This document shows positions 1 to 64,000 of a DNA stretch of 64,000 bases, piece by piece; within the stretch, counting starts at the first letter, position 1; each line of letters opens with the position of its first letter. The stretch lies in the NCBI GenBank assembly GCA_947444305.1, contig CANEZP010000001.1, positions 330,151 to 394,150 on the forward strand. The letters run 5' to 3'. The notes below the pieces were generated by a model that did no database searches, was not told where the DNA came from, and saw nothing but the letters and a program-made list of their open reading frames with translations. The translations under genes and the position numbers were made by a program. Source of the stretch: Pseudobdellovibrionaceae bacterium (GTDB lineage Bacteria; Bdellovibrionota; Bdellovibrionia; Bdellovibrionales; UBA1609).

Positions 1-1370
1 CCGACATTTACGGCAAGGTCGGCGAGAGCGGCGTCAGCATCGCGACCCTCGAAGACATGAAGAAGCTTTACGCCGGCTTCGATCTCTGCGATCCGTCGAC
101 GAGCGTGTCGATGACCATCAACGGCCCCGCGCCCATGATCCTCGCGTTCTTCATGAATACGGCGATCGATCAGCAACTTGCTAAGAAAGAAGCGGCCGCC
201 GGGCGAAAACTGAACGCCGAAGAAATTGCGAAGGTTCGTGCCGAGACCCTGTCCGTCGTCCGCGGTACGGTGCAGGCCGATATCTTGAAAGAGGATCAGG
301 GACAGAACACTTGCATCTTTTCGATCGATTTCGCGCTGAAGATGATGGCGGATATCCAAGAGTACTTCGTTAAAAATAACGTTCGTAATTTCTATTCGGT
401 CAGCATCAGCGGTTATCATATCGCCGAAGCGGGCGCGAATCCGATCACGCAGTTGGCGCTCACGCTTTCGAATGCCTTTACTTACATTGAATATTACCTT
501 TCGCGCGGTTTAAAGATCGACGAGTTCGCACCGAACCTAAGTTTCTTTTTCTCGAACGGTTTAGACCCCGAGTACACCGTCATCGGCAGGGTGGCGCGCC
601 GGATCTGGGCCATCGCGCTCAGGGATAAATACCGCGCGAACGATCGTTCGCAAAAATTAAAATATCACATTCAGACCAGCGGGCGTTCGTTGCACGCGCA
701 AGAAATCGACTTCAACGATATCCGCACAACCTTGCAAGCCCTGGTGGCCATCTTCGATCAGTGCAATTCTTTGCATACGAACGCTTACGATGAAGCGATC
801 ACGACGCCCACGGAAGAAAGTGTTCGCCGCGCGCAGGCGATTCAGCTCATCATAAATAAAGAATTCGGCATGGCGAAGAACGAAAATCCGCTTCAGGGCA
901 GCTATTTCACCGAGTGGCTGACCGAAGCCGTCGAAGAAGCCGTGCTCGAGGAATTCTTGAAGATCAACGAGCGTGGCGGCGTGCTCGGCGCGATGGAAAC
1001 GCAGTACCAGCGGAGCAAAATTCAAGACGAATCTCACCACTACGAAATGCTCAAACATAACGGCGAGCTCCCGATCATCGGGGTCAATACTTTCGTCGAT
1101 CCGAAAACTTTGGCGGAAGGTTTTGTCCCGCCGAAGATCGAGATGGCGCGCGCCACGGCCGAGGAGAAAAAGCAGCAGCTCGACAACGTTCGCACCTACC
1201 AAAAACGTTTCGGCGAAGACACGGCCGAGGCTTTGGCCCAATTGAAAAAAACGGCGGTTGAAGGCGGTAATATCTTCGAGGCATTGATGTCGGCGGCACG
1301 GGTCTGTTCGCTGGGACAAATGACCACCGCCCTCTACGAAGTGGGCGGTAAATACCGGCGAAATATTTAG
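1..1370 (+). CDS. icmF: IcmF-like acyl-CoA mutase, C-terminal part (5' end outside window)
   Basis: The reading frame is open from the left edge (first full codon at base 3), so only the C-terminal catalytic part is present. It is the substrate-binding barrel of the coenzyme-B12-dependent acyl-CoA mutases, which rearrange isobutyryl-CoA to butyryl-CoA or methylmalonyl-CoA to succinyl-CoA in the cytoplasm. Family blocks are clear: [11 protein letters not shown] near the start, [14 protein letters not shown], then [20 protein letters not shown]. The protein stops just after [12 protein letters not shown], with no B12-binding domain at the C-terminus. That ending is typical of the fused IcmF type, where the B12 and G-protein chaperone domains lie at the N-terminus (outside the window). 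A stand-alone mutase large subunit remains possible. It seems unrelated to the signalling operon that follows. Confidence 0.85.
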
Positions 1371-1490
1371 AAGGGAATTGGCACCTTTCCTGCAACTTTT
1401 TTAGACCGTTCAAAAGCAGCTACAAATTGGATTTCACGGAGAATTTTTTCCTATGCTTACCGTTCACGGTCAAACCTGGTACGTAGAAGT

Positions 1491-4400
1491 ATGATCATTC
1501 GGAATCTCTTTTTCTACTTCGCGGTTTTTGTCGTCGCGATCGTTGCAAACAATTACGCTCTCTACACCAACATGAGCCGCCTCCATGAACACGAAGCGTT
1601 GGTATCGCACACCTTCCAAGTCATCCAGCAGTTGGACCGGATCAATGCCGAGTTTAGGTCCGCCGAGTCGGTCGGTCGGGGCTACGTCGTCAATAGGGGC
1701 GAGGCTAGCTTTTTGCGCGAGTGGGACAATCACATCGCGAACACCTGGAAGTTTGTCGATGTTTTACAAAACCAAACTTTAGATAATCCGAAGCAGCAGG
1801 ATAGCCTCAAACGTCTGCGTGAACTTCTCAATGCTCGTTTCGAGCGCTTGCGTGAAAACATCAATCTCGTGCAAGCGGGTACTCCCTTCACGCAGATGGA
1901 AAAACGGGTAGGCATAGGCAAAGAGTTGACCGACGAACTCCGGCGTTTGCTTACGACGATGGAGAATGAAGAAGTTCGGTTGCTTACTGCGCGAACCGAA
2001 CAGGCCGCCGCGGCGAAACTTCTCGTCTTTTGGACGTTCATTGCCTCTTCATTAGTTAATTTACTTTTGGTGACGACCGCGTTCTGGCTGTTCCGCCGTC
2101 ACGTTGCGGCCCAGGCGCGCGCGTTGGCCACGCAAGAACACGAAAACTGGATCCAAACAAAAATGCTTGAGCTCGGCAAAATGCTCGCGAACCAAAAGTC
2201 GCCGCGCGATCTCGCCGAGGAAGTTTTAAGTTTCTTCACGCAAAATCTCAATTTTCCGGCGGGCAATTTCTTCGTGGCGAACGACGGCTATCTCACCCGG
2301 TTGGGCACCTTCGCCGGCCCGCTCACGCCCAGGGACAACACCCGTTTCAGTACGGAGGAGGGGCTCGTCGGTGCGGCTCTTCAACGAGCAACGATCCAAG
2401 AGGTAAACGATATCCCCGCGGGCTACTTTTCAATCGAATCGGGGCTCGGTGTCGCGGCTCCGAAGACGCTGCTTTTCGTGCCGCTGGTATTCCAAAGTAA
2501 CCCGCTCGGCGTGATCGAACTTGCTTCGTTTTTACCGCTCGATGAACGTGAGCGGGAACTATTAGCCCTCGCCCAGGAACGCATCGCTACGGTTTTGAAT
2601 GCAGCTACGGCGCAGGAGAAACAGGGCGAACTCCTCGAGGAGACCCAACGCCAGAGCGAAGAATTGCAAGCCCAGCAAGAAGAGCTGCGCACCAACAACG
2701 AAGAGCTCGAAGAGCAGGCGACGGCCCTGCTTCGCTCGCAAGAACGTCAGCAAACACAGCAAGAAGAACTACGCCAGATCAACGAGGAGCTCGAAGCGCA
2801 GGCCCGCTCGCTCGAACACCAGCAAGATGCGCTTAATGTACGCAACGATGAATTGGAATCCGCCCGGCGCGAATCCGAACTCAAAGCCGTCGAGCTTGAG
2901 CGTACGAACTTATATAAATCTGAATTTCTCGCCAAAATGTCGCACGAGTTGCGTACGCCGCTCAATAGCATGTTGATTTTGTCCTCGCTGCTCGGTGAAG
3001 ACAAAGATCGCAATTTGACTAAGCAGCAGATTGAGTTTGCGCGGACCATCCACGACGCGGGCGCCGATCTGCTTAATCTGATCAACGACATTCTCGATCT
3101 TTCTAAACTCGAGGCGGGTAAGCTCACGCTGAATCCCGAAACGTTCTCGGTTTCAACTTTCCTAAAGAGTTTAGATTCGCAATTCCGCCCGCTGATGGAG
3201 AAGAAAGAAATCAACTTCACCATCGAAGTCGGCCCCGGCGTGCCCGAAACTCTAAAGACCGACCGGCAGCGGGTTGAGCAGGTGTTGCGTAATTTATTGT
3301 CCAACGCGGCCAAGTTTACCGAAAAAGGCGACATTCGTGTCGATCTCCAGATGGGCTCGGAAGGCCGGGTGCGCTTCGCGGTTCACGATTCGGGCATTGG
3401 GATCCCGCCCGAGAAAAAACAGGCGATCTTTGAAGCGTTCGAACAGGTGGATGGTTCCATCAGTCGTAGGTTCGGCGGCACGGGCCTCGGGCTGACCATT
3501 TCGCGAGAGCTCGCGGCTTTGCTGCAAGGTGCGCTCGAAGTTGAGAGCCAAGAAAACGTGGGGAGCACATTCGTCCTCGAAATTCCCACCGTGGTTGCCG
3601 ATCGTTCCGCGAAGAACGCGAAGGAAGAAGTTGCCGCGGTCAGGCCGGTGGCCCAGGTTCCCCGCGCGGCTGAGCGTGAAGCAGCGACCAAACCGGCCGC
3701 GCCCGCGGTCGCCCGTAACGTTGACCACTTGCTCGCGCAAGTGAAGTCGTCGGCGGCGAAGGGTCGCTCGCTCTTGATCGTCGAAGATGACGTCCACTTC
3801 ACTAAAGCGCTCGAAGAATCTTCGCGGGCCCACGGTTTTAATCCGATTGTCGTTGGCGATAGCGAAGGTGCCCTCGAGTTGCTGAAGCAGCACACTCCTT
3901 CCGCCATCTTGCTCGACGTTCAGTTGCCCGGAATGAGCGGCATGAGCTTGCTCGAAAACATCAAACAGAATTCGACATTGCGCCATGTTCCTATTCACAT
4001 GATGTCCGCGCTCGACTACCAAGCGCCGGCGTTGCGTCTCGGCGCCATCGGTTTCATGGACAAACCCGTGACCATAGACGGCATCAAAGGGGCGTTCGAA
4101 AAGATCGAGCGTATGCTCGACAAACAGGTCAAACAAATCCTCGTGATCGAAGACGACGAACGCCAGCTCGGCGCCATGCAGGAGTTACTGCGCGGGCCGG
4201 GCGTTGAAATCACGGCGGCCCTTTCCGCGAAGGAAGCGCTCACCGAAATTAAAAAGAAAGACTTCGAATGCGTGATCGTCGATTTGACCTTGCCGGATTT
4301 ATCGGGCCTAGAGCTGCTCGAGAAAGTGCACGAAGCGTTGGGTGAGAACGTGCCGCCGATCATCGTGTACACGGGCCGCGATCTGAACCGCAATGAGGAA

Positions 4401-4949
4401 GAAAAGCTCCGGGAATTTTCGGAGAGTATCATCATCAAGGGCGCTAAATCGCCGGAACGCCTGCTCGACGAAGTAAATTTGTTCCTACACCGGATCGAGA
4501 GTGAGCTGCCCGAAGAACAGCGCTCTATGTTGACCGAGCTCCGCATGCGCGAGCGTGGCTTCGAAGGCCGCACGGTCTTGCTCGTCGACGATGATCTTCG
4601 AAATATCTTCGCGCTGACCAGCGCGCTCGAGAGCAAGGGCCTGAAGGTCGTGGCCGCGCGCAACGGATTCGAAGCGCTCGAAGCGCTCGAAAAACATCCG
4701 CTCGTCGACGCCGTATTGATGGACATCATGATGCCCAAGATGGACGGTTACGAAGCCATCAAACGAATCCGTGAGATGCGCCAGTTCGAAAAGCTCCCGA
4801 TCATCGCGTTAACCGCCAAAGCGATGAAGGGTGACCACGAACGTTGTCTGAAGGCCGGCGCCAATGACTACCTGCCGAAACCGGTAAACATGATGAATCT
4901 CATCTCGGTGCTCAAAGTTTGGCTGACGGGTAAGGGCATGTGGACGTGA
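1491..4949 (+). CDS. CHASE3-GAF hybrid histidine kinase with three receiver domains
   Basis: A 1152-residue membrane sensor kinase. Domain order: transmembrane helix (about 5-25), CHASE3-like periplasmic region (to about 170), second helix (about 175-200), GAF-like domain (about 220-370), long Glu/Gln-rich coiled coil (about 375-470), HisKA with phospho-acceptor His485 in MSHELRTP, HATPase with the GIGIPPE and GTGLGL boxes, then three receivers. The expected phospho-acceptors are Asp809 (LLDVQLPG), Asp931 (IVDLTLPD) and Asp1078 (LMDIMMPK). The coiled coil contains two near-identical 28-residue units (four heptads) starting QQEELR. The start ATG at 1491 lies directly before the first membrane helix and no Shine-Dalgarno sequence is obvious. 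The 3' end overlaps cheR by 10 bases. The family relays a periplasmic or cytoplasmic signal by phosphotransfer; the ligand is unknown. Confidence 0.93.
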   Translation: MIIRNLFFYFAVFVVAIVANNYALYTNMSRLHEHEALVSHTFQVIQQLDRINAEFRSAESVGRGYVVNRGEASFLREWDNHIANTWKFVDVLQNQTLDNPKQQDSLKRLRELLNARFERLRENINLVQAGTPFTQMEKRVGIGKELTDELRRLLTTMENEEVRLLTARTEQAAAAKLLVFWTFIASSLVNLLLVTTAFWLFRRHVAAQARALATQEHENWIQTKMLELGKMLANQKSPRDLAEEVLSFFTQNLNFPAGNFFVANDGYLTRLGTFAGPLTPRDNTRFSTEEGLVGAALQRATIQEVNDIPAGYFSIESGLGVAAPKTLLFVPLVFQSNPLGVIELASFLPLDERERELLALAQERIATVLNAATAQEKQGELLEETQRQSEELQAQQEELRTNNEELEEQATALLRSQERQQTQQEELRQINEELEAQARSLEHQQDALNVRNDELESARRESELKAVELERTNLYKSEFLAKMSHELRTPLNSMLILSSLLGEDKDRNLTKQQIEFARTIHDAGADLLNLINDILDLSKLEAGKLTLNPETFSVSTFLKSLDSQFRPLMEKKEINFTIEVGPGVPETLKTDRQRVEQVLRNLLSNAAKFTEKGDIRVDLQMGSEGRVRFAVHDSGIGIPPEKKQAIFEAFEQVDGSISRRFGGTGLGLTISRELAALLQGALEVESQENVGSTFVLEIPTVVADRSAKNAKEEVAAVRPVAQVPRAAEREAATKPAAPAVARNVDHLLAQVKSSAAKGRSLLIVEDDVHFTKALEESSRAHGFNPIVVGDSEGALELLKQHTPSAILLDVQLPGMSGMSLLENIKQNSTLRHVPIHMMSALDYQAPALRLGAIGFMDKPVTIDGIKGAFEKIERMLDKQVKQILVIEDDERQLGAMQELLRGPGVEITAALSAKEALTEIKKKDFECVIVDLTLPDLSGLELLEKVHEALGENVPPIIVYTGRDLNRNEEEKLREFSESIIIKGAKSPERLLDEVNLFLHRIESELPEEQRSMLTELRMRERGFEGRTVLLVDDDLRNIFALTSALESKGLKVVAARNGFEALEALEKHPLVDAVLMDIMMPKMDGYEAIKRIREMRQFEKLPIIALTAKAMKGDHERCLKAGANDYLPKPVNMMNLISVLKVWLTGKGMWT

Positions 4950-5773
4950 TCGACAACGAGCAGGTCGAATACAAACTTTTACTCGAGGCCATTCATTTAA
5001 AGTACGGCTACGACTTTCGCGGATACGCGTCGGGGTCGCTCGAGCGCCGGGTCCGGGCGCTGCTTTCAAAATTTAGACTGAATGATTTTTCCGAACTGAT
5101 GCAACGTTTGCTCAAGGAACCTGATTTTTTTAGAACGATCCTTCCGCACATGACCGTGGGCACCTCCGAAATGTTTCGCGATCCCCATTTTTATAAGTCT
5201 ATGCGGGCCGAGATCATTCCCGCGTTGCGGACTTTCGCTTCGTTAAACGTCTGGGTCGCCGGTTGTTCGACCGGCCAAGAGGCTTACAGTCTAGCGATCA
5301 TGCTTCACGAAGAAGGCTTGCTCGATCGCACCGTCATCTTCGCGACCGACGTCAATCCGGCCGCGCTCAAGGCCGCGCGCGAAGGTATTTTCGCCGCCGA
5401 CACCATTCAACTCTACACCCGTAATTACGTCGAGAGCGGGGGAGCGAAGACCTTTTCCGATTACTATACGGCCGACTACGGTTACGCACGGATGGCGTCT
5501 TACCTGAAAGACAACATGGTTTTTTCCGAGCACAACCTCGGTACCGACGGCGTTTTTTCGGAAATGAATTTGGTCATGTGCCGTAACGTTCTTATTTACT
5601 TCGATAAAGATTTGCAAAACCGCGTGCTTAATCTATTTCGTGAATCGTTACGCTTCCGCGGCTATCTCTGCCTAGGCTCAAAGGAGAATCTGAGGTTTTC
5701 GAACCAGGCCTACGCTTTCGAAACGATCGATGCGCGCAATAAAATTTATCAAAAGTTGAGCGGTAACCTATGA
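4940..5773 (+). CDS. cheR: CheR-type protein-glutamate methyltransferase
   Basis: A 277-residue CheR homologue. CheR enzymes transfer methyl groups from S-adenosylmethionine to glutamates of chemoreceptors in the cytoplasm. An N-terminal helical part (about 1-75) is followed by the methyltransferase fold with VWVAGCSTGQEAYS (SAM-binding loop), FATDVNP, and NLVMCRNVLIYF, all diagnostic of CheR. The start is GTG at 4940, inside the end of the upstream kinase gene; a GTG two codons later is also possible. It overlaps cheB by four bases, so the two are likely made together. No chemoreceptor, CheA or CheW gene lies in the window, so the target may be the neighbouring kinases, for example their Glu/Gln-rich coiled coil. 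That is an inference. Confidence 0.93.
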   Translation: MDVIDNEQVEYKLLLEAIHLKYGYDFRGYASGSLERRVRALLSKFRLNDFSELMQRLLKEPDFFRTILPHMTVGTSEMFRDPHFYKSMRAEIIPALRTFASLNVWVAGCSTGQEAYSLAIMLHEEGLLDRTVIFATDVNPAALKAAREGIFAADTIQLYTRNYVESGGAKTFSDYYTADYGYARMASYLKDNMVFSEHNLGTDGVFSEMNLVMCRNVLIYFDKDLQNRVLNLFRESLRFRGYLCLGSKENLRFSNQAYAFETIDARNKIYQKLSGNL

Positions 5774-6351
5774 TTCAGCCGTCGCGTGTTTTCATGATCG
5801 GGACTTCGGCCGGGGGTGTGTCCGCGATTCATAATATTTTGGAAGAACTCAGCGACGAAGTAACGGCGCCGATCATCGTCATCCAGCATCTACCCGACAT
5901 TAAGCACGTCGATGTAAAAACCGTTTATCCAGCCGGGCCCGGGCGTACGGTGCTCGAAGTTGAAGACAAGATGCCCATCGAAGACAATCACGTGTATTTT
6001 GCGCCCGGCGGCTATCACTTATTGATCGAAAAAGATTTTACGTTTTCACTTACGCAGGACGAGCCGATCCGCTACTCCCGGCCTTCCATCGACTTGACTT
6101 TCGAGAGTGCCGCGGGCGTACTCGGGAAATCGGTGGTCGCGGTGGTTTTGACCGGTGCGAATGCCGACGGCGCCGACGGTTTGGTGAAGATTCGGGCCGC
6201 GGGCGGCGTGTGCGTCGTCCAAGATCCAAACGAAGCCGAGTTCCGCGAGATGCCGACGGCCGCGGTCGAGCGACAGGCGCCCGATTACGTCGTGTTGCTC
6301 AAAGATATTCCGGCGCTCTTTCTTAAACTACGTAATGGGGGGGCACGATGA
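5770..6351 (+). CDS. cheB: CheB-type methylesterase, stand-alone catalytic domain
   Basis: A 193-residue protein equal to the CheB esterase domain alone; the usual N-terminal receiver domain is missing. CheB removes methyl groups from, or deamidates, receptor glutamate/glutamine residues. The catalytic triad can be placed by family comparison: Ser13 in GTSAGG, His40 in QHLP, and Asp133 in TGANADGADG. Without a receiver it cannot be switched on by phosphorylation of its own domain. Control could come from the surrounding hybrid kinases or from partner binding (inference). It overlaps cheR by four bases and the following kinase by four bases (ATGA), so the three genes are translationally coupled. 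Confidence 0.93.
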   Translation: MIQPSRVFMIGTSAGGVSAIHNILEELSDEVTAPIIVIQHLPDIKHVDVKTVYPAGPGRTVLEVEDKMPIEDNHVYFAPGGYHLLIEKDFTFSLTQDEPIRYSRPSIDLTFESAAGVLGKSVVAVVLTGANADGADGLVKIRAAGGVCVVQDPNEAEFREMPTAAVERQAPDYVVLLKDIPALFLKLRNGGAR

Positions 6352-7913
6352 AGACGAAAGTTCTGATCGTAGACGATATAAAGGAAAATATCGTCGCGCT
6401 TGACGCCATTATTAATTCACCCGATCTCGAAATCTTTCACGCGCAAAATGCCGATGCGGCGCTGAATTTAGTTTTTGAACACGAGTTCGCCTTGGCGTTG
6501 CTCGACGTGCAAATGCCGTCGCTTACGGGTTTCGATCTGGCGCGGCTTATCCGCGGGGTCGAACGCAGCCGGCATTTGCCGATTATTTTCGTCACCGCGC
6601 AGGACAAAGGCTCGTCGATTGAATTTGCCGGTTACGAAATGGGCGCGGTCGACTTGCTTTTTAAGCCGCTCGATCCGCACGTCGTGCGCAGTAAGGTCCG
6701 CGTCTTCGTGATGCTCGATCAACAAAGTAAGCAATTGCAACAACAGATTCGGATCGCCTCCGATCTTAAGCGCCAGGCGGAAGAAGCCAATTTAGCGAAG
6801 AGCGCATTTCTCGCGAACATGTCGCACGAGATTCGTACACCGCTGGCTTCCGTTTTAGGTTTTGCCGAATTGCTTGCCGGTGAAACCGTTCAGCCCAATG
6901 AACGCGTGAAATTGTGGCAGGCGATCGACCGTAACGGCGAATTGCTCATGCGGGTTATCGACGACGTCTTGGACTTATCGAAGATCGAAGCGCAAAAGCT
7001 CGAGATGAATCCGGTCGTTTTCTCGCTCAAGGAAATGCTTCGCGATCTCGAACTCACCATGGGACACAAAGCGCGAGAGAAGGGCCTGCAATTCACGGTC
7101 AACTACGCGGCCGACAAACGGGATTATTTCCTAGGCGATGCCACCCGGGTGAAGCAGGTGCTGCTCAACCTCATGAACAACGCGGTCAAGTTTACCGATC
7201 GCGGCGGAGTTAAGGTCGAGTGCAAGGTTGATCCGCAGGATTTAAATGGCCTGGCACCCATTTGCTTTTACATTACCGACTCGGGCATCGGTCTTAGTGA
7301 AGATCAACGCGCGCGCATTTTCCAGCCCTTCGCGCAGGCCGATCTTACCACAAGCAAAAAATTTGGCGGTACCGGCTTAGGTTTAGTGATCGCGCGCAAA
7401 CTTGCCCAGCAGATGGAAGGCGACGTCACGTTAGTCAGCTCCGAGCCGGGCAAGGGAAGTACGTTCGGCGTAAAATTTAAAATCGCGCGTTCCGACAAAG
7501 CGCCGGCCGCGACTAAGCCGACCAGCCCGCAAGAGATCAAAGATCTTTTGCGCGGTAAAAAGATTTTGGTCGTCGATGACGTCATCGACAATCGCGAACT
7601 GATGGAGTTGTTTCTAGGCCCCACCGGTGCCGAGATCAGTCTCGCCGAAAGCGGGGAGCAGGCGCTGCAACTTTCGGCTTCCCGGCCCGACATCATCCTA
7701 ATGGACATTCAGATGCCGGGCATGGACGGTTACGAAACCACCAAGCGTTTACGAAAGACCGGATTCGACCGTCCCATTTTAGCTCTCACCGCGCACGCCA
7801 TGCGTGCCGAGACCGAGCGTTGTATCGAATCCGGCTGCGATAAGGTGATGACCAAGCCCGTCAATCGGGGAGAACTGATCCGCGTTCTGAATCATCTGCT
7901 GTTTCCGGTCTAG
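6348..7913 (+). CDS. Soluble hybrid histidine kinase, REC-HisKA-HATPase-REC
   Basis: A 521-residue protein with no membrane helix. An N-terminal receiver (about 1-125, phospho-acceptor Asp53 in LLDVQMPS) is followed by a short coiled linker, HisKA with His160 in NMSHEIRTP, HATPase with SGIGLSED and GTGLGL, and a C-terminal receiver with Asp453 in LMDIQMPG and the TKPVN lysine loop. A receiver at each end suggests a relay hub: the N-terminal one takes phosphate from another kinase and gates the kinase core. ATGA overlap with cheB. Its likely input is the 1152-residue membrane kinase upstream and its likely output the HPt-bearing kinase or the single receiver downstream (inference from operon position). 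Confidence 0.93.
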   Translation: MKTKVLIVDDIKENIVALDAIINSPDLEIFHAQNADAALNLVFEHEFALALLDVQMPSLTGFDLARLIRGVERSRHLPIIFVTAQDKGSSIEFAGYEMGAVDLLFKPLDPHVVRSKVRVFVMLDQQSKQLQQQIRIASDLKRQAEEANLAKSAFLANMSHEIRTPLASVLGFAELLAGETVQPNERVKLWQAIDRNGELLMRVIDDVLDLSKIEAQKLEMNPVVFSLKEMLRDLELTMGHKAREKGLQFTVNYAADKRDYFLGDATRVKQVLLNLMNNAVKFTDRGGVKVECKVDPQDLNGLAPICFYITDSGIGLSEDQRARIFQPFAQADLTTSKKFGGTGLGLVIARKLAQQMEGDVTLVSSEPGKGSTFGVKFKIARSDKAPAATKPTSPQEIKDLLRGKKILVVDDVIDNRELMELFLGPTGAEISLAESGEQALQLSASRPDIILMDIQMPGMDGYETTKRLRKTGFDRPILALTAHAMRAETERCIESGCDKVMTKPVNRGELIRVLNHLLFPV

Positions 7914-7964
7914 TTTAGCCTTAGGTCCAGCCAACTTTATCGTAATATATCCGACAAGTTATTC

Positions 7965-10472
7965 ATGACTAAGTCTGCGCTGGCGACCCGGTTTTTGACC
8001 AAATGGGGTTTCACATTAGCGATTACGGGATTCGCCGTTTTAGTGGCGATGGCTTCTTACGTTGTTTTTGAATACCGCAACTTTGCGCGCCTCGAAATTC
8101 ACACGAACGAAGTGATAAGTCAGCTGCGACAGCTCGAAGCTTCGATCGAACGCGCGGAAACTAGCCAGCGCGGTTATTTGATTTCGCGTCAGCTTTCTTT
8201 CCTGCAGCCGTACCACAAAGCGGTTTACCTGGTTTCGCAAGAGCTTACCGACTTAACGCAATTGGTGGCCGACAATCCTTTACAGGTTTGGCGTGCGAAG
8301 AACCTCGATAGACTCATCGACGAGCGTATTCAAAAAATGGAAACGATCATCGATGAGGCCTCGCGCTTACCGATGAGCCAGGTCGCCAAGCACATCGATA
8401 CCGAAACCATGAATGAGCTCCGGACCGAAATCGGCAAAATGGAAACCGAGGAACTGAATTTACTGGCCGAGCGCCGCAAGTATTCGCAGCGGTTTTCTGC
8501 GCTCTCGATCGTGTTTTTGATCTTCGGCGGGCTGTCGGCCTTTTTGTTACTTATTTTTAGCGCGCGTCTGATCCGGACCGCGGCCAAGCGAAACATGGAA
8601 CAATCCTCATTGATCAGCCAAGTTTTTGATTCAATGACCGACGGGTTGATCGTCATTAATAAAGACCTCGTTGTAACTCATTCGAACCGCGCTTCCGATC
8701 TGATTACCGAAAAAAAGCTCCGCGGAATGACGTTGGCCGAAGTTTATAGCCATAGCCGGCCCGCGACCGCCGGCGATGCGCCAGCCGACATCGACTACCG
8801 CAATTCTTCTCTTTACCGCGCGCTTCGTGGCGAAACCGTTTTGCGGTTTGAGGTCACGATGGGCAACGTTGACCGTAAACTCATTAGCGTCGATGCACGC
8901 GCCGTCGTGGGTGAGGACGGCGAGATCGTCGCGGCCTTCTGTACTTACCAAGACATCACCCAGCGCCGCGCTACCGAAGACGAGTGGCGCAACGCGCGCG
9001 AAGCGGCCCTGCAAGCGTCGCGTTTAAAGTCCGACTTCCTCGCGACGATGAGCCACGAAATCCGCACGCCGATGAACGGCGTGATGGGCATGGCTACTCT
9101 TTTGCTCGCGACCGATATGACCAACGAGCAGGAATCGTACGTCAAGACGATCAAAGGCTCGGCCGATTCATTGCTCTCGCTGATCAATCAAGTCCTCGAT
9201 CATTCTAAGATCGAAGCGGGTAAGCTCGAGCTCGACAAACAAGATTTTGATCTCAGCGGGGTCATCGAAGGCGTAATGTCTTTGTTCCGCTATCTCGCGC
9301 GCTCGAAGAACATCGACCTGAAGATCGTTTCTGATCCGGCCGTGCCGCCGGCGCTGCACGGTGATCCTAATCGTTTGCGACAGATCTTGCTCAACCTCGT
9401 CGGCAACGCTTTGAAGTTTACGGAACGCGGTTACGTCGAAGTCTTGATTAAACCGGTCGACGACACGGGTCACAAATTAGAGTTCAGCGTTCGGGACTCG
9501 GGTCCCGGCATTCCTCCCGACAAACAATCGCACCTTTTCCAAAAGTTTTCCCAGGTGCACGATTCAAAATTCGTCAAGGCGGCCGGTTCAGGCCTGGGCC
9601 TCATGATCTCGCGCGAACTCGTTCGGGTCATGGGCGGGGAGATGGGAGTCGAAAGCGCGGTCGGCGTCGGCTCACGCTTCTGGTTCACGGCGGTATTCGA
9701 AGTCGCGAAAATGGCGAGCCTATGTGAATGGAAACCCAAAGGTGGGCGCGAACCGCTCAACGGCCGGATCCTTGTCGCCGAGGACCAAGTCGTCAATCAA
9801 CTCGTCATCCAAAAGTTTTTGACTAGCTTCGGCCTCGAGTGCGTCATCGCGGAAGAGGGCGGCGCGGCCGTCGAGCGGGCGCAGAGCGAACACTTTGACC
9901 TTATCTTCATGGACTGCCGGATGATCCCGATGGACGGCTACGAAGCCACCCGACGGATCCGCGCTTTCAATAAAATTATTCCCATCGTCGCGTTGACCGC
10001 CGAGGGCGTGAGCGGTGAAAAAAGATTATGCCTCGAGGCCGGGATGAACGAGGTCGTGAATAAGCCCGTCGACATCGACCAAATCTACCGCCTTTTGCAA
10101 GGTTACCTAAACAAACCCGATTACGACGAAAGCCAACTCGACAAATTGGCCGAATACGAATCGGAAGGCAAATCGTTGATCGAAACTTTAAGCGAAGATT
10201 TCTTCACTAACGGTAAGGCCCTCGTCGTTTCGCTCGAAGAGAGCGTTCGCGCGGGTGATCTCGAAAAGATGAAGCATTACGCGCATGCTTTGCGCTCGCC
10301 GGGCCTGACCTTAGGGCTGGCGGCCTTCGCGAAACTCTGCGCCGAACTCGAAGAGACCGGACCGGGTTACGACCAAATTGAACTGCGTTCGAAATTAGAT
10401 AGACTGAATTCACTATATAATCGCGCGTGTGGTTGGTTACGCCAACAGACCCGTTCAAGCAAAGTATCGTAA
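7965..10472 (+). CDS. CHASE3-PAS hybrid histidine kinase with receiver and HPt domain
   Basis: An 835-residue membrane kinase. Domain order: transmembrane helix (about 16-34), CHASE3 periplasmic domain, second helix (about 175-200), PAS domain (about 215-330), HisKA with His364 in TMSHEIRTP, HATPase (SGPGIPPD, GSGLGL), receiver with Asp650 in FMDCRMIP, and a C-terminal HPt domain with probable phospho-acceptor His774 in HALRSPG. The His-Asp-His layout is that of a complete phosphorelay protein needing only a final receiver, and a single-domain receiver follows 17 bases after its stop. It sits 51 bases behind the preceding kinase and is probably in the same transcript. The N-terminal sensor is built like that of the 1152-residue kinase, so the two may read related signals. 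Confidence 0.93.
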   Translation: MTKSALATRFLTKWGFTLAITGFAVLVAMASYVVFEYRNFARLEIHTNEVISQLRQLEASIERAETSQRGYLISRQLSFLQPYHKAVYLVSQELTDLTQLVADNPLQVWRAKNLDRLIDERIQKMETIIDEASRLPMSQVAKHIDTETMNELRTEIGKMETEELNLLAERRKYSQRFSALSIVFLIFGGLSAFLLLIFSARLIRTAAKRNMEQSSLISQVFDSMTDGLIVINKDLVVTHSNRASDLITEKKLRGMTLAEVYSHSRPATAGDAPADIDYRNSSLYRALRGETVLRFEVTMGNVDRKLISVDARAVVGEDGEIVAAFCTYQDITQRRATEDEWRNAREAALQASRLKSDFLATMSHEIRTPMNGVMGMATLLLATDMTNEQESYVKTIKGSADSLLSLINQVLDHSKIEAGKLELDKQDFDLSGVIEGVMSLFRYLARSKNIDLKIVSDPAVPPALHGDPNRLRQILLNLVGNALKFTERGYVEVLIKPVDDTGHKLEFSVRDSGPGIPPDKQSHLFQKFSQVHDSKFVKAAGSGLGLMISRELVRVMGGEMGVESAVGVGSRFWFTAVFEVAKMASLCEWKPKGGREPLNGRILVAEDQVVNQLVIQKFLTSFGLECVIAEEGGAAVERAQSEHFDLIFMDCRMIPMDGYEATRRIRAFNKIIPIVALTAEGVSGEKRLCLEAGMNEVVNKPVDIDQIYRLLQGYLNKPDYDESQLDKLAEYESEGKSLIETLSEDFFTNGKALVVSLEESVRAGDLEKMKHYAHALRSPGLTLGLAAFAKLCAELEETGPGYDQIELRSKLDRLNSLYNRACGWLRQQTRSSKVS

Positions 10473-10489
10473 GTAAGAGGTAGAAGAAT

Positions 10490-10873
10490 ATGGCAAAAAT
10501 ATTGTTAGTCGACGATCAAGACTCCATCTTAAAAACCGCGGAAGCGATTTTGAAGAAAGCGGGTCACGAAGTGTTCACCGCGGCCGACGGTTACATCGCG
10601 CTCGAAAAGCTCGCCATCTTTACTTTCGACCTGATCGTTACCGACGCGAATATGCCGGGCATTTCCGGGTTCGACCTCGTCAAAGCTTTACGCATCGGCG
10701 AGAAGACCCGCAATACGCCGATCGTGATGCTGACTTCGCGCCAAGAAAAGCGCGACGTCGAAAAAGCCATTCAGGCCAAGATCAACGACTACGTGATCAA
10801 ACCCATCGATCCCAACATTCTGATTTCCAAAATCAACGCGTTACTCGAGAAGGCCTCGGGCAAAGCGTCTTAG
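10490..10873 (+). CDS. Single-domain response regulator (CheY-like)
   Basis: A 127-residue stand-alone receiver. Acidic pocket in LLVDDQD near residues 6-11, phospho-acceptor Asp52 in VTDANMPG, a Thr/Ser at MLTS, and the conserved Lys in VIKPID near residue 105. It has no DNA-binding or enzymatic output domain, so it acts through protein contacts, as CheY does on the flagellar motor or as an intermediate in a relay. An AGAGG Shine-Dalgarno-like sequence lies about 10 bases before the ATG. Its position right after the HPt-ending kinase makes that HPt its most likely phosphodonor. It is the last gene of the signalling operon; no clear terminator follows. Confidence 0.92.
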   Translation: MAKILLVDDQDSILKTAEAILKKAGHEVFTAADGYIALEKLAIFTFDLIVTDANMPGISGFDLVKALRIGEKTRNTPIVMLTSRQEKRDVEKAIQAKINDYVIKPIDPNILISKINALLEKASGKAS

Positions 10874-11014
10874 CGCTTTAGCGGTTGCCCTCATCTCGCT
10901 GCGACCACCGTTAGCGATGGCCGTCCTCGGATCACTTCCGAACCCCTCCCTCTGGCATTGATCGTGCTATATCCAATCCTTTTCAATGCCTACGGGCTAA
11001 AAGGATGGTTTCTC

Positions 11015-11695
11015 ATGAAGTATTTTCTACTTGCGGCTTCTTTATGGTCACTCCAAACGGCGGCCCAAGAATCTTGCCCGAGTGTTTGGGTTTTCAAAGC
11101 AAACAAAACCTGCGCGCACGTGAGCCACGGTATGGACACGAGCCAACCCGGCGTAGTGAGCTCAGAAAGCGAATGGACCCCACGGGTTAAGGGCGGCAAA
11201 GACCAAGTTGCTTTATGCCAACAAGTCCGCGCGGCCTACAACGCGAGAGCCGCGAGCACCGGTGCCGTTGCGGAACTTACGCAACCCACTCCCATCCGCG
11301 AAAACCCGGAAAAAAGCGATTTCGGGAAAATGACCTACTCTTACCTCTGCGGACTGACCGTGACTAAATACCCCGGCAAAGTTGCTTCGAGCCCCGTTTG
11401 CGGCCAAGAAGAAAAATGGTCTTACCAAGTTGAAGGCGCGAAACCCGCCGGCGCAAGCTGCTTGAGCTGCGACCAACTGCAAGCCGCCGCCCCCGAGGCG
11501 ATGGTCGAATGCTTGAAAACCAGCATCACGCAAATCATCCAGCCCAAAGCGATCGACCTCCGCGATTCCGACATCGCGGCCGTCAAAGCCCAAGCGAAAC
11601 GCATGCTCAAGATCAACAAGGACTACCGTCCGATCTCGAACCTGCAATCGCCCAAAGACCTCAGCGTCTTCATCGACTTCGTCGAAGCGCAATAG
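11015..11695 (+). CDS. Secreted Cys-rich protein of unknown function
   Basis: About 226 residues. I place the start at ATG 11015 because the next 18 residues (MKYFLLAASLWSLQTAAQ) form a good signal peptide with a cleavage site before Glu-Ser; the frame is open upstream to 10958, but that adds a stretch with no signal character. AAGGA lies about 10 bases before the start. The mature part has eight cysteines, including a CLSC pair, consistent with disulfides in the periplasm or outside the cell. I do not recognise a family. It is a single-gene unit between the signalling operon and a terminator, convergent with another small secreted protein. Confidence 0.7.
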   Translation: MKYFLLAASLWSLQTAAQESCPSVWVFKANKTCAHVSHGMDTSQPGVVSSESEWTPRVKGGKDQVALCQQVRAAYNARAASTGAVAELTQPTPIRENPEKSDFGKMTYSYLCGLTVTKYPGKVASSPVCGQEEKWSYQVEGAKPAGASCLSCDQLQAAAPEAMVECLKTSITQIIQPKAIDLRDSDIAAVKAQAKRMLKINKDYRPISNLQSPKDLSVFIDFVEAQ

Positions 11696-11730
11696 CCCTC
11701 GTCGAAGCGCAGTAGCCTTCGTCGAAGTTC
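11677..11730 (+). repeat. Three tandem 20-bp units across a stop codon
   Basis: The unit cttcGTCGAAGCGCaatagc repeats with a 20-base period at 11677, 11697 and 11717, the third copy decaying after GTCGAAG. The first unit contains the stop codon of the secreted-protein gene. Because 20 is not a multiple of three and each unit carries a TAG, loss or gain of a unit would leave the protein end unchanged. Probably replication slippage. Confidence 0.75.
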
Positions 11731-11770
11731 ACTGAACACGATTCTAAGTTAAAATTTAGGAATTGATTCG

Positions 11771-11798
11771 AAAGGCCCGTCACCGCGGGCCTTTTTTT
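11771..11798 (+). terminator. Rho-independent terminator
   Basis: A perfect 9-bp stem (AAAGGCCCG / CGGGCCTTT) with a 6-base loop, running into a T tract at 11792-11798. It lies 76 bases after the plus-strand secreted-protein gene and ends inside the stop codon of the convergent minus-strand gene. The T tract favours plus-strand termination; there is no good T run for the minus strand. Confidence 0.85.
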
Positions 11799-12264
11799 AT
11801 TCCTTCGGGAAATCGCCCGGCAGGGGATCGCAGATCAACTGCACCACTTCCGAAGGCTTCTTAGGATTAGACAAGATCATCACCTGATTACCCGTGATCG
11901 CGTAAGTCCCCGCCGTTAGGGAATGGGCCAACATCTGCCCCGCACGTTCCCATAAAAGTCCGCGCCATTTTGAATCCGCCACGACCGAGACCGTGTGCTC
12001 GCCAACTTTAAATTCAAACGGATCACCGCCGTGCGCACCTTGCGCCGTAAACGGTCTAACCAAAGTCGTTTCGGCACTGCCGTTCGGAAGATCTTCTGCG
12101 TACAGCGCCACCCGGCAGCTATACGAAGTGATCACGATGGCCGCCGCGTGCGCCAGAGGGACCGCGTAGGCGGAAGGGGCCGCTGGACCGGTGGGCCCGG
12201 TGTACATGGTGCGCGCCGCGTGCGCGACGGGAAACATGAGTAAACCTAAAACGAATATATTCAT
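11797..12264 (-). CDS. Small secreted protein of unknown function
   Basis: A 155-residue protein with an N-terminal signal peptide (MNIFVLGLLMFPVAHA, about 16 residues) followed by a Gly/Pro/Ala-rich stretch (about 17-40) and a compact domain containing only two cysteines. No catalytic motif was recognised. Its ATG overlaps the stop of the upstream 4,6-dehydratase gene by four bases (ATGA on the minus strand), so it is co-transcribed and translationally coupled with a glycan-synthesis gene. That suggests, but does not show, a periplasmic or surface role linked to the polysaccharide. Confidence 0.7.
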   Translation of the reverse strand: MNIFVLGLLMFPVAHAARTMYTGPTGPAAPSAYAVPLAHAAAIVITSYSCRVALYAEDLPNGSAETTLVRPFTAQGAHGGDPFEFKVGEHTVSVVADSKWRGLLWERAGQMLAHSLTAGTYAITGNQVMILSNPKKPSEVVQLICDPLPGDFPKE

Positions 12265-14129
12265 TTCGTGAGCTCCTGGGGCGGTGGGGCAGGTTGATCG
12301 TTCGCGAGGCTTAACAAAAACGGCAGCAGCCCGGGGTCACTCACTTCGGCCAGCGCGATCAATTTCGAAGTTTGCGCGTCGAGGTTGAGGCCGGCCGTAT
12401 TCGAATCGGGAACGGTCAGGATATCGGGGTGCCGGGTGGTGAGCTCGCTGCCGGTCAAATAAAGTTCTTCGTACATTTTTTCGCCGGGCCTGACGCCGGT
12501 GAACGCGATGCTGATCTCATCCTCGCTCTTGCCCATCAGCGCGATCAAAGATTTGGCCAGCTCCAGAATGCGAATTGGTTCGCCCATCTTCAAAACATTA
12601 ATGTCGCCGGGTTTAGAAAGCGTCGCAGACATCAGCACTAGCGACACGGCTTCCGGAATCAACATGAAGTAACGGTTCATGTCGGGGTGAGTGAGCATGA
12701 CCGGTCCGCCGGCGTTGATTTGCTCGGTCAACACGGGGATCAGGCTGCCTGAACTGCCGAGCACGTTTCCGAACCTGACGCTCGAATAGTGCGTTTGGTT
12801 GCGGTGCCCGGCCGCGCTGGTTAAAAGCTCGCACACCCGTTTGGTCGAGCCCATCGCGCCGACGGGATTGACGGCTTTGTCGGTCGAGATCATCACGAAC
12901 TTTTGCACGCCCATGCGCTCGCAAAGTTTTAACAGGTTCCACGTGCCCTGGACGTTGTTCAGAACCGAGGGAGCTACGTTCGCTTCGACTAAGTGGACAT
13001 GTTTGTAGGCGGCCGCGTGGAAGACGACATCGGGTTTGTGTTGCAGGAAAACATTCTCGAGGCTGCGCGCATCTTTGATGTCGACCAAGACGGGCACGAC
13101 GCTCGCGAAATCTTGTGTCTTCGGCCGCAGTTCGCGATCAATTTCGTAAAGATTGAACTCCGAATGGTCCAGTAACAAAAGCTTCGCGGGATTGTTGCGG
13201 GCGATCTGCCGGCACAGTTCACTGCCGATGCTTCCGCCGGCGCCGGTGACGAGTACGCATTTTCCTTCAAGTAAGCCTTTAACGGAAGGCACGTCGACTT
13301 CGGCCGATGGACGATTCAATAAATCTTTAAGTTCCACCTGGCGGTAGAGCGCTTCGTTCTGGCTCAGGATCCGGGGCGCATCGAAATGCGCGATCCGTTG
13401 CACGCGCACGCCGAGCTTGCGCCCGAGCACGACGATCTCACGCATGAGGTCCGCCGGCGGATTGGTGATCGCCACGACCAAATCGGTGGCGCCGGAGCGA
13501 ACGAGCAGATTTTCCATCTCTTCGTGGTTGCCGAGTACGGGCAGGCCTTGAATCAGTTTGTCGTGTTTGTGCCGGTCATCGTCGATAAAGCCGAGCAGTT
13601 CGCGATCGCGCGAGGGATCGCTGAGCATACGCTGCGCGAGCAAACGGCCGTTCTGACCGGCCCCGTAAATCACGAGTTTACCCAAAGTCGTTTGCGTTTT
13701 ACTCGGCAGCATTTGCCGTTCGAAAAGACTACGCCGCGCAAGACGTGCCGACATCAGCAGCGCCGTGCTCAGCAACGCATCGATGATAAAGAACGAGCGC
13801 GGCAGGTAACCGACCTCGGTCATCAAATAAGTCAGCACGATCATGAGCACGGTCGAAAGCGCCGTCGCCTTAGCCAGCCGAACCGCATCGAAGGTCGAGA
13901 TGTAGCGCCACATGCTTTGGTAAACGCCGAACGCCAGAAACGTAAAAAGTTTGAGCAGCACGAACGCCGGCGCGAGATTGTTCAACACGCTCACGTGTTC
14001 ATCGAGCCGCGCTTCACCCAGCCGCAGCCAAAGGCTGCAGTAGAGCGAGATCGTGACGAGGACCGCGTCGACCGCGACGTGGCGAAAACTGAAGCCGCCA
14101 AATGTAAAACGTTTGAGGTATTGCCGCAT
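12261..14129 (-). CDS. Membrane-bound nucleotide-sugar 4,6-dehydratase (WbpM/PglF/CapD type)
   Basis: About 622 residues from the ATG at 14129; the open frame extends to 14489, but the extra residues overlap the divergent gene and its promoter and look non-coding. Four transmembrane helices (about 15-120) precede an NAD-binding domain (IYGAGQNG) and the catalytic extended-SDR domain with GAGGSIGSE, STDKAVNP and MGSTKR. In the long WbpM/PglF enzymes the Tyr of the YxxxK motif is replaced by Met, as seen here (M-G-S-T-K). The reaction is UDP-N-acetylglucosamine (or a related NDP-sugar) to the 4-keto-6-deoxy product. It diverges from a DegT aminotransferase that would use that product, and the PglC-like gene follows, as in bacillosamine-type pathways. 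Confidence 0.9.
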   Translation of the reverse strand: MRQYLKRFTFGGFSFRHVAVDAVLVTISLYCSLWLRLGEARLDEHVSVLNNLAPAFVLLKLFTFLAFGVYQSMWRYISTFDAVRLAKATALSTVLMIVLTYLMTEVGYLPRSFFIIDALLSTALLMSARLARRSLFERQMLPSKTQTTLGKLVIYGAGQNGRLLAQRMLSDPSRDRELLGFIDDDRHKHDKLIQGLPVLGNHEEMENLLVRSGATDLVVAITNPPADLMREIVVLGRKLGVRVQRIAHFDAPRILSQNEALYRQVELKDLLNRPSAEVDVPSVKGLLEGKCVLVTGAGGSIGSELCRQIARNNPAKLLLLDHSEFNLYEIDRELRPKTQDFASVVPVLVDIKDARSLENVFLQHKPDVVFHAAAYKHVHLVEANVAPSVLNNVQGTWNLLKLCERMGVQKFVMISTDKAVNPVGAMGSTKRVCELLTSAAGHRNQTHYSSVRFGNVLGSSGSLIPVLTEQINAGGPVMLTHPDMNRYFMLIPEAVSLVLMSATLSKPGDINVLKMGEPIRILELAKSLIALMGKSEDEISIAFTGVRPGEKMYEELYLTGSELTTRHPDILTVPDSNTAGLNLDAQTSKLIALAEVSDPGLLPFLLSLANDQPAPPPQELTK

Positions 14130-14139
14130 GGGTTCTGCA

Positions 14140-14168
14140 GTTATCCCTCCATCGAAGGAACCCGTCAA
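14140..14168 (-). promoter_or_regulatory. Putative promoter of the 4,6-dehydratase gene
   Basis: TTGACG (14168-14163), 17-base spacer, GATAAC (14145-14140), then 10 bases to the ATG at 14129. The predicted transcription start is within about 4 bases of the start codon and no Shine-Dalgarno sequence is suitably placed. The -10 match is moderate. Confidence 0.4.
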
Positions 14169-14252
14169 ACTTTGCGAAACCGCCAGCCTAATTGATCGGT
14201 CAATGGAAGTGGGTGCGCTTTGCGTTATAGGGGCGGGGAGGGTTTCCGGCCT

Positions 14253-14282
14253 TTGCATTTCGCCCGCAAATTTTCGTATGAT
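14253..14282 (+). promoter_or_regulatory. Putative promoter of the DegT aminotransferase gene
   Basis: TTGCAT (14253-14258), 18-base spacer, TATGAT (14277-14282), then 7 bases to the ATG at 14290. The good -10 box overlaps an alternative in-frame ATG at 14278, which argues for 14290 as the true start and for a nearly leaderless transcript. Confidence 0.45.
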
Positions 14283-14289
14283 CCGGTCC

Positions 14290-15450
14290 ATGAGATCAGA
14301 GTTTTTGTCGTTTTCGCCGCCGTGTTTATCCGAGCAAGAAATTACCGCCGTGACGGAAGTTTTGCGCGAAGGCGCGTGGTTATCTTCCGGCCCGCGCACC
14401 AAGCTGTTCGAGGAGAATTTCAAGAAAACGGTCGGCGCCCCTTCCGCCTTGGCGCTCAATAGCGCGACCGCGGGTTTACACTTGGGCATGCTCGTTCACG
14501 GCGTCGGACCGGGAGACGAAGTGCTCACTACTCCGCTCACTTTTTGCGCAACCGCGAACGTCGTCGAACACGTCGGCGGCACGGTCACGATGGCCGACAT
14601 CGATCCTGAAACCTTATTGATTAACCCCGCCGAGATCGAGAAAAAACTCACCCCCAAAACCAAAGTGATTTCACCGGTTCACTACGCAGGTCACCCCTGC
14701 GATATGAAAACGATCAACGCGCTGGCGGAAGCCAACGGATCTTTCGTCGTCGAAGACGCCGCCCACTGCATGCCATCGAAAATCGGCGGCGATTGGGTAG
14801 GCGCAAGCGACAACCTGACCTCGTTCAGCTTTTACGCCACCAAAAATATGACCACCGGCGAGGGCGGCATGCTCACCGGCAAAACCGAATGGGTCGACCG
14901 CGCTCGCGTGCTGGCGCTGCACGGGATGAGCCGTGCCGCGTGGAACCGCTTCGCGAAAGGCGCCTCTTGGAAATACGACGTGCCCGCACCCGGCTACAAA
15001 TACAACATGACCGACATCGCCGCCGCGATGGGCCTCGTGCAGTTGTCCAGACTCGATGAACTTTTTGAACGACGCATGACGATCGTCGAGCTCTACAAAA
15101 AAGAACTCGGCGCCTCGCCTTACTTACAAATTTTAAAAACGCTGCCGGGTTATCAGACTTCTTGGCACTTGTTTTTGATCCAACTCAATCTTGAGACCTT
15201 GAAGATCACGCGCGATGAATTCATCGAGCAACTGCAGGCCGCGAACATCGGTTGTTCCGTTCACTACAAACCGATCCACCTGATGTCGTACTACGCAGAG
15301 AAATACGGTTGGACGCCCGAGTCGTTCCCGAACGCGACCCGCGCTTACGAGCGGATGATCAGCATTCCCCTAAGTTCCAAGATGACCCCGCAAGACGCCG
15401 CCGACGTCGTCGAAGCCATCCAAACGATTTGCAAGAAGAACGCGCGCTAA
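14290..15450 (+). CDS. DegT/DnrJ/EryC1-family PLP sugar aminotransferase
   Basis: A 386-residue aminotransferase of the DegT family, which converts keto groups of nucleotide sugars to amines using pyridoxal phosphate. The PLP lysine sits in SFYATKNMTTGEGGM, and EDAAHCMPS is the cofactor-contacting Asp/His region. The frame is open upstream to 14053 but the N-terminal extension is non-conserved and overlaps the divergent dehydratase; ATG 14290 fits the family start (FLSFSPPCLSEQEI). It is divergent from the 4,6-dehydratase, whose 4-keto product is its most likely substrate, giving a 4-amino-4,6-dideoxy sugar. The stop overlaps the next start by one base (TAATG). Confidence 0.9.
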   Translation: MRSEFLSFSPPCLSEQEITAVTEVLREGAWLSSGPRTKLFEENFKKTVGAPSALALNSATAGLHLGMLVHGVGPGDEVLTTPLTFCATANVVEHVGGTVTMADIDPETLLINPAEIEKKLTPKTKVISPVHYAGHPCDMKTINALAEANGSFVVEDAAHCMPSKIGGDWVGASDNLTSFSFYATKNMTTGEGGMLTGKTEWVDRARVLALHGMSRAAWNRFAKGASWKYDVPAPGYKYNMTDIAAAMGLVQLSRLDELFERRMTIVELYKKELGASPYLQILKTLPGYQTSWHLFLIQLNLETLKITRDEFIEQLQAANIGCSVHYKPIHLMSYYAEKYGWTPESFPNATRAYERMISIPLSSKMTPQDAADVVEAIQTICKKNAR

Positions 15451-16073
15451 TGATCAAACGCATCTTTGATTTCACCTTAGCGAGCGTGGCATTAATAATC
15501 TTAAGTCCGTTCCTATTGTTCGCGGCGCTGCTCGTGCGCGTGCTCGACGGCAAGCCCGTGCTGTTCGTGCAGCAAAGGATCGGCCGCGGCGCCAAGCCGT
15601 TTTACATTCTCAAATTTCGCACCATGAAGGTCGACAACAGTGGCCCGCAAATTACGGTCGCCGGCGATTCCCGCGTGACTCGCACGGGCCGATTCTTGCG
15701 CAAAACAAAATTCGACGAACTGCCGCAACTCTTCAACGTCGTCAAAGGCGACATGGCCTTCGTTGGGCCACGTCCCGAGGTCGCGCGCTACGTCGATCTT
15801 TATTCGCCCGAAGACCGGCCGATCCTCAACCTCACGCCCGGAATCACCGACCCGGCATCACTGGTCTACTCGAACGAAAGCGAAATTCTTCGTCGCGCGG
15901 ATGATCCCGAAGAGCATTACGTGAACGTGATCATGCCCCACAAAATCGCGATCAACCGTCGCTACGCGAATCAGGCCAACTTCTTCACCGATTTAAAGAT
16001 GATCGTGTACACGGTCTTGCACGGCTTAGGTTTCAAACTTTCGTACCTAGATCAGTTCAAGGATCCCGCTTAG
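15450..16073 (+). CDS. Initiating sugar-phosphate transferase (PglC/WcaJ catalytic-domain type)
   Basis: A 207-residue monotopic phosphoglycosyl transferase. These enzymes move a sugar-1-phosphate from a UDP-sugar to undecaprenyl phosphate at the inner membrane, starting a repeat unit. The N-terminal hydrophobic segment (about 5-27) is the re-entrant helix; KFRTMK, KFDELPQLFNVVKGDM (catalytic Asp-Glu pair) and GPRPE are family hallmarks. The short length without extra N-terminal helices is the PglC type rather than WbaP/WcaJ full length. ATG 15450 overlaps the aminotransferase stop, so it is coupled to it. The likely substrate is the aminodeoxy sugar made by the two preceding enzymes. Confidence 0.92.
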   Translation: MIKRIFDFTLASVALIILSPFLLFAALLVRVLDGKPVLFVQQRIGRGAKPFYILKFRTMKVDNSGPQITVAGDSRVTRTGRFLRKTKFDELPQLFNVVKGDMAFVGPRPEVARYVDLYSPEDRPILNLTPGITDPASLVYSNESEILRRADDPEEHYVNVIMPHKIAINRRYANQANFFTDLKMIVYTVLHGLGFKLSYLDQFKDPA

Positions 16074-16092
16074 ACGCCCCGCGCTCTCGCGA

Positions 16093-16113
16093 CGGCAATG
16101 CGTAGCGTTGCCG
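16093..16113. terminator. Hairpin between convergent genes, no T tract
   Basis: A 9-bp inverted repeat with one G-T pair (CGGCAATGC / GCGTTGCCG, 3-base loop) in the 41-base gap between the sugar transferase and the MBOAT gene. Neither strand has a T run, so it is not a classical intrinsic terminator. It may still separate the two transcripts. Confidence 0.35.
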
Positions 16114-16114
16114 G

Positions 16115-17179
16115 TCAGTACTTCGCGAAGAAAATAATCCACGAGCAAGTGACGAGCAGTTGGGTGAACACCCAGCTCGAAAACCGGACGAGCGGTCCGG
16201 CCTTCGCGATACGCGCCTCGGTTCCGAGCGCGCGCTCACTCACCAGAAAAATGCCCTGGAGCGCGCCCCAAGCTAAATAATTCCACGCGAGCCCGTGCCA
16301 CAAACCCGAGATCACCATCGCCAAAAACAAATTCAACGAAACTCTTCCTGGTGAAACGCGGCTGCCGCCGAAGGCAATGAACACGTGATTGCGAATCCAG
16401 CGCCCGAGCGTGACGTGCCACCGTTTCCAAAACTCCGAAATGGTGAGCGAAAGGTAAGGCCGGTTAAAATTTAAAGGGCAACCGAACCCAAAGAGCCAAA
16501 ACGCCGCCGCGACCAAATCACACGCGCCCGAAAACTCGAGGTAGAGATTCACGTAATTCCAGAATCCAAACCAAAGAAAAGCGCCGGGCCCGTGCAAATC
16601 ATGCCACGCCGGTGCGGGAACATAATGCCGCCACAGGTTCACGAGAATAAATGCCTTGAGCACGCCGAAGAAAATCACGCGAAAAATCTGCTCGGTTGCG
16701 GGCGGCGGATCCCAGTGATCTTTCACCGAAGTGATCGGACCTACCGCGAGCTTCGGGAACGAAAGCAAATTGAACGCACGCTCGAAGGCCGTCGGTACGC
16801 CCGGCGCAAGGTTTTCGTTCGGCAAAGACTTCTCGGGATTCAAGCGCATCCAGAGATCCAAACTCGACGACAGAACGAGGTACGAAATGCCGGGAATGTT
16901 TACCTTCAACAGCGCGTGCGCAACCAACAAAACGGCGGCGTACAGCAGCGGAAACAGCTTGAATCTTAAAACGCCCGTACGAGCGTTAACAAAAATCAGT
17001 ATGAACTGAAGCAGAAGTAAAATCGCCACCGCGAGAAGCGAATGACGATCCACTTGCCCAAAAGCCGCGAGCGAAAGCGTCACCCACACCGTCAGCGCAA
17101 GCCCGCGCGCGGGCCTGTTTAAGCGCCAGCCGAAAACAAAAACCGCGAAGGTGAGAAACGAAAAGATTGTATTGGTCAC
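16115..17179 (-). CDS. MBOAT-family membrane O-acyltransferase
   Basis: A 354-residue polytopic membrane protein of the AlgI/DltB type, which passes acyl (often acetyl) groups across the inner membrane to a surface polymer. Many hydrophobic segments are visible from the N-terminus. The conserved blocks are FWKRWHVTLGRWIRN and SGLWHGLAWN, the latter carrying the catalytic His. It lies 13 bases downstream of an SGNH-like partner gene, the usual AlgI-AlgX/AlgJ pairing. It is the last gene of the minus-strand run that begins with rfbC. The acyl group and acceptor are unknown. Confidence 0.9.
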   Translation of the reverse strand: MTNTIFSFLTFAVFVFGWRLNRPARGLALTVWVTLSLAAFGQVDRHSLLAVAILLLLQFILIFVNARTGVLRFKLFPLLYAAVLLVAHALLKVNIPGISYLVLSSSLDLWMRLNPEKSLPNENLAPGVPTAFERAFNLLSFPKLAVGPITSVKDHWDPPPATEQIFRVIFFGVLKAFILVNLWRHYVPAPAWHDLHGPGAFLWFGFWNYVNLYLEFSGACDLVAAAFWLFGFGCPLNFNRPYLSLTISEFWKRWHVTLGRWIRNHVFIAFGGSRVSPGRVSLNLFLAMVISGLWHGLAWNYLAWGALQGIFLVSERALGTEARIAKAGPLVRFSSWVFTQLLVTCSWIIFFAKY

Positions 17180-17192
17180 GGTGTTGCCTCGG

Positions 17193-18230
17193 TCACGGCG
17201 CCGCCTTAGCCAAAACCGGTGCCGCGCAATCGCTCGCGCGCACGCGCTTCATAATCTCGGCCACGCCATGAGGGGTGAAATGCATCGGGTCCATGAACAG
17301 CTCAGTCGCTTCGTTCATGTCCAGCAGGTTAAGCCCTTTGCCGGCGGGTATTTCAGCGAACAGCTTATTCATGCCGGCGACGACCGCCTGATCATCGCGT
17401 TTGAAGTGACGAAGGTTTTTCACGTTAATCGGAAGCAGCACCACGCAAACCGGCACTTCGGGATGTTCGCGAATGAACGTCATGCTTTGATTGAACAGCG
17501 TGCGCGTAGGCTCTTCGTCGGGGCCGAAGCGGCTGCGAAAACTCGTAAACTCCTCCGCGCGCTCGGTGTACATGTTGCGGTCGAAATCATACTCTTCCGC
17601 TTGATCAAGGTCCGCGTCCATCAAGTCCGGCCGGCTTTCGAGTGGTGGATCGTGCAACAGCGCCCATTCGTGGAAGTAAGATTTCGTGCCGATGTAAAAC
17701 CAATCCAGAACAAACGCATCCCATTTCTGTTTCAACGAAGGAACGTTCAATGCGTAGCTCAAAGTTGAGATCGCGTTTAACCGAATCGAAGCGGCGTCGG
17801 TCGAGGCCGCGAAACTAAAGTAAACCGGATTCACGAAGAGCAGGACCCGCAGATTCCTCAACCGGTCGGGGTGAATCTTATGAGCCGCAAGGTAGCCGAA
17901 AGTTTTGACCCCGCGGTGGGAACCGGTAAATTCACGTGCGTAGACATCACCAAGGTACGACACGAAGGTCGGCTGCACCGTACCCTCGCTGGCCGAAAAA
18001 ACAACCGGGGGAACGACATCGCCGCACAAAGAACTCCAAAAGAAAGACGAAACCCGCCCGTAATGGAAGTAAGTTTCACCTTCGCCTTGCCAATACTCCC
18101 GCTCCCAATCCGCGCATGGAGTCTCGGAATGTTTTTGATCGAGAACATGCGCCATGACGGAGAAGAAAAATAAAAAACAAACGAACGACAAAATGGTGAG
18201 CTGAAAAAAACCGCGTTTAAAATTGCTCAT
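17193..18230 (-). CDS. Membrane-anchored SGNH-like protein, probable partner of the MBOAT acyltransferase
   Basis: A 345-residue protein with one N-terminal transmembrane helix (about 9-28) and a large periplasmic part. Near the C-terminus, MDPMHFTPHG fits the Asp-x-x-His catalytic block of SGNH esterases/acyltransferases such as AlgX, AlgJ and DltD. I could not place the matching N-terminal catalytic Ser motif with certainty. Position directly before an MBOAT gene supports a role in O-acylating the exported glycan. Its ATG lies inside the end of the 38-residue ORF upstream, so the two are translationally coupled. Confidence 0.65.
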   Translation of the reverse strand: MSNFKRGFFQLTILSFVCFLFFFSVMAHVLDQKHSETPCADWEREYWQGEGETYFHYGRVSSFFWSSLCGDVVPPVVFSASEGTVQPTFVSYLGDVYAREFTGSHRGVKTFGYLAAHKIHPDRLRNLRVLLFVNPVYFSFAASTDAASIRLNAISTLSYALNVPSLKQKWDAFVLDWFYIGTKSYFHEWALLHDPPLESRPDLMDADLDQAEEYDFDRNMYTERAEEFTSFRSRFGPDEEPTRTLFNQSMTFIREHPEVPVCVVLLPINVKNLRHFKRDDQAVVAGMNKLFAEIPAGKGLNLLDMNEATELFMDPMHFTPHGVAEIMKRVRASDCAAPVLAKAAP

Positions 18231-18333
18231 AAACCAACGGTGGCGGAATCGCGGGCACCAAATAGATGAACGCTACGGCCAAGAGCAGGCCAAGCAAGAT
18301 CGCGGCGGTGCAAAGGCAAAACCGTTCAACCAT
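18217..18333 (-). CDS. 38-residue single-helix membrane peptide
   Basis: A short ORF beginning at ATG 18333, 38 residues plus stop. After a short N-terminus (MVERFCLC) it has one hydrophobic helix (about 9-27), then a Pro-rich turn and VYEQF at the end. It overlaps the upstream glycosyltransferase stop by 8 bases and the downstream SGNH-like start by 14 bases, forming an unbroken coupled chain. Tight packing on both sides is the main evidence that it is translated. DltX, a tiny membrane partner in the dlt MBOAT system, is a known parallel, but I claim no homology. Confidence 0.6.
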   Translation of the reverse strand: MVERFCLCTAAILLGLLLAVAFIYLVPAIPPPLVYEQF

Positions 18334-19315
18334 GGCCGAACACTTTCCCGAGCCAGGAAGTCAGCTCAAGCTCGCGGATCTTAGGGTGAACGGCAAAATC
18401 ATTCGGCTTTCGTAAGAAAGCCTCCGGAATTTCGGGGTCATCGCGGTCGATCACGTGGATCTGCGTCGGGTTGTAAAATTCGTAATCGCGAATGCTCGCG
18501 TCGGTCGTCACCACTTTGAAACCCAAAGCTAAGCTCTCGAGGGTACGGATCGTTAATCCGCCTTGCTCGGGGTGGTGTACATCAAGAATGGCGGAGGTCC
18601 GGCTTACGATGTCATCCCATTCCTTACCGAACTTAGGCTTTAAACTCAGCTCTTCGGGCGTGAAAAACGAAAAAGCCGGATCGAAAAATTTACGGAAGTA
18701 ATACATGACCGGGCTCTGGAAATAAAAGAAGCGAAAGAACCGCACCGTCGGCGAAAGTTTTTTCGCTAAACGCGAGATCACTTTCAAACGGTCGGCGTGG
18801 GCCGTCCCGAAGAAAGCCAGATCCCAGGTGAAATCCGTGACCGGCGCCGCGGTGAACGAGCGGGTTTGCGGTAGCGTGTAGAAATTCGGTGTGAAATGAA
18901 ACGCGGGGAAGGCCTTTGCGTCCCGTATGTCGTAGGTCCAAGTGCGATCCACTAACGGGATCAAGTCTTGGCAGCCGGGACTTCGCTGTACGCTATCCCA
19001 AAGGTAAAGCTGAAAACGCGCGTTCTTGAAACGCTCCCGCAAACCTCGAAGCGCGTGCGCGGTCATACCTTCACCGCGAATAATGAAGACCTCATGAATC
19101 GCATCCGCCGGAATCTCGCCCGCGCGCCGCGCGAAATACGCATTCAGGTAGCCGGTCAGCGTATACCGGAATTTGCGAATCAAAATTTTGATGATCGCCT
19201 TTTGTGACGGCCGGTCCGGGATGAAGTAGACCTTGTTCCCGAGCTCTTCGAGGCGTGCTTGAATCTGTTTGTGGAAAGTAAAGAATTCGGGCGCGATGAA
19301 TACGATATTCTTCAC
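18326..19315 (-). CDS. GT-B-like glycosyltransferase
   Basis: A 329-residue soluble protein. The N-terminus (MKNIVFIAPEFFTFH) and the C-terminal block EQGGLTIRTLESLALGFKVVTTD resemble the nucleotide-sugar domain of GT-B enzymes (EQG..IR..E.LA.G is close to the CgeB/EpsF-like group). No transmembrane segment. It probably adds a sugar to the lipid-linked repeat at the cytoplasmic face. ATGA overlap with the upstream ligase/polymerase gene and 8-base overlap with the 38-residue ORF. The sugar cannot be read from sequence; rhamnose is possible given the rfb genes upstream. Confidence 0.7.
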   Translation of the reverse strand: MKNIVFIAPEFFTFHKQIQARLEELGNKVYFIPDRPSQKAIIKILIRKFRYTLTGYLNAYFARRAGEIPADAIHEVFIIRGEGMTAHALRGLRERFKNARFQLYLWDSVQRSPGCQDLIPLVDRTWTYDIRDAKAFPAFHFTPNFYTLPQTRSFTAAPVTDFTWDLAFFGTAHADRLKVISRLAKKLSPTVRFFRFFYFQSPVMYYFRKFFDPAFSFFTPEELSLKPKFGKEWDDIVSRTSAILDVHHPEQGGLTIRTLESLALGFKVVTTDASIRDYEFYNPTQIHVIDRDDPEIPEAFLRKPNDFAVHPKIRELELTSWLGKVFGHG

Positions 19316-20595
19316 GAAGCGTTTTCCGTATGCACAAAAAGATTAAGCGCCACGTAAGCGAGGTATTGGTATTGAACCTCGGCGTCGCCGAAGTTGTACT
19401 CCGTCAAACCCCCTACGTGCAGAACGATCTGCGCGGCCAACGAAGCGAACACCAAATAGTAGAGCGGCGATCGCGCCGGTTTTAAGCGCACAACGTTTAA
19501 CCAAGTGGTGTACAAAGCCCCGCCGATAAAGAACATGAAGAAGGCAAAACCGGGGAGCCCCGTGCCGCTCAGAAAATTCAAATAATTATTGTGCGCGTGG
19601 CTTGCGAACTCACTCTTGATGCCGAGCTCTTTATAATATTCGTTCACGACCGGCGGGCCGTTCTGCTCGTAACCCACGCCCAGTAAGGGATGCGTCTGAA
19701 ACATCAAAAAGTTTGAGCGCCACAAATCCATACGCTCTGAATTACTCTCGTTTTTTGAGTCCGTCACGCTCGAGACGCGCGCCCTTAAGACCGGCGAAGT
19801 CATCAACGCCACGCCGGCCAAGGCCGCGACGACGAACGGCACCCACAACAAAGCTTTACGCCATAAAAACCACAGCGTGAAAAGCAACGCGCAACCGAGC
19901 GAAATCCAAACTCCGCGTGAAAAAGTCATAAACACGCTGAGGAAAATAACGGCGCCCGAGAACTGCAAAATCAAAAAAAGCCGGCGTGAGTTTTGGTAGA
20001 ACGAAAAACAAAACGGCACGAGCCCAAACATCGCGTACGAACACGCATAGGTGAGAGTCATCTTAAATAATCCGTAGGGCCGGTAGCGAAGCGCGTCCGT
20101 TCCGCGGCTCTCCTCGATCAAGAGGAGTGGCGAGCGGGCCCCGCGCAACCAATCGGCCCCGGTCCAATACTGCGAAATAGCGTAGAGCGAAATCAACGTC
20201 GCGACCGCCGTGAACGCCCAAACCCATTTCGCCGAAATTAAATTGATATTCTTAGTACCGGCGTTGCCGTCGGTCCGCACCCCAAAGATGGCCGCCATCG
20301 TAACGGCGACGCCGAGCAAACTCAGAACCCAGCGCATCTCGGCCACGCCGGTCCAAGGCTTCGAGATCGTCGCCGCATTCCACCAAAGTCCGAGCGCCAC
20401 CCAAACGGTCAAGGCATACGCCGCGCACATCACCGGATGAAACATAATCTTTCGTAAGCGAGGTATTTGGCTCAAACTCACGATCGCTAGAGCGAAAAGC
20501 AGCCAGCCGAACAATTCCATTCCGGCCATGGACGTAATTGTCGACAGCAAAAATAAGAAAAGCCCGGTCTCTTGCGTGCGTCTAATTAAATTCAA
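19312..20595 (-). CDS. O-antigen ligase/polymerase (Wzy_C family)
   Basis: A 427-residue polytopic membrane protein with about ten hydrophobic segments and a large periplasmic loop in the second half containing HAHNNYLNFLSGTGLPG, the conserved Wzy_C block of WaaL/RfaL ligases and some Wzy polymerases. Ligases join the undecaprenyl-linked O-chain to lipid A-core in the periplasm. Sequence alone does not separate ligase from polymerase. An ABC-exported O-antigen needs only a ligase; a Wzx-exported one needs a polymerase too, and no other Wzy candidate lies in the window. It overlaps rfbB by four bases. Confidence 0.85.
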   Translation of the reverse strand: MNLIRRTQETGLFLFLLSTITSMAGMELFGWLLFALAIVSLSQIPRLRKIMFHPVMCAAYALTVWVALGLWWNAATISKPWTGVAEMRWVLSLLGVAVTMAAIFGVRTDGNAGTKNINLISAKWVWAFTAVATLISLYAISQYWTGADWLRGARSPLLLIEESRGTDALRYRPYGLFKMTLTYACSYAMFGLVPFCFSFYQNSRRLFLILQFSGAVIFLSVFMTFSRGVWISLGCALLFTLWFLWRKALLWVPFVVAALAGVALMTSPVLRARVSSVTDSKNESNSERMDLWRSNFLMFQTHPLLGVGYEQNGPPVVNEYYKELGIKSEFASHAHNNYLNFLSGTGLPGFAFFMFFIGGALYTTWLNVVRLKPARSPLYYLVFASLAAQIVLHVGGLTEYNFGDAEVQYQYLAYVALNLFVHTENAS

Positions 20596-21647
20596 ACTTT
20601 AGCTTCCAGCCGCTCGAGATACCAATCGACGGTCTTCGCGATTCCGGTCGTAAAAGTCTCCGAAGCTCGCCAGCCCAATTGCGTTTCGATTTTGGTGGCG
20701 TCGATGGCGTAGCGCAAATCGTGCCCGGGGCGGTCGGTGACGTAGGTGATGAATTGCTTGTAAGAGCCCGACGGCAAGGGCCGTTTTTTATCGAGCAATT
20801 CGCAAATCACTTCGACGATCTTAATATTTTGCCATTCGTTGCGGCCGCCGATGTTGTACGTCTCGCCCGCTTTGCCTTTTTGGAAAGCCAAATCAATGCC
20901 TTTGCAATGATCCAAGACGTAGAGCCAATCGCGTACGTTCAAGCCTTTGCCGTAAACCGGAATCGGTTCCTTCGTTAAAGCTTTGCGCAAGATGGTGGGG
21001 ATTAGTTTTTCTTTGTGTTGCTTAGGCCCGTAATTGTTCGAGCAATTGGTCGTCACCACGTTCATCCCGTAGGTGTGGTGGTACGAGCGCACGATCATAT
21101 CGGAGGAAGCTTTCGAGGCGCTGTAGGGTGAATTCGGCGCGTACGGAGTTTCTTCCGTGAACAAACCTGTGTCACCGAGCGTTCCGTACACCTCGTCGGT
21201 CGAGATGTGCAGAAAGCGCGCCTCACCGTAGCCTTCTCGCGGCGTGAACGGTTTTTCCATCCAGGCCTGGCGTGCGGCATCGAGCATGTTAAACGTACCC
21301 ACGACGTTCGTTTGGATAAACGCGCCCGGCCCCGAAATAGAATTGTCCACGTGCGACTCGGCCGCGAAGTGGATCACGCCTTGAATGTTGTTCTCTTTAA
21401 AAAGCGAATCGACGGCCATCCGGTCACAGATGTCGCCTTGGACGAAGCGGTAATTGGAATTCCCTTCCGCTTCCCGCAAATTCTTAAGGTCACCCGCGTA
21501 GGTCAGTTTATCCAAATTAATCAAACGCAGCTCGGGATGCGCCTCAAGAAAATAAGGCACGAAATTAGAGCCGATGAAACCCGCGCCGCCCGTGACCAAA
21601 ATGCTTTTGGCCGGACTCTCTTTTACGCCGGCAGTTCTTTCAGACAT
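20592..21647 (-). CDS. rfbB: dTDP-glucose 4,6-dehydratase
   Basis: A 351-residue extended SDR, the second step of dTDP-L-rhamnose synthesis (dTDP-glucose to dTDP-4-keto-6-deoxyglucose). Motifs: GGAGFIGSNFV for NAD, STDEVYG with the catalytic Asp-Glu, and YSASKASSD with Tyr-x-x-x-Lys. The length is normal. It starts 25 bases inside rfbD, and is followed by the ligase gene with a four-base overlap. Cytoplasmic. Confidence 0.96.
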   Translation of the reverse strand: MSERTAGVKESPAKSILVTGGAGFIGSNFVPYFLEAHPELRLINLDKLTYAGDLKNLREAEGNSNYRFVQGDICDRMAVDSLFKENNIQGVIHFAAESHVDNSISGPGAFIQTNVVGTFNMLDAARQAWMEKPFTPREGYGEARFLHISTDEVYGTLGDTGLFTEETPYAPNSPYSASKASSDMIVRSYHHTYGMNVVTTNCSNNYGPKQHKEKLIPTILRKALTKEPIPVYGKGLNVRDWLYVLDHCKGIDLAFQKGKAGETYNIGGRNEWQNIKIVEVICELLDKKRPLPSGSYKQFITYVTDRPGHDLRYAIDATKIETQLGWRASETFTTGIAKTVDWYLERLEAKV

Positions 21648-22450
21648 TTTTCGAGACTTTCCATCCAGTGCGGGATTTGGATCCCGAGCGAATTTTTAAT
21701 CTTAGATTTATTCAAAAGCGACATGCGTGGACGGCGCGCCGGGGTCGGGTAGTCGTCACTCAAGATCGGAAACAACGGGAAGTCCAATTTGCGAATGTAT
21801 TTGATCGCGCACGCGACGTCGTACCATGAGGCGACGCCTTCGTTGGTGTAGTGATAAATGCCGGTCAAATCCTTGCCGAGCATCAGAATCTTAGCCAGAT
21901 CCGCGGCCCAGGTCGGTGAGCCGATCTGATCGTTCACGACGTTCATGCCTTTTTTCTCGGCGGCGACGCGCAACACGGTCTTCACAAAGTTTTTGCCGGA
22001 GGCCGAGTACACCCACGAGGTTCGTACGATCAAAGATTCGGGGCACGCTTCGATCACGCCCTTTTCACCCTCGGCCTTTGATTCGCCGTAAACGTTGAGC
22101 GGATCGGTGTCTTGAAATTCTTCGTAAGGCGAAGCCGACTGTCCGTTGAAAACGTAATCGGTCGAGACGTGAATGAATTTGAATTTCATGTCACCGGCCA
22201 ACTCGGCCAAGCGGCGCGGCGCCGCGCAGTTCACCTTGAACGCCAGTTCACGCTCGGATTCGGCATTGTCGACGGCGGTGTAGGCGGCGGCGTTGATGAG
22301 CAAGGTAGGCTTCATCTCCCGAACCGCGGTCGTCAGGCCATCGATGTCGGTGAAATCAATTTTGTTCTCGTCGGCAAAGATGGCGCCGGCGGGCACGATT
22401 CTTTTTAACTCTGATCCTAATTGGCCCGAGGCCCCAAGCACGACCGTCAT
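21623..22450 (-). CDS. rfbD: dTDP-4-dehydrorhamnose reductase
   Basis: A 275-residue SDR that makes dTDP-L-rhamnose by NADPH reduction of the 4-keto sugar. Motifs: [31 protein letters not shown], and YGESKAEGE (Tyr-x-x-x-Lys). [10 protein letters not shown] is typical of RmlD. It overlaps rfbA by four bases at its start and rfbB by 25 bases at its end. Confidence 0.96.
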
Positions 22451-23316
22451 GATTGTTTTAAAAGTCCCATCAAATATTCACCGTACTGATTCTTCTTCAA
22501 AGGCCCGGCTAATTTTTCAAGCTGGGCGGCGTTGATCCAGCCTCGTTTAAAAGCGATTTCTTCGAGGCACGCGACTTTCAAACCCTGGCGGTTTTCGACG
22601 ATCGCGATGAAGTTCGATGCTTCGAGCAAACTTTCGTGCGTGCCGGTGTCGAGCCAGGCAAAACCGCGGCCCATGACTTCCAAGCGCAACTGTCCTTTTT
22701 CGAGGTAAGCGCGATTCACGTCCGTAATTTCGTACTCACCACGCGCCGAAGGTTTGAGGCCCTTCGCGATTTCGATCACTTGATTGTCGTAAAAATAAAG
22801 TCCCGTCACCGCGTAGTTCGATTTAGGCACTTTCGGTTTCTCTTCGATCGAGAGAACCTTGCCGGTTTTGTCGACCTCCGCCACCCCGTAGCGTTCGGGA
22901 TCTTTGACGTTGTAGCCAAAAACGTAAGCACCGTTTTCGAGCCGTGCGCATTTTTCGAGCGTCTGAACCAGGCCATGCCCGTAAAAGATATTGTCGCCTA
23001 ACACCAGGCACACCGAATCGCGGCCGATAAACTCTTCACCGATCACGAACGCCTGCGCTAAACCGTTCGGCACTTCCTGCTTCGCGTAGGTCAACGCAAC
23101 GCCGAAGCGCGAGCCGTCACCCAAAAGCGATTGGAACAAAGGCTGATCCTGCGGCGTGGTGATGATCAGGATTTCGCGGATACCGGCGAGCATCAGTGTC
23201 GACAGCGGATAGTAAATCATCGGCTTGTCGTAAATCGGCAAAAGCTGTTTGGAGATGGAGGTCGTCGCGGGAAACAAACGAGTCCCCGAACCACCGGCCA
23301 GTATTATGCCCTTCAT
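22447..23316 (-). CDS. rfbA: Glucose-1-phosphate thymidylyltransferase
   Basis: A 289-residue nucleotidyltransferase catalysing the first step of the dTDP-rhamnose pathway (glucose-1-phosphate + dTTP). [11 protein letters not shown] is the nucleotide-binding signature, [16 protein letters not shown] the sugar-phosphate region, and [12 protein letters not shown] the metal-binding Asp region. Full length. It heads a tight rfbA-rfbD-rfbB run, 82 bases after rfbC, and appears to have its own promoter in that gap. Confidence 0.97.
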
Positions 23317-23324
23317 GCCTCACA

Positions 23325-23354
23325 TTTGTATTGAGCGGTTGGGGGAGGGGTCAA
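23325..23354 (-). promoter_or_regulatory. Putative promoter of rfbA
   Basis: TTGACC (23354-23349), 18-base spacer, TACAAA (23330-23325), then 8 bases to the rfbA ATG at 23316. The 5' leader would be only one or two bases. A GAGG sequence directly abuts the start and is too close to act as a normal ribosome-binding site. Confidence 0.4.
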
Positions 23355-23398
23355 TGTCCTTCTCGCGTTCGGCTCATTGATGCCTCGCAGCGGTTCGG

Positions 23399-23935
23399 CT
23401 AAATGGCTTTGAAGCCCGAATACTTAGCGTCTTTATCCGACACCAAGATCTTGTCCTTCGGCAAACGCCAATCAATCGACAAATCCGGGTCGGCGTAGTG
23501 GATTCCCCCTTCGTCGGCGGGCGCGTAGAAGTTGTCACACTTGTAGGAGAAAATGGCCGTCGGACTCAGGACGGCAAAACCATGCGCAAAGCCGCGCGGG
23601 ATCATCAGCATCTTTTTATTCTCTTCGTTCAGCACAACGGAAAAGTGCTTACCGTAAGTTTTGGACCCGGGCCGCAAATCAACGGCCACGTCGAGCACCT
23701 CACCCAGCACCGCGCGCACGAGTTTCGCTTGGGCCGAAGCCCCTTTTTGAAAGTGCAGCCCGCGTAAGGTGCCGTAAGACGACTGCGATTCGTTGTCCTG
23801 CACGAAACGGTAATTCAGGCCGAGCAACGCCATCGTGCGCTCGTTAAACAGCTCGATAAAATACCCGCGCGGATCGCGAAAAACTTTTGGTTCTAGAACG
23901 AGGAGGCCTTCGATGCCGGTTTCGACGCTTTTCAT
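23399..23935 (-). CDS. rfbC: dTDP-4-dehydrorhamnose 3,5-epimerase
   Basis: A 178-residue cupin epimerase, the third step of dTDP-L-rhamnose synthesis. Motifs: VFRDPRGYFIELFNE, SSYGTLRGLHFQK (catalytic His), DVAVDLRPGSKTYG, and MIPRGFAHGFAVLS. Full length and close to the RmlC consensus, unlike the second RmlC-like gene at 57443. It is the first gene of the minus-strand rhamnose/O-antigen run and diverges from the wzm-wzt exporter operon. Confidence 0.96.
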   Translation of the reverse strand: MKSVETGIEGLLVLEPKVFRDPRGYFIELFNERTMALLGLNYRFVQDNESQSSYGTLRGLHFQKGASAQAKLVRAVLGEVLDVAVDLRPGSKTYGKHFSVVLNEENKKMLMIPRGFAHGFAVLSPTAIFSYKCDNFYAPADEGGIHYADPDLSIDWRLPKDKILVSDKDAKYSGFKAI

Positions 23936-23941
23936 AATCTA

Positions 23942-23970
23942 TCGATAAGTTCACATCGCTTGGGGGTCAA
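23942..23970 (-). promoter_or_regulatory. Putative leaderless promoter of rfbC
   Basis: TTGACC (23970-23965), 17-base spacer, TATCGA (23947-23942), then 6 bases to the ATG at 23935. The expected transcription start is the A of the start codon. There is no ribosome-binding site in the 6 bases. Confidence 0.45.
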
Positions 23971-24058
23971 CTCGCCGATAACGCCTCGCAATGTTATCCG
24001 TCGTTTTCTATGCGGGCGAAATTTGTTACAGATTAGAGCCACCGAAACCGGAGAATAA

Positions 24059-24838
24059 GTGACCGAACTCGCGAAGTTTTTCAGCCTTCACCGCAAATTC
24101 CTTCTTTATAATTTGCTGATGCGCAACCTAAAGGTCCGCTACCGCAAATCCGTGTTCGGGTTTCTTTGGACACTTATTGTCCCGCTCACGATGACGCTCG
24201 TTTACTATTTCGTGTTCCAGTACATAGCTAAAATGGGAGACGATAAGTTCGCGATATTTTTGTTAGTCGGAGTCATCCCATGGACTTTTTTTTCGACGGC
24301 CTTCGCAACCGGTACGGATTCATTGGTCAATAATTTCGGAATCTTGAGCAAGGTTCCTATCTCGGCCACGGCATTCCCGTTAGCGGAAACCTGTTCCGCA
24401 TTTATTAACCTGATACTCTCCCTGCCGATTCTTTTGGGTGCAGCGCTTTTTTTCGGTGTGCAGCCCGCTTTGTCTTGGCTACTCCTGCCGCTGCTTTACG
24501 GGATCTTGTTTTTTATCACTTATGCCTTGGCTTTCATCGCGGCGGTTGCAAACGTTTATCTTCGCGATGTCAGACATCTTGTTGGAATCGGAATTCAAAT
24601 TTGGATGTACATGACCCCGATATTGTACTCGGCCGAGCGAATACCGGAACACTTGCGGGTTTGGTTCTACGCAAATCCCTTTTTCGTTCTTTTCGATTCA
24701 TTTCACCGCACAATCCTTAAGGGCGAGTGGGTTGGCCCCGTTCAGTTTGCGCACATGGCGGGATGGATGTTTGCGCTTCTGACCTTTGCGTTTCTATTAA
24801 ATCAACAAGTACGTTTTAAGATTGTGGAAAAGATCTAA
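24059..24838 (+). CDS. wzm: ABC transporter permease for O-antigen/polysaccharide export
   Basis: A 259-residue ABC-2 type permease with about six membrane helices. RKSVFGFLWTLIVPL at the N-terminus and VYLRDVRHLVGIG plus PILYSAERIPE in the second half are typical of Wzm/KpsM/TagG proteins, which move undecaprenyl-linked glycans across the inner membrane. It starts with GTG at 24059, preceded by GGAGA. The stop overlaps the wzt start (TAATG). It leads the plus-strand cassette. Confidence 0.94.
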   Translation: MTELAKFFSLHRKFLLYNLLMRNLKVRYRKSVFGFLWTLIVPLTMTLVYYFVFQYIAKMGDDKFAIFLLVGVIPWTFFSTAFATGTDSLVNNFGILSKVPISATAFPLAETCSAFINLILSLPILLGAALFFGVQPALSWLLLPLLYGILFFITYALAFIAAVANVYLRDVRHLVGIGIQIWMYMTPILYSAERIPEHLRVWFYANPFFVLFDSFHRTILKGEWVGPVQFAHMAGWMFALLTFAFLLNQQVRFKIVEKI

Positions 24839-25593
24839 TGAAGTCCGTGATTGAGTTCGCCAACGTAAGCAAGGGTTTTACCGTTACCCGTGGCGGTCCG
24901 CGCGACTTGAAGAATCATCTGATTAAGGTCTTCCGCGGTGGCATGTTCAATGAGCATAAAGAAGCTCGTCAGGTTTTAGACAACGTAAGTTTTAAGATCA
25001 TGCAGGGTGAGTTCGTAGGCATCATGGGACGCAACGGAGTCGGTAAAAGCACGATGTTGAAAATGATTTCCGGAATCTACCGCCCGAACTCAGGGCAAAT
25101 CATCGTTAACGGACATTTAGCGCCGGTCCTTGAGCTCGGTGCCGGTTTCGCGGAAGAATTAAGTGGCTATGAAAACATCGCGCTCAATGCCTCCATCCTC
25201 GGCTATTCTCGTAAGCAGGTTGCCGACCGAATCAGCGAGATTATTGAGTTTTCCGAGCTTAAGGATCAGATTTATGATCCTGTTCGAAACTATTCTTCCG
25301 GGATGTTGGTGCGCTTGGCGTTTTCGATCGCTTGCCATCTCGAGGCTGAAATCTTGCTTTTTGATGAAGTGCTGGCGGTCGGAGACATCGGCTTCCAGGC
25401 CAAATGCCTAAAAAAAATTGAGAGCCTTCACCGCTCCGGATCGAGCATCATACTTGTAAGCCATAATCCTGAGCAAATCGCAAAGAACTGCAGTCGCTGC
25501 ATCGTCCTTGATCAGGGCCGTGTTTTTTACGACGGTCCTCCTGGCGACGGGAGCGAGCGGTATCGACAGTTGTTTCACTCGAGCCAAAATTGA
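24838..25593 (+). CDS. wzt: ABC transporter ATP-binding protein for polysaccharide export
   Basis: A 251-residue ATPase, partner of Wzm. Walker A GRNGVGKST, signature YSSGMLVRL, Walker B ILLFDEVLAVGD, and the switch His in LVSHNPEQ. It ends soon after the nucleotide-binding domain, so it lacks the C-terminal carbohydrate-binding domain of the long Wzt proteins that recognise capped O-chains; export should not depend on a terminal cap. The last 28 codons (from 25507) have a diverged, truncated relative at 40176-40259. Confidence 0.95.
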   Translation: MKSVIEFANVSKGFTVTRGGPRDLKNHLIKVFRGGMFNEHKEARQVLDNVSFKIMQGEFVGIMGRNGVGKSTMLKMISGIYRPNSGQIIVNGHLAPVLELGAGFAEELSGYENIALNASILGYSRKQVADRISEIIEFSELKDQIYDPVRNYSSGMLVRLAFSIACHLEAEILLFDEVLAVGDIGFQAKCLKKIESLHRSGSSIILVSHNPEQIAKNCSRCIVLDQGRVFYDGPPGDGSERYRQLFHSSQN

Positions 25594-25605
25594 GCTTCAT
25601 AAAGT

Positions 25606-26862
25606 ATGTCTCCGTTTAAGAAATTAGCTTCCCTCACCTCATTGATCGTTGCGGCGTTCGTCATAGCGGTCATGTATCACGCCTACATGGGCTATTTAGG
25701 TTTGGGTTATCCGTTCAACACCTACCTCTTCGACCCGGCGGATCGCTGGTATGATTTCTTCGGTACGGTTGAATTCAATATGTATTGGGATCCTTTTCAC
25801 AATACGTTTAGGGGATTCAGGGCCAACTACCCACCGTTCAGTTATGCGGTTCTTGCGCCGTTCACCAATTTTTTTAACGACTACGGCGTCTACGTTTACG
25901 CCGGTACGGCTTCGGCGTTGATATTCGTGTTCTTTATGGTCGTCGGCCGAGAGGTAGCAAAAGTCAGCTATGCTAATAAAAGGAATTCCATTCTCTGTGT
26001 GCTGATGGCCATGGCTCTTTGCCTAGCGTCCTACCCATTTCAGTTCGCCTTGGATCGCATGAATGCCGAATTGATCCTGTTTGGATTTATCGCGGTTGGA
26101 TTTATATTTTACGTGCACCAACGATATAAGGTCGCAGCGATTTGGATAGGACTCGCGGCCGCGATGAAAATTTATCCCGGGGCCTTTGCGCTGGTGTTCC
26201 TATATAAAAGGCAATATCGCGAATTCGCTATTTCCATTCTCTCGACGCTTGTAGCGACCGCCGTGGCACTCGTGATTTTCCAGGTTACGCCGTTTGAAGT
26301 TCTCGATGTTTACCGGTCCGCGGCACCATCTTACGCTAAGATGATGGCGGAATTTATGCCGCTGGCCTACGGCAATACCTTCTTCGCGGTGATTCGCGCG
26401 ATCCAGTTTGAGATGGATTTCCGCTGGGCGGTGCAGATTCCCGTCGTTGAGCAAACGATGAAGTTGTATTCGCTTATTTCTGCGATCGTCGGAGTAGGCG
26501 TCCTCGGTATCACATTTATGCCGAGCTTAAAGCTGTTTGAGCGTTTGATTCTGATCGTCGCGGTCATTTTGCTCGTGCCTATTGTTTCTTTTGACTACAA
26601 ACTTCTTCACCTCTTTGTCCCAATGGCATTCTGGTTGTCGGAGGGCCCGGCGAAGATGGGGCGAGATCTCATCTACCTGGCATTCTTTGCGATCATGCTC
26701 TCGCCCATGGCTTATAAGGTCATGTACGCCAACGTAACCATTGGTCCGTTTGTGCATATCTTTACCCTTTCGGGCATGGTCATCTATCTCTGCGTTCGAA
26801 CCTTTTATGCAGCGCTCAAGAGCGAGCGTTCAAGGCTTGATTCAGTCCTTCCGCATACGTAA
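25606..26862 (+). CDS. GT87-like (DUF2029) membrane glycosyltransferase
   Basis: A 418-residue polytopic membrane protein with about ten hydrophobic segments. RANYPPFSYAVLAPF in the first third and the segment LAAAMKIYPGAFALVFL match the pattern of GT87 enzymes, GT-C transferases that use polyprenyl-phosphate-linked sugars (often mannose) at the periplasmic face. The gene follows wzt by 12 bases. A DPM1-like synthase in the same cassette (39428) could supply its lipid-linked donor (inference). Confidence 0.75.
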   Translation: MSPFKKLASLTSLIVAAFVIAVMYHAYMGYLGLGYPFNTYLFDPADRWYDFFGTVEFNMYWDPFHNTFRGFRANYPPFSYAVLAPFTNFFNDYGVYVYAGTASALIFVFFMVVGREVAKVSYANKRNSILCVLMAMALCLASYPFQFALDRMNAELILFGFIAVGFIFYVHQRYKVAAIWIGLAAAMKIYPGAFALVFLYKRQYREFAISILSTLVATAVALVIFQVTPFEVLDVYRSAAPSYAKMMAEFMPLAYGNTFFAVIRAIQFEMDFRWAVQIPVVEQTMKLYSLISAIVGVGVLGITFMPSLKLFERLILIVAVILLVPIVSFDYKLLHLFVPMAFWLSEGPAKMGRDLIYLAFFAIMLSPMAYKVMYANVTIGPFVHIFTLSGMVIYLCVRTFYAALKSERSRLDSVLPHT

Positions 26863-26888
26863 TGCGGCGTCCTTGCGATCCCTTTTTG

Positions 26889-26916
26889 TTGCCATGTTTA
26901 AAGCGGCTCATATAAT
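26889..26916 (+). promoter_or_regulatory. Internal promoter, consensus -10
   Basis: TTGCCA (26889-26894), 16-base spacer, perfect TATAAT (26911-26916). It lies in the 107-base gap before the nucleotidylyltransferase/kinase gene and leaves a leader of about 45 bases. A second TATAAT at 26939-26944 has no good -35 partner. Confidence 0.6.
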
Positions 26917-26969
26917 CTTCGGGACGCTTTCACGTTGATATAATTTAAGAAATCGAAAATCGGACAAAT

Positions 26970-28496
26970 ATGGCGAACTCTAAGATTCTAGGTTTAGACG
27001 AGCTTCCGCGTCTGCGAGAGGATAATCTCGGCAAGCGGATTGTGCACTGTCACGGCGTCTTCGATGTTTTGCACGCCGGTCATCTAGCCTATTTTCAGTC
27101 CGCAAAAAAGATGGGTGATACTCTCGTTGTCACGCTGACCGCCGACGAATTCGTGAATAAAGGGCCGGGACGTCCTTATTTCAACTCTCGTGTTCGGACC
27201 GAAATGCTGGCCGCTCTTGAATGTGTCGACGTCGTGGCGGTGAGCAATTTTCCTACGGCCGTGCCCGTCATCAAAGCTTTAAGACCTAATTTCTATGTCA
27301 AAGGTCCCGATTACCGCGATAAGGATTCAGACCGAACCGGAGCAATATTTGATGAGGAGCGTGCCGTCACCGAGGGTGGGGGAAAGCTCATCTTCACGAA
27401 TGACGATACACACAGCTCATCGGCGTTGCTTAATAAATTTTTTCAAACTTGGACGCCCGAACAGCAAGAATCAATCAACTTGGTTAAAAAAGCGGGTGGA
27501 CTGAATAAAATCGAAGAGATTTTCGAGATTATCGGTCGCCGGTCGATACTAGTGACGGGCGAGCCTATCGTTGATACCTACGTATTTTGTCAGCCCGAAA
27601 ATTTGTCTAGTAAAAGTCCTTCGGTCTCCGCCAGCTTCCGCTTTGAAGAAAACTATGCGGGCGGGTCGTTAGCGATCGCGAATCATCTCGCAGATTTTGT
27701 TGGAGCAACGAAGCTTTGCTTTTCTCACGGTGGCGAAGCCTATTTCGAAAACATGCTGGATCAGCGCCTGGATAAAAGAATTGAAATGGCCGCGCTAAAG
27801 CTTGAAAACGTTCCCACGCCCCGCAAAACTAGATTTATCGCTCAGGCCGGCTCGCAACGGTTGTTTGAACTTACGGATCTCCGTTCTGACCAGTGGTCTC
27901 AATTATCATCTGAGCCGTTTAGAAATAAAATTGTCGAAATGAATAAGTCCTCGGATGTGACCGTGATCGCCGATTTTGGGCACGGGCTGTTTGACGCCGA
28001 TGTTCTCGGAAGCTTCGCTGGTTTAAAAGGTTTTGTCGGCTTGAACGTTCAGACCAACTCATCGAATTTTGGCTTTAATCCTTACACAAAGCATCACCGT
28101 TTCGACTACCTCAGTATCGACACTCGCGAAGTGCAGGTCGCTTACCACGACCGCACCACGCCCGTTCCGCTTTTGGCAAAAAGACTTAAGCATGATCTTG
28201 CGGCGAGGAAGGCGAGCGCCTCAATCACGCTTGGTGCTTCCGGAGCAGCGTTTTTGCCCGACGGTTCTGATACCGACTTCTCTGCGCCGGCGTTCGCGGA
28301 TAATGTGATCGATGCCACGGGGGCAGGCGACGCCTACTTCGGCATCACGACATTACTTGTGCAAGCCGGATGCCCCAGCGAAATTGTACCTTTTGTCGGT
28401 AATATTTTTGCCGGTTTAAAAACTCGAATCGTAGGTAATAAATCTTCCGTCAGTAAAGCTCAGTTGATGAAAGCTTTAACTGCAATTCTAAAGTAG
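26970..28496 (+). CDS. Bifunctional nucleotidylyltransferase/PfkB-family sugar kinase, reversed HldE-like order
   Basis: A 508-residue two-domain enzyme. The N-terminal domain (about 20-150) is a cytidylyl/adenylyltransferase with CHGVFDVLHAGHLAYF (HxGH motif). The C-terminal domain (about 180-508) is a PfkB sugar kinase: its beginning, GEPIVDTYVF then YAGGSLAIANHLA, matches the HldE kinase domain, and DATGAGDAYFG holds the catalytic Asp. HldE makes ADP-heptose with the kinase first and the transferase second; here the order is swapped. Expected role: phosphorylate a sugar-phosphate and couple it to a nucleotide. A GmhA-like isomerase follows in the same cassette (37828), which fits a heptose-like substrate, but no GmhB phosphatase is seen. 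Substrate unproven. Confidence 0.85.
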   Translation: MANSKILGLDELPRLREDNLGKRIVHCHGVFDVLHAGHLAYFQSAKKMGDTLVVTLTADEFVNKGPGRPYFNSRVRTEMLAALECVDVVAVSNFPTAVPVIKALRPNFYVKGPDYRDKDSDRTGAIFDEERAVTEGGGKLIFTNDDTHSSSALLNKFFQTWTPEQQESINLVKKAGGLNKIEEIFEIIGRRSILVTGEPIVDTYVFCQPENLSSKSPSVSASFRFEENYAGGSLAIANHLADFVGATKLCFSHGGEAYFENMLDQRLDKRIEMAALKLENVPTPRKTRFIAQAGSQRLFELTDLRSDQWSQLSSEPFRNKIVEMNKSSDVTVIADFGHGLFDADVLGSFAGLKGFVGLNVQTNSSNFGFNPYTKHHRFDYLSIDTREVQVAYHDRTTPVPLLAKRLKHDLAARKASASITLGASGAAFLPDGSDTDFSAPAFADNVIDATGAGDAYFGITTLLVQAGCPSEIVPFVGNIFAGLKTRIVGNKSSVSKAQLMKALTAILK

Positions 28497-28502
28497 GTTT
28501 CT

Positions 28503-29492
28503 ATGGCCGAAAAAGTCGTGGTCATCGGCAGCAACTCATTTTCCGGTGCACATTTCGTAACTCACCTTTTAGGTGAGGGTTCCCAGGTGATCGGCACGAG
28601 CCGTTCGGAAGAACCAAATCCCGTCTTTCTGCCCTATAAGAAAAGTAAGAATTTAGGTGCTTTTGAGTTTGTGAAGGCGGATTTAAATCAGGACTTGCCG
28701 CGTTTATCCGCTTTGCTCAATGAGTTTAAACCGGATTATGTCGTCAATTTTGCGGCCCAGAGTATGGTTGCCGAAAGTTGGCAAAATCCCGAACATTGGT
28801 TTCAAACGAATGTGGTTGGGCAGGTTAAACTGCATGACCAACTTCGTAAGATGTCATTTTTAAAAAAGTACGTTCACATTTCCACCCCCGAAGTTTACGG
28901 GTCTTGCGAGGGTAACGTGACCGAGGACGCGGTCTTTAATCCCAGCACCCCCTACGCGGTGAGCCGCGCGGCCGCGGATCTGAGTTTGATCAGCTTCTTC
29001 AAAAACTATTCCTTCCCGGTCGTTTTCACCCGGGCCGCTAACGTTTACGGACCGGGCCAACAGCTTTATAGAATCATACCGCGAACGATTCTGTTCGCCT
29101 TGCTAGGCAAAAAATTGCAGCTTCACGGCGGCGGCACCTCCGTTCGTTCTTTCATTCATATAAAAGACGTTTCTGAAGGTACCGCGAAAATTATGCGGGC
29201 AGGCAAGCCCGGTGAAGCCTATCACTTATCCACCGAGCGCCAGATTTCGATCCGTAATCTAGTAGAGACGATCACGGGTATGTTAAACATCGCTTTTAAC
29301 GATGCCGTTGAGATCGTCGGCGACCGCCCGGGAAAAGATGCGGCTTACCTACTCGATAGCCGGCGCGCAAATGGTTTAGGCTGGAAACCGTCGATCGGCC
29401 TCGAAGCAGGATTAGAAGAAACTTTGAAATGGGTACGCGATAATATCGAGACAATTCGAACGTTGCCGATGAATTACGAGCACAAGGTTTAG
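28503..29492 (+). CDS. NAD-dependent sugar epimerase/dehydratase (extended SDR) with YxxxR
   Basis: A 329-residue extended SDR of the RmlB/GDP-mannose-dehydratase group. VIGSNSFSGAHFV is the dinucleotide-binding loop, FAAQSMVAESW and STPEVYGS the active-site regions. The expected Tyr-x-x-x-Lys is Tyr-Ala-Val-Ser-Arg (PYAVSRAAAD at 28950-28979), so the catalytic Lys is replaced by Arg. The SNSFSG subgroup may share this, but I cannot check. Likely acts on a nucleotide sugar in the cytoplasm. It follows the kinase gene by 6 bases and precedes another SDR by 8. Confidence 0.85.
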   Translation: MAEKVVVIGSNSFSGAHFVTHLLGEGSQVIGTSRSEEPNPVFLPYKKSKNLGAFEFVKADLNQDLPRLSALLNEFKPDYVVNFAAQSMVAESWQNPEHWFQTNVVGQVKLHDQLRKMSFLKKYVHISTPEVYGSCEGNVTEDAVFNPSTPYAVSRAAADLSLISFFKNYSFPVVFTRAANVYGPGQQLYRIIPRTILFALLGKKLQLHGGGTSVRSFIHIKDVSEGTAKIMRAGKPGEAYHLSTERQISIRNLVETITGMLNIAFNDAVEIVGDRPGKDAAYLLDSRRANGLGWKPSIGLEAGLEETLKWVRDNIETIRTLPMNYEHKV

Positions 29493-29500
29493 GAGTTACG

Positions 29501-30526
29501 ATGATTAAAAAAGTTTTGGTTACCGGCGGGTTTGGATACGCGGGCTCCCGCTTGACGCCTTTGCTCGCCCAGAGCGGCTTTACCGTCAGGGTCTTAGATT
29601 TAAATCTTTACGGCGATTACGGCCGGGACGCTTTGGTCGAAGCCGGCTTGAAAGAAAAGGTCGAATACATTAACGGAGATATCCGCGACCCCGAAGCCGT
29701 TAAGAAAGCAACGAGCGGCATGGACGCAGTCATTCACCTTGCCGCGATTTCGAACGATCCCACCGGCGATATTGACGAAGCTCTTACCCGCCAGTCCAAT
29801 TTCGATGCGGTCGGAATGCTTTTGGCCACGGCAAAAACGGCAGGTGTAAAACGCTTCATCAACGCGTCCTCATCGAGCGTGTTCGGAATCAAAAAAGAAT
29901 CTAACGTAAGCGAGAAGCTGGAACCCGAACCGTTAACCTACTATTCACGTTACAAAATGCTGTCGGAATGGCTGGTCGTCGCGGCGAACGCTCCCGATTT
30001 CGTAACCGTTAACGTTCGCCCGGCAACGATCTGTGGTTATTCGCCCCGGCAGCGATTCGACCTTACCGTCAATAAACTTACCGCGGACGCGGTCATGAAG
30101 CGGGTCATTACGGTCCACGGCGGTCAACAACGTCGCCCGAACGTCGGTATGACGGATGTCGTCAATCTGTATAAGTTGCTGCTCAACGTAGATTCAAATC
30201 TGATCGCCGGGCGTACCTTCAACTTTGGATTTGAAAACCTAAAAGTCATCGAAATTGCGGAATTGATCCGCGATGAACTCGCCGACTTGGATGTCCGAAT
30301 CGAAGTAACGCCGACCTTAGACAATCGCGATTATCACATTTCATCCGCTAAAATTATCGATGTTTTAAAGTATAAACCGGTGAGTTCGATCCGGGACGAG
30401 GTCCGTGAATTGCGTAAAAGGCTTGAGGCAAAATACTACGGGGATATCGATGCCGAGCGGTATTACAATATGAAGATGATGAAGATGCAGCGTTCGAATT
30501 TACCTTACGAATTTCTTTCGCGATAG
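29501..30526 (+). CDS. NAD-dependent nucleotide-sugar epimerase/dehydratase
   Basis: A 341-residue extended SDR. VTGGFGYAGSRL binds NAD(P); HLAAISNDPTGD, NASSSSVFG and YYSRYKMLSE (Tyr-x-x-x-Lys intact) form the active site. AGG AGT before the ATG gives a good ribosome-binding site (AGGAG, 6-base spacing). The substrate is unknown; it probably works with the YxxxR SDR immediately upstream on the same nucleotide sugar. Confidence 0.85.
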   Translation: MIKKVLVTGGFGYAGSRLTPLLAQSGFTVRVLDLNLYGDYGRDALVEAGLKEKVEYINGDIRDPEAVKKATSGMDAVIHLAAISNDPTGDIDEALTRQSNFDAVGMLLATAKTAGVKRFINASSSSVFGIKKESNVSEKLEPEPLTYYSRYKMLSEWLVVAANAPDFVTVNVRPATICGYSPRQRFDLTVNKLTADAVMKRVITVHGGQQRRPNVGMTDVVNLYKLLLNVDSNLIAGRTFNFGFENLKVIEIAELIRDELADLDVRIEVTPTLDNRDYHISSAKIIDVLKYKPVSSIRDEVRELRKRLEAKYYGDIDAERYYNMKMMKMQRSNLPYEFLSR

Positions 30527-30534
30527 GCGGGCTT

Positions 30535-31194
30535 ATGGGAACTGAGATTGATCTTCTAGAAAACTATCCGCGTACGAAACGCAACGTTGAAGAGCGCGGG
30601 GCAACCAAGACTGAGCGCGACCGCGAAATTGCACGACGATTTGACAAAGAATTCTTCGACGGTGATCGAGCCACCGGTTACGGCGGCTTCAATTACAATT
30701 CTCGCTTCTGGCAACCTACGGTACCGACCTTTCAGAAGCATTTCAAATTGGACGCGAACTCTTCCGTTTTAGATGTTGGTTGCGCCAAAGGCTTTATGCT
30801 TTACGATTTCTCGCAGCTTATTCCCGGGATCAAGATCGGTGGAGTCGATGTTTCGGAGTACGCGATTGAAAATGCCGTCGAGACGATGAAGCCGTTTTTG
30901 AAAGTCGCCGACGCCCGGTCGCTTCCGTACGCGGATAAGTCATTCGACGTCGTTATCTCCATTAACACCATTCATAATCTTGAATTGCCTGATTTGATTT
31001 TAGCCTTGAAAGAAATCGAGCGTGTGCAGCGTAAAGGATCTTTTATAACCGTCGATGCCTACCGCACGCCCGAGGAAAAGGTGCGCATGGACTCCTGGAA
31101 CCTGACCGCCAAGACCATCATGTCCGTCGACGAGTGGATCAAATTGTTTAAAGAGGTCGGATATACCGGCGATTACTACTGGTTCATTCCCTAA
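30535..31194 (+). CDS. SAM-dependent class I methyltransferase
   Basis: A 219-residue protein with motif I VLDVGCAKGFMLYDF (SAM binding), the acidic GGVDVSEYAIENA strand, and INTIHNLELPDLILALKEI. Soluble; likely methylates a small molecule or sugar in the cytoplasm. Its stop overlaps the start of the E1-alpha-like gene (TAATG). The methyl acceptor is unknown, though position suggests it acts on the unusual sugar made by the neighbouring ThDP enzymes or on the growing chain. Confidence 0.85.
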   Translation: MGTEIDLLENYPRTKRNVEERGATKTERDREIARRFDKEFFDGDRATGYGGFNYNSRFWQPTVPTFQKHFKLDANSSVLDVGCAKGFMLYDFSQLIPGIKIGGVDVSEYAIENAVETMKPFLKVADARSLPYADKSFDVVISINTIHNLELPDLILALKEIERVQRKGSFITVDAYRTPEEKVRMDSWNLTAKTIMSVDEWIKLFKEVGYTGDYYWFIP

Positions 31195-32189
31195 TGACTG
31201 AGTCGTTAGATTCAACGGTTCCGTATCACGAACTGCTTTATTCAATGATTCGATTGCGTGCGGTTGAGGAGACTATCGCCGAACGCTACGCTGAGCAGGA
31301 GATGCGCTGCCCGGTTCACTTGTCTTCCGGGCAAGAGGGTGTGAGTGCCGCGGTGGGCGCATGCTTGGGTCCTAAAGATATGGCGGTGAGTGGGCACAGG
31401 GCGCATATTCATTATCTCGCAAAAGGCGGCAGCCTAAAGCGCATGCTCGCCGAGATCTACGGCCGGCAAACCGGTTGCTCTAGTGGCAAAGGCGGATCGA
31501 TGCACCTCATCGATGAAACCGTCGGTTTTAAGGGCAGCACCGCAATCGTCGGAGGCACCATACCTTTGGGCGTAGGCCTCGGACTTTCGATCGCGCTGAA
31601 GAAAACCAAAGAAATTAGCGTCATTTTCTTAGGTGACGGTGCCGTTGAGGAAGGGGTTTTTTACGAGGCCGCGAATTTCGCCGCGCTTAAAAAACTTCCG
31701 GTTCTTTTTGTTTGTGAAAATAACTTTTATTCCGTGTATTCGCCTATCGCTTACAGGCAACCGTCCGGCCGGAAAATACATGAGATGGTCAAGGGTATCG
31801 GCCTCGATTCGCATTTCGGGGATGGAAACGATGTCGTCGCGACTTATAAGATGTGCTCGTCGGCGGTGGAAAGAATCCGAAACGGAGAGGGTCCTGTCTT
31901 CCTTGAATTTGAAACCTACCGGTGGCGTGAACATTGCGGTCCGAATTACGATAATGATATTGGCTACAGGACCGAGCGGGAGTATCTAAATTGGTTAGAT
32001 AGAGACCCCTTAGTCAAATTCATCGCGTGGCTGAAAAACAATGACCTCATCGCCGATGCACAAATCAGCCAAATGAAAGAACAAATAAACGCTGAGGTTA
32101 CCGAAGCATTTGATTACGCTCGTAATTCGCTTCCGCCTAAAGCCGAAGATGCTTTTACGCATCTTTATTCCAAAGGCGGTAAGGTTTGA
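31194..32189 (+). CDS. ThDP-dependent 2-oxoacid dehydrogenase E1-like, alpha subunit
   Basis: A 331-residue protein of the pyruvate/acetoin dehydrogenase E1-alpha family. The thiamine-diphosphate motif is present: FLGDGAVEEG followed about 26 residues later by CENNFYSVYSP. GHRAHIHYLAKG and GKGGSMHL are family regions. In the standard complex E1 decarboxylates a 2-oxoacid and passes the acyl group to E2; no E2 or E3 gene is here. In a glycan locus the pair may instead transfer a two-carbon or acyl unit to a sugar (inference). It overlaps the beta gene by four bases. Confidence 0.88.
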   Translation: MTESLDSTVPYHELLYSMIRLRAVEETIAERYAEQEMRCPVHLSSGQEGVSAAVGACLGPKDMAVSGHRAHIHYLAKGGSLKRMLAEIYGRQTGCSSGKGGSMHLIDETVGFKGSTAIVGGTIPLGVGLGLSIALKKTKEISVIFLGDGAVEEGVFYEAANFAALKKLPVLFVCENNFYSVYSPIAYRQPSGRKIHEMVKGIGLDSHFGDGNDVVATYKMCSSAVERIRNGEGPVFLEFETYRWREHCGPNYDNDIGYRTEREYLNWLDRDPLVKFIAWLKNNDLIADAQISQMKEQINAEVTEAFDYARNSLPPKAEDAFTHLYSKGGKV

Positions 32190-33244
32190 GATCAATCACT
32201 TATGCACAAGCCATTCGTGAAGCCACCGAAATTGCGATGGATCAAGATCCGAACGTAATATGCCTTGGCCTCGGAGTTGATGATCCTAAAGGTATTTTCG
32301 GAACAACTTTAGGACTCAAGGAAAAGTTCGGTGGTGATCGAGTTTTCGATATGCCTACGTCCGAAGCGGCGATGACGGGTATTGCCCTCGGCGCCTCGCT
32401 TAACGGTATACGGCCGCTCATGACCCATCAACGGCTTGATTTTTTCCTGCTCACTATGGATCAGATCGTTAACAACGCCGCAAAATGGAACTACATGTTC
32501 GGCGGGAACAGTAGTCCGATGAGCTTGGTCGCCCGATTGATTCTTGGCAGGGGTTGGGGGCAGGGGCCCACTCATTCGCAAAGCCTGCAGTCCTGGTTTG
32601 CGCATATTCCAGGCCTCAAGGTCGTCATGCCGACCTTCCCGGCCGACGCCAAAGGGCTGTTGCTCAGTAGTTTGTTCGACGGCAGTCCGGTGATGTTCCT
32701 CGAACATAGATGGCTGCATAATACGGTGGGTGATGTTCCGGCCGGTGATTTTCGTACACCGATCGGAAAAGCTCAAATTGTTAAAGAAGGTACGGACCTG
32801 ACCGTCGTCGCGTATTCGTACATGACCGTCGAATGTCTGCAAGCGATCACTCTGCTGGAAGCCAACGGCATATCCGTCGAATTGATCGATTTGAAAAGCA
32901 TCCGTCCGTTGGATTGGGATACCGTGCTGAAATCCGTGCGAAAGACGGGCCGCCTGCTTGCGGCCGACACTTCCAATGCAATGTGTTCCGTAGCGAGCGA
33001 AATCGTTGCGACGGTCACGAGCGAATGTTTTGACGAATTGAAAACGGCGCCACGGCGACTTACCTTGCCGGATTTTCCTGCGCCGACCAGCCCTGCGCTT
33101 ACGAAGGATTTCTATCCGCGTGCCGAAGACGTGGCGCGAATCATCGGTGAAATGATGGATAAAAAGCTGGATGTATCTGAAATCGTAAAAGCTCGAAAAT
33201 CACCGCATGACGTACCGGGCGATTGGTTTAAAGGTCCTTTTTAA
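32186..33244 (+). CDS. ThDP-dependent 2-oxoacid dehydrogenase E1-like, beta subunit
   Basis: A 352-residue E1-beta/transketolase-pyrimidine-domain protein. SEAAMTGIALGASLNGIRPLM holds the catalytic Glu that activates thiamine diphosphate, HSQSLQSWFAHIPGLKVVMP is the family signature, and a C-terminal transketolase-like domain follows (about 200-330). The start codon is TTG at 32186, overlapping the alpha stop by four bases (TTGA), so synthesis of the two subunits is coupled. Together they should form an alpha2-beta2 E1. Confidence 0.88.
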   Translation: MRSITYAQAIREATEIAMDQDPNVICLGLGVDDPKGIFGTTLGLKEKFGGDRVFDMPTSEAAMTGIALGASLNGIRPLMTHQRLDFFLLTMDQIVNNAAKWNYMFGGNSSPMSLVARLILGRGWGQGPTHSQSLQSWFAHIPGLKVVMPTFPADAKGLLLSSLFDGSPVMFLEHRWLHNTVGDVPAGDFRTPIGKAQIVKEGTDLTVVAYSYMTVECLQAITLLEANGISVELIDLKSIRPLDWDTVLKSVRKTGRLLAADTSNAMCSVASEIVATVTSECFDELKTAPRRLTLPDFPAPTSPALTKDFYPRAEDVARIIGEMMDKKLDVSEIVKARKSPHDVPGDWFKGPF

Positions 33245-33262
33245 CTGTAGACGGAGCCGTTA

Positions 33263-34126
33263 GTGACAGATTCTGAAGCCTCTCTAGATAATATGCTGCG
33301 CGCGTTGCCTGAACTCGCCGCGGTCCACTCCCGTGACTCAAAAACTTACCGGCTTCTCAATCAAATAGCTTTGAGAGAAGTTAAAAATTTATTTTCCGAA
33401 AGTAATGCAAATCAGCCATGTGAGTTTGGGCCGTTCGGGAAAATAAATTTCCCCTATCGTACCATGGGAGCAATCAACACTCTGGACCTATTCGGTTTGG
33501 ACGAACTCATTATCTTCAGCTTTTACTGGCAAAATCGCGATCGGTATAAATCCGTATTAGATATTGGTGCAAACGTCGGCTTGCATTCTATTTTGATGTC
33601 GCGTGCCGGATTCAAAGTCCGGTCATTCGAACCTGATCCGGTCACGATGAAATATTTAAAAGACAATCTCGCTTTAAATGAATGTCAAAACAATGAGGCG
33701 GTTCAGGCCGCGGTATCCGATAAAGAAGGTTCCGCTGAGTTCGTCAGGGTCTTAGGAAATACGACGGGTAGTCACTTAGCCGGCGCGAAGGCGAACCCTT
33801 ACGGAGAGCTCGAAAAATTTCCGGTCGACATCGTAGCCATCCAAAATCAGCTCGATAATGTACAGTTCATGAAATTGGATGCCGAAGGCCACGAAGTCGT
33901 GATTCTTAAGGGAATTGCGGCTTCGAGCTGGGAGCGGCTTGATGCGATGGTGGAAATCGGTACGGAAGAAAATGCCTCGGCCGTTTACAACCATCTTCAT
34001 ACTTTAGGTGTTCGCATGTTCGCCCAAAAATCTGGATGGGAGCAAATCAAAAACAAAAATGGAATGCCCACCAGCTATAAGGAAGGCTCGCTCTTTATCA
34101 CCATGAAAGACGCAATGCCTTGGTGA
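33263..34126 (+). CDS. FkbM-family methyltransferase
   Basis: A 287-residue SAM-dependent methyltransferase. VLDIGANVGLHSILMS is motif I; VRSFEPDPVTMKYLKDNL and QFMKLDAEGHEVVILKG are diagnostic of the FkbM group, O-methyltransferases common in polysaccharide clusters. GTG start at 33263. It probably methylates a sugar hydroxyl of the repeat. It overlaps the next SDR by four bases (GTGA). Confidence 0.88.
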   Translation: MTDSEASLDNMLRALPELAAVHSRDSKTYRLLNQIALREVKNLFSESNANQPCEFGPFGKINFPYRTMGAINTLDLFGLDELIIFSFYWQNRDRYKSVLDIGANVGLHSILMSRAGFKVRSFEPDPVTMKYLKDNLALNECQNNEAVQAAVSDKEGSAEFVRVLGNTTGSHLAGAKANPYGELEKFPVDIVAIQNQLDNVQFMKLDAEGHEVVILKGIAASSWERLDAMVEIGTEENASAVYNHLHTLGVRMFAQKSGWEQIKNKNGMPTSYKEGSLFITMKDAMPW

Positions 34127-34941
34127 GCGAAGAACAGAGTGTTTTTATTTTGGGCGCCAGCGCAGACATCGGCAAAAGCCTGCTCGGATTTTTCCGCGAG
34201 GACAATTTCCAAGTCGGCGGGACCTATCGGGATGCCTCTTTCCTTGAGTCGTTTCAGGCGCAACCGGCCGATCTTTTAATTAAATGCGATTACGCCGACC
34301 GAGCATCGATCGTCTCGATGGCGGAAGCGTACAAACGATCGAATAGAGCGTGGGACGTTCTGATTTCCGCCGTCGGGACGATGGAACCGGTCGGACGCTT
34401 CGTCGATGTTGATTTTGATGAATGGCAAAAATCGGTCGAAACAAATTTCTTAGCGCAGCTAAGGGCGATTCACGCCCTCTATCCTCTTCGCCGTAAGGGT
34501 AGGGAGTGTAGCGTCGTCTTGTTCGCCGGTGGTGGAACGAATAATCCATTCCGGAATTATTCGGCTTATTGTGTCTCGAAGATTGCGCTGATTAAAATGT
34601 GTGAATTACTCGATGATGAATGCCATGACCTCAATGTTTTCATCATCGGGCCCGGCTGGGTCAGAACTAAAATTCACGCGCAAACTCTCAAGCAGCCGGA
34701 TCGAGCCGGCGTCAATTTCGAAAAAACGCGCGACTTTATAGATTCCAACCACGTGGGCACCGATCTACGAGAAATCTATCGCTGCATCGACTGGGGCATC
34801 AAGCAGGGCAGGGCGGTCACGGGTGGACGCAACTTTTCGGTCGTTCACGACAAGTGGGGTGAGGAAGCGCTGACCGATAACCTCAAAAGCGATCTCAACC
34901 TCTTCAAACTAAGACGCTTTTCGCAACTGAAAGAAGAATGA
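34123..34941 (+). CDS. Classical short-chain dehydrogenase/reductase
   Basis: About 272 residues with the SDR cofactor loop GASADIGKSLLGFF and Tyr-x-x-x-Lys in YSAYCVSKIALIKM. The usual catalytic Ser region is FAGGGTNN, so the Ser is not obvious. Start GTG 34123 gives the usual four-base overlap (GTGA) with the FkbM stop; a TTG at 34120 is equally in frame. It probably reduces or oxidises a hydroxyl/ketone on the sugar or precursor made by the flanking ThDP enzymes. Confidence 0.85.
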   Translation: MSEEQSVFILGASADIGKSLLGFFREDNFQVGGTYRDASFLESFQAQPADLLIKCDYADRASIVSMAEAYKRSNRAWDVLISAVGTMEPVGRFVDVDFDEWQKSVETNFLAQLRAIHALYPLRRKGRECSVVLFAGGGTNNPFRNYSAYCVSKIALIKMCELLDDECHDLNVFIIGPGWVRTKIHAQTLKQPDRAGVNFEKTRDFIDSNHVGTDLREIYRCIDWGIKQGRAVTGGRNFSVVHDKWGEEALTDNLKSDLNLFKLRRFSQLKEE

Positions 34942-34944
34942 TCA

Positions 34945-36738
34945 ATGAAACTATCGGACTACGTCGCCCAATTTCTTGTGGAGCAAAAGGTAAAGCATGT
35001 TTTTGCGGTTGCCGGCGGAGCGTGCCTTCATCTGATTGACTCCATCGCCGAGACCGAAGGAATCGAATATATCTGTCCGCACCACGAACAAGCGGGTGCG
35101 ATGGCGGCGGAGGCCTACGCGAGAATTTCAAACAATCTCGGCGTTGCAATCGCCACGAGTGGACCGGGGGCGACCAATCTTATCACCGGCATTTGTTGTG
35201 CCTATTATGATTCTATTCCGGTTCTATACATCTCCGGACAGGTTTCAACGTTTAGGTTCCGCGGGACAACCGGTGTAAGGCAATTAGGATTTCAAGAAAC
35301 CGATATCGTGGAGATGTGCAAATCCATAACGAAGTACGCGGTCCTGGTAAGCGATCCTAAGAGAATTCGATATGAATTAGAGAAGGCGGTTCACCTTGCC
35401 AAAACGGGGCGTCCCGGGCCGGTGTTGGTTGATATACCGGATAATTTGCAGCGCGAAGATATCGATCCCGATAAGCTTGAAGCATTTAAACCTGAGATCA
35501 AAGACCGAAACAAATCTTTGCCAATACTGAAAGAGCAGGTAGCTCGAACGATCGAACTGCTCAAGGCGGCTTCGCGCCCGGTGGTTGTTTATGGCCTTGG
35601 AATCCGCTTGGCCAATGCCGTGCATTTGGCCGCAGAGCTCCTTAATGAAATCAATCTCCCGGTTACCCCAACCTGGGGCGCGGTCGATATGCTTGGCGCC
35701 CATCCAAAAAACTTCGTAGGCACCTTCGGAATTCATGGAACTCGGTATGGAAATTTCGCGATTCAAAACGCCGATTTGGTGATCAGTATCGGTTCCAGGT
35801 TAGACACGCACGAGACGGGTTCGCCGCTATCGACGTTCGCACGTGAAGCAAAAAAAGTCGTGGTCGATATCGATCCCGCCGAATTAGGAAAATTCGAGGT
35901 TTTCGGCATGCCGACGGATTTGTTAATCGAAGCCGACGCCAATGATTTCCTATCCCTTCTCGTCGCCGGAATTAAAAAAGAAACCTTCGGTGACTACAAG
36001 GATTGGTGGCTCAAAATACGTAGCTGGCAGGACAAGTTCAGTATTTGTCCGCCCCAGCTTTTTACGAAAAAAATGTTAGACCCCTACGTATTTATGAAAC
36101 GGATGTCACAGCTGGCCGGTGATACGGAAACGATCGTCATCGACACCGGGTGTGCAGTTGCCTGGTTTATGCAAGCGTTCGAACCGAAGCCTGGTCAGCG
36201 AATATTCAGTGATCTAAATAACACGGCTATGGGTTACGCTTTACCCGCCGCGATCGGCGCTTATTTTGCGAGCGGGAAACCTGTGACCTGTATCATCGGT
36301 GACGGTGGCCTAATGATGAACGTCCAAGAGCTTTCTACGATCGCAAAACATAATATTCCGATAAAGATATTCGTCGTTAACAATCACGGCTACAGCATGA
36401 TTCAGCAAACTCAAGAGCAGTGGCTAGGTGGAAGATTGCACGCATCATCCGACCAAGGCGGGCTTGCTTTCCCGAATTTTGTTGAGCTGGCCGAAGCGCA
36501 CGGAATCAAAGGTTTGAGAATCTCAACGAACGCTGAAATTGACGAAAACTTCAAAACCGTCTTCGCTCTGAACGCGCCGGTTCTTATCGATGTAGATATC
36601 GAGTCGACCGAGCGGGTGATTCCGCAATGTAAGTATGGTCGACCGATCGAAGATTCCGAGCCCTTGATAAAGCGTGCGGACTTCTTCGAAGCGATGATCG
36701 TGAAAGCTATGGACGCTTCCAGCGATGGACCGGCCTAA
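34945..36738 (+). CDS. Acetolactate-synthase-like ThDP enzyme (first copy)
   Basis: A 597-residue three-domain ThDP enzyme. Catalytic Glu in CPHHEQAGAMAAEAYA (about residue 51), central domain (about 190-330), and the ThDP motif GDGGLMMN followed by VNNHGYSM. It resembles IlvB-type synthases, but the locus has no branched-chain amino-acid genes or IlvN subunit. Known relatives in O-antigen clusters include YerE, which adds a two-carbon unit from pyruvate to a CDP-keto-dideoxy sugar to form yersiniose. A carboligase on a keto sugar is therefore plausible but unproven. It is paralogous to the protein at 47432 (shared blocks HHEQ.. and LAK.GRPGPV). Confidence 0.88.
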   Translation: MKLSDYVAQFLVEQKVKHVFAVAGGACLHLIDSIAETEGIEYICPHHEQAGAMAAEAYARISNNLGVAIATSGPGATNLITGICCAYYDSIPVLYISGQVSTFRFRGTTGVRQLGFQETDIVEMCKSITKYAVLVSDPKRIRYELEKAVHLAKTGRPGPVLVDIPDNLQREDIDPDKLEAFKPEIKDRNKSLPILKEQVARTIELLKAASRPVVVYGLGIRLANAVHLAAELLNEINLPVTPTWGAVDMLGAHPKNFVGTFGIHGTRYGNFAIQNADLVISIGSRLDTHETGSPLSTFAREAKKVVVDIDPAELGKFEVFGMPTDLLIEADANDFLSLLVAGIKKETFGDYKDWWLKIRSWQDKFSICPPQLFTKKMLDPYVFMKRMSQLAGDTETIVIDTGCAVAWFMQAFEPKPGQRIFSDLNNTAMGYALPAAIGAYFASGKPVTCIIGDGGLMMNVQELSTIAKHNIPIKIFVVNNHGYSMIQQTQEQWLGGRLHASSDQGGLAFPNFVELAEAHGIKGLRISTNAEIDENFKTVFALNAPVLIDVDIESTERVIPQCKYGRPIEDSEPLIKRADFFEAMIVKAMDASSDGPA

Positions 36739-37827
36739 ATGCGGGCCGCGGTACTCGTTAAAACAGAGGGTCACGTTGAATTGATGGATGTGTCTTGCCC
36801 GCCGCTGGCCGAGGGCCAGGTGCTTGTGCAAGTTGCTTACACGGGAGTCTGCCAAAGTCAGCTTATGGAGATTATCGGTGCCCGGGGTGAAGATCGGTGG
36901 TTGCCGCATCTTCTCGGGCACGAAGCGACCGGAAAGGTTGTTGAGACGGGTCCCGGGGTCACGAAGGTAAAGGCCGGCGATTCCGTCATTCTGGGCTGGA
37001 TACGGGGGAGCGGGAAAGAGGCAGCCGGTGCGATTTACCAAGTCGCGAGCGCGAACGGCAAGATTCCGGCGGGTGCTAAAATAAATAGCGGCGGGGTAAC
37101 CACTTTTAGTGAATACACCGTCGTTTCCGAAAACAGATGCACTTCTCTTCCCCACGGTATTCCGCTGGACGTTGGTGTGCTGTTTGGCTGTGCGCTTCCC
37201 ACGGGCGCCGGAATTGTCCTCAATGAGATAAAGCCGAACGCCGGGAATTCCATCGCGGTGATTGGTTTGGGCGGCGTAGGCCTAAGCGCCTTGCTCATGG
37301 CAAAAGCCTTGGGGTGCTCACCGGTTGTCGCATTTGATGTTGAGCCCTCAAAGCTGGAGCTAGCGAAGAGCCTCGGTGCGGACTTCACTTTTTTATTGCC
37401 TGAGAAATTAACAAAAGACCTCGAACATAAACTCAATCAAGAAATAAATGAAAAACTCGGTCTCGCATCCGGATTTGATTACGTGGTGGAAGCCTCGGGT
37501 CAGGTACGTTGCATTGAGTTCGGCTTTTCGATCGTTCGGCCAAAAGGTGGGTTATGCATCTTTGCATCTCATCCTGAAGCTGGATTGAAAATTGAGCTAG
37601 ATCCGTACGCGATGATTCAAGGCCGTAGAATTCAAGGTAGCTGGGGCGGTGCGAGTAATCCCGACCGGGATGTCCCGATCATGAGCAAGATGTATCTTGA
37701 GGGTAAGCTTCCCTTGGAGAAATTATTGAGTCGCACTTACCGGTTGGAAGAAATCAACCAGGCGCTGGAAGATTTAAAGAGCAGAAAAATTAGCAGAGCC
37801 ATTGTCCAATGCTGTGAGGTTTCTTAG
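36739..37827 (+). CDS. Medium-chain (zinc-type) alcohol dehydrogenase
   Basis: A 362-residue MDR protein. GHEATGKVVETGPGVTKVKAGD is the catalytic zinc region and GLGGVGLSALLMAKALG binds NAD(P). The catalytic Cys lies in GVCQSQLMEI. The four-Cys structural zinc loop is not evident. The start follows the upstream stop directly (TAAATG). It likely oxidises or reduces an alcohol on the product of the ThDP enzyme upstream; the exact substrate is unknown. Confidence 0.87.
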   Translation: MRAAVLVKTEGHVELMDVSCPPLAEGQVLVQVAYTGVCQSQLMEIIGARGEDRWLPHLLGHEATGKVVETGPGVTKVKAGDSVILGWIRGSGKEAAGAIYQVASANGKIPAGAKINSGGVTTFSEYTVVSENRCTSLPHGIPLDVGVLFGCALPTGAGIVLNEIKPNAGNSIAVIGLGGVGLSALLMAKALGCSPVVAFDVEPSKLELAKSLGADFTFLLPEKLTKDLEHKLNQEINEKLGLASGFDYVVEASGQVRCIEFGFSIVRPKGGLCIFASHPEAGLKIELDPYAMIQGRRIQGSWGGASNPDRDVPIMSKMYLEGKLPLEKLLSRTYRLEEINQALEDLKSRKISRAIVQCCEVS

Positions 37828-38451
37828 ATGGCAAATATTTTTGAACGTGATCCCGGGCGACGTAACACGTTTATGAACGGCGACACGCCGGGCGAGTATC
37901 TTTTAGAGTATTCGCGCAGAATCGCGAAACTCGCCGAAATGATCGACGGATCTGCATTTAATGAGTTCGTGAACTTGTTATCCGAAGTTGCCGAAAGAAA
38001 AGGCTCCATCTTTGTCGCGGGCAACGGAGGCTCTGCCGCAATCGGTGATCATCTATGCTGTGACTTTGCGAAAGGTACTTATCATCCAAAACATCCTCCC
38101 TTGCGTCCGCATTCGCTCTCCGCAAACGTTGCGGTATATTCCGCGTTCGCTAATGATTTTGGATTTGAAAATGCTTTCTCTGCTTCGTTAGATGTGTATG
38201 GCGAGCCGAAGGATATCCTTATCGCCATCTCGTCTTCAGGTGCTAGCCCGAATATCATCGAGGCGATTAACAAAGCTCAGGAAATCGGCATGAAGGTCGT
38301 AGGAATGACGGGATTCGAAGGCGGTAAAGTTCGCGAGCTGGCGAACATCTCGTTACACGTGCCGATAAATAATTACGGATTAGTTGAGGACAGTCATCAG
38401 ATGATCATGCATTGTGCAGCGCAGTTCATTTCAATCAAGAGAACGAAGTGA
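37828..38451 (+). CDS. SIS-domain phosphosugar isomerase, GmhA-like
   Basis: A 207-residue sugar isomerase fold. GNGGSAAIGDHLCCDFAKG, ISSSGASPNIIEAI and the C-terminal VEDSHQMIMHCAAQFI match the sedoheptulose-7-phosphate isomerase (GmhA/DiaA) pattern. GmhA converts sedoheptulose-7-phosphate to D-glycero-D-manno-heptose-7-phosphate, the first step to NDP-heptoses. Together with the reversed HldE-like enzyme at 26970 it suggests an activated heptose-like sugar. It immediately follows the dehydrogenase stop. Confidence 0.85.
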   Translation: MANIFERDPGRRNTFMNGDTPGEYLLEYSRRIAKLAEMIDGSAFNEFVNLLSEVAERKGSIFVAGNGGSAAIGDHLCCDFAKGTYHPKHPPLRPHSLSANVAVYSAFANDFGFENAFSASLDVYGEPKDILIAISSSGASPNIIEAINKAQEIGMKVVGMTGFEGGKVRELANISLHVPINNYGLVEDSHQMIMHCAAQFISIKRTK

Positions 38452-38460
38452 CGAATAGAC

Positions 38461-38946
38461 ATGAATAGCTTGATTGTAGGCGCGGCGATTTTCATTATGA
38501 TTGTATGCGCACATCTAGTGAGTTGGCGTCTAATCAATTTTAAAAGCCCGGCCAAAGGATTGATCATTATCTTGGCTGGGGTAATGACCCTCTCGTTATT
38601 TTTGCTCTTACGTGAACCTTTAATCACCGTAGCCTACATCAATCTTATCTTCGTCTCTCTTACCTTAGCTTATTTATTAACGATGCCGGCGATTGAATCG
38701 GATAGCCCATCCAGCGTGATATTGTTACACATTGAACGATGTGGCGAGAAAGGCTGTACCATCGACGACTTGCAGGCGATTGTCACCGACGATAGATTTG
38801 TCGGCGAACGAATTCGTGGGATGGTTAAACAGGGACTGATCCGGAAGAGTGGCACCGACTATGCTATCACGGACTCCGGCCGTCATTTCTTACGTTTCTT
38901 TGTTTTCTATCACATTGCCGCAGGCCGCGCGCACGTGGGTGGGTGA
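38461..38946 (+). CDS. Small membrane protein with C-terminal winged-helix-like domain (A)
   Basis: A 161-residue protein of no recognised family. Three hydrophobic helices (about 4-18, 30-49, 54-75) are followed by a soluble domain (about 80-150) whose pattern (TIDDLQAIVTDD, ERIRGMVKQGLIRKSGTDYAIT) looks like a winged helix: helix-turn-helix then a two-strand wing. The next gene encodes a protein of the same size and build, and a DPM1-like glycosyltransferase follows, so the three may form one membrane unit. The role is unknown; a DNA-binding function is not implied, since the fold also serves in protein contacts. Confidence 0.65.
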   Translation: MNSLIVGAAIFIMIVCAHLVSWRLINFKSPAKGLIIILAGVMTLSLFLLLREPLITVAYINLIFVSLTLAYLLTMPAIESDSPSSVILLHIERCGEKGCTIDDLQAIVTDDRFVGERIRGMVKQGLIRKSGTDYAITDSGRHFLRFFVFYHIAAGRAHVGG

Positions 38947-39431
38947 TGTTACTTATATTCTCGTCGCCGCTTATCGGTTTACTCATCAATATTTTAGTGA
39001 ACTTTTCGGTGCTAAGGTTAAGTAAAGGTACCGGCGTGGTTTCATCTTTAGGATACAGTACGGCGGCCGGGCTTTTGGTCGTGCTAGCGATGCCGATCTA
39101 CACGCAGGAATTCGAGCATCTGCCGCCAAATTCGGTTATATATCTGGCGCTTTCTTACTGCTTTTTTCATTTTGTGCACATTCCGGTCGCGTCGGTTCGG
39201 ATTCGTGTCCTTCTCGAATTGGCGAAACGCACGAAGGTATCCGAAGCCGAGCTTCTACGAACATATGGCGCTTCCCACATTCTTGAGTTTCGGTTAAAGC
39301 GTCTTACCGACACCGGTCAAATTGCAGAAACAAGCGGTGCCTTCACTACAAAAGTGAAGAGGATTTATTACGTCGCCGCCGTATTAGCGACACTAAAGCG
39401 ATTCGTTAACCGAGGAGAAGTTCAGCTGTGA
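38946..39431 (+). CDS. Small membrane protein with C-terminal winged-helix-like domain (B)
   Basis: A 161-residue protein resembling its upstream neighbour in layout: hydrophobic helices at about 4-20, 30-52 and 62-82, then a helix-turn-helix-like segment (TKVSEAELLRTYGASHILEFRLKRL) and a wing-like TGQIAETSGAFTTKVK, with a short amphipathic tail. The ATG overlaps the upstream TGA by one base; a GTG one codon earlier is also in frame. The stop overlaps the following glycosyltransferase by four bases (GTGA). The two membrane proteins may form a heterodimer with or for that enzyme (inference). Confidence 0.65.
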   Translation: MLLIFSSPLIGLLINILVNFSVLRLSKGTGVVSSLGYSTAAGLLVVLAMPIYTQEFEHLPPNSVIYLALSYCFFHFVHIPVASVRIRVLLELAKRTKVSEAELLRTYGASHILEFRLKRLTDTGQIAETSGAFTTKVKRIYYVAAVLATLKRFVNRGEVQL

Positions 39432-40150
39432 TTACGGTCTTTGTTCCTTCGCTTAACGAAGAGCATAACATCAGGGATACGGTCAAATCTGTGTACACGG
39501 CCGCGCATGGCGCTAATCTCCCCGTAGAGATCATTGTTGTAAATGACGGAAGTACGGACCGAACGAGGGAGGTTGTCGAATCAATCATGGCTTCGCATTC
39601 CGAAGTACGACTGATCAACAACGAGATTAATCTAGGTATGGGCGAAAGCTTGAGGAAAGCGTTGGCGGACGCCAGGTATGAGAAGTTTCTCATCGTTCCC
39701 GGTGATAATGATATGGCCCCGGAGCTTATCCAAGCGCTCTTCATGGCCGCTCCGCGCGCGGACATGGTCATAGCCTACTTCATAAATCGCGAAGTTCGTG
39801 GGGTCAGAAGAAATGTGATCTCCGTCATATTCGCTTCCATTTATATGATTACTTTTGGAATTTTTGTTCAATATATTAACGGACCGTGTGTGTATCCCAC
39901 GGCGAAACTCCGCGCCCTTGATCTAAAAGCAAATAGATTTAGTATCGTTGTTGAAGCCACCGTAAAACTATTGAAAATGGGCTCCACCTACACCGAAGTG
40001 GCGGGTTACATGCAAAAAGGTCTTGCGGGAAGCACGTCGCTCTCCGGCCGCAATCTCGTCGAGGTTTTACGGTCTTACATCCGCCTCGTGTACGAAATTA
40101 GATTTATCGGCCGTAATAAATTTAATCACAGGCCGACGCGGGTAAAGTAA
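39428..40150 (+). CDS. DPM1-like family 2 glycosyltransferase
   Basis: A 240-residue GT-A enzyme. FVPSLNEEHNIRDTVKSV, IIVVNDGSTDRTREV and VPGDNDMA (DxD-type metal site) are typical of polyprenyl-phosphate sugar synthases. One hydrophobic stretch (about 140-160) is present, but not the C-terminal pair of helices of GtrB types. The membrane proteins immediately upstream could supply membrane anchoring. Likely product: a polyprenyl-phosphate sugar usable by the GT87-type enzyme at 25606. GTG start overlapping the upstream stop. Confidence 0.85.
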   Translation: MITVFVPSLNEEHNIRDTVKSVYTAAHGANLPVEIIVVNDGSTDRTREVVESIMASHSEVRLINNEINLGMGESLRKALADARYEKFLIVPGDNDMAPELIQALFMAAPRADMVIAYFINREVRGVRRNVISVIFASIYMITFGIFVQYINGPCVYPTAKLRALDLKANRFSIVVEATVKLLKMGSTYTEVAGYMQKGLAGSTSLSGRNLVEVLRSYIRLVYEIRFIGRNKFNHRPTRVK

Positions 40151-40173
40151 GAGACCGGCGCTCATTTAATCCT

Positions 40174-40259
40174 TCCTTGATCAGGGCCGGGTCTTCTACG
40201 ACGGTCCTCCAGTGGACGGAAGTCAGCGCTACGTTGATCTTTTTCATTCCACGCAATAG
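40174..40259 (+). pseudogene. Remnant of the 3' end of a second wzt
   Basis: Read from 40176 this gives LDQGRVFYDGPPVDGSQRY and then DLFHSTQ before a stop at 40257. It aligns codon for codon with the end of wzt (25507-25593). Over the first 38 bases only about three positions differ; after that the two diverge, mostly at third positions. No start or upstream ATPase sequence remains. It is therefore the tail of a different wzt allele, left in the intergenic space just after the cassette. Confidence 0.85.
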
Positions 40260-40272
40260 CAGTAGGCGTACT

Positions 40273-41352
40273 TTACCGAATTAAATTCCATCGCAGTGTT
40301 TTTTCAGTCGCTTGTTCTAGAGAAGTCCAAGCTTCCAGACCAAGCTCGCGGGCGGCCGATGTGGACGGCACATAGCGTGAAGGTTTATGTTCAGGATCGG
40401 CCTTCATCGCAACGGAAACGGGATTATCGAGACTCCTTCGCGACGGCATGACTTTCAGCCCTGTTTGATGAATTACCTGCGCCAGTTGTGCAATTGAATA
40501 ATCGATTTCTGAGCCTACATTGTATGCTCTGCCTTGCTCGCCCTTTGTAAGGAGAACCATCAGCCAGATAACCAAATCGGCCGCGTACATATAAGAGCGT
40601 ACAACCGTGCCGTCGCCTTGAATACGAATTGGTTCATCGCGAAGTACGTTCAACAAGAAATTTCCCGCCGCGAAATGGGTGTCCATTGGCAAGTAAGCAC
40701 CGATAAATGCAAAGCACCGTGGTACCGACAAATGGAAAGGGCGCGTCCGTGCTTCGCTAGCGCAAAGGAACTCGGCCGCCCGCTTAGCCTCACCATAGGC
40801 GGATTTTGGGTGAAGTGGGTCTGGCGCGCCGGGATAATTTTCCGGCACGCGGGGTAAACTCGAAGGCTGTTGTCCGTACACGCCGCCGGAACTAATGAAT
40901 TGGAAGTTTTGGCACTGAGCCGATTTGGCGATATCTAAGACGTTTTTCGTGCCGGCAACGATGCTATCAAACATTTCATTTGGCCGGTTTTCATTTAGGT
41001 CAGCGCTCGCAGCCGCAGCTCCATGGATGATCGTAGAGTATTTTTCGGAGGTCTTAAAATCTCGTATATCGCCTTGGATCATCTTAACTTTGGAATCGAG
41101 CCAAGGACATGATTTGCGGGCTCGGTCAGAGTTTCGGGTTACGAGAGTCAGATTATTCCCATTAGGCCAACGCTCCTCGGCCGCGAGCAGCGCTTGGGTG
41201 AGCCATTTTCCGAAGAAGCCAGTGCCGCCGGTGAGCAATATGGCTTGATTTCGGAAGGTCTGGTGTAATCCGAACTGCTCCCACTTCTCCAAAATGAATT
41301 TCTTATCTTCGGGCAAAATGGGTGCGTTAGGATCCGGTTTGAAGTCAGGCAT
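40273..41352 (-). CDS. NAD-dependent nucleotide-sugar epimerase/dehydratase
   Basis: A 359-residue extended SDR. After about 35 N-terminal residues comes LLTGGTGFFGKWL (cofactor loop), then FISSGGVYG and SAYGEAKRAAE (Tyr-x-x-x-Lys intact), and RSYMYAADLVIWL. The layout fits RmlB/GalE-type enzymes. It is a single minus-strand gene between the wzt remnant and the aldolase gene and has its own promoter. The substrate is unknown. Confidence 0.85.
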   Translation of the reverse strand: MPDFKPDPNAPILPEDKKFILEKWEQFGLHQTFRNQAILLTGGTGFFGKWLTQALLAAEERWPNGNNLTLVTRNSDRARKSCPWLDSKVKMIQGDIRDFKTSEKYSTIIHGAAAASADLNENRPNEMFDSIVAGTKNVLDIAKSAQCQNFQFISSGGVYGQQPSSLPRVPENYPGAPDPLHPKSAYGEAKRAAEFLCASEARTRPFHLSVPRCFAFIGAYLPMDTHFAAGNFLLNVLRDEPIRIQGDGTVVRSYMYAADLVIWLMVLLTKGEQGRAYNVGSEIDYSIAQLAQVIHQTGLKVMPSRRSLDNPVSVAMKADPEHKPSRYVPSTSAARELGLEAWTSLEQATEKTLRWNLIR

Positions 41353-41358
41353 GCGGCA

Positions 41359-41387
41359 AAGCTAGATTTTAACGCCAGGTGGGTCAA
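41359..41387 (-). promoter_or_regulatory. Putative leaderless promoter of the epimerase gene
   Basis: TTGACC (41387-41382), 17-base spacer, TAGCTT (41364-41359), then 6 bases to the ATG at 41352. The geometry is the same as at rfbC, with predicted +1 on the start codon and no ribosome-binding site. Confidence 0.45.
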
Positions 41388-41433
41388 ACCTTTAGGGCAT
41401 CAAGTCACGCCCCCACGGGAGATTCGGTTTCGA

Positions 41434-41463
41434 TTGACTCAAAGCGATTGGCCTCCGTATGAT
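41434..41463 (+). promoter_or_regulatory. Sigma70-type promoter of the aldolase gene
   Basis: TTGACT (41434-41439), 18-base spacer, TATGAT (41458-41463). Both boxes match consensus at five of six positions. The leader is about 33 bases and ends in a strong GAGGAG ribosome-binding site (41489-41494), 8 bases before the ATG. It is a conventional, led transcript, unlike the leaderless type seen at other operon heads. Confidence 0.7.
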
Positions 41464-41502
41464 CTGTCACTATTTTATATTAAAAATTGAGGAGTTTCGG
41501 CG

Positions 41503-42345
41503 ATGAATCAGATGGAACGGAAGATGGTCGATTGTCTTAAGGACTTGCGCGACAACCATTCGGTGATTGGCGTAAAGATGGAGTTCGAAGCCGAAGGAAC
41601 TCGTATTGAAGAAGCTATGCGGTTGAAAGAAGTCAGCATGGCCGCTGGCTTGACCCTAACGACGAAAGTCGGCGGCTGCGAAGCCGTAAAAGATATGTTC
41701 GACGCCGGTGCGCTTGGTACTCGCTACCTTGTTGGACCTATGGTCGAATCCGCTTATGCACTGAAAAAATTTATTCAGGCGACTCGCATCGCTTTTCCCC
41801 ATGATTTGCATAGCGAGATGGATTTTTACATTAATCTCGAAACAATCACCGCGATTAAAAACTTTGATGAGATGTTAGAAACTCCAGAAGCTAAAGAGCT
41901 CGACGGAATCGTGCTCGGACGTGTCGACTTGACGGGTTCGATGAATCTGAACCGTGACTCGGTAAACTCAAAAGAGGTTTTAGACATTTGTTTGAGCATG
42001 GCGGCCAAGGCTAAAGCTAAAGGCAAAAAAGTAATTGTCGGTGGCGCTGTCTCCGTTCATTCGATGCCTTTTTTCCAAGCTTTCCCTAAAGATCACCTTG
42101 ATAAATTTGAAACCCGAAAAATAGTATTCGGTTGTCCGGGTGCTCTTCAGAACAAAGAAGCCGCTTTTCTAAAAGCTGTGGAATTTGAATTGATGTGGCT
42201 CAAAAATAAGAAGAATTTTTACGGCGCGATTTATTCCGAGGATGACAACCGGCTAAAAATGATGGAAGAGCGTTACCGCGGTTCAATCGACAAAAATTCA
42301 AATGGATCTGGCGGAAATTCGAACGCAAATCTTCGCGGCGATTAA
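41503..42345 (+). CDS. HpcH/HpaI-like aldolase
   Basis: A 280-residue protein of the HpcH/HpaI aldolase/citrate-lyase type, class II metal-dependent aldolases that form or break bonds between a pyruvate-like unit and an aldehyde. VGVKMEFEAEGT-type N-terminus, TTKVGGCEAVKDMFDAG, VGPMVESAYALKKF, YINLETI and LGRVDLTGSM are visible; Glu and Asp residues in these blocks are the likely metal ligands. The tail (last 20 residues) is Asn/Gly/Ser-rich and disordered. In this locus it may build a higher-carbon keto sugar (inference). Confidence 0.8.
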   Translation: MNQMERKMVDCLKDLRDNHSVIGVKMEFEAEGTRIEEAMRLKEVSMAAGLTLTTKVGGCEAVKDMFDAGALGTRYLVGPMVESAYALKKFIQATRIAFPHDLHSEMDFYINLETITAIKNFDEMLETPEAKELDGIVLGRVDLTGSMNLNRDSVNSKEVLDICLSMAAKAKAKGKKVIVGGAVSVHSMPFFQAFPKDHLDKFETRKIVFGCPGALQNKEAAFLKAVEFELMWLKNKKNFYGAIYSEDDNRLKMMEERYRGSIDKNSNGSGGNSNANLRGD

Positions 42346-42361
42346 ATCCGTCGCTTGATCG

Positions 42362-43930
42362 ATGTTTACAAAAATTAGACGGACGGCTTGGGCCGTGCTT
42401 TTTGGCATGGCCATCGTTTCGTCTGTCTGGAACCTAACTGCAGATTCTCATCCAACCTTAGCTGGGCTGGGACGTTCTGTTCGATTAAGCATTCAGCATC
42501 GATCTTCTTTTAATACTAAAAAAATACCGCTGCCCAAAAATGATTCGGCCAAATCGTACTTCGTTAATTCCGGTGAAGTAGCACCCGTTATACCCAGCGA
42601 AATTCTACAGCGCGATACTTCATTTTATGATCTCGCGATTACCAAGTGGAAACTACCGTTCCTTTCTGATTCTGGTGTTTCGGGTCCATTTGTAATCCTC
42701 GATGAAGGCGAATTTTTATTTTTAAGTCGCTGTGGAAAATTATCGGTCGTAAAGCAATCCAATGGTCAAATGGCGCTTTTGCTGCAGCGAGACTTACCCT
42801 TTCAATCCGAAATCTATTGTGAGGATGTAAACGGAATTCCCCTGACCGGAGTCAAGGGTATGCATTTCATTAGGGATGAGAATACTCTTCTCGTTAGCCA
42901 TCATGTAATGGCTAGCGAAAACTGCGTGGCTTTGCGGATTTCAAAAGTGCACCTTGATCTAAATGATCTTACCTCACGTGACCGCGAAATCATCTTTGAA
43001 AGCAAACCTTGTTTACCAAAAGATCAAGTTGTCTACACCCAAGCCGGTGGCGTCTTTACCGAAGATCAAAAGCGCAAGCGCATCTACTTCTCCGTCGGAG
43101 ATTTTGGTCCCCTACATAATGCTCAAGACTATTCTAAATCGTACGGAAACATCTGGTTCTATGATCGAAATAAGAACGTTTCTTACAGAATCGCTATGGG
43201 GGCGCGGAATGCGCAGGGTCTGGACTATGATGCCAGGACAAATACCCTGTTTGAATCAGAGCATGGCCCAAAAGGCGGGGACGAAATCAATGTCGTAAAT
43301 TACGGCGATAATTTTGGGTGGCCCCGATCAAGTTACGGCATTGACTATAGTTTTATCGCCGAGACGAAGTCTTACGATGGACGGTTCGGTCGTCATTCGT
43401 TCGGTGAAAAACCGGAATATGTGTTCTTTCCTTCAGAAGCGATTACGGGGATGAGAATATATCCACGTTCGCCTTATTTTGAAAGTTGGAATGATGACCT
43501 GATTCTTGCTTCCTTAAAAGGGAACACAATCTTTCGGCTTAAGACGGACAAAAAGAAAATAGTTTATGCCGAGCCAGTCGCTAATTTAAAAGAGAGATTA
43601 CGGACCGTTGAGATTTCTCAGCAAGGAATCATCTACGTTAAAGCGGATCCAGACTTCTTTTTCGAAATGAAAATCGCAAGTGATACAGTTTATGATCAAA
43701 AAAACTATGGTAAAGAGCTAGCCGGCGGTTGCGTCGGATGTCATACGGGTGCCGTGGGTGCAGCTGCGCCTAATTTGTACGGTCAAAAGGAAGAGCATTT
43801 TTTAAGAAACATGCGATTGTTTGCAAGCGGAGAACGGAAAAACGAAAACATGAATTCAATCGCGAAAGCGTTGAACGAGCGAAAACGAATCGCCTTAGCA
43901 AAATACTTTTCTTCCGCACATAAAATATAA
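42362..43930 (+). CDS. Membrane-anchored glucose/sorbosone-dehydrogenase-like protein with C-terminal cytochrome c motif
   Basis: A 522-residue exported protein. The N-terminal hydrophobic segment (about 9-27) is a signal peptide or anchor. The central part (about 100-440) is a beta-propeller of the soluble PQQ sugar-dehydrogenase (GSDH) family: ARNAQGLDYD, then SEHGPKGGDEINVV and GDNFGWP are its strongest signature. Near the C-terminus, GGCVGCHTG is a CxxCH haem-c site, though a distal Met is uncertain. The enzyme would oxidise a sugar in the periplasm and pass electrons to its own haem. Its place inside a glycan locus, 16 bases after the aldolase gene, is unusual. PQQ dependence is assumed from the family. 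Confidence 0.82.
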   Translation: MFTKIRRTAWAVLFGMAIVSSVWNLTADSHPTLAGLGRSVRLSIQHRSSFNTKKIPLPKNDSAKSYFVNSGEVAPVIPSEILQRDTSFYDLAITKWKLPFLSDSGVSGPFVILDEGEFLFLSRCGKLSVVKQSNGQMALLLQRDLPFQSEIYCEDVNGIPLTGVKGMHFIRDENTLLVSHHVMASENCVALRISKVHLDLNDLTSRDREIIFESKPCLPKDQVVYTQAGGVFTEDQKRKRIYFSVGDFGPLHNAQDYSKSYGNIWFYDRNKNVSYRIAMGARNAQGLDYDARTNTLFESEHGPKGGDEINVVNYGDNFGWPRSSYGIDYSFIAETKSYDGRFGRHSFGEKPEYVFFPSEAITGMRIYPRSPYFESWNDDLILASLKGNTIFRLKTDKKKIVYAEPVANLKERLRTVEISQQGIIYVKADPDFFFEMKIASDTVYDQKNYGKELAGGCVGCHTGAVGAAAPNLYGQKEEHFLRNMRLFASGERKNENMNSIAKALNERKRIALAKYFSSAHKI

Positions 43931-43953
43931 AGGGCACAGGAAAGGTAAAACTT

Positions 43954-45135
43954 TTGGAATTTAATCTTGATCTATTTCAGTACAATCCTGCGAAACCATA
44001 TTATATTTATTGTCCCCCCCTTAAAATTCACTCGGCCGGGGTTTCAGTCTTGCACCGTCTATGTCACTTATTGAACCGTGCGGGGTTTCCAGCTTTTTTA
44101 GTCATTGAGCGGGATATGTTAGGAAATTTTGGCTATCCCGCATTCCCGGGCAGTTCATCTTTGATTACACCAGTGTTGACAACTGAAATGGCTGAACAGC
44201 ACTTTGCCGAAGGTAAAACACCGATCGTCATTTATCCGGATTCGGTCAAAGGTCGACCTCTAGAGAGTGGCCTAACCGTAATTTACCTCTTGAACTACCT
44301 TGGGCTTCTCGGTGGTGAGGACAAATTCAGTGACGATGCTCTCTACTTCTCGTACAGCAAGAAAATCGCCGATACTAGTCCGTCTCCTGGCAATATCCTC
44401 TTCATGCCGATATCAGATCCGAACGTTTTCTACCCGCCCCCCGTACCGGCTCAAAGGCGCGGAAAATGTTTTTGGGCGGCGAAATACCGGCACTTTCATA
44501 ATCAAAGCGTTGGCCCAGAGGTAGACGGTGCAACCGAGATTACGCGCGACAGGCCCGACAGCCATACCAAAGCGGAACTCAGAGAGCTATTTCAGACCTC
44601 GGAGTTATTCTATTGCTATGAAAATTCAGCGCTAGCGATCGAAGCTGCACTGTGCGGTTGTCCGGTGGTATTCGTGCCAAATCCATATTTCAAAGAGGTT
44701 ATTGCTGATCATGAACTTGGCCAGTCCGGATTGGCGTGGGGTTTCGACCCGCTGGAGATTCAGCGCGCCGTCAGCGATGTGCATAAATTTAGAGATCGCT
44801 ATATTGAGAGTCTGAGCAAGCTTGAGATACAGCTGAAAGATTTCGTTTCGATCACGCAAGCGAGAGCAGATGAAGTCCCTTACAATAAGATAATTAATCT
44901 TGAGAAAACACTCTTGGTTTTCGGTTACGAAAGTCTTTTTCCGCTTAGGTGGTTATTTTTGCTTCAACGCTGGAATCGCGTGGCCGAGTCTCAGGGTAAA
45001 AAGGCGGCCTTTAGAAAGTCGGTTAAATATCTTTTGATTCGAAGTGGTGTGTGGAAGTTCCTGGGTCCTGTGCTGAATCTATTTAGAACAGTACGAGATT
45101 GGATAAAAACAAAACTAAGAGGGGCTAGTGCTTAA
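43954..45135 (+). CDS. Putative GT-B-like glycosyltransferase, paralogue A
   Basis: A 393-residue soluble protein with a TTG start (43954) preceded by AGGAAAGG. The C-terminal half has ALAIEAALCGCPVVFVPNP, the sort of Glu-containing nucleotide-sugar loop found in GT-B enzymes. It shares a string of blocks with the convergent gene at 45115: an N-terminal IYCPPLKIHSAGVSVLHRL region, YPDSVKGRPL, LGLLGGED, EITRDRPDSHTKAELRELF, and LGQSGLAWG. The two genes are therefore duplicates facing each other, their 3' ends overlapping by 21 bases. The sugar specificity is unknown. Confidence 0.7.
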   Translation: MEFNLDLFQYNPAKPYYIYCPPLKIHSAGVSVLHRLCHLLNRAGFPAFLVIERDMLGNFGYPAFPGSSSLITPVLTTEMAEQHFAEGKTPIVIYPDSVKGRPLESGLTVIYLLNYLGLLGGEDKFSDDALYFSYSKKIADTSPSPGNILFMPISDPNVFYPPPVPAQRRGKCFWAAKYRHFHNQSVGPEVDGATEITRDRPDSHTKAELRELFQTSELFYCYENSALAIEAALCGCPVVFVPNPYFKEVIADHELGQSGLAWGFDPLEIQRAVSDVHKFRDRYIESLSKLEIQLKDFVSITQARADEVPYNKIINLEKTLLVFGYESLFPLRWLFLLQRWNRVAESQGKKAAFRKSVKYLLIRSGVWKFLGPVLNLFRTVRDWIKTKLRGASA

Positions 45136-46290
45136 TTCAATCGATCTGTTATTGCCCGCGATTTGTGGTTTCACAAACGGGCTTGCTTCAATCTTTTGCG
45201 AATAATCCACAAGGTACTTCAGTTGGTTTTTATATTCGGCTTCCCAAACCGCGAGTCTCTCTTGGAGCTCGATGGGCTGGAACGGTTCCTTGGGCGCGCC
45301 ATTTGCTCCCCAAAGGATGCCGCTGGTTCCAAGTTCTAGCTTTTGATAGTCTTCCCAAGTTTGAGTTCCGTCCGGAATTACAATGACATGGCAACCACAA
45401 AGCAGTGCTTCATAAATCAGAGCGGTGCTGTTGTCGAAGCAGTAAAGCACCTTCGCGGCACGAAAAATTTTTCCCAGCTCACTTTTTGGAGGAGTATTTC
45501 TAGTGATTTCTAGAGTTGTCTTGGGATCGAAAACCCCGTCCTTGTAGCGAGACTTACCAACGTAATAACAAGTTAGGGCCCGGGGCTCGTCGTTCTCCGG
45601 CGGGAAGAATATCGTCCTATCAATCGTCGGCATATACAGTTTGCCCTGAATCTTGTTTTTTAAGTACGGAGCAAAAACCTCTGAATATACGAAAACGTGT
45701 TCACTTTCGGGATAGACTTCATCACCGCCCAGCAGTCCCGGTTTGTTGAGAGTCCAACGAATTACATTTCGGGCTTTGAGTGGGTTGCCGTTGATGATCT
45801 CGGGATAGATGACCCAAGCACCGTTTTTTGCAGCCTCGCGAGCTTGCTTGGTTGAGATAAGAGGTACGGGATATTTAGGATTACCACGTTGGCTACCTGT
45901 AATGGCGGCTTCAAATCCGGATTTCTTTAAATCGGCGGCGAGTTGATATAGACAACAAATACCCGCCGAGTTGCCTATAAAGTCCGGCGCGATGACGATA
46001 TAATCGGGTCGACGCGAAATCCTTACTTTTGATTCCTCAGCTTCTAAAAAATCGGTGAGCTCAAGCATCATCTGGTGGATGCCCGGCAACACCAGGGACT
46101 TAATGGTTCGTTTCATCCCCAACGCGAAACCCCAGTAGCGAATATATCCGGGGAGGGTGCTCAAGCCCTTTTTAAAAAAGAGAATCCATTTTGTTAAGCC
46201 CTCAAGGCGTCTGCGCAATTTTCTCATCGATATGCCCCAAAGAAACCAGACTTTAAACGCCTCGTCAATTACGGCCTTTTCAGGCCTCAA
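45115..46290 (-). CDS. Putative GT-B-like glycosyltransferase, paralogue B
   Basis: A 391-residue protein related to the convergent gene at 43954: IVIAPDFIGNSAGICCLYQL, YPEIINGNPLKARN, PGLLGGDE, EITRNTPPKSELGKIF, ALIYEALLCGCHVIVIPDG, LGTSGILWG. It carries about 75 extra N-terminal basic and hydrophobic residues. The start at 46290 overlaps the upstream PhyH stop (ATGA), so the two are coupled; an internal Met at residue 22 is an alternative. Probably acts on the same glycan as its paralogue. Confidence 0.7.
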   Translation of the reverse strand: MRPEKAVIDEAFKVWFLWGISMRKLRRRLEGLTKWILFFKKGLSTLPGYIRYWGFALGMKRTIKSLVLPGIHQMMLELTDFLEAEESKVRISRRPDYIVIAPDFIGNSAGICCLYQLAADLKKSGFEAAITGSQRGNPKYPVPLISTKQAREAAKNGAWVIYPEIINGNPLKARNVIRWTLNKPGLLGGDEVYPESEHVFVYSEVFAPYLKNKIQGKLYMPTIDRTIFFPPENDEPRALTCYYVGKSRYKDGVFDPKTTLEITRNTPPKSELGKIFRAAKVLYCFDNSTALIYEALLCGCHVIVIPDGTQTWEDYQKLELGTSGILWGANGAPKEPFQPIELQERLAVWEAEYKNQLKYLVDYSQKIEASPFVKPQIAGNNRSIELSTSPS

Positions 46291-47309
46291 TTCAAGAAGC
46301 GGTGCTCACGATAACTGTCGTTTTTTAGACGACTGCAAACGTCGACGGCTTCCGAGGAATTAAGCGGCGCCAGTCCGTCAAAGGTCTTTGGATCTATGAT
46401 GTCTTCCACGCGTAGCGATCTTAGAAACTCCGTCTGCTTCAAGATGGCCGGCGATTGAGAGGCCATCACGCATGGGCCATAGTAGTGCGGTAGCTTGAAA
46501 TCCCGCATCTCGTAGAGCGCAATGCGGCGCATTTCTGCCATTTCCAACTCTCCATTTTGGATCTGAGGTTGGGAGCGTAGATCGGCGCAAAAATGCAGGC
46601 CGAACAATCTCCGCTGCTTCGCTGAGATGGGCGCATTTACACAATGAACCAAATTGTGATTAAAAATAATGACGTCGCCAGGACGGCTATCGACTTTCAC
46701 ATAAGGGATATTCTCGTTTTGCCCGATGATCTTCGGATTATTTCCCATCCCAAACCGTCTTTTCTCATCAAATCCGCCAAGAACAGGCGGCTCTGGCCAG
46801 GTTAACGCAGCGGTGAGATAGGAGGAGAACGTATCGTCGACGAAGTGACTGCCGGGGATAGCGCAGAAAGGGCCTCCATCCATTTTATTATGCTCTAAAT
46901 AGACAAGCATCTTCATACTCTTGGTGCGAACAAGATAGTCCCGATGCCAAGGAGAACCTTCGACGAACATATTTCCGTCGCTACCTTTGTAGATATAATT
47001 TTCTCCACAAAACTTCTGCGCCAAATCGACTACCTTTGGATTCTCTAAAAGAGCCGTTAGCTTTGCGCTGGAATCCGCGAATTGCGGATAGAAATAGGGC
47101 CGGTTTTTTAATAACTGTCCGTATTTCTCAGCCATCATTCGATCGAATTCGTGACCGATCCACTTCACTTCATCTTTAAAATATCCGGGAAGTTTTACGA
47201 ACCCGAAAGTATCGAAGAGATTTACGTGCTCTTGCGTTGCTTCGGCAACACTTGGGCGGGGCCGGATTGCTTTCCCAACCATTCGCCTAGCTTTTCTATA
47301 AATTCCCAT
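46287..47309 (-). CDS. PhyH-family Fe(II)/2-oxoglutarate dioxygenase
   Basis: A 340-residue protein of the phytanoyl-CoA dioxygenase family. WHRDYLVRT gives the His-x-Asp metal pair, PFCAIPGSHF the core strand, and NHNLVHCVNAP the second His. These enzymes hydroxylate carbon centres using iron and 2-oxoglutarate. An AAGGAG ribosome-binding site lies about 10 bases before the ATG. In a glycan locus it could hydroxylate a deoxy or acyl carbon of an unusual sugar or substituent (inference). It diverges from the ThDP-enzyme operon at 47432. Confidence 0.85.
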   Translation of the reverse strand: MGIYRKARRMVGKAIRPRPSVAEATQEHVNLFDTFGFVKLPGYFKDEVKWIGHEFDRMMAEKYGQLLKNRPYFYPQFADSSAKLTALLENPKVVDLAQKFCGENYIYKGSDGNMFVEGSPWHRDYLVRTKSMKMLVYLEHNKMDGGPFCAIPGSHFVDDTFSSYLTAALTWPEPPVLGGFDEKRRFGMGNNPKIIGQNENIPYVKVDSRPGDVIIFNHNLVHCVNAPISAKQRRLFGLHFCADLRSQPQIQNGELEMAEMRRIALYEMRDFKLPHYYGPCVMASQSPAILKQTEFLRSLRVEDIIDPKTFDGLAPLNSSEAVDVCSRLKNDSYREHRFLN

Positions 47310-47431
47310 GTCAACGCAACTCCTTGAGAGTTACATCAGAATCAGAAATTAAACACATCGTCAATTAACAGCGGAAGGTTTTGCACCTTCGTTCGAGCGA
47401 TGGCAAAAATGACGGTTAGGAGAATCAACAA

Positions 47432-49252
47432 ATGAAACGCGTAGCCGATGTGGTCGCTGACCTCTTAGTAGAAAATGGCGTGCAGCACGTCTTCATGGTG
47501 ACCGGGGGCGGTGCGATGCATCTGAACGATGCCCTTGGACGCCACTCAGGTCTGCAATACGTGGCCTGCCATCATGAGCAAACCTGCGCCATGGCCGCCG
47601 ATGCTTACTATCGTCTGAATCGCCGGTTGGCTTGCGTGAACGTGACCACCGGTCCCGGCGGTACGAACGCAATTACCGGGGTCTTCGGCGCTTGGACCGA
47701 TAGCATCGGAATGGTCGTCGTTTCGGGCCAGGTGAAATGGGAAACGCTCGTCCGGGGCACCGACCTACCTTTGCGTCAATTGGGCGATCAAGAAATCGAT
47801 ATCATCAAGGTGGTCGAGCCGATCACCAAATACTCGGTCATCATTAAAGATCCAAAATCAATCCGCTACCACGTTGAAAAAGCTCTTTACCTCGCCAAAA
47901 ACGGCCGCCCGGGCCCCGTTTGGATCGACGTTCCGATCGATATTCAGGCCACGCCGGTCGAATTCTCCGAGCTTAAGGGTTTCGATCCCGTCGCCGAAGG
48001 CTTCGAGAAGAAATCGTCGGAGTTAACCACGCAGATGAAGGATGTGCTTGAGAGGATCCAAAAAGCCGAGCGCCCGGTCGTCATGGTCGGCGGCGGGATT
48101 CGCGTGTCGGGAACGCACAAGGAGTTTATCCGCGCGATTGAGAAGTTGCAGATTCCGGTAACGACCTGCTGGAACGCGCACGACGTGCTTTGGGACGATC
48201 ACCCACTTTACGCGGGTCGCCCCGGTTCGATCGGAACACGCGCGGGGAACTTTACCGTGCAGAATTCCGATTGCGTTCTGATCTTGGGAAGCCGGCTGAA
48301 CATCCGCCAAGTCAGCTACAACTTCAAAGCCTTCGCTCCGCGTGCGCATAAAATTATGGTCGATATCGACGAAGCCGAGATGAAAAAGCCGACGCTCGCA
48401 ATTGATACCCGCGTGCATGCCGATCTAAAAGATTTCTTCGCTGAACTCGAAACCGCCGACTATAAACCCAATCCCGCGCACGCAAAGTGGGTGAGCTGGT
48501 GTAAAGAGCGGGTCACGAAATATCCGGCGGTAATGCCCGAGTATTGGGAAGGTAAAGACAACGTCAATCCCTACTGTTTCGCGGATTCACTCTTCAAAAA
48601 TTTGAACGAGGACGACTGGGTCGTTACCGGCGACGGCACGGCTTGCGTCGTTAGTTTTCAGGCCGCAAAGCTCAAAAAAGGCCAACGGCTATTTACTAAC
48701 TCCGGTTGCGCCTCGATGGGCTTCGACATACCGGCGGCCATCGGCGCGTACTTCGCCGGCCCGCCGAAAAAACTGGTCTGCATCGCCGGCGACGGCAGCA
48801 TTCAAATGAATCTTCAGGATCTGCAAACGATCAAGTCCCACGGTATGCCCGTTAAGCTGTTCGTACTGAACAACCGCGGCTACCATTCCATCCGCCAGAC
48901 GCAACATAACTTTTTTAACGGCAACGTCGTCGGCTGCGGTGAAGAGAGCGGATTGTCTTTTCCCGATATGGAGAAGATCGCATTTGCTTACGGAATCCCT
49001 TTCCGGCGCATTAGCCAACACGGTGAGCTCGGGCAAATCGCGGATGTTTTGAAAGCCGACGGGCTACAGATCTGCGAGATTATGCTCGACCTTAAGCAGG
49101 CGTTCGCGCCAAGATTGTCGTCGCGCAAACTTGAAGACGGCCGGATGGTGACGGCGCCGCTCGAAGACATGTTTCCATTTCTCGATCGCAAAGAATTACA
49201 AGAAAATATGTTTTACCCGATCGCGGTCAACGAAGCGGAGAAGCCGAAGTGA
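47432..49252 (+). CDS. Acetolactate-synthase-like ThDP enzyme (second copy)
   Basis: A 606-residue three-domain ThDP enzyme, full length. Catalytic Glu in CHHEQTCAMAADAYYR, GPGGTNAITGVFGAW, and the ThDP motif GDGSIQMN followed by LNNRGYHS. It is paralogous to the protein at 34945 but clearly different, with a TGGGAMHLNDALG N-terminus. Candidate roles are carboligation onto a keto sugar (as YerE does) or C-C cleavage of a cyclic dione (as IolD does); its operon partners, an SDR and a sugar-phosphate-cyclase-like enzyme, leave both open. GGAG lies 11 bases before the ATG. Its stop overlaps the SDR start (GTGA). Confidence 0.87.
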   Translation: MKRVADVVADLLVENGVQHVFMVTGGGAMHLNDALGRHSGLQYVACHHEQTCAMAADAYYRLNRRLACVNVTTGPGGTNAITGVFGAWTDSIGMVVVSGQVKWETLVRGTDLPLRQLGDQEIDIIKVVEPITKYSVIIKDPKSIRYHVEKALYLAKNGRPGPVWIDVPIDIQATPVEFSELKGFDPVAEGFEKKSSELTTQMKDVLERIQKAERPVVMVGGGIRVSGTHKEFIRAIEKLQIPVTTCWNAHDVLWDDHPLYAGRPGSIGTRAGNFTVQNSDCVLILGSRLNIRQVSYNFKAFAPRAHKIMVDIDEAEMKKPTLAIDTRVHADLKDFFAELETADYKPNPAHAKWVSWCKERVTKYPAVMPEYWEGKDNVNPYCFADSLFKNLNEDDWVVTGDGTACVVSFQAAKLKKGQRLFTNSGCASMGFDIPAAIGAYFAGPPKKLVCIAGDGSIQMNLQDLQTIKSHGMPVKLFVLNNRGYHSIRQTQHNFFNGNVVGCGEESGLSFPDMEKIAFAYGIPFRRISQHGELGQIADVLKADGLQICEIMLDLKQAFAPRLSSRKLEDGRMVTAPLEDMFPFLDRKELQENMFYPIAVNEAEKPK

Positions 49253-49911
49253 GCAAGCGGGTTTTAATCACCGGCGGTTCGCGGGGCATCGGTCAGCAGA
49301 TTGCGAAACTGATGGAAGCGAAGGGCTACGAAGTCGTCGTGCCCAAGCGGGAAGAGCTCAATCTCGAATCGTTAGAGAGCATCGACAAATATTTTGCGAG
49401 TGAACGCAAGATCGACATCTTAATTAATAATGCCGGCATTAACTTCATTTCGCCTTTGCCCGACATCGCGACCGAACAATGGTCGCAAATGTTGACGGTC
49501 AATTTGACCGCGCCGATGAAGCTCGTGCAAAAGGTTATCCCGCACATGCAGAAGACAAAGTGGGGGAGGATCGTGAACATTAGTTCGATCTTCTCTAATC
49601 TTACCCGGCAGGGGCGGGCTTCTTACTCGGCTTCGAAGTCGGGTTTGAACGGCCTGACCCGCACGGCCGCGGTCGAGTTGGGTCAGCACGGCATCCTGGT
49701 CAATGCGGTTTGCCCCGGCTACGTTGAAACGCAACTCACCCACCAGAACAACTCACCCGCGGATATCGAGAAGATTCTAAAAACGATTCCCGTCGGGCGG
49801 ATGGCCCAGCCCGCAGAAATTGCCGAGCTGGTTGAATTTCTGTGCTCGGAACGTAATTCGTATATCACCGGTCAGATGATCACCGCCGACGGCGGCTTTT
49901 CAATACAGTAG
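49249..49911 (+). CDS. FabG-like short-chain dehydrogenase/reductase
   Basis: A 220-residue classical SDR. ITGGSRGIGQQIAKLM binds NAD(P), NNAGIN is conserved, and the catalytic Ser-Tyr-Lys set lies in NISSIFSN and YSASKSGLNG. GTG start at 49249 overlaps the ThDP-enzyme stop. The protein is slightly short for the family but complete. Likely reduces or oxidises an intermediate between the ThDP enzyme and the cyclase-like enzyme of the same operon; it is not expected to serve fatty-acid synthesis here. Confidence 0.87.
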   Translation: MSKRVLITGGSRGIGQQIAKLMEAKGYEVVVPKREELNLESLESIDKYFASERKIDILINNAGINFISPLPDIATEQWSQMLTVNLTAPMKLVQKVIPHMQKTKWGRIVNISSIFSNLTRQGRASYSASKSGLNGLTRTAAVELGQHGILVNAVCPGYVETQLTHQNNSPADIEKILKTIPVGRMAQPAEIAELVEFLCSERNSYITGQMITADGGFSIQ

Positions 49912-49919
49912 GATTTGCG

Positions 49920-50978
49920 ATGGAAATCAAAAGCTCGGCCCGAACCTATTCCGTTCAATTTGCTAAGGACTTTGCGGAATCCGTGGAGGAAGCGTCGCTG
50001 ATCCCGAACGCCTTTACGGTCATCGACGCGAACGTAAACCGGCTTTACGGTGAGATTATAAAAACTCACCTGAAAGGCCCGATTTTAGAAATCACCGCCG
50101 TCGAAGAAAACAAGACGTACGAAAAAACGGGTGAGTATATCCGGCAGCTGCTCGAGATGGGCATCCGCAAAAACAATCAACTGATCGTGATCGGCGGCGG
50201 GATAGTCCAGGATATCGGCGCGTTCATGGCGTCGGTCTTGTTCCGCGGAATTGAATACACATTGTTGCCAACGACGTTACTGGCCCAGTGTGACAGCTGC
50301 ATCGGCAGCAAAAGTTCGATGAATATCGCCAACTACAAAAATCAGTTGGGAACTTTCAACCCGCCTACGCAAGTTTTGGTTGCGACTTCGGTACTCGATA
50401 CTCTTTCAAAGCAAGATCTTCGCTCCGGAGTTTGCGAAGCGCTTAAGCTCGCCATGATCGAAAGCCGCGAAGCCGCGTTGCAAATGGGTGGGACCTTAGA
50501 TGCGGGCCTTAATAGCGAAGCCCTTGAGGCTACCGTAAAGCAGGCTTTGGCGATCAAAAAAGTTTACATCGAGGAAGATGAATTCGATAAAGGCCGGCGT
50601 AACCTGTTGAACTACGGGCACACCTTCGGGCATGCGTTCGAAAGTAAATCCGGTTACAAAATTCCTCACGGCATCGCCGTGGGTATCGGGATGATCGCGG
50701 CAAATTATTTTTCCTGGAAACTCGGGATGATCACCGAAACCGAATTTGTCGAGGCCCGTGATCTTATGTCACCCTGGACAAAAGAGTTTATGCCCGAGCT
50801 GACGCAGCTTAAAGTTGAAGACCTTCTGGGCGCGATGAAGAACGACAAGAAAAGCTCCGCGGGGCAAATCGGTTTCATTCTTACGCGCGGTTTCGGTAAA
50901 ATGGAGCGCTCATTTTTGCCGTTCGAAGAAGCCGAACAACTCCTGCGCAGCTGGTTAGCTAGTCTTAAGACGGCGTAG
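49920..50978 (+). CDS. Sugar-phosphate cyclase-like (3-dehydroquinate-synthase family) enzyme
   Basis: A 352-residue protein of the dehydroquinate synthase superfamily. VIGGGIVQDIGAFMASV binds NAD; the metal ligands appear as Glu in GVCEALKLAMI, His in NYGHTFGHAFES, and His in PHGIAVGIGM. The signature normally GGKTG(I/V)N is GSKSSMN here, so it differs from housekeeping AroB and may be a divergent cyclase. Family members make carbocycles (dehydroquinate, deoxy-scyllo-inosose, valiolones) from sugar phosphates. Placed 8 bases after the SDR in a ThDP/SDR/cyclase operon, it suggests a carbocyclic unit in the glycan. Overlaps the convergent acyltransferase by 24 bases. Confidence 0.82.
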   Translation: MEIKSSARTYSVQFAKDFAESVEEASLIPNAFTVIDANVNRLYGEIIKTHLKGPILEITAVEENKTYEKTGEYIRQLLEMGIRKNNQLIVIGGGIVQDIGAFMASVLFRGIEYTLLPTTLLAQCDSCIGSKSSMNIANYKNQLGTFNPPTQVLVATSVLDTLSKQDLRSGVCEALKLAMIESREAALQMGGTLDAGLNSEALEATVKQALAIKKVYIEEDEFDKGRRNLLNYGHTFGHAFESKSGYKIPHGIAVGIGMIAANYFSWKLGMITETEFVEARDLMSPWTKEFMPELTQLKVEDLLGAMKNDKKSSAGQIGFILTRGFGKMERSFLPFEEAEQLLRSWLASLKTA

Positions 50979-52031
50979 GGCGGTCTTCCTGAAGAAGACC
51001 CATCGGCCCTTGAGTGCGAACCCGGGCTTTTCGAAGCCGTACCACGACACTAAGGCGACCGGTAACGTACAGATCATGGTGAGCAGGAAGAACAAATGTT
51101 GCTCAATTAGAAAACCGTTGAAGATCAAGGTTTGCTGTATGGGAAAGGCCAGCACGTAAATTCCGTACGAAAGATCGGCTTTGAAATCGAACCGCCGTAG
51201 ATAAACCTTCGGGTGATAACCAAACGTGAAAGCGGCGTAGATATAAGTCAGGCAGACGACGGCCCAGTGATTAAAAAAATAAGCGATAATTAAACCCGCC
51301 ATCGCCACGCCAATGTGCAAACGAATCTTTTCACGGAACAGATAGGCCAACATACCCGTGAGGAAGCATAACGGTAATGAGTAATAAGAAAAGCTATAGT
51401 TCTTTATTCGAAATAGCACCGGCCAGACATGTTCGGTGACGGGTTCAAAGTGAATTATACCGCAAACAAGCATGATCGCCGCGAACGTCAGAAAAAGATA
51501 GCGGCGCAAAACCAAGCCGAGCGTTCCAAACACTAGCACGAAGAGATACATGCGACATTCGATCGGCAGGGTCCACAAGGAGCCGTTTACGCCATGGGTT
51601 GGATTGGTATCGAACACCCCGTTGAGATAACTGTAATCGAAAAAGAAAGCCCCGAAGCTTTGCCGCCAGTTATTGATATCGGCGAAAGCGTACAGACCCT
51701 GGTGCTTCACAAATTGGCTTATGATGATCGTGGTAAATAGACACGAGAAGAAAAGGCCGGGGAAGATCCTCAGCCAGCGCGCCTCCAGGAATTGAAACCA
51801 CGATTTACGGCGTTCAAAACTTTGGGTAATCAAGAACCCGGATAGCCCGAAGAAAATCCCCACCGCGATAAACCCGAACGCACCGCTGTTCGCGAGCCCG
51901 TTCCAAATGTCGTGCGGCCCTCCGTCGAGCAGCGCGAAGCTGTGCGCAAAGGCGACGGAAACGGCGGCCAATAGCCGAATGAGATTTAGATTGTTTTCGC
52001 GACTTCCGGCGGGCACATCACCGAGGCGCAT
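50955..52031 (-). CDS. Acyltransferase-3 family membrane protein (OafA-like)
   Basis: A 358-residue polytopic protein with about ten hydrophobic segments. NLIRLLAAVSVAFAHSFAL near the N-terminus carries the conserved His, and FFGLSGFLITQSFERRKS is the family block. Such proteins O-acetylate or otherwise acylate sugars of O-antigens at the membrane. It overlaps the GT2 gene upstream by 14 bases. It would be a second acylation system beside the MBOAT pair. Confidence 0.9.
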   Translation of the reverse strand: MRLGDVPAGSRENNLNLIRLLAAVSVAFAHSFALLDGGPHDIWNGLANSGAFGFIAVGIFFGLSGFLITQSFERRKSWFQFLEARWLRIFPGLFFSCLFTTIIISQFVKHQGLYAFADINNWRQSFGAFFFDYSYLNGVFDTNPTHGVNGSLWTLPIECRMYLFVLVFGTLGLVLRRYLFLTFAAIMLVCGIIHFEPVTEHVWPVLFRIKNYSFSYYSLPLCFLTGMLAYLFREKIRLHIGVAMAGLIIAYFFNHWAVVCLTYIYAAFTFGYHPKVYLRRFDFKADLSYGIYVLAFPIQQTLIFNGFLIEQHLFFLLTMICTLPVALVSWYGFEKPGFALKGRWVFFRKTALRRLKTS

Positions 52032-52962
52032 TTGTTTTTCTAAACGGCATTAAGTAAAGCAGGCAGAGCAACGGCAAGGTGATCCAAGTGGCGTTGAACA
52101 CGCGCGCGCGTAAAAGAAATTTTAAATTAGGGACGGTCCGTTCGGTGAACGCGACGGTGACCCGCTCGATCAAGGCGCGATCTGAATTCACCGGCAATCT
52201 CGCCGCTAATTCAGAGGCCTGCTTGGCTTTCAAAGGAAGGCCGCGGTTGAACTGAGCAATCGTTTTGAAGGGTTTTAAGAGGCGTCCCATCAACTCTCGT
52301 TTAGGCTGGCCGACAAGATTTGCCGAATGCTGGCGGTAAAGTATGGTCGGCTGATTGACGAAGCCGAGCTGGCCCATGAACGCCGCGCACACGGCGAGCC
52401 AATGATCATGCATCGGAATCGCCGGCGGAAACGGCAAGGCCGCTTCGATCAGGCTACGATTCACCATAACCGTGCAGCCCGTTACGGAGTTCTGAAAAAG
52501 CAGGGGATGTTTTTCGCTATCCGCAACGAAATGATTTAGCGCGAGCATGCTTTTGCTAATCGTATTTAGTTTTTGGTCGACCGTCGTCAAATCGGTAAAG
52601 ACGAGCGCCGGCTGATTTTTTTCGGTCTCGAGCATCTTTGCGTAGGTGAGCGTTATCTTATCCGGCAACCAGATGTCGTCTTGGTCGCAAAGCATGACGT
52701 AAGGTGCGGTCGAGATATTCAGACCTCTTTCGAACGTACGGATTACGCCTAGGTTTGATTCGTTTTTTAAGACGACGACGTTCGGCCATCGATCTGCGAT
52801 GCGGGTAAGCTTTGTGAATTCATCCGCGCGCGAACAGTCGTCGATGATTTTGATCTGAAGGCTAACCTGATCCGGCAAAATGTTGTTCTGTATCGACTCG
52901 AGCTGGTCGGCGATAAAAGCAGAGCCGTTATAATACGCGACTATGACTTCGATCGTAATCAT
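52018..52962 (-). CDS. Family 2 glycosyltransferase
   Basis: A 314-residue GT-A enzyme. VIVAYYNGSAFIADQLESI, IDDCSR, LKNESNLGVI, and MLCDQDDIWLPDKI (metal-binding Asp cluster) are typical of GT2 rhamnosyl/glucosyltransferases. A hydrophobic stretch near the C-terminus may associate with the membrane. It follows the wzx gene by one base and precedes the acyltransferase. Adds one sugar of the lipid-linked repeat; donor unknown, rhamnose a possibility. Confidence 0.9.
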   Translation of the reverse strand: MITIEVIVAYYNGSAFIADQLESIQNNILPDQVSLQIKIIDDCSRADEFTKLTRIADRWPNVVVLKNESNLGVIRTFERGLNISTAPYVMLCDQDDIWLPDKITLTYAKMLETEKNQPALVFTDLTTVDQKLNTISKSMLALNHFVADSEKHPLLFQNSVTGCTVMVNRSLIEAALPFPPAIPMHDHWLAVCAAFMGQLGFVNQPTILYRQHSANLVGQPKRELMGRLLKPFKTIAQFNRGLPLKAKQASELAARLPVNSDRALIERVTVAFTERTVPNLKFLLRARVFNATWITLPLLCLLYLMPFRKTNAPR

Positions 52963-52963
52963 T

Positions 52964-54250
52964 CTAAATCCGCTTCGTGATTTTCATGTACGTAACACCG
53001 GCCGAGATAATCACGAGATAAAAAATGGATTGAATAACTTGGCCCCAGATCAGGGCCGAGAATCCGTAGTTAAGGCTGAAGCGGCAGATGGCGTAAAGCG
53101 AGATCGAGCCGATGACCTCAAAGGTGAGGAATGTTTTAAGATGATTGCGAGCCATGAGGAAATAAGCGCCCAGCCAGGCCAACGCGCGAAAAAAACCACC
53201 GAATAAGAGGATATTTAAATCATGTTTCAAAAAACGGTAGGCGTCGGAATAAATCAAAGACAAAACCGTCTCGCCGAAAAAACCGGTAATGAATAACCCG
53301 CAAGCAAGAAGCGCCGTGAACGGTAAAGCAAATTGGACAGCTTGGTTAATCGCTTCATCCGAAGTTTTCGCGGCCGCGACGCGAGGGTAGAACGTCGACG
53401 CGATTAGAAGACCGATAAAGGAAAAGATAAAATCCGAAACTTTAAGGATGGCCTGCCAGTAACCGACGGAATCCCAGCCCATTTTATCTTCGATGCCCGA
53501 GCGCAGAAGAACGAAGATCACGGGGGCGAGCGCGCTTCCGATGGTCGCGATGAGCGTGAACGGCACCAGCGTTCGTTTAATTTCCGGGGCCCAGACGGGA
53601 CGTAGCGAGGTGAACGTAAACCATGACCGGCCCATGAGCTGAATCATAAAAAAACATGCCGGGAAGACGGTGATGGCCACTAGCCCGATCATGATGCCGG
53701 GTTCAGCCATACGGTTGGTCAATAAGGCAAAAGCAACTACGCCACTGGCGAGGCCTAAAGCATTTGCCCAAAAGATATTTTTCACTAACGACTTCGCCGA
53801 CAAAAGCGATTGGGCGAAAGACGTCAGAAACGTAAAATACGAACTTAAACCGAGGAGCAAAACAAACCAGCCGTAGTCGGCACTATCGAAAGCCCAGCTG
53901 GAAATTTGAGTGGAAAATAAAATGGTGATCGCAAAGAATAAAGTCGAGAATATGAGACCGTAGCTAAAGCTGGCGGCGATAAAATTTTCGCCCGTTTCGG
54001 GTTCGGAAGAATCAATGGCGAAGCGCCGAATGATACCATTGGCGATGCCGCCGCCGGCTAGGGCCTGGAGTATCGCAATTAAACTCATGGCCTGGCCGGT
54101 TACGCCCAGCGTGGCCGGCCCAAAATTGAGGGCGATCCACTTCACCACGATGAGCTGACTCGCCGCTTTCGAGAGCGTCGTCAAACCGGCCCATGCGCCC
54201 GACTCGAGCAGGGGACGCGCGCGCGTGAGAATGGAGTTCAATTGAGGCAT
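52964..54250 (-). CDS. wzx: Wzx-type polysaccharide flippase
   Basis: About 428 residues with about 12 to 14 hydrophobic helices, of the polysaccharide-transporter/MATE-like fold that flips undecaprenyl-linked repeats across the inner membrane. The frame is open to a TTG at 54265, but ATG 54250 (MPQLNS) is better placed. Basic/Ser N-terminus then a helix at about 15-35, as in Wzx. Its presence beside a Wzm/Wzt pair in the same window implies either two glycans or a relict route. It heads the acyltransferase/GT2 run. Confidence 0.85.
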   Translation of the reverse strand: MPQLNSILTRARPLLESGAWAGLTTLSKAASQLIVVKWIALNFGPATLGVTGQAMSLIAILQALAGGGIANGIIRRFAIDSSEPETGENFIAASFSYGLIFSTLFFAITILFSTQISSWAFDSADYGWFVLLLGLSSYFTFLTSFAQSLLSAKSLVKNIFWANALGLASGVVAFALLTNRMAEPGIMIGLVAITVFPACFFMIQLMGRSWFTFTSLRPVWAPEIKRTLVPFTLIATIGSALAPVIFVLLRSGIEDKMGWDSVGYWQAILKVSDFIFSFIGLLIASTFYPRVAAAKTSDEAINQAVQFALPFTALLACGLFITGFFGETVLSLIYSDAYRFLKHDLNILLFGGFFRALAWLGAYFLMARNHLKTFLTFEVIGSISLYAICRFSLNYGFSALIWGQVIQSIFYLVIISAGVTYMKITKRI

Positions 54251-54255
54251 GCGGG

Positions 54256-54284
54256 ATTCAATCAATTCTGAGCAGAGGCGTCAA
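54256..54284 (-). promoter_or_regulatory. Putative leaderless promoter of wzx
   Basis: TTGACG (54284-54279), 17-base spacer, TTGAAT (54261-54256), then 5 bases to the ATG at 54250. It supports the ATG start over the TTG at 54265, which would fall inside the promoter. Confidence 0.45.
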
Positions 54285-54341
54285 GACGACCTTGACTAGA
54301 TAGACGCTTTTCACGGAAGAATTGTTTTTAGGTGGTTAAAG

Positions 54342-55106
54342 ATGTCTAAGGCGTTCGCAATTTACCTGCCGGCTTACAACGCGGCATTAACCCTCCCGTC
54401 GGTTCTCGACCGAATCTCTGCCGAGTTAAAACGTGATGCAGCGAAAATCTTGGTAATAGACAACTGCAGCAAAGACGACACCCAGGCGGTGGCGCAGCGC
54501 TATAAGGCTGAAAACGGATTAAGTAATTTGGAAGTCATACGGAACTCCGAAAATCTGGGATACGGGGGAAGCCAGAAACTGGCCTATCGATTCTGTATCG
54601 ATCGAAAAATTGAGATTGTCGCAATGATGCATGCGGACGGGCAGTACGCCCCGGAAATCCTTAGTGAGATGATGGTACCGCTGCTGGAGGACAAAGCGGA
54701 TATGGTGTTCGGTTCTCGAATTGCGGGGAATCCGCTAAAGGGCGGAATGCCCCTACATCGTTACTTAGGGAATCGAGTTTTGACTACAATTCAGAATCTG
54801 GTTCTTAATAGCCGTTTTACTGAATTTCATTCAGGATACAGATTGTTTTTAACGAAAAGCCTTGCAGGCTTAAACTTCGAAAAGCTTTCCGATGACTATC
54901 ACTTTGATACCGAGATGATCATTTTGCACCTACGTGCTGGTCGTCGAATTGTCGAACGCCCGATTCCTACCCATTATGGAGATGAAAAAAATTACGTCAA
55001 TATTTGGGCATATGCTGCCCATGTGCTGGTGACGACAATAACTTACTTTCTACATTGTAAAGGCATTCGCCATTCAAAGAATTGGCATCGCATTCTTGAG
55101 GCCTAA
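54342..55106 (+). CDS. DPM1-like family 2 glycosyltransferase
   Basis: A 254-residue enzyme like dolichol/polyprenyl-phosphate mannose or glucose synthases. YLPAYNAALTLPSVLDRI, VIDNCSKDDTQAVA, MMHADGQYAPEILSEM (metal-binding Asp) and FGSRIAGNP are characteristic. A hydrophobic C-terminal stretch (about 220-240) is present. Its product would serve the adjacent GT-C enzyme at 55118, which lies convergently 12 bases away. An AGGTGG-like ribosome-binding site precedes the ATG. Confidence 0.88.
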   Translation: MSKAFAIYLPAYNAALTLPSVLDRISAELKRDAAKILVIDNCSKDDTQAVAQRYKAENGLSNLEVIRNSENLGYGGSQKLAYRFCIDRKIEIVAMMHADGQYAPEILSEMMVPLLEDKADMVFGSRIAGNPLKGGMPLHRYLGNRVLTTIQNLVLNSRFTEFHSGYRLFLTKSLAGLNFEKLSDDYHFDTEMIILHLRAGRRIVERPIPTHYGDEKNYVNIWAYAAHVLVTTITYFLHCKGIRHSKNWHRILEA

Positions 55107-55117
55107 ATCAATCAGTC

Positions 55118-56563
55118 CTACTGACCGGTAAGCAAATAGAGGTCGAAGGATTCATCAGTCACGGATCGGCGGGTGCTTGAGAAGATTTTTTTAGCGGGGC
55201 CACATTCCTTGGGGAACTGCGAATCTTTCGTAGAGCCAAAATACAAATTTTTTCCGGCATGTTTCTTTTTAAAATCCGCGAGACGCAAATCACACCAAGA
55301 AGGCGCATCGGCAAATTTATATTCTATCGTTTTAAAATGGGGATACCGGGCCAGCTCATCTCGTCGCATATTAAAAAACGTCGATTTGGTTTCCGCCATC
55401 CAAGAAAAGAAATAGACATCGTTCTCAACAAGCAGAACTCCTTCGCTAACCAAGTTTTGTGTCTTCTCGATCAGCTCGCGTGTGGCGGAAAAGTCAAAAT
55501 TGGGCCGATCCTTATAGGGGCCCCAACTCAACCACCAATAGAGCGTAGAAACCAAGGCAACCGCCGGGAAGACGGTCAACGGATCCCGCCAGCGATAATC
55601 AGCTGAGGGGCGCGCAAATATAAGATGGCAGGCGACGAATCCGAAGAAGGTGACGCCTAGGTATCGGGTGCTTCCCGCGTAGGTCGACGCGATCAGCACG
55701 ACGGGTGGCAAGCAAACCCATAAAAAGCGTGAGAGATTGAGCCTGCTTCGAATAATCATCAGCGCCGGAATCAGTAGCACAACTGTGATATCCGTTGCGA
55801 GCGGCTGGGTATTCCATTGGTACTCTGACCAGACCTTCTCCAGGCCCCACAAAGATTGAGTAAGGATTTTAAACGCACCAAAGATCGATTTATGGTCTAG
55901 ACGCGGGCTGCTCGTAAATAAACTGTCCGCCGGTGGGATCTGTAGAGCCGCGGCGCCGAGTAAGATTAATCCGCTGAGATAAAAATTCACATCACGGAAC
56001 CGCCGCCGATCGCCAAGCGCAAGCAGTACAAAGATAGCGCCGCAAACCCAACTAAAAAGAAGGTGGGTAAGTGAGCCCAATGCCAGCGCTGCGTACGAGA
56101 AAGAGTAGCGTTTGCGTTGGGCAAGAGCGGTGGCGGCCAATAGGAAAAACAATCCAAGTGCGTAGCACCTTGAGATCAATGAAAATTCTCTGAAGAAGTA
56201 CGGACCAAAGATTAGCAAAAAGCTTTGGATCGGCGTTAATCCAACTGCGAAGATAAGAATGATTGCTGCGCCAACGGAGAACGGCACCGTTATGGCCTCA
56301 ATCGCGATTTTTGGTGACCACTCTAACGATGACGGAACGAACCGAGCCATACCTCGCTGGAGCAAATAGTGCAGAGGTGGATGACGCTCGTAGCGGATAC
56401 CGTCGAAGAACGAAGTTAAATCCGGCGTCCTGGTGGACACTAGCCAAGACTGATATTCATCACGCCATGGCGTATGCGCTTTCAAAGATATGAAGAGCAC
56501 AGTTAGCCAGAGGATGAGGATGCCTAATTTTTGGTATTTCAGCGCCAACGGCCAAGGCCCCAT
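55118..56563 (-). CDS. GT39/ArnT-like membrane glycosyltransferase
   Basis: A 481-residue GT-C protein with about ten hydrophobic helices. HTPWRDEYQSW early (the Asp-Glu catalytic-type pair in the first periplasmic loop) and YERHPPLHYLL match the PMT_2/ArnT pattern. Such enzymes move a sugar from polyprenyl phosphate to an acceptor in the periplasm, often as side-branch additions. It overlaps the upstream GT2 gene by 25 bases. The DPM1-like gene at 54342 is the natural donor-maker. Confidence 0.82.
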   Translation of the reverse strand: MGPWPLALKYQKLGILILWLTVLFISLKAHTPWRDEYQSWLVSTRTPDLTSFFDGIRYERHPPLHYLLQRGMARFVPSSLEWSPKIAIEAITVPFSVGAAIILIFAVGLTPIQSFLLIFGPYFFREFSLISRCYALGLFFLLAATALAQRKRYSFSYAALALGSLTHLLFSWVCGAIFVLLALGDRRRFRDVNFYLSGLILLGAAALQIPPADSLFTSSPRLDHKSIFGAFKILTQSLWGLEKVWSEYQWNTQPLATDITVVLLIPALMIIRSRLNLSRFLWVCLPPVVLIASTYAGSTRYLGVTFFGFVACHLIFARPSADYRWRDPLTVFPAVALVSTLYWWLSWGPYKDRPNFDFSATRELIEKTQNLVSEGVLLVENDVYFFSWMAETKSTFFNMRRDELARYPHFKTIEYKFADAPSWCDLRLADFKKKHAGKNLYFGSTKDSQFPKECGPAKKIFSSTRRSVTDESFDLYLLTGQ

Positions 56564-57429
56564 TTTTCTTGGGACACATCGGAGGCAACGGTCCGTAAAA
56601 TCTCCAGCATGCGCTTATCATTTTTAAGATAAGCCTTCAGGATCGATTTTCTCAGTCGTAGTAATTCAAAAAACTTTGTGAACGGCCCGGCGTACCCGTT
56701 TCGTTTTTTAAAAAGGTAGGCATTACGCCGACAGTAATATTCCGCGACCGTATTGAATGTTCCGGATTCGCGGTGGTGATGAACGCGTGACCGGTAAGCG
56801 ACATAATTTTTAAAGCCTTTTCGCCGGGCGCTGAGTCCCCAATCGCTGTCTTCGAAATATAAGAAATATTCTTCAGGAATAAGACCGACCTCGTTGATAA
56901 CGGCACGTGAAGTGAATACGCACGCTCCGTTTACGTAGTCAGTTTCGCCGTACTCGTCGGATAGTTCGGGAATTTCAGATATTTTACGACCTTTCACACC
57001 GTGACGGATTCGTCCGTTAAAATCCACGGTGGCTTTGTGAAAATATATATTGTCGGTCGCGTTCAGGTCGGTCAACGAACCTAAGAAGGCGGGTTGATCT
57101 AACTTTGGCCATAATGCGTGCAGCTGCTCGAGGCAATCAGGTTCGACCGTTAGATCTTTGGTTAGAAGCCAAAGGTATTCCGCGCCGTTTGCTAAAGCGA
57201 AGCGTATTCCGGCGTTTAAACCTCCCGCGTAGCCGAGGTTCTCGGGCACAACGATCGTATTTCGAATACCTATTTCGGCTTGAATGCGTGCGACAACTTC
57301 CGAACCACTGCCGTTGTCGACTATATACACATCTTTATCGCGCCATCGGCAGCGTTCGATGTTTTTGTAGAGGCGGAGCACCTCGGTGGGATCGCGGTAA
57401 TTGATCAATACGCAAGCCGTTCGATTCAT
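56539..57429 (-). CDS. Family 2 glycosyltransferase, rhamnosyltransferase-like
   Basis: About 296 residues from ATG 57429, chosen because GGAG lies 5 bases before it; a longer frame to 57489 would overlap the RmlC-like gene. VLINYRDPTEVLRLY, YIVDNGSGSEVVARI, GYAGGLNAGIRFALANG, and YFLYFEDSDWGLSARRKG match the WbbL/RfbF group, most of which transfer rhamnose. It probably uses the dTDP-rhamnose made by the rfb genes (inference). Follows the RmlC-like gene by 13 bases. Confidence 0.87.
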   Translation of the reverse strand: MNRTACVLINYRDPTEVLRLYKNIERCRWRDKDVYIVDNGSGSEVVARIQAEIGIRNTIVVPENLGYAGGLNAGIRFALANGAEYLWLLTKDLTVEPDCLEQLHALWPKLDQPAFLGSLTDLNATDNIYFHKATVDFNGRIRHGVKGRKISEIPELSDEYGETDYVNGACVFTSRAVINEVGLIPEEYFLYFEDSDWGLSARRKGFKNYVAYRSRVHHHRESGTFNTVAEYYCRRNAYLFKKRNGYAGPFTKFFELLRLRKSILKAYLKNDKRMLEILRTVASDVSQEKWGLGRWR

Positions 57430-57442
57430 TTCTACTCCGCTC

Positions 57443-57982
57443 CTAAAACGGCGATTTAAAATCTTTGAGTTTTGGAAAAGTCTCATCACGGTTGGACAGG
57501 ATCGGATTCATCACGCCCCAGTCGTAAGGTATCGAGTTCCATAAAATACCTTGGTCTGCACTTGGCTCATAGCTTGTGCTCACCGAATAATGGATCGTGG
57601 TATTGTCTGCGAGAGCATGAAAGCCATGCGCTATTCCCTTAGGAATATAGATAGAGCGACCATCGTGAGCTTCGATTTTCACGTCGGTACATTGACCGTA
57701 AGTCGACGATTGCGGGCGGAGATCTAAAAGCACATCGACGGCTCGCCCTGCACTGCAATGGATAAGTTTAACGTGATCGTAAGGTGGTTTTTGAAAGTGC
57801 AAACCGCGAATCACATCTTTTTTCGAAACCGAATAAAATTGTTCGGCGAAGGACCAGCAAAGTCCATGCTGTTCAAAGAATGGTGCATAGACGGTCTTGT
57901 GAAAGTCGCCTCGGTCATCGCGCAAAACTCTGCTCGTTAAGACAAATGCGCCTGAAATGGGCAAAGATTGAAGTTCAAACAT
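57443..57982 (-). CDS. RmlC-like sugar epimerase (second copy), possibly a CDP-sugar 5-epimerase
   Basis: A 179-residue cupin of the RmlC family: DDRGDFHKTVY, KDVIRGLHFQKPP (catalytic His), DVLLDLRPQSSTYG, YIPKGIAHGFHAL. It differs widely from the rfbC product at 23399 and diverges from the ddhC-ddhA-ddhB block. In the ascarylose pathway an RmlC relative (AscE) epimerises C5 of the CDP-4-keto-3,6-dideoxy sugar, so that role is plausible here. A second dTDP-rhamnose epimerase cannot be excluded. Confidence 0.82.
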   Translation of the reverse strand: MFELQSLPISGAFVLTSRVLRDDRGDFHKTVYAPFFEQHGLCWSFAEQFYSVSKKDVIRGLHFQKPPYDHVKLIHCSAGRAVDVLLDLRPQSSTYGQCTDVKIEAHDGRSIYIPKGIAHGFHALADNTTIHYSVSTSYEPSADQGILWNSIPYDWGVMNPILSNRDETFPKLKDFKSPF

Positions 57983-57990
57983 TTGTTTTT

Positions 57991-58019
57991 AACATAGCGG
58001 CCCCGTGTCTATTCGGCAA
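57991..58019 (-). promoter_or_regulatory. Putative leaderless promoter of the second RmlC-like gene
   Basis: TTGCCG (58019-58014), 17-base spacer, TATGTT (57996-57991), then 8 bases to the ATG at 57982. The leader is predicted at about two bases. On the opposite strand TATATC (58070-58075) sits 7 bases before the ddhC ATG in the same geometry, but its -35 is weak. Confidence 0.45.
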
Positions 58020-58082
58020 AGCTGATGACTCGGTGAGTTGGCTATGTGAATACATGGGGCACCTGTGGTTATATCCTCGGCC

Positions 58083-59399
58083 ATGAGAGACAATGTAATA
58101 GAGGCAAGTAGGAATTATTTCCGCTCCTTGCCCCCGCGCCAAATCCGCCCCGGCCAAGATTACATTCCCGTATCGGGAAAAGTTTTGGACGAAAATGACT
58201 TAGTAAACCTCGTCGAATCCTCTTTGGATATGTGGCTGACCGCCGGTCGCTTCGGTGATGAGTTCGAGAAGAAATTCGCCGAATTCATGGACCGCAAGTA
58301 TTGCCTGTTGGTCAACTCCGGCTCGAGCGCGAATTTGGTGGCGTTCAGCGCGCTAACTTCGCCCTTACTCGGGGCCAAGCGTGTGCAACCAGGTGACGAA
58401 GTCATCACGGTGGCCGCGGGCTTCCCAACGACCGTCAACCCCATCATTCAAAACGGCTGCGTGCCGGTTTTTATTGATGTTGAAATGGGAACCTACCAGG
58501 TCGACATCTCGCGGTTGGAAGAAGCGCTTTCCCCAAAGACCAAAGCGGTGATGATCGCCCACACATTGGGTAATGTGTTTCAGGTGCGCGAGATTAAGGA
58601 CTTCTGCAAAAAGCATAATCTTTGGCTAGTTGAGGACTGCTGCGATGCTTTGGGCGCTTCGTACGAAGGACAAAAAGTCGGAACCTATGCCGATCTGGCG
58701 ACGGTGAGTTTTTATCCCGCACATCACATCACTATGGGTGAAGGTGGCGCGGTGGTTACCTCAAGCCCGGTGCTCAAACGTGCGGCGGAAAGTATGCGCG
58801 ATTGGGGCCGCGACTGCTGGTGTCCGCCCGGCAAAGACAACACTTGTCAAAAACGCTACAACTGGTCGTTGGGCACTTTGCCAAAAGGCTACGATCATAA
58901 GTACACGTACTCGCATGTCGGCTACAACTTGAAGGTGACCGATATGCAGGCCGCGATCGGCGTTTCGCAATTGGCTAAAGTCGACCAGTTTATCGAAAAG
59001 CGCCGTAAGAATTTTGATTACCTCTACGAAAAGCTTGCTCCGTTGGAGAAAGAATTGATTCTTCCCCGCGCGACCGCCGGCTGTGAACCTTCTTGGTTCG
59101 GTTTTCCGATCACAGTTAAGAGCGATTCCAAGGTCACTCGCAACGAATTGGTCAAGCATCTTGAAGCGAAGAAGATCGGTACGCGTTTGTTGTTCGCCGG
59201 AAATTTAATCAAGCAACCGGCATACGCCAACGTGAATTACCGCGTTGTCGGTGGTCTTGAAAATACCGACACGATTATGAACGACACCTTCTGGGTCGGT
59301 GTTTGGCCCGGTCTCGGTGAAGAGCAATTAGATTACGTTGTTCAGCATATCACCGAAGCGGTGAAAAATGGCATACCGGTCACAGGGGGAGCAAAGTGA
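58083..59399 (+). CDS. ddhC: CDP-4-dehydro-6-deoxyglucose 3-dehydrase (E1)
   Basis: About 438 residues. The PMP/[2Fe-2S] enzyme that removes the C3 hydroxyl of CDP-4-keto-6-deoxyglucose. In [14 protein letters not shown] a His replaces the PLP lysine of aminotransferases, the hallmark of RfbH/AscC. The iron-sulfur cysteines fit the known C-x57-C-x-C-x7-C pattern: one in VEDCCDAL, then CWC and the Cys of DNTC. ATG 58083 matches the family start; the frame is open to GTG 58065. Overlaps ddhA by four bases. The usual reductase partner (AscD/DdhD) is not in the window. Confidence 0.96.
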
Positions 59400-60163
59400 A
59401 AGTAGCCATTCTTGCCGGGGGACACGGCACTCGGTTGTCTGAAGAAACGGAAATGAAACCAAAGCCCATGGTCGAAATCGGCGGCAAACCGATTTTATGG
59501 CACATCATGCAGCACTATTACAAAGCGGGCTTCGATGATTTCGTCATCTTAGGTGGCTACAAGTGCTTCATGATCAAAGAATTTTTCGTCAACTATCCGC
59601 TGCACAATAGTGACGTGGTCGTTAACGCTTCAAAGAATGAGCTTACTTTCTCGAATAACCAATCCGAAAAGTGGCGCGTGACCGTACTCGATACCGGATT
59701 GAACACGATGACCGGCGGACGTATTAAGCGCGCCCAAAAGCAATTGGGCGACGCCCCATTTATGGTGACCTACGGCGACGGTGTTTGCGACGTCGATTTG
59801 AAATCACTCATCAAGTTTCATCAGGATAAAAAAGCAATCGCCACCTTAACCGCGATTCAGCCCGAAGCGCGCTTCGGCGTAATTCAGTTTTCGGAGACCG
59901 ATCAAGTCGTACAGTTTGCCGAAAAACCTAAGGGTGAAGGCTCGTGGATCAACGGCGGCTTCTTCGTTTGCGAACCTGAGATTTTCAAATACCTAGACAA
60001 CGACGAAACGATTTTCGAGCGGGCGCCGCTTGAGCGCTTGGCCGAAAAAGGCAAGCTCTTCGCTTACCGTCACGACGGCTTCTGGAAATGCATGGACACT
60101 CTGCGTGACAAGCAACAGCTGCAAGCGCTTTGGGATCAAGGTGAAGCTCCTTGGCTGGCCTAG
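59396..60163 (+). CDS. ddhA: Glucose-1-phosphate cytidylyltransferase
   Basis: A 255-residue nucleotidyltransferase forming CDP-glucose, first step of the CDP-3,6-dideoxyhexose pathway. [20 protein letters not shown] is the signature; [22 protein letters not shown] and [15 protein letters not shown] are specific to this group (RfbF/AscA). GTG start at 59396 overlapping ddhC (GTGA), and the end overlaps ddhB by 13 bases. The order C-A-B differs from the A-B-C order usual in Yersinia and Salmonella. Confidence 0.97.
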
Positions 60164-61215
60164 ATCCTAAAATCTGGCAGGGCAAAAACGTTTTCCTGAC
60201 CGGCCACACCGGTTTCAAAGGCACGTGGCTCGCGCAAGTGCTTCAGGGCTTCGAAGCGAAAACGCATGGCTACGCCCTCGCGCCCGACACTAAACCGAGC
60301 CACTTCGAAGTTTTGAAGTGGGGCGGCATGACCAGCGAGTTTGCCGACATCCGCGAGCACAAAGCGTTAACGGCCTCGATGCAAAAAGCCGCTCCCGAAG
60401 TGGTTTTCCACCTCGCTGCGCAACCGCTCGTTTTGAAATCATACGAAGATCCACGCGACACTTACGAAACCAACGTGATGGGTACGTTAAATCTGCTCGA
60501 AGCGGTGAGGGCAACGCCTTCCGTTCGTGCGGTCATCATCGTCACTTCCGATAAGTGCTACGAAAACAAAGAAACGACCCGGCCCTACAAAGAAGACGAC
60601 TCGATGGGTGGCTACGACCCTTATTCCTCTTCTAAAGGTTGCGCCGAGATTTTGACCGCGAGCTACCGCCGCAGCTACTTTTCCGAAACAGATTACGGCA
60701 AAAAGCATAATGTTTTGGTGGCGTCGGTGCGTGCCGGCAACGTGATCGGTGGCGGGGATTGGTCCGAAAACCGTTTGATCCCCGATTTCGCGCGCGCGTT
60801 TCGTGGCGGTAAGAAGGTCACGATCCGCAGTCCCGAAGCCGTTCGTCCCTGGCAGCATGTCTTAGACCCGATCGCCGGTTATCTTCTGCTGGCCGAAAAA
60901 TTATTGGCCGGCAAAAAAGAATTCGCCCGCGCCTTTAACTTCGGACCTTCGCCCGACGGGTGCTGGACCGTTCGCCAGATTTTAGAGCAAGCCAAAAAAA
61001 TCTGGCCCGAATTCGATTACGTGATCGAGGACGCCGGCCGGCACGAAGCCAAGCTCTTGATGCTCGATTCCTCGCTCGCGCACAATGAACTCGATTGGCG
61101 CCCTCGCATGAACGTTGAGCAGGCTTTAAAGTGGACCATGGAGTGGTACAAAGACTACATCCGTGAAGGCAAAGTCGATACCTCGGCGCAGATTGCGCAA
61201 TATCTAAAACTCTAA
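60151..61215 (+). CDS. ddhB: CDP-glucose 4,6-dehydratase
   Basis: A 354-residue extended SDR, second step of the CDP-3,6-dideoxyhexose pathway. LTGHTGFKGTWLAQVL is the cofactor loop unique to this enzyme, HLAAQPLVLKSYEDP and TSDKCYEN follow, and YDPYSSSKGCAE holds Tyr-x-x-x-Lys. TTG start at 60151 within the end of ddhA. Its TAA stop interlocks with the TAG stop of the convergent GT gene (CTAA at 61212-61215). Confidence 0.97.
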   Translation: MAGLDPKIWQGKNVFLTGHTGFKGTWLAQVLQGFEAKTHGYALAPDTKPSHFEVLKWGGMTSEFADIREHKALTASMQKAAPEVVFHLAAQPLVLKSYEDPRDTYETNVMGTLNLLEAVRATPSVRAVIIVTSDKCYENKETTRPYKEDDSMGGYDPYSSSKGCAEILTASYRRSYFSETDYGKKHNVLVASVRAGNVIGGGDWSENRLIPDFARAFRGGKKVTIRSPEAVRPWQHVLDPIAGYLLLAEKLLAGKKEFARAFNFGPSPDGCWTVRQILEQAKKIWPEFDYVIEDAGRHEAKLLMLDSSLAHNELDWRPRMNVEQALKWTMEWYKDYIREGKVDTSAQIAQYLKL

Positions 61216-62138
61216 AAATTAAGCCGCTCGGCCTCGACGACAAGAGGCCGGTCCTTAACTTGCGTGAAGATGGCGCCGACGTATTCGCCGACCATGCCTA
61301 AGAAAAACAATTGGATCGCGCCGAGGAAGAAAATCCCTAGCACGATGGGGGCTTGGCCTAAGTCGAAGCGATCCCAAAACATCAGTTTGTAAATCAGGTA
61401 GATGAAGCCGGTGATGAAGCTTAATACGCCCACGATAAAACCAAAAAAGGTGGCCATGCGCAGAGGTAGTTTTGAGTAGCTCGTCATGCCCAGCATGCCG
61501 ATGTCCCATAACGTCAGAAAATTATTGCTGGTGATGCCGCGTTTGCGCATCGGTTGTTTGAATTGGAACTCGCGGCGTTTGAAACCGATCTCGGCGATCA
61601 TGCCGCGGAAGAACGGGTAGGGTTCGTTGAACTGTTTTAAGATTTCGATGATCTTGCGGTCGTAAAGGCCGAAACCGGTGAAGTTTTGAATCTGCGGGCT
61701 GTCGGAGATTTTTGCTAGAATCCAGTAATAGAGTTTTCGGACGTAAAAGAACAAACCTTCATCGCTCGTGCTTTTTACGCCGATGCAGATGGGGGTTTTG
61801 TTGCCCTGCCACTCGCGGATAAATTCGGCGACGAGCGAGGGCGGATCTTGTAAGTCCGAAGCCATGATGACGACCGCGTCGCCCGTGGCCTGCAGTAAGC
61901 CGTGAAAGGGCGAGCGGATGTGGCCGAAATTTCTAGCGTTCAGTATGACTTTGAAGTTCGGATCGCGCGCGGCGATCCGGCGGAGAACTTCCGCCGAGCC
62001 GTCCGTCGAGGCATTATCGATGTAGACGTGCTCGAATTCGAGATGCGGGAATTCCTTCATCATCGTGAGCAAGGCTTCGCGCAAATCTTCGATGTTGTCT
62101 TCTTCGTTGTAGCCCGGCGTGACGATCGAAAGCTTCAA
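61212..62138 (-). CDS. GtrB-like polyprenyl-phosphate glycosyltransferase
   Basis: About 308 residues. LSIVTPGYNEEDNIEDLREAL, DNASTDGSAEVL and MASDLQDPPSLVAEF are the GT2 metal and donor sites; two C-terminal membrane helices (about 230-255 and 265-290) followed by a short cytoplasmic tail are typical of GtrB/ArnC. It makes an undecaprenyl-phosphate sugar. The start is a TTG at 62138 overlapping the upstream stop (TTGA), with GAGGAG 9 bases before; the longer frame to 62270 has no homology. Possible donor supplier to the GT39-like enzyme. Confidence 0.9.
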   Translation of the reverse strand: MKLSIVTPGYNEEDNIEDLREALLTMMKEFPHLEFEHVYIDNASTDGSAEVLRRIAARDPNFKVILNARNFGHIRSPFHGLLQATGDAVVIMASDLQDPPSLVAEFIREWQGNKTPICIGVKSTSDEGLFFYVRKLYYWILAKISDSPQIQNFTGFGLYDRKIIEILKQFNEPYPFFRGMIAEIGFKRREFQFKQPMRKRGITSNNFLTLWDIGMLGMTSYSKLPLRMATFFGFIVGVLSFITGFIYLIYKLMFWDRFDLGQAPIVLGIFFLGAIQLFFLGMVGEYVGAIFTQVKDRPLVVEAERLNF

Positions 62139-63022
62139 GCGTTGGACTCCTCGTTGGCGTATTCGTGAATTCCGGTTTCTAAGGAAATCTCGGGTTTCCA
62201 GCCGGGCAAAACTTCGCCTTCTTGCCAAGGCATCATCACTTCGCGCGGGCGGTATTGACGGTCGCCCCAACGCGCGTTGATCGTCTTGCCGGAGGCTTTG
62301 TTGAAGACCTCGACCAACTCTTTGATGTTGAGCGTGCGGTCGGAGCGTAAATAGAATTCTTCGACGCCGGCGACGTTCTTAGCGACGCGCGCGCCGGCCA
62401 CTTTGAAGGCGTTGATGACGTCGTTCACGTGGAGTAAATCTATTTTCTGTTCACCCGGGGAAAGGCCCAGCGATTCTTTTTTCAATGCGGCTTCCCGCAA
62501 AATTGCCAAGAGTTTGCGGCGCGGATCGGCCGGGCCGTACGTGTCGTTCAATTTCAAAACGACCGCTTTCAATCCATGCGCATCGGCGTAGTAGCGCAAG
62601 ATCACTTCGAACGCTTCTTTAGTTGCGGCGTAGAGATTCGCGGCGGTGCCCTTTTTACCGTTGAAGTTCTGCCAAGCGGTGCCGGCGGTGACCAGATTCA
62701 AGCATTTGTTTTCGACCATGGCTTCGACGAGTTGGGTTGAGAAGCTCAAGTTGCTTTCGATCAGATTAGAAATCTGTTCGAACTTGTGTTCGGCCAAAAA
62801 TAACGAAGCGAGATGGTAAACGACTTCGGGCCGCGCCTTTTCGACGGCGTTGAGAATTTCTTGCCCGTGGCCGCGGTAGTTGTGAACTTTGGCGCCTTCG
62901 AGGCCCGGCGGCATACGGTCGCGGGGACGCACGAGAACGTGGACCTCATGACCGTCTTTCACGAGTTGACGGACAAAGTTTCTGCCGATGAATCCGGTTG
63001 CGCCGGTAACGAGTGCCCGAAT
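62135..63022 (-). CDS. CDP-sugar SDR reductase/epimerase (abequose/paratose synthase-like), ATT start
   Basis: About 295 residues when begun at ATT 63022. That start restores the Rossmann loop VTGATGFIG near residue 5; the first ordinary start (GTG 62962) would delete it. Other motifs: VYHLASLF, VTAGTAWQNFNG, LYAATKEAFE (Tyr-x-x-x-Lys), IDLLHVNDVINAF. The nearest groups are the CDP-abequose, CDP-paratose and AscF-type 4-ketoreductases, matching the ddhABC genes beside it; a CDP-tyvelose-type epimerase is possible. It is coupled to the GtrB-like gene by a four-base overlap. Confidence 0.85.
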   Translation of the reverse strand: MRALVTGATGFIGRNFVRQLVKDGHEVHVLVRPRDRMPPGLEGAKVHNYRGHGQEILNAVEKARPEVVYHLASLFLAEHKFEQISNLIESNLSFSTQLVEAMVENKCLNLVTAGTAWQNFNGKKGTAANLYAATKEAFEVILRYYADAHGLKAVVLKLNDTYGPADPRRKLLAILREAALKKESLGLSPGEQKIDLLHVNDVINAFKVAGARVAKNVAGVEEFYLRSDRTLNIKELVEVFNKASGKTINARWGDRQYRPREVMMPWQEGEVLPGWKPEISLETGIHEYANEESNA

Positions 63023-63027
63023 AAATA

Positions 63028-63032
63028 CCTCC
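63028..63032 (-). promoter_or_regulatory. Ribosome-binding site deciding an ATT start
   Basis: GGAGG on the minus strand, 5 bases before ATT 63022. An in-frame TAA lies just upstream, and no ATG, GTG or TTG occurs in frame between that stop and the cofactor-binding loop. Confidence 0.7.
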
Positions 63033-63109
63033 GAAATTTAATGGTAAACCTAAGATCAAAGATTTCAACAATGCGGTGCTTCTGCGAAGGGGGCAAGCCC
63101 GTAAAGCGG

Positions 63110-64000
63110 TTATTTATGACTTTCGTTCACCAGGTGAGAGGCGAAGGCGAAAGAACTGGTAAAGGCCGGGCTGATGGCATTGAGCACGTGCAAGGATCGG
63201 GGTCCCTTCTCGACGACGAAGTCCATCTCGAGCCGGCCTTTTGCGGTATCCATCAGTTGCGCACGGATCCCGACTTTGTAGAAGGAGTCTATGTCTTGCG
63301 GGCGCAGGCTCTGCGCCATGGTGGACGCCTCTTTAAAAAAGTTTCGTGCGCGATAGCGGCCCATCTCTTGGAAGGCGTAGTCACGAAAACCGCCCGGGTT
63401 ACGCAACAACATCTTCGAGAGGTTCCACGAAATGCTGCCGAAATCTTTAAAGCTAATGTTTTCGAAGGCGCCGTAGTTTTCGCGGCCGAAGGCGGGGATG
63501 GCGGTGGGGCCGAATAAGACTTTGCCGTCGATCGTCCGCGTGATGTGAACTCCTAAGAAAGGCATGTTCACGTCGGGCGCGGGGTAAATGAGGCGGGTGA
63601 TTTTTTTGGCGTACGTTTCGGTCGCTTTCCAGTAAAGACCCTTAAAGGGTAGAATGCGATATTTCAAGCCGACGCCGAACGCGTGCGCGATTTTGTCGGC
63701 GTAAGTGCCCGCGGCATTAAACAGAAAACCGAATCTGTAAGCACCGCCGTTGGCCGTATGGATCGTTGTCTTAAGTTGATCGACCTTCAACACCTCTGCG
63801 CCGAACACGACCTCCGCGCCGCGGCGCCGAACATCTTCGAGCAGCTTTTGCATAACCGCTTTCGAATCGATCACGGCGGTGTCGGGCGACCAAATGGCGT
63901 AACCATGAGACTTGGCTTCGGGCTCTAGCTCCTTCAGCTCATTGAGGTCTACTTTTCGCGCGACGACGCCGTTCTCGGTCGCGCGTTTGAGTAAAGTCTC
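63110..64000 (-). CDS. lhgO: L-2-hydroxyglutarate oxidase-like FAD enzyme, C-terminal part (5' end outside window)
   Basis: The frame stays open to the right edge, so the FAD-binding N-terminus is missing. The visible part includes YAIWSPDTAVIDSKAVMQKL, LFNAAGTYADKIAHAFG (the strand that closes the FAD site), ILPFKGLYW, PFLGVHITRTIDGKVLFGP and MGRYRARNFF, all good matches to the L-2-hydroxyglutarate dehydrogenase/oxidase (LhgO/YgaF) family. It oxidises L-2-hydroxyglutarate to 2-oxoglutarate. It lies 87 bases upstream of the CDP-sugar reductase and is transcribed the same way. Its link to the glycan locus is unclear; it may mark the locus boundary. Confidence 0.85.
   Translation of the reverse strand, partial: ETLLKRATENGVVARKVDLNELKELEPEAKSHGYAIWSPDTAVIDSKAVMQKLLEDVRRRGAEVVFGAEVLKVDQLKTTIHTANGGAYRFGFLFNAAGTYADKIAHAFGVGLKYRILPFKGLYWKATETYAKKITRLIYPAPDVNMPFLGVHITRTIDGKVLFGPTAIPAFGRENYGAFENISFKDFGSISWNLSKMLLRNPGGFRDYAFQEMGRYRARNFFKEASTMAQSLRPQDIDSFYKVGIRAQLMDTAKGRLEMDFVVEKGPRSLHVLNAISPAFTSSFAFASHLVNESHK

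Follow-up and report, generated by a model that had tools for sequence, protein, structure and literature searches.

We tentatively read a three-gene operon in the 64-kb window (the whole stretch of DNA that was analysed) as the carbon-branching and ring-closing part of an unusual nucleotide-sugar pathway for a surface glycan. The operon encodes a ThDP enzyme, an SDR-family ketoreductase and an AroB-related cyclase (Table 1), and the cell may use it to build a sugar with an extra all-carbon ring, from a gene set common to many unrelated bacteria. We infer the order of the steps and the product, and put forward, with reserve, that a relative of DHQ synthase could act here on a C-branched nucleotide sugar to give a quinate-like ring, by a modular route spread over many phyla. 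The gene set that we offer is a specific one, comprising ddhABC, a YerE-like ThDP gene, a 2-oxo-3-deoxy-acid aldolase, an SDR, a TIGR04425 cyclase and sometimes an FGGY kinase; combined with a stepwise mechanism and with naturally paired loci that have or lack the cassette, it makes the question testable by assay and NMR. If true, the proposal would give the hypothetical NCBI family TIGR04425 its first function and would amount to a general, modular way of making carbocycle-bearing surface sugars, used across many phyla, some mycobacteria included.

The first-pass annotation had described the three genes as coupled and had taken the ThDP carboligase, reductase and cyclase as one unit of a glycan locus, and both descriptions held. 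The stop of the ThDP gene and the start of the SDR gene share the GTGA at 49249-49252, 8 bases (gatttgcg) separate the SDR stop TAG from the cyclase ATG, and the same ThDP-SDR-cyclase grouping turns up repeatedly, in many phyla; cultured carriers include Methylomonas sp. WSC-7 (L060) and Clostridium thailandense (L035). A YerE-like ThDP gene was found near 27 of 57 loci of the cyclase clade described below and near none of 22 AroB-clade loci (Fisher p = 2.8e-5); given this recurrence and these counts, the grouping is not due to chance. The SDR gene adjoins the cyclase gene in nearly all clade loci, and the SDR triad S...YxxxK is conserved in 37/37 relatives. The window also holds ddhA, ddhB, ddhC, an HpcH-type aldolase gene and an epimerase gene, which the annotation had not included.

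Table 1. Genes of the three-gene operon and of its presumed partners in the 64-kb window
Feature	Position	Strand	Product	Family evidence
NAD-dependent epimerase/dehydratase-family protein	40273..41352	-		Pfam Epimerase
HpcH/HpaI-like aldolase	41503..42345	+		Pfam HpcH_HpaI, 30.8 bits (cut-off 25)
Putative glycosyltransferase	43954..45135	+		Family without Pfam model
Second putative glycosyltransferase	45115..46290	-		Same family, 28% to 43954-45135
ThDP enzyme	47432..49252	+	606 aa	Pfam TPP_enzyme_N/M/C
SDR-family ketoreductase	49249..49911	+	220 aa, GTG start	Pfam adh_short/adh_short_C2
AroB-related cyclase (TIGR04425 type)	49920..50978	+	352 aa	Pfam DHQ_synthase + DHQS_C
ddhC/rfbH, CDP-4-keto-6-deoxyglucose 3-dehydratase type	58065..59399	+		NF011936 RfbH, 737.9 bits (cut-off 423)
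ddhA/rfbF, glucose-1-phosphate cytidylyltransferase	59396..60163	+		TIGR02623, 361.8 bits (cut-off 300)
ddhB/rfbG, CDP-glucose 4,6-dehydratase	60151..61215	+		TIGR02622, 465.8 bits (cut-off 278)

The cyclase compared with AroB and other sugar-phosphate cyclases

The cyclase matches TIGR04425 over nearly its full length (model positions 1-331 of 348) with 395.7 bits, just under the cut-off of 400, and relatives in the same clade, two of them from its own phylum, score above that cut-off. TIGR04425 is the NCBIfam entry "AroB-related putative sugar phosphate phospholyase (cyclizing)", itself only a hypothetical family. Against the AroB profile TIGR01357 the cyclase reaches 258.6 bits, below the cut-off of 305, but the organism's own housekeeping aroB also falls short of it (235.5 bits), so this cut-off alone is a weak criterion.

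The window cyclase is not housekeeping AroB. Two checks proposed in the first-pass annotation establish this: a separate aroB is present in the genome, adjoining aroA (G000:C5:64225-65190), and in a tree with AroB, DOI synthase (DOIS), EEVS and DDGS the cyclase falls outside all of them, within a clade of 55 that is divided from them by a 100/99 branch. A second AroB-family gene is likewise carried by 12/12 other genomes checked that have a clade cyclase. The annotation had judged the same to be probable from the loop motif GSKSS, and that argument is weak: the loop, C127-I-G-S-K-S-S133 in the window cyclase, occurs in the family as GSKSS, GGKTS, GAKSS and GGKCG while the catalytic residues stay constant, and we rejected GSKSS as proof of a non-AroB function. 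The metal Glu and two His blocks of dehydroquinate synthase that it had reported are indeed there (E173, H234 and H250). So are R130, D146, K152, N162, E194, K197, K250, R264, N268, H271, H275, H287 and K356, 13/13 of the catalytic positions of DHQ synthase in A. nidulans numbering. At K250, R264, N268, H275 and K356, where the window cyclase has K, R, N, H and K, the alignment gives M, R, D, P and K in EEVS, M, D, A, P and L in DDGS, and K, G, E, H and K in DOIS. Since the catalytic residues are kept, unlike in those three families, a DAHP-like compound is a likely substrate, and sedoheptulose-7-P or glucose-6-P an unlikely one. K250 and R264, presumably the binders of the DAHP carboxylate, are invariant within the clade, which is marked in addition by Q97, C127, L210 and K214. 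The window cyclase thus shares with AroB its fold and all 13 catalytic positions, but differs from it in its own clade, its sub-threshold AroB score and its gene context. Searched with the cyclase, a plasmid collection returned matches mostly annotated as aroB or unannotated, at 35.5% identity or less.

The ThDP enzyme and the genes that accompany it

The closest solved structure to the ThDP enzyme is JanthE (8rph, 415 bits), followed about 160 bits lower by 5ahk (252 bits), with true AHAS lower still. The enzyme is therefore best classed, by sequence, as YerE/JanthE-like and nearest to characterised ketone-accepting lyases; we propose that it would decarboxylate a 2-oxo acid and add the acyl unit to a keto-sugar. 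We rejected acetolactate synthase as its identity, given its score against acetohydroxyacid synthase TIGR00118 (357 bits, below the cut-off of 538), the proximity of JanthE and a genome whose only two members of that family both lie within the window and which has no ilvC apart from a 67-position fragment match. Identity of the operon's enzyme is 63% to its counterpart in locus L013 and 61% to that in L015, and the plasmid collection gave zero matches to it at 1e-110.

Family assignment supports the synthesis of CDP-4-keto-3,6-dideoxyglucose by DdhA, DdhB and DdhC. The HpcH-type aldolase, which we propose makes the 2-oxo-3-deoxy acid donor, is 71% identical to a gene placed between the ThDP and SDR genes in L013; its metal Glu (NxET) and Asp (GRVD) are invariant in 12 relatives, and its match to the 2-keto-3-deoxy sugar aldolase YfaU is weak (E 0.006). 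L013, from a relative in the same phylum and another family, unites ddhA-ddhB-ddhC-epimerase-ThDP-HpcH-SDR-cyclase in one operon of eight genes, and L103 has ddhA-ddhB-ddhC-HpcH-SDR-cyclase with a ThDP gene nearby. The enzyme that would make the 2-oxo-3-deoxy acid varies beside the ThDP gene among three unrelated types that substitute for one another: the 27 ThDP loci hold HpcH (9), DmpG-like (8) or NeuB-like (2) genes, which are non-homologous and never occur two at one locus. Within the cyclase clade, loci with and without a ThDP gene differ in HpcH (9/27 vs 1/30), DmpG-like (8/27 vs 0/30) and FGGY kinase genes (9/27 vs 1/30).

The epimerase-family protein travels with the cluster: L013, L061, L075, L078 and L105 each encode a homologue (36-40%) close to the ThDP gene. 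A role as sugar ketoreductase is possible. The first putative glycosyltransferase has no Pfam or NCBIfam match; a weak AF2 model (pTM 0.61) resembles GT-B enzymes, two relatives lie directly behind the cluster in L104, and the protein is possibly dedicated to the cluster's sugar. Relatives of the second lie near the cluster in L045. Between that gene and the ThDP gene is a phytanoyl-CoA-dioxygenase-like gene (46287-47309), which we left out of the cluster because its relatives were not found near other cyclase loci.

A candidate route and its alternatives

In the route that we favour, DdhA, DdhB and DdhC would supply CDP-4-keto-3,6-dideoxyglucose, while a 2-oxo-3-deoxy acid would come from the HpcH-type aldolase, by condensation of pyruvate with a polyhydroxy aldehyde that is probably a tetrose or its 4-phosphate. 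Near the window operon we saw no FGGY kinase, so the phosphate would have to arrive with the aldehyde. By analogy with its relatives, and with caryophyllose and erwiniose as models for addition at C4, the ThDP enzyme would decarboxylate this acid and attach the remaining acyl chain at the C4 ketone of the CDP-sugar. The resulting sugar-CO-CH2-(CHOH)3-CH2-OP would correspond to DAHP with a sugar in place of the carboxylate, and the cyclase could treat it as AroB treats DAHP, by transient oxidation, loss of phosphate and an intramolecular aldol reaction, leaving a cyclohexanone C-C bonded to the sugar. The SDR is proposed to reduce the ring ketone, and the pathway would end in a 4-C-(polyhydroxycyclohexyl)-3,6-dideoxyhexose.

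The full DHQ-synthase catalytic set counts for this route, as do the gene orders of L013 and L103, the kinship of the ThDP enzyme with JanthE, the interchangeable 2-oxo-3-deoxy-acid makers, the aldolase and kinase genes that accompany the ThDP gene inside the clade, the optional mycobacterial cassette described below and the second AroB-family gene of other genomes with a clade cyclase. The constancy of K250 and R264, presumed binders of a carboxylate that the proposed substrate lacks, counts against it. Also against it are GmhA-SDR-cyclase loci, a nested part of the clade with a cyclase and no ThDP gene; L119, with a cyclase and no aldolase in view; and the gaps of 5 kb and 7 kb that, in the window, separate the operon from the upstream aldolase gene and the downstream ddhABC, respectively. 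The relatives offer precedents: CDP-3,6-dideoxy-4-keto-glucose is the sugar to which YerE transfers its acyl unit, and ErwE and MMAR_2332 favour 2-oxo acids that are hydroxylated (PMC12247030). In caryophyllose a 3,6-dideoxyhexose bears a C6 chain at its C4 (PMC5706390), the length expected from a C7 2-oxo-3-deoxy acid, which favours the route.

Those DAHP-handling residues, kept clade-wide with the presumed carboxylate binders K250 and R264 among them, would also suit a cyclase that, jointly with the SDR, converts a free 2-oxo-3-deoxy acid phosphate, an isomer of DAHP, into a quinate-like cyclitol acid; the acid would decorate the glycan and the ThDP enzyme would make a branched sugar separately. 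GmhA-type loci, with cyclase and SDR but no ThDP gene, fit such a division of labour. We nevertheless think it unlikely, if the most serious competitor, in view of the tight ThDP-SDR-cyclase coupling in the window, of HpcH, DmpG-like aldolase and FGGY kinase genes that track the ThDP gene and not the cyclase, and of a mycobacterial locus in which the cyclase cassette follows the ThDP gene. A C7 cyclitol of the EEVS/valiolone type, or one like 2-deoxy-scyllo-inosose, earns hardly any credence: the superfamily is the same and the GmhA-like isomerases of related loci handle heptose phosphates, but no such isomerase lies beside the window operon, and we rejected this chemistry because DOIS, EEVS and DDGS fall outside the clade and their changes at K250, R264, N268, H275 or K356 are missing from the window cyclase.

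The ring could instead be fused, as in caryose and bradyrhizose, the AroB-like enzyme closing the ThDP-added branch onto hexose C5. Caryose is a 4,8-cyclo-3,9-dideoxynonose (PMC9026286), bradyrhizose closes its rings via OH-4, -5 or -9 (PMC9912281), and by our own formal mapping both correspond to a 4-keto-6-deoxyhexose whose C4 carries a C3 or C4 branch connected back to C5 of the hexose; the bradyrhizose O-antigen also depends on one member of an 11-gene cluster, a glucose 4,6-dehydratase-like gene (PMC4743980). This is improbable, however, as AroB chemistry works within one phosphorylated chain ending in a ketone and closure onto C5 would require a ketone there, and the same 2016 gene-level source calls the bradyrhizose genes unknown. 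Slightly less probable still is a spare 3-dehydroquinate synthase or decaying paralogue, with only the ThDP enzyme and SDR of consequence and a yersiniose- or caryophyllose-like branched sugar, free of any carbocycle, as product. Such a cyclase would explain the complete active site, and acyclic caryophyllose is known from mycobacteria (PMC5706390); yet the genome already has its housekeeping aroB, the clade is deeply separate with its own conserved Q97, C127, L210 and K214, its ThDP/SDR neighbours are kept across phyla, and 0/22 AroB-clade genes lie in a ThDP context.

Relation to known branched and carbocyclic sugars

Carbocyclic O-antigen sugars have been known since 1996 (caryose) and 2011 (bradyrhizose). 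Both appear to carry a carbocycle on a C4-branched 6-deoxyhexose, resembling our proposal, but their ring is fused, unlike that of the route we favour. The yersiniose and erwiniose pathways (YerE, ErwE) and JanthE use the same YerE-like kind of ThDP enzyme, for which a keto-sugar acceptor is expected; unlike the window, they come with no mention of an AroB-like cyclase in the excerpted text of PMC12247030, which also gives JanthE a CDG motif where the window enzyme has GDG. Our literature search found no paper using TIGR04425 or linking an AroB-like cyclase with a ThDP enzyme.

The caryophyllose pathway of the Mycobacterium marinum lipooligosaccharide (MMAR_2332) likewise has a YerE-like ThDP enzyme, and extends a 3,6-dideoxyhexose at C4 by a long branch, much as proposed for the window. 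Its branch is acyclic, whereas the window and 6 of 10 mycobacterial loci additionally encode an AroB-like cyclase and an SDR. The mycobacterial loci carry ddhA/B/C and the ThDP gene, mostly with an aldolase gene, and HpcH and NeuB interchange at one syntenic locus. Because SDR-cyclase-FGGY is present in 6 of these loci and missing from 4 whose ThDP genes are similar (75% or more identical), it reads as an optional, later tailoring cassette behind a conserved ThDP gene. Samples of Burkholderiaceae and Alphaproteobacteria, searched for producers of caryose and bradyrhizose, gave 3 matches each.

Operon, island and enzyme families

Gene calls and Pfam domains bore out the three-gene, + strand operon described in the first-pass annotation, including the GTGA overlap of the ThDP and SDR genes and the 8-base gap from SDR to cyclase. 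Because GC content falls to ~46-52% within positions 24001-60000 of the window, against ~54% upstream, this stretch, with the operon inside it, is likely an acquired glycan island. True members of the cyclase family were found in only 3 of 148 relatives (L003, L004/L013 and L006/L014), so the locus is accessory; the remaining weak matches lacked the marker residues Q97 and C127 (window cyclase numbering). A PhyH-like dioxygenase gene is divergent from the operon and has no relatives near other cyclase loci.

Features in the window
Feature	Length	Positions	Strand
HldE-like protein		26970-28496	
E1-alpha/E1-beta dehydrogenase genes		31194-33244	
Second JanthE-like ThDP enzyme		34945-36738	
Epimerase-family gene		40273-41352	
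HpcH-type aldolase		41503-42345	
Glucose/sorbosone dehydrogenase-like protein		42362-43930	
Proteins without Pfam or NCBIfam model		43954-45135; 45115-46290	
PhyH-like dioxygenase		46287-47309	
ThDP enzyme	606 aa	47432-49252	+
SDR	220 aa	49249-49911	+
DHQ-synthase-family cyclase	352 aa	49920-50978	+
DdhC, DdhA, DdhB genes		58065-61215	

Among NCBIfam models the cyclase scored best against TIGR04425 (395.7 bits; cut-off 400), which is a hypothetical equivalog. In the tree proposed earlier (82 sequences), the cyclase fell in a distinct clade: a 100/99 branch separated all 55 TIGR04425-like cyclases from AroB, DOI synthase, EEVS and DDGS. Within this clade (n = 55) Q97 and L210 were invariant, C127 was present in 54 and K or R at 214 in 52, all unlike the usual AroB residue. 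The window cyclase retained all 13 DHQ-synthase catalytic positions; EEVS, DDGS and DOIS were altered at several. The references compared were PDB sequences (DOIS 2d2x, a full-length match; EEVS 4p53; DDGS 5tpr), and DOI synthase and AcbC probes served only to retrieve real PDB chains. Read from its residues, the cyclase would take a DAHP-like substrate. The GSKSS loop, previously used as an argument against AroB, tells little by itself, all 13 catalytic positions being kept. That the cyclase is not housekeeping AroB was confirmed by the rest of the genome, where one further AroB-family gene lies on contig 5 with a normal GGKTA loop, adjoining an EPSP-synthase-like gene. Each of 12 other genomes with clade cyclases also has two AroB-family genes, one of them above the AroB cut-off in 10 of the 12.

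Among solved structures JanthE (8rph) was by far the closest to the ThDP enzyme; 5ahk came second and true AHAS after that. Assignment as acetohydroxyacid synthase was rejected (357 bits; cut-off 538). The source genome has only two members of that family, both inside the window and neither above cut-off, and no ilvC was found in it beyond a 67-position match; branched-chain amino acid synthesis is therefore apparently missing. PMC12247030 describes YerE-like enzymes as a decarboxylase subclass accepting isolated ketones, with CDP-3,6-dideoxy-4-keto-glucose as the YerE substrate and hydroxylated 2-oxo acids preferred by ErwE and MMAR_2332, the latter assigned to the caryophyllose pathway. Caryophyllose of M. 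marinum is 3,6-dideoxy-4-C-(tetrahydroxyhexyl)-hexopyranose (PMC5706390). Two separate ThDP lineages partner with the cyclase in the ThDP tree, in which the exact position of JanthE is unsure because of long branches.

Gene association across cyclase loci

The ddhC, ddhA and ddhB genes (all above curated cut-offs), the HpcH aldolase and the epimerase-family gene complete the pathway set within the window. In L013, which belongs to a different family within the phylum, the set forms a single operon, ddhA-ddhB-ddhC-epimerase-ThDP-HpcH-SDR-cyclase, with proteins 30-71% identical to their window counterparts; variant arrangements occur in L014, L103, L104 and L105. In L103 the cyclase part is separated from the ThDP gene by a gene with a Toxin_15 (ShET2 N-terminal) domain (10620-12962). 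The two window proteins without a domain model have relatives behind the gene cluster in L104; a weak, alignment-based AF2 model of this family is GT-B glycosyltransferase-like, pointing to a candidate new glycosyltransferase family. The glucose/sorbosone dehydrogenase-like protein, amid sugar genes, carries a C-terminal CVGCH haem-type motif.

Eighty loci from a cyclase-alignment search, together with loci from whole genomes, gave 57 clade and 22 AroB loci. A YerE-like ThDP gene was present in 27/57 clade loci and 0/22 AroB loci (p = 2.8e-5, treating loci as independent, which is not fully true, and with seeds picked by cyclase similarity), and ddhA in 20/57 and 0/22. Within the clade, loci with the ThDP gene exceeded those without it for HpcH (9 vs 1), DmpG-like aldolase (8 vs 0), FGGY kinase (9 vs 1) and ddhC (10 vs 3), whereas GmhA-like isomerases never accompanied it (0 vs 16). 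This gene set and its association are direct observations. The three acid makers belong to different families (HpcH; DmpG-like, nearest 4-hydroxy-2-oxovalerate aldolase; NeuB/SpsE-like synthase), and no ThDP locus had two together; 8 showed none within the sequence available, several of these on short contigs. Nested in the clade is a sister type without the ThDP gene (L012, L016, L017, L019, L020, L022-L026, L029, L030, L039, L047), comprising a GmhA-like isomerase, SDR and TIGR04425 cyclase and often adding a Gfo/Idh oxidoreductase, KdsB-like cytidylyltransferase and 2-hydroxyacid dehydrogenase. These loci would make a different product.

A ThDP gene like that of M. ahvazicum (L054) was found in 10/297 Mycobacterium genomes, the others being 76-89% identical to L054. 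Its syntenic order is ddhB-ddhC, ddhA, GT2, ThDP, then a variable tail: HpcH-SDR-cyclase-FGGY (L054, L120, L121, L122, L127), SDR-cyclase-FGGY (L119), NeuB (L123, L126), HpcH then a HAD-like protein (L124), or just HpcH (L125). The acid maker is thus swappable in place and the cyclase cassette optional behind a conserved ThDP step, which is our strongest reason for placing the cyclase after the ThDP enzyme.

Proposed pathway and alternatives

We infer substrates, step order and product as follows. An aldolase would join pyruvate and a tetrose (phosphate) into a 2-oxo-3-deoxy acid, which the ThDP enzyme would decarboxylate, moving the acyl group onto C4 of CDP-4-keto-3,6-dideoxyglucose. The product, sugar-CO-CH2-(CHOH)3-CH2OP, would be DAHP with the sugar in the carboxylate's place. 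An AroB-like reaction (steps summarised in PMC7144000) would convert it to a ring ketone for reduction by the SDR. Phosphate would come from the FGGY kinase where present and otherwise, as in the window, be carried in by the aldehyde. The branching half is of a known kind (YerE/caryophyllose); since our search of open-access papers found no AroB-like cyclase partnering such a pathway, the cyclase appears new as a partner, with a chance of new chemistry.

K250 and R264 (A. nidulans numbering), which we take to be carboxylate contacts, are invariant across the clade. Such constancy is unexpected for a substrate without a carboxylate, although these residues might instead bind a different anion, for example the CDP diphosphate. 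Also against the proposed route, the ThDP gene is missing from the nested part of the clade, whose loci carry GmhA-like, Gfo/Idh-like and cytidylyltransferase genes in its place. Both observations make a separate quinate-like acid, produced by the cyclase, a serious, if less likely, rival. A fused ring of the caryose or bradyrhizose type, raised in the first-pass annotation, is less likely still.

Possible other branching systems in the island

The second JanthE-like ThDP enzyme likewise has 8rph and 5ahk as its closest solved structures; a Zn-alcohol dehydrogenase and a GmhA-like SIS protein are encoded downstream, and this stretch is probably a second branched sugar system. Neighbouring E1-alpha and E1-beta dehydrogenase genes also lie in the island. 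Since two-subunit ThDP enzymes (alphaKADH2) likewise make branched sugars in antibiotics, according to PMC12247030, the island may by analogy hold three carbon-branching systems. At the head of this stretch, the HldE-like protein (cytidylyltransferase-like and PfkB domains) suggests heptose activation.
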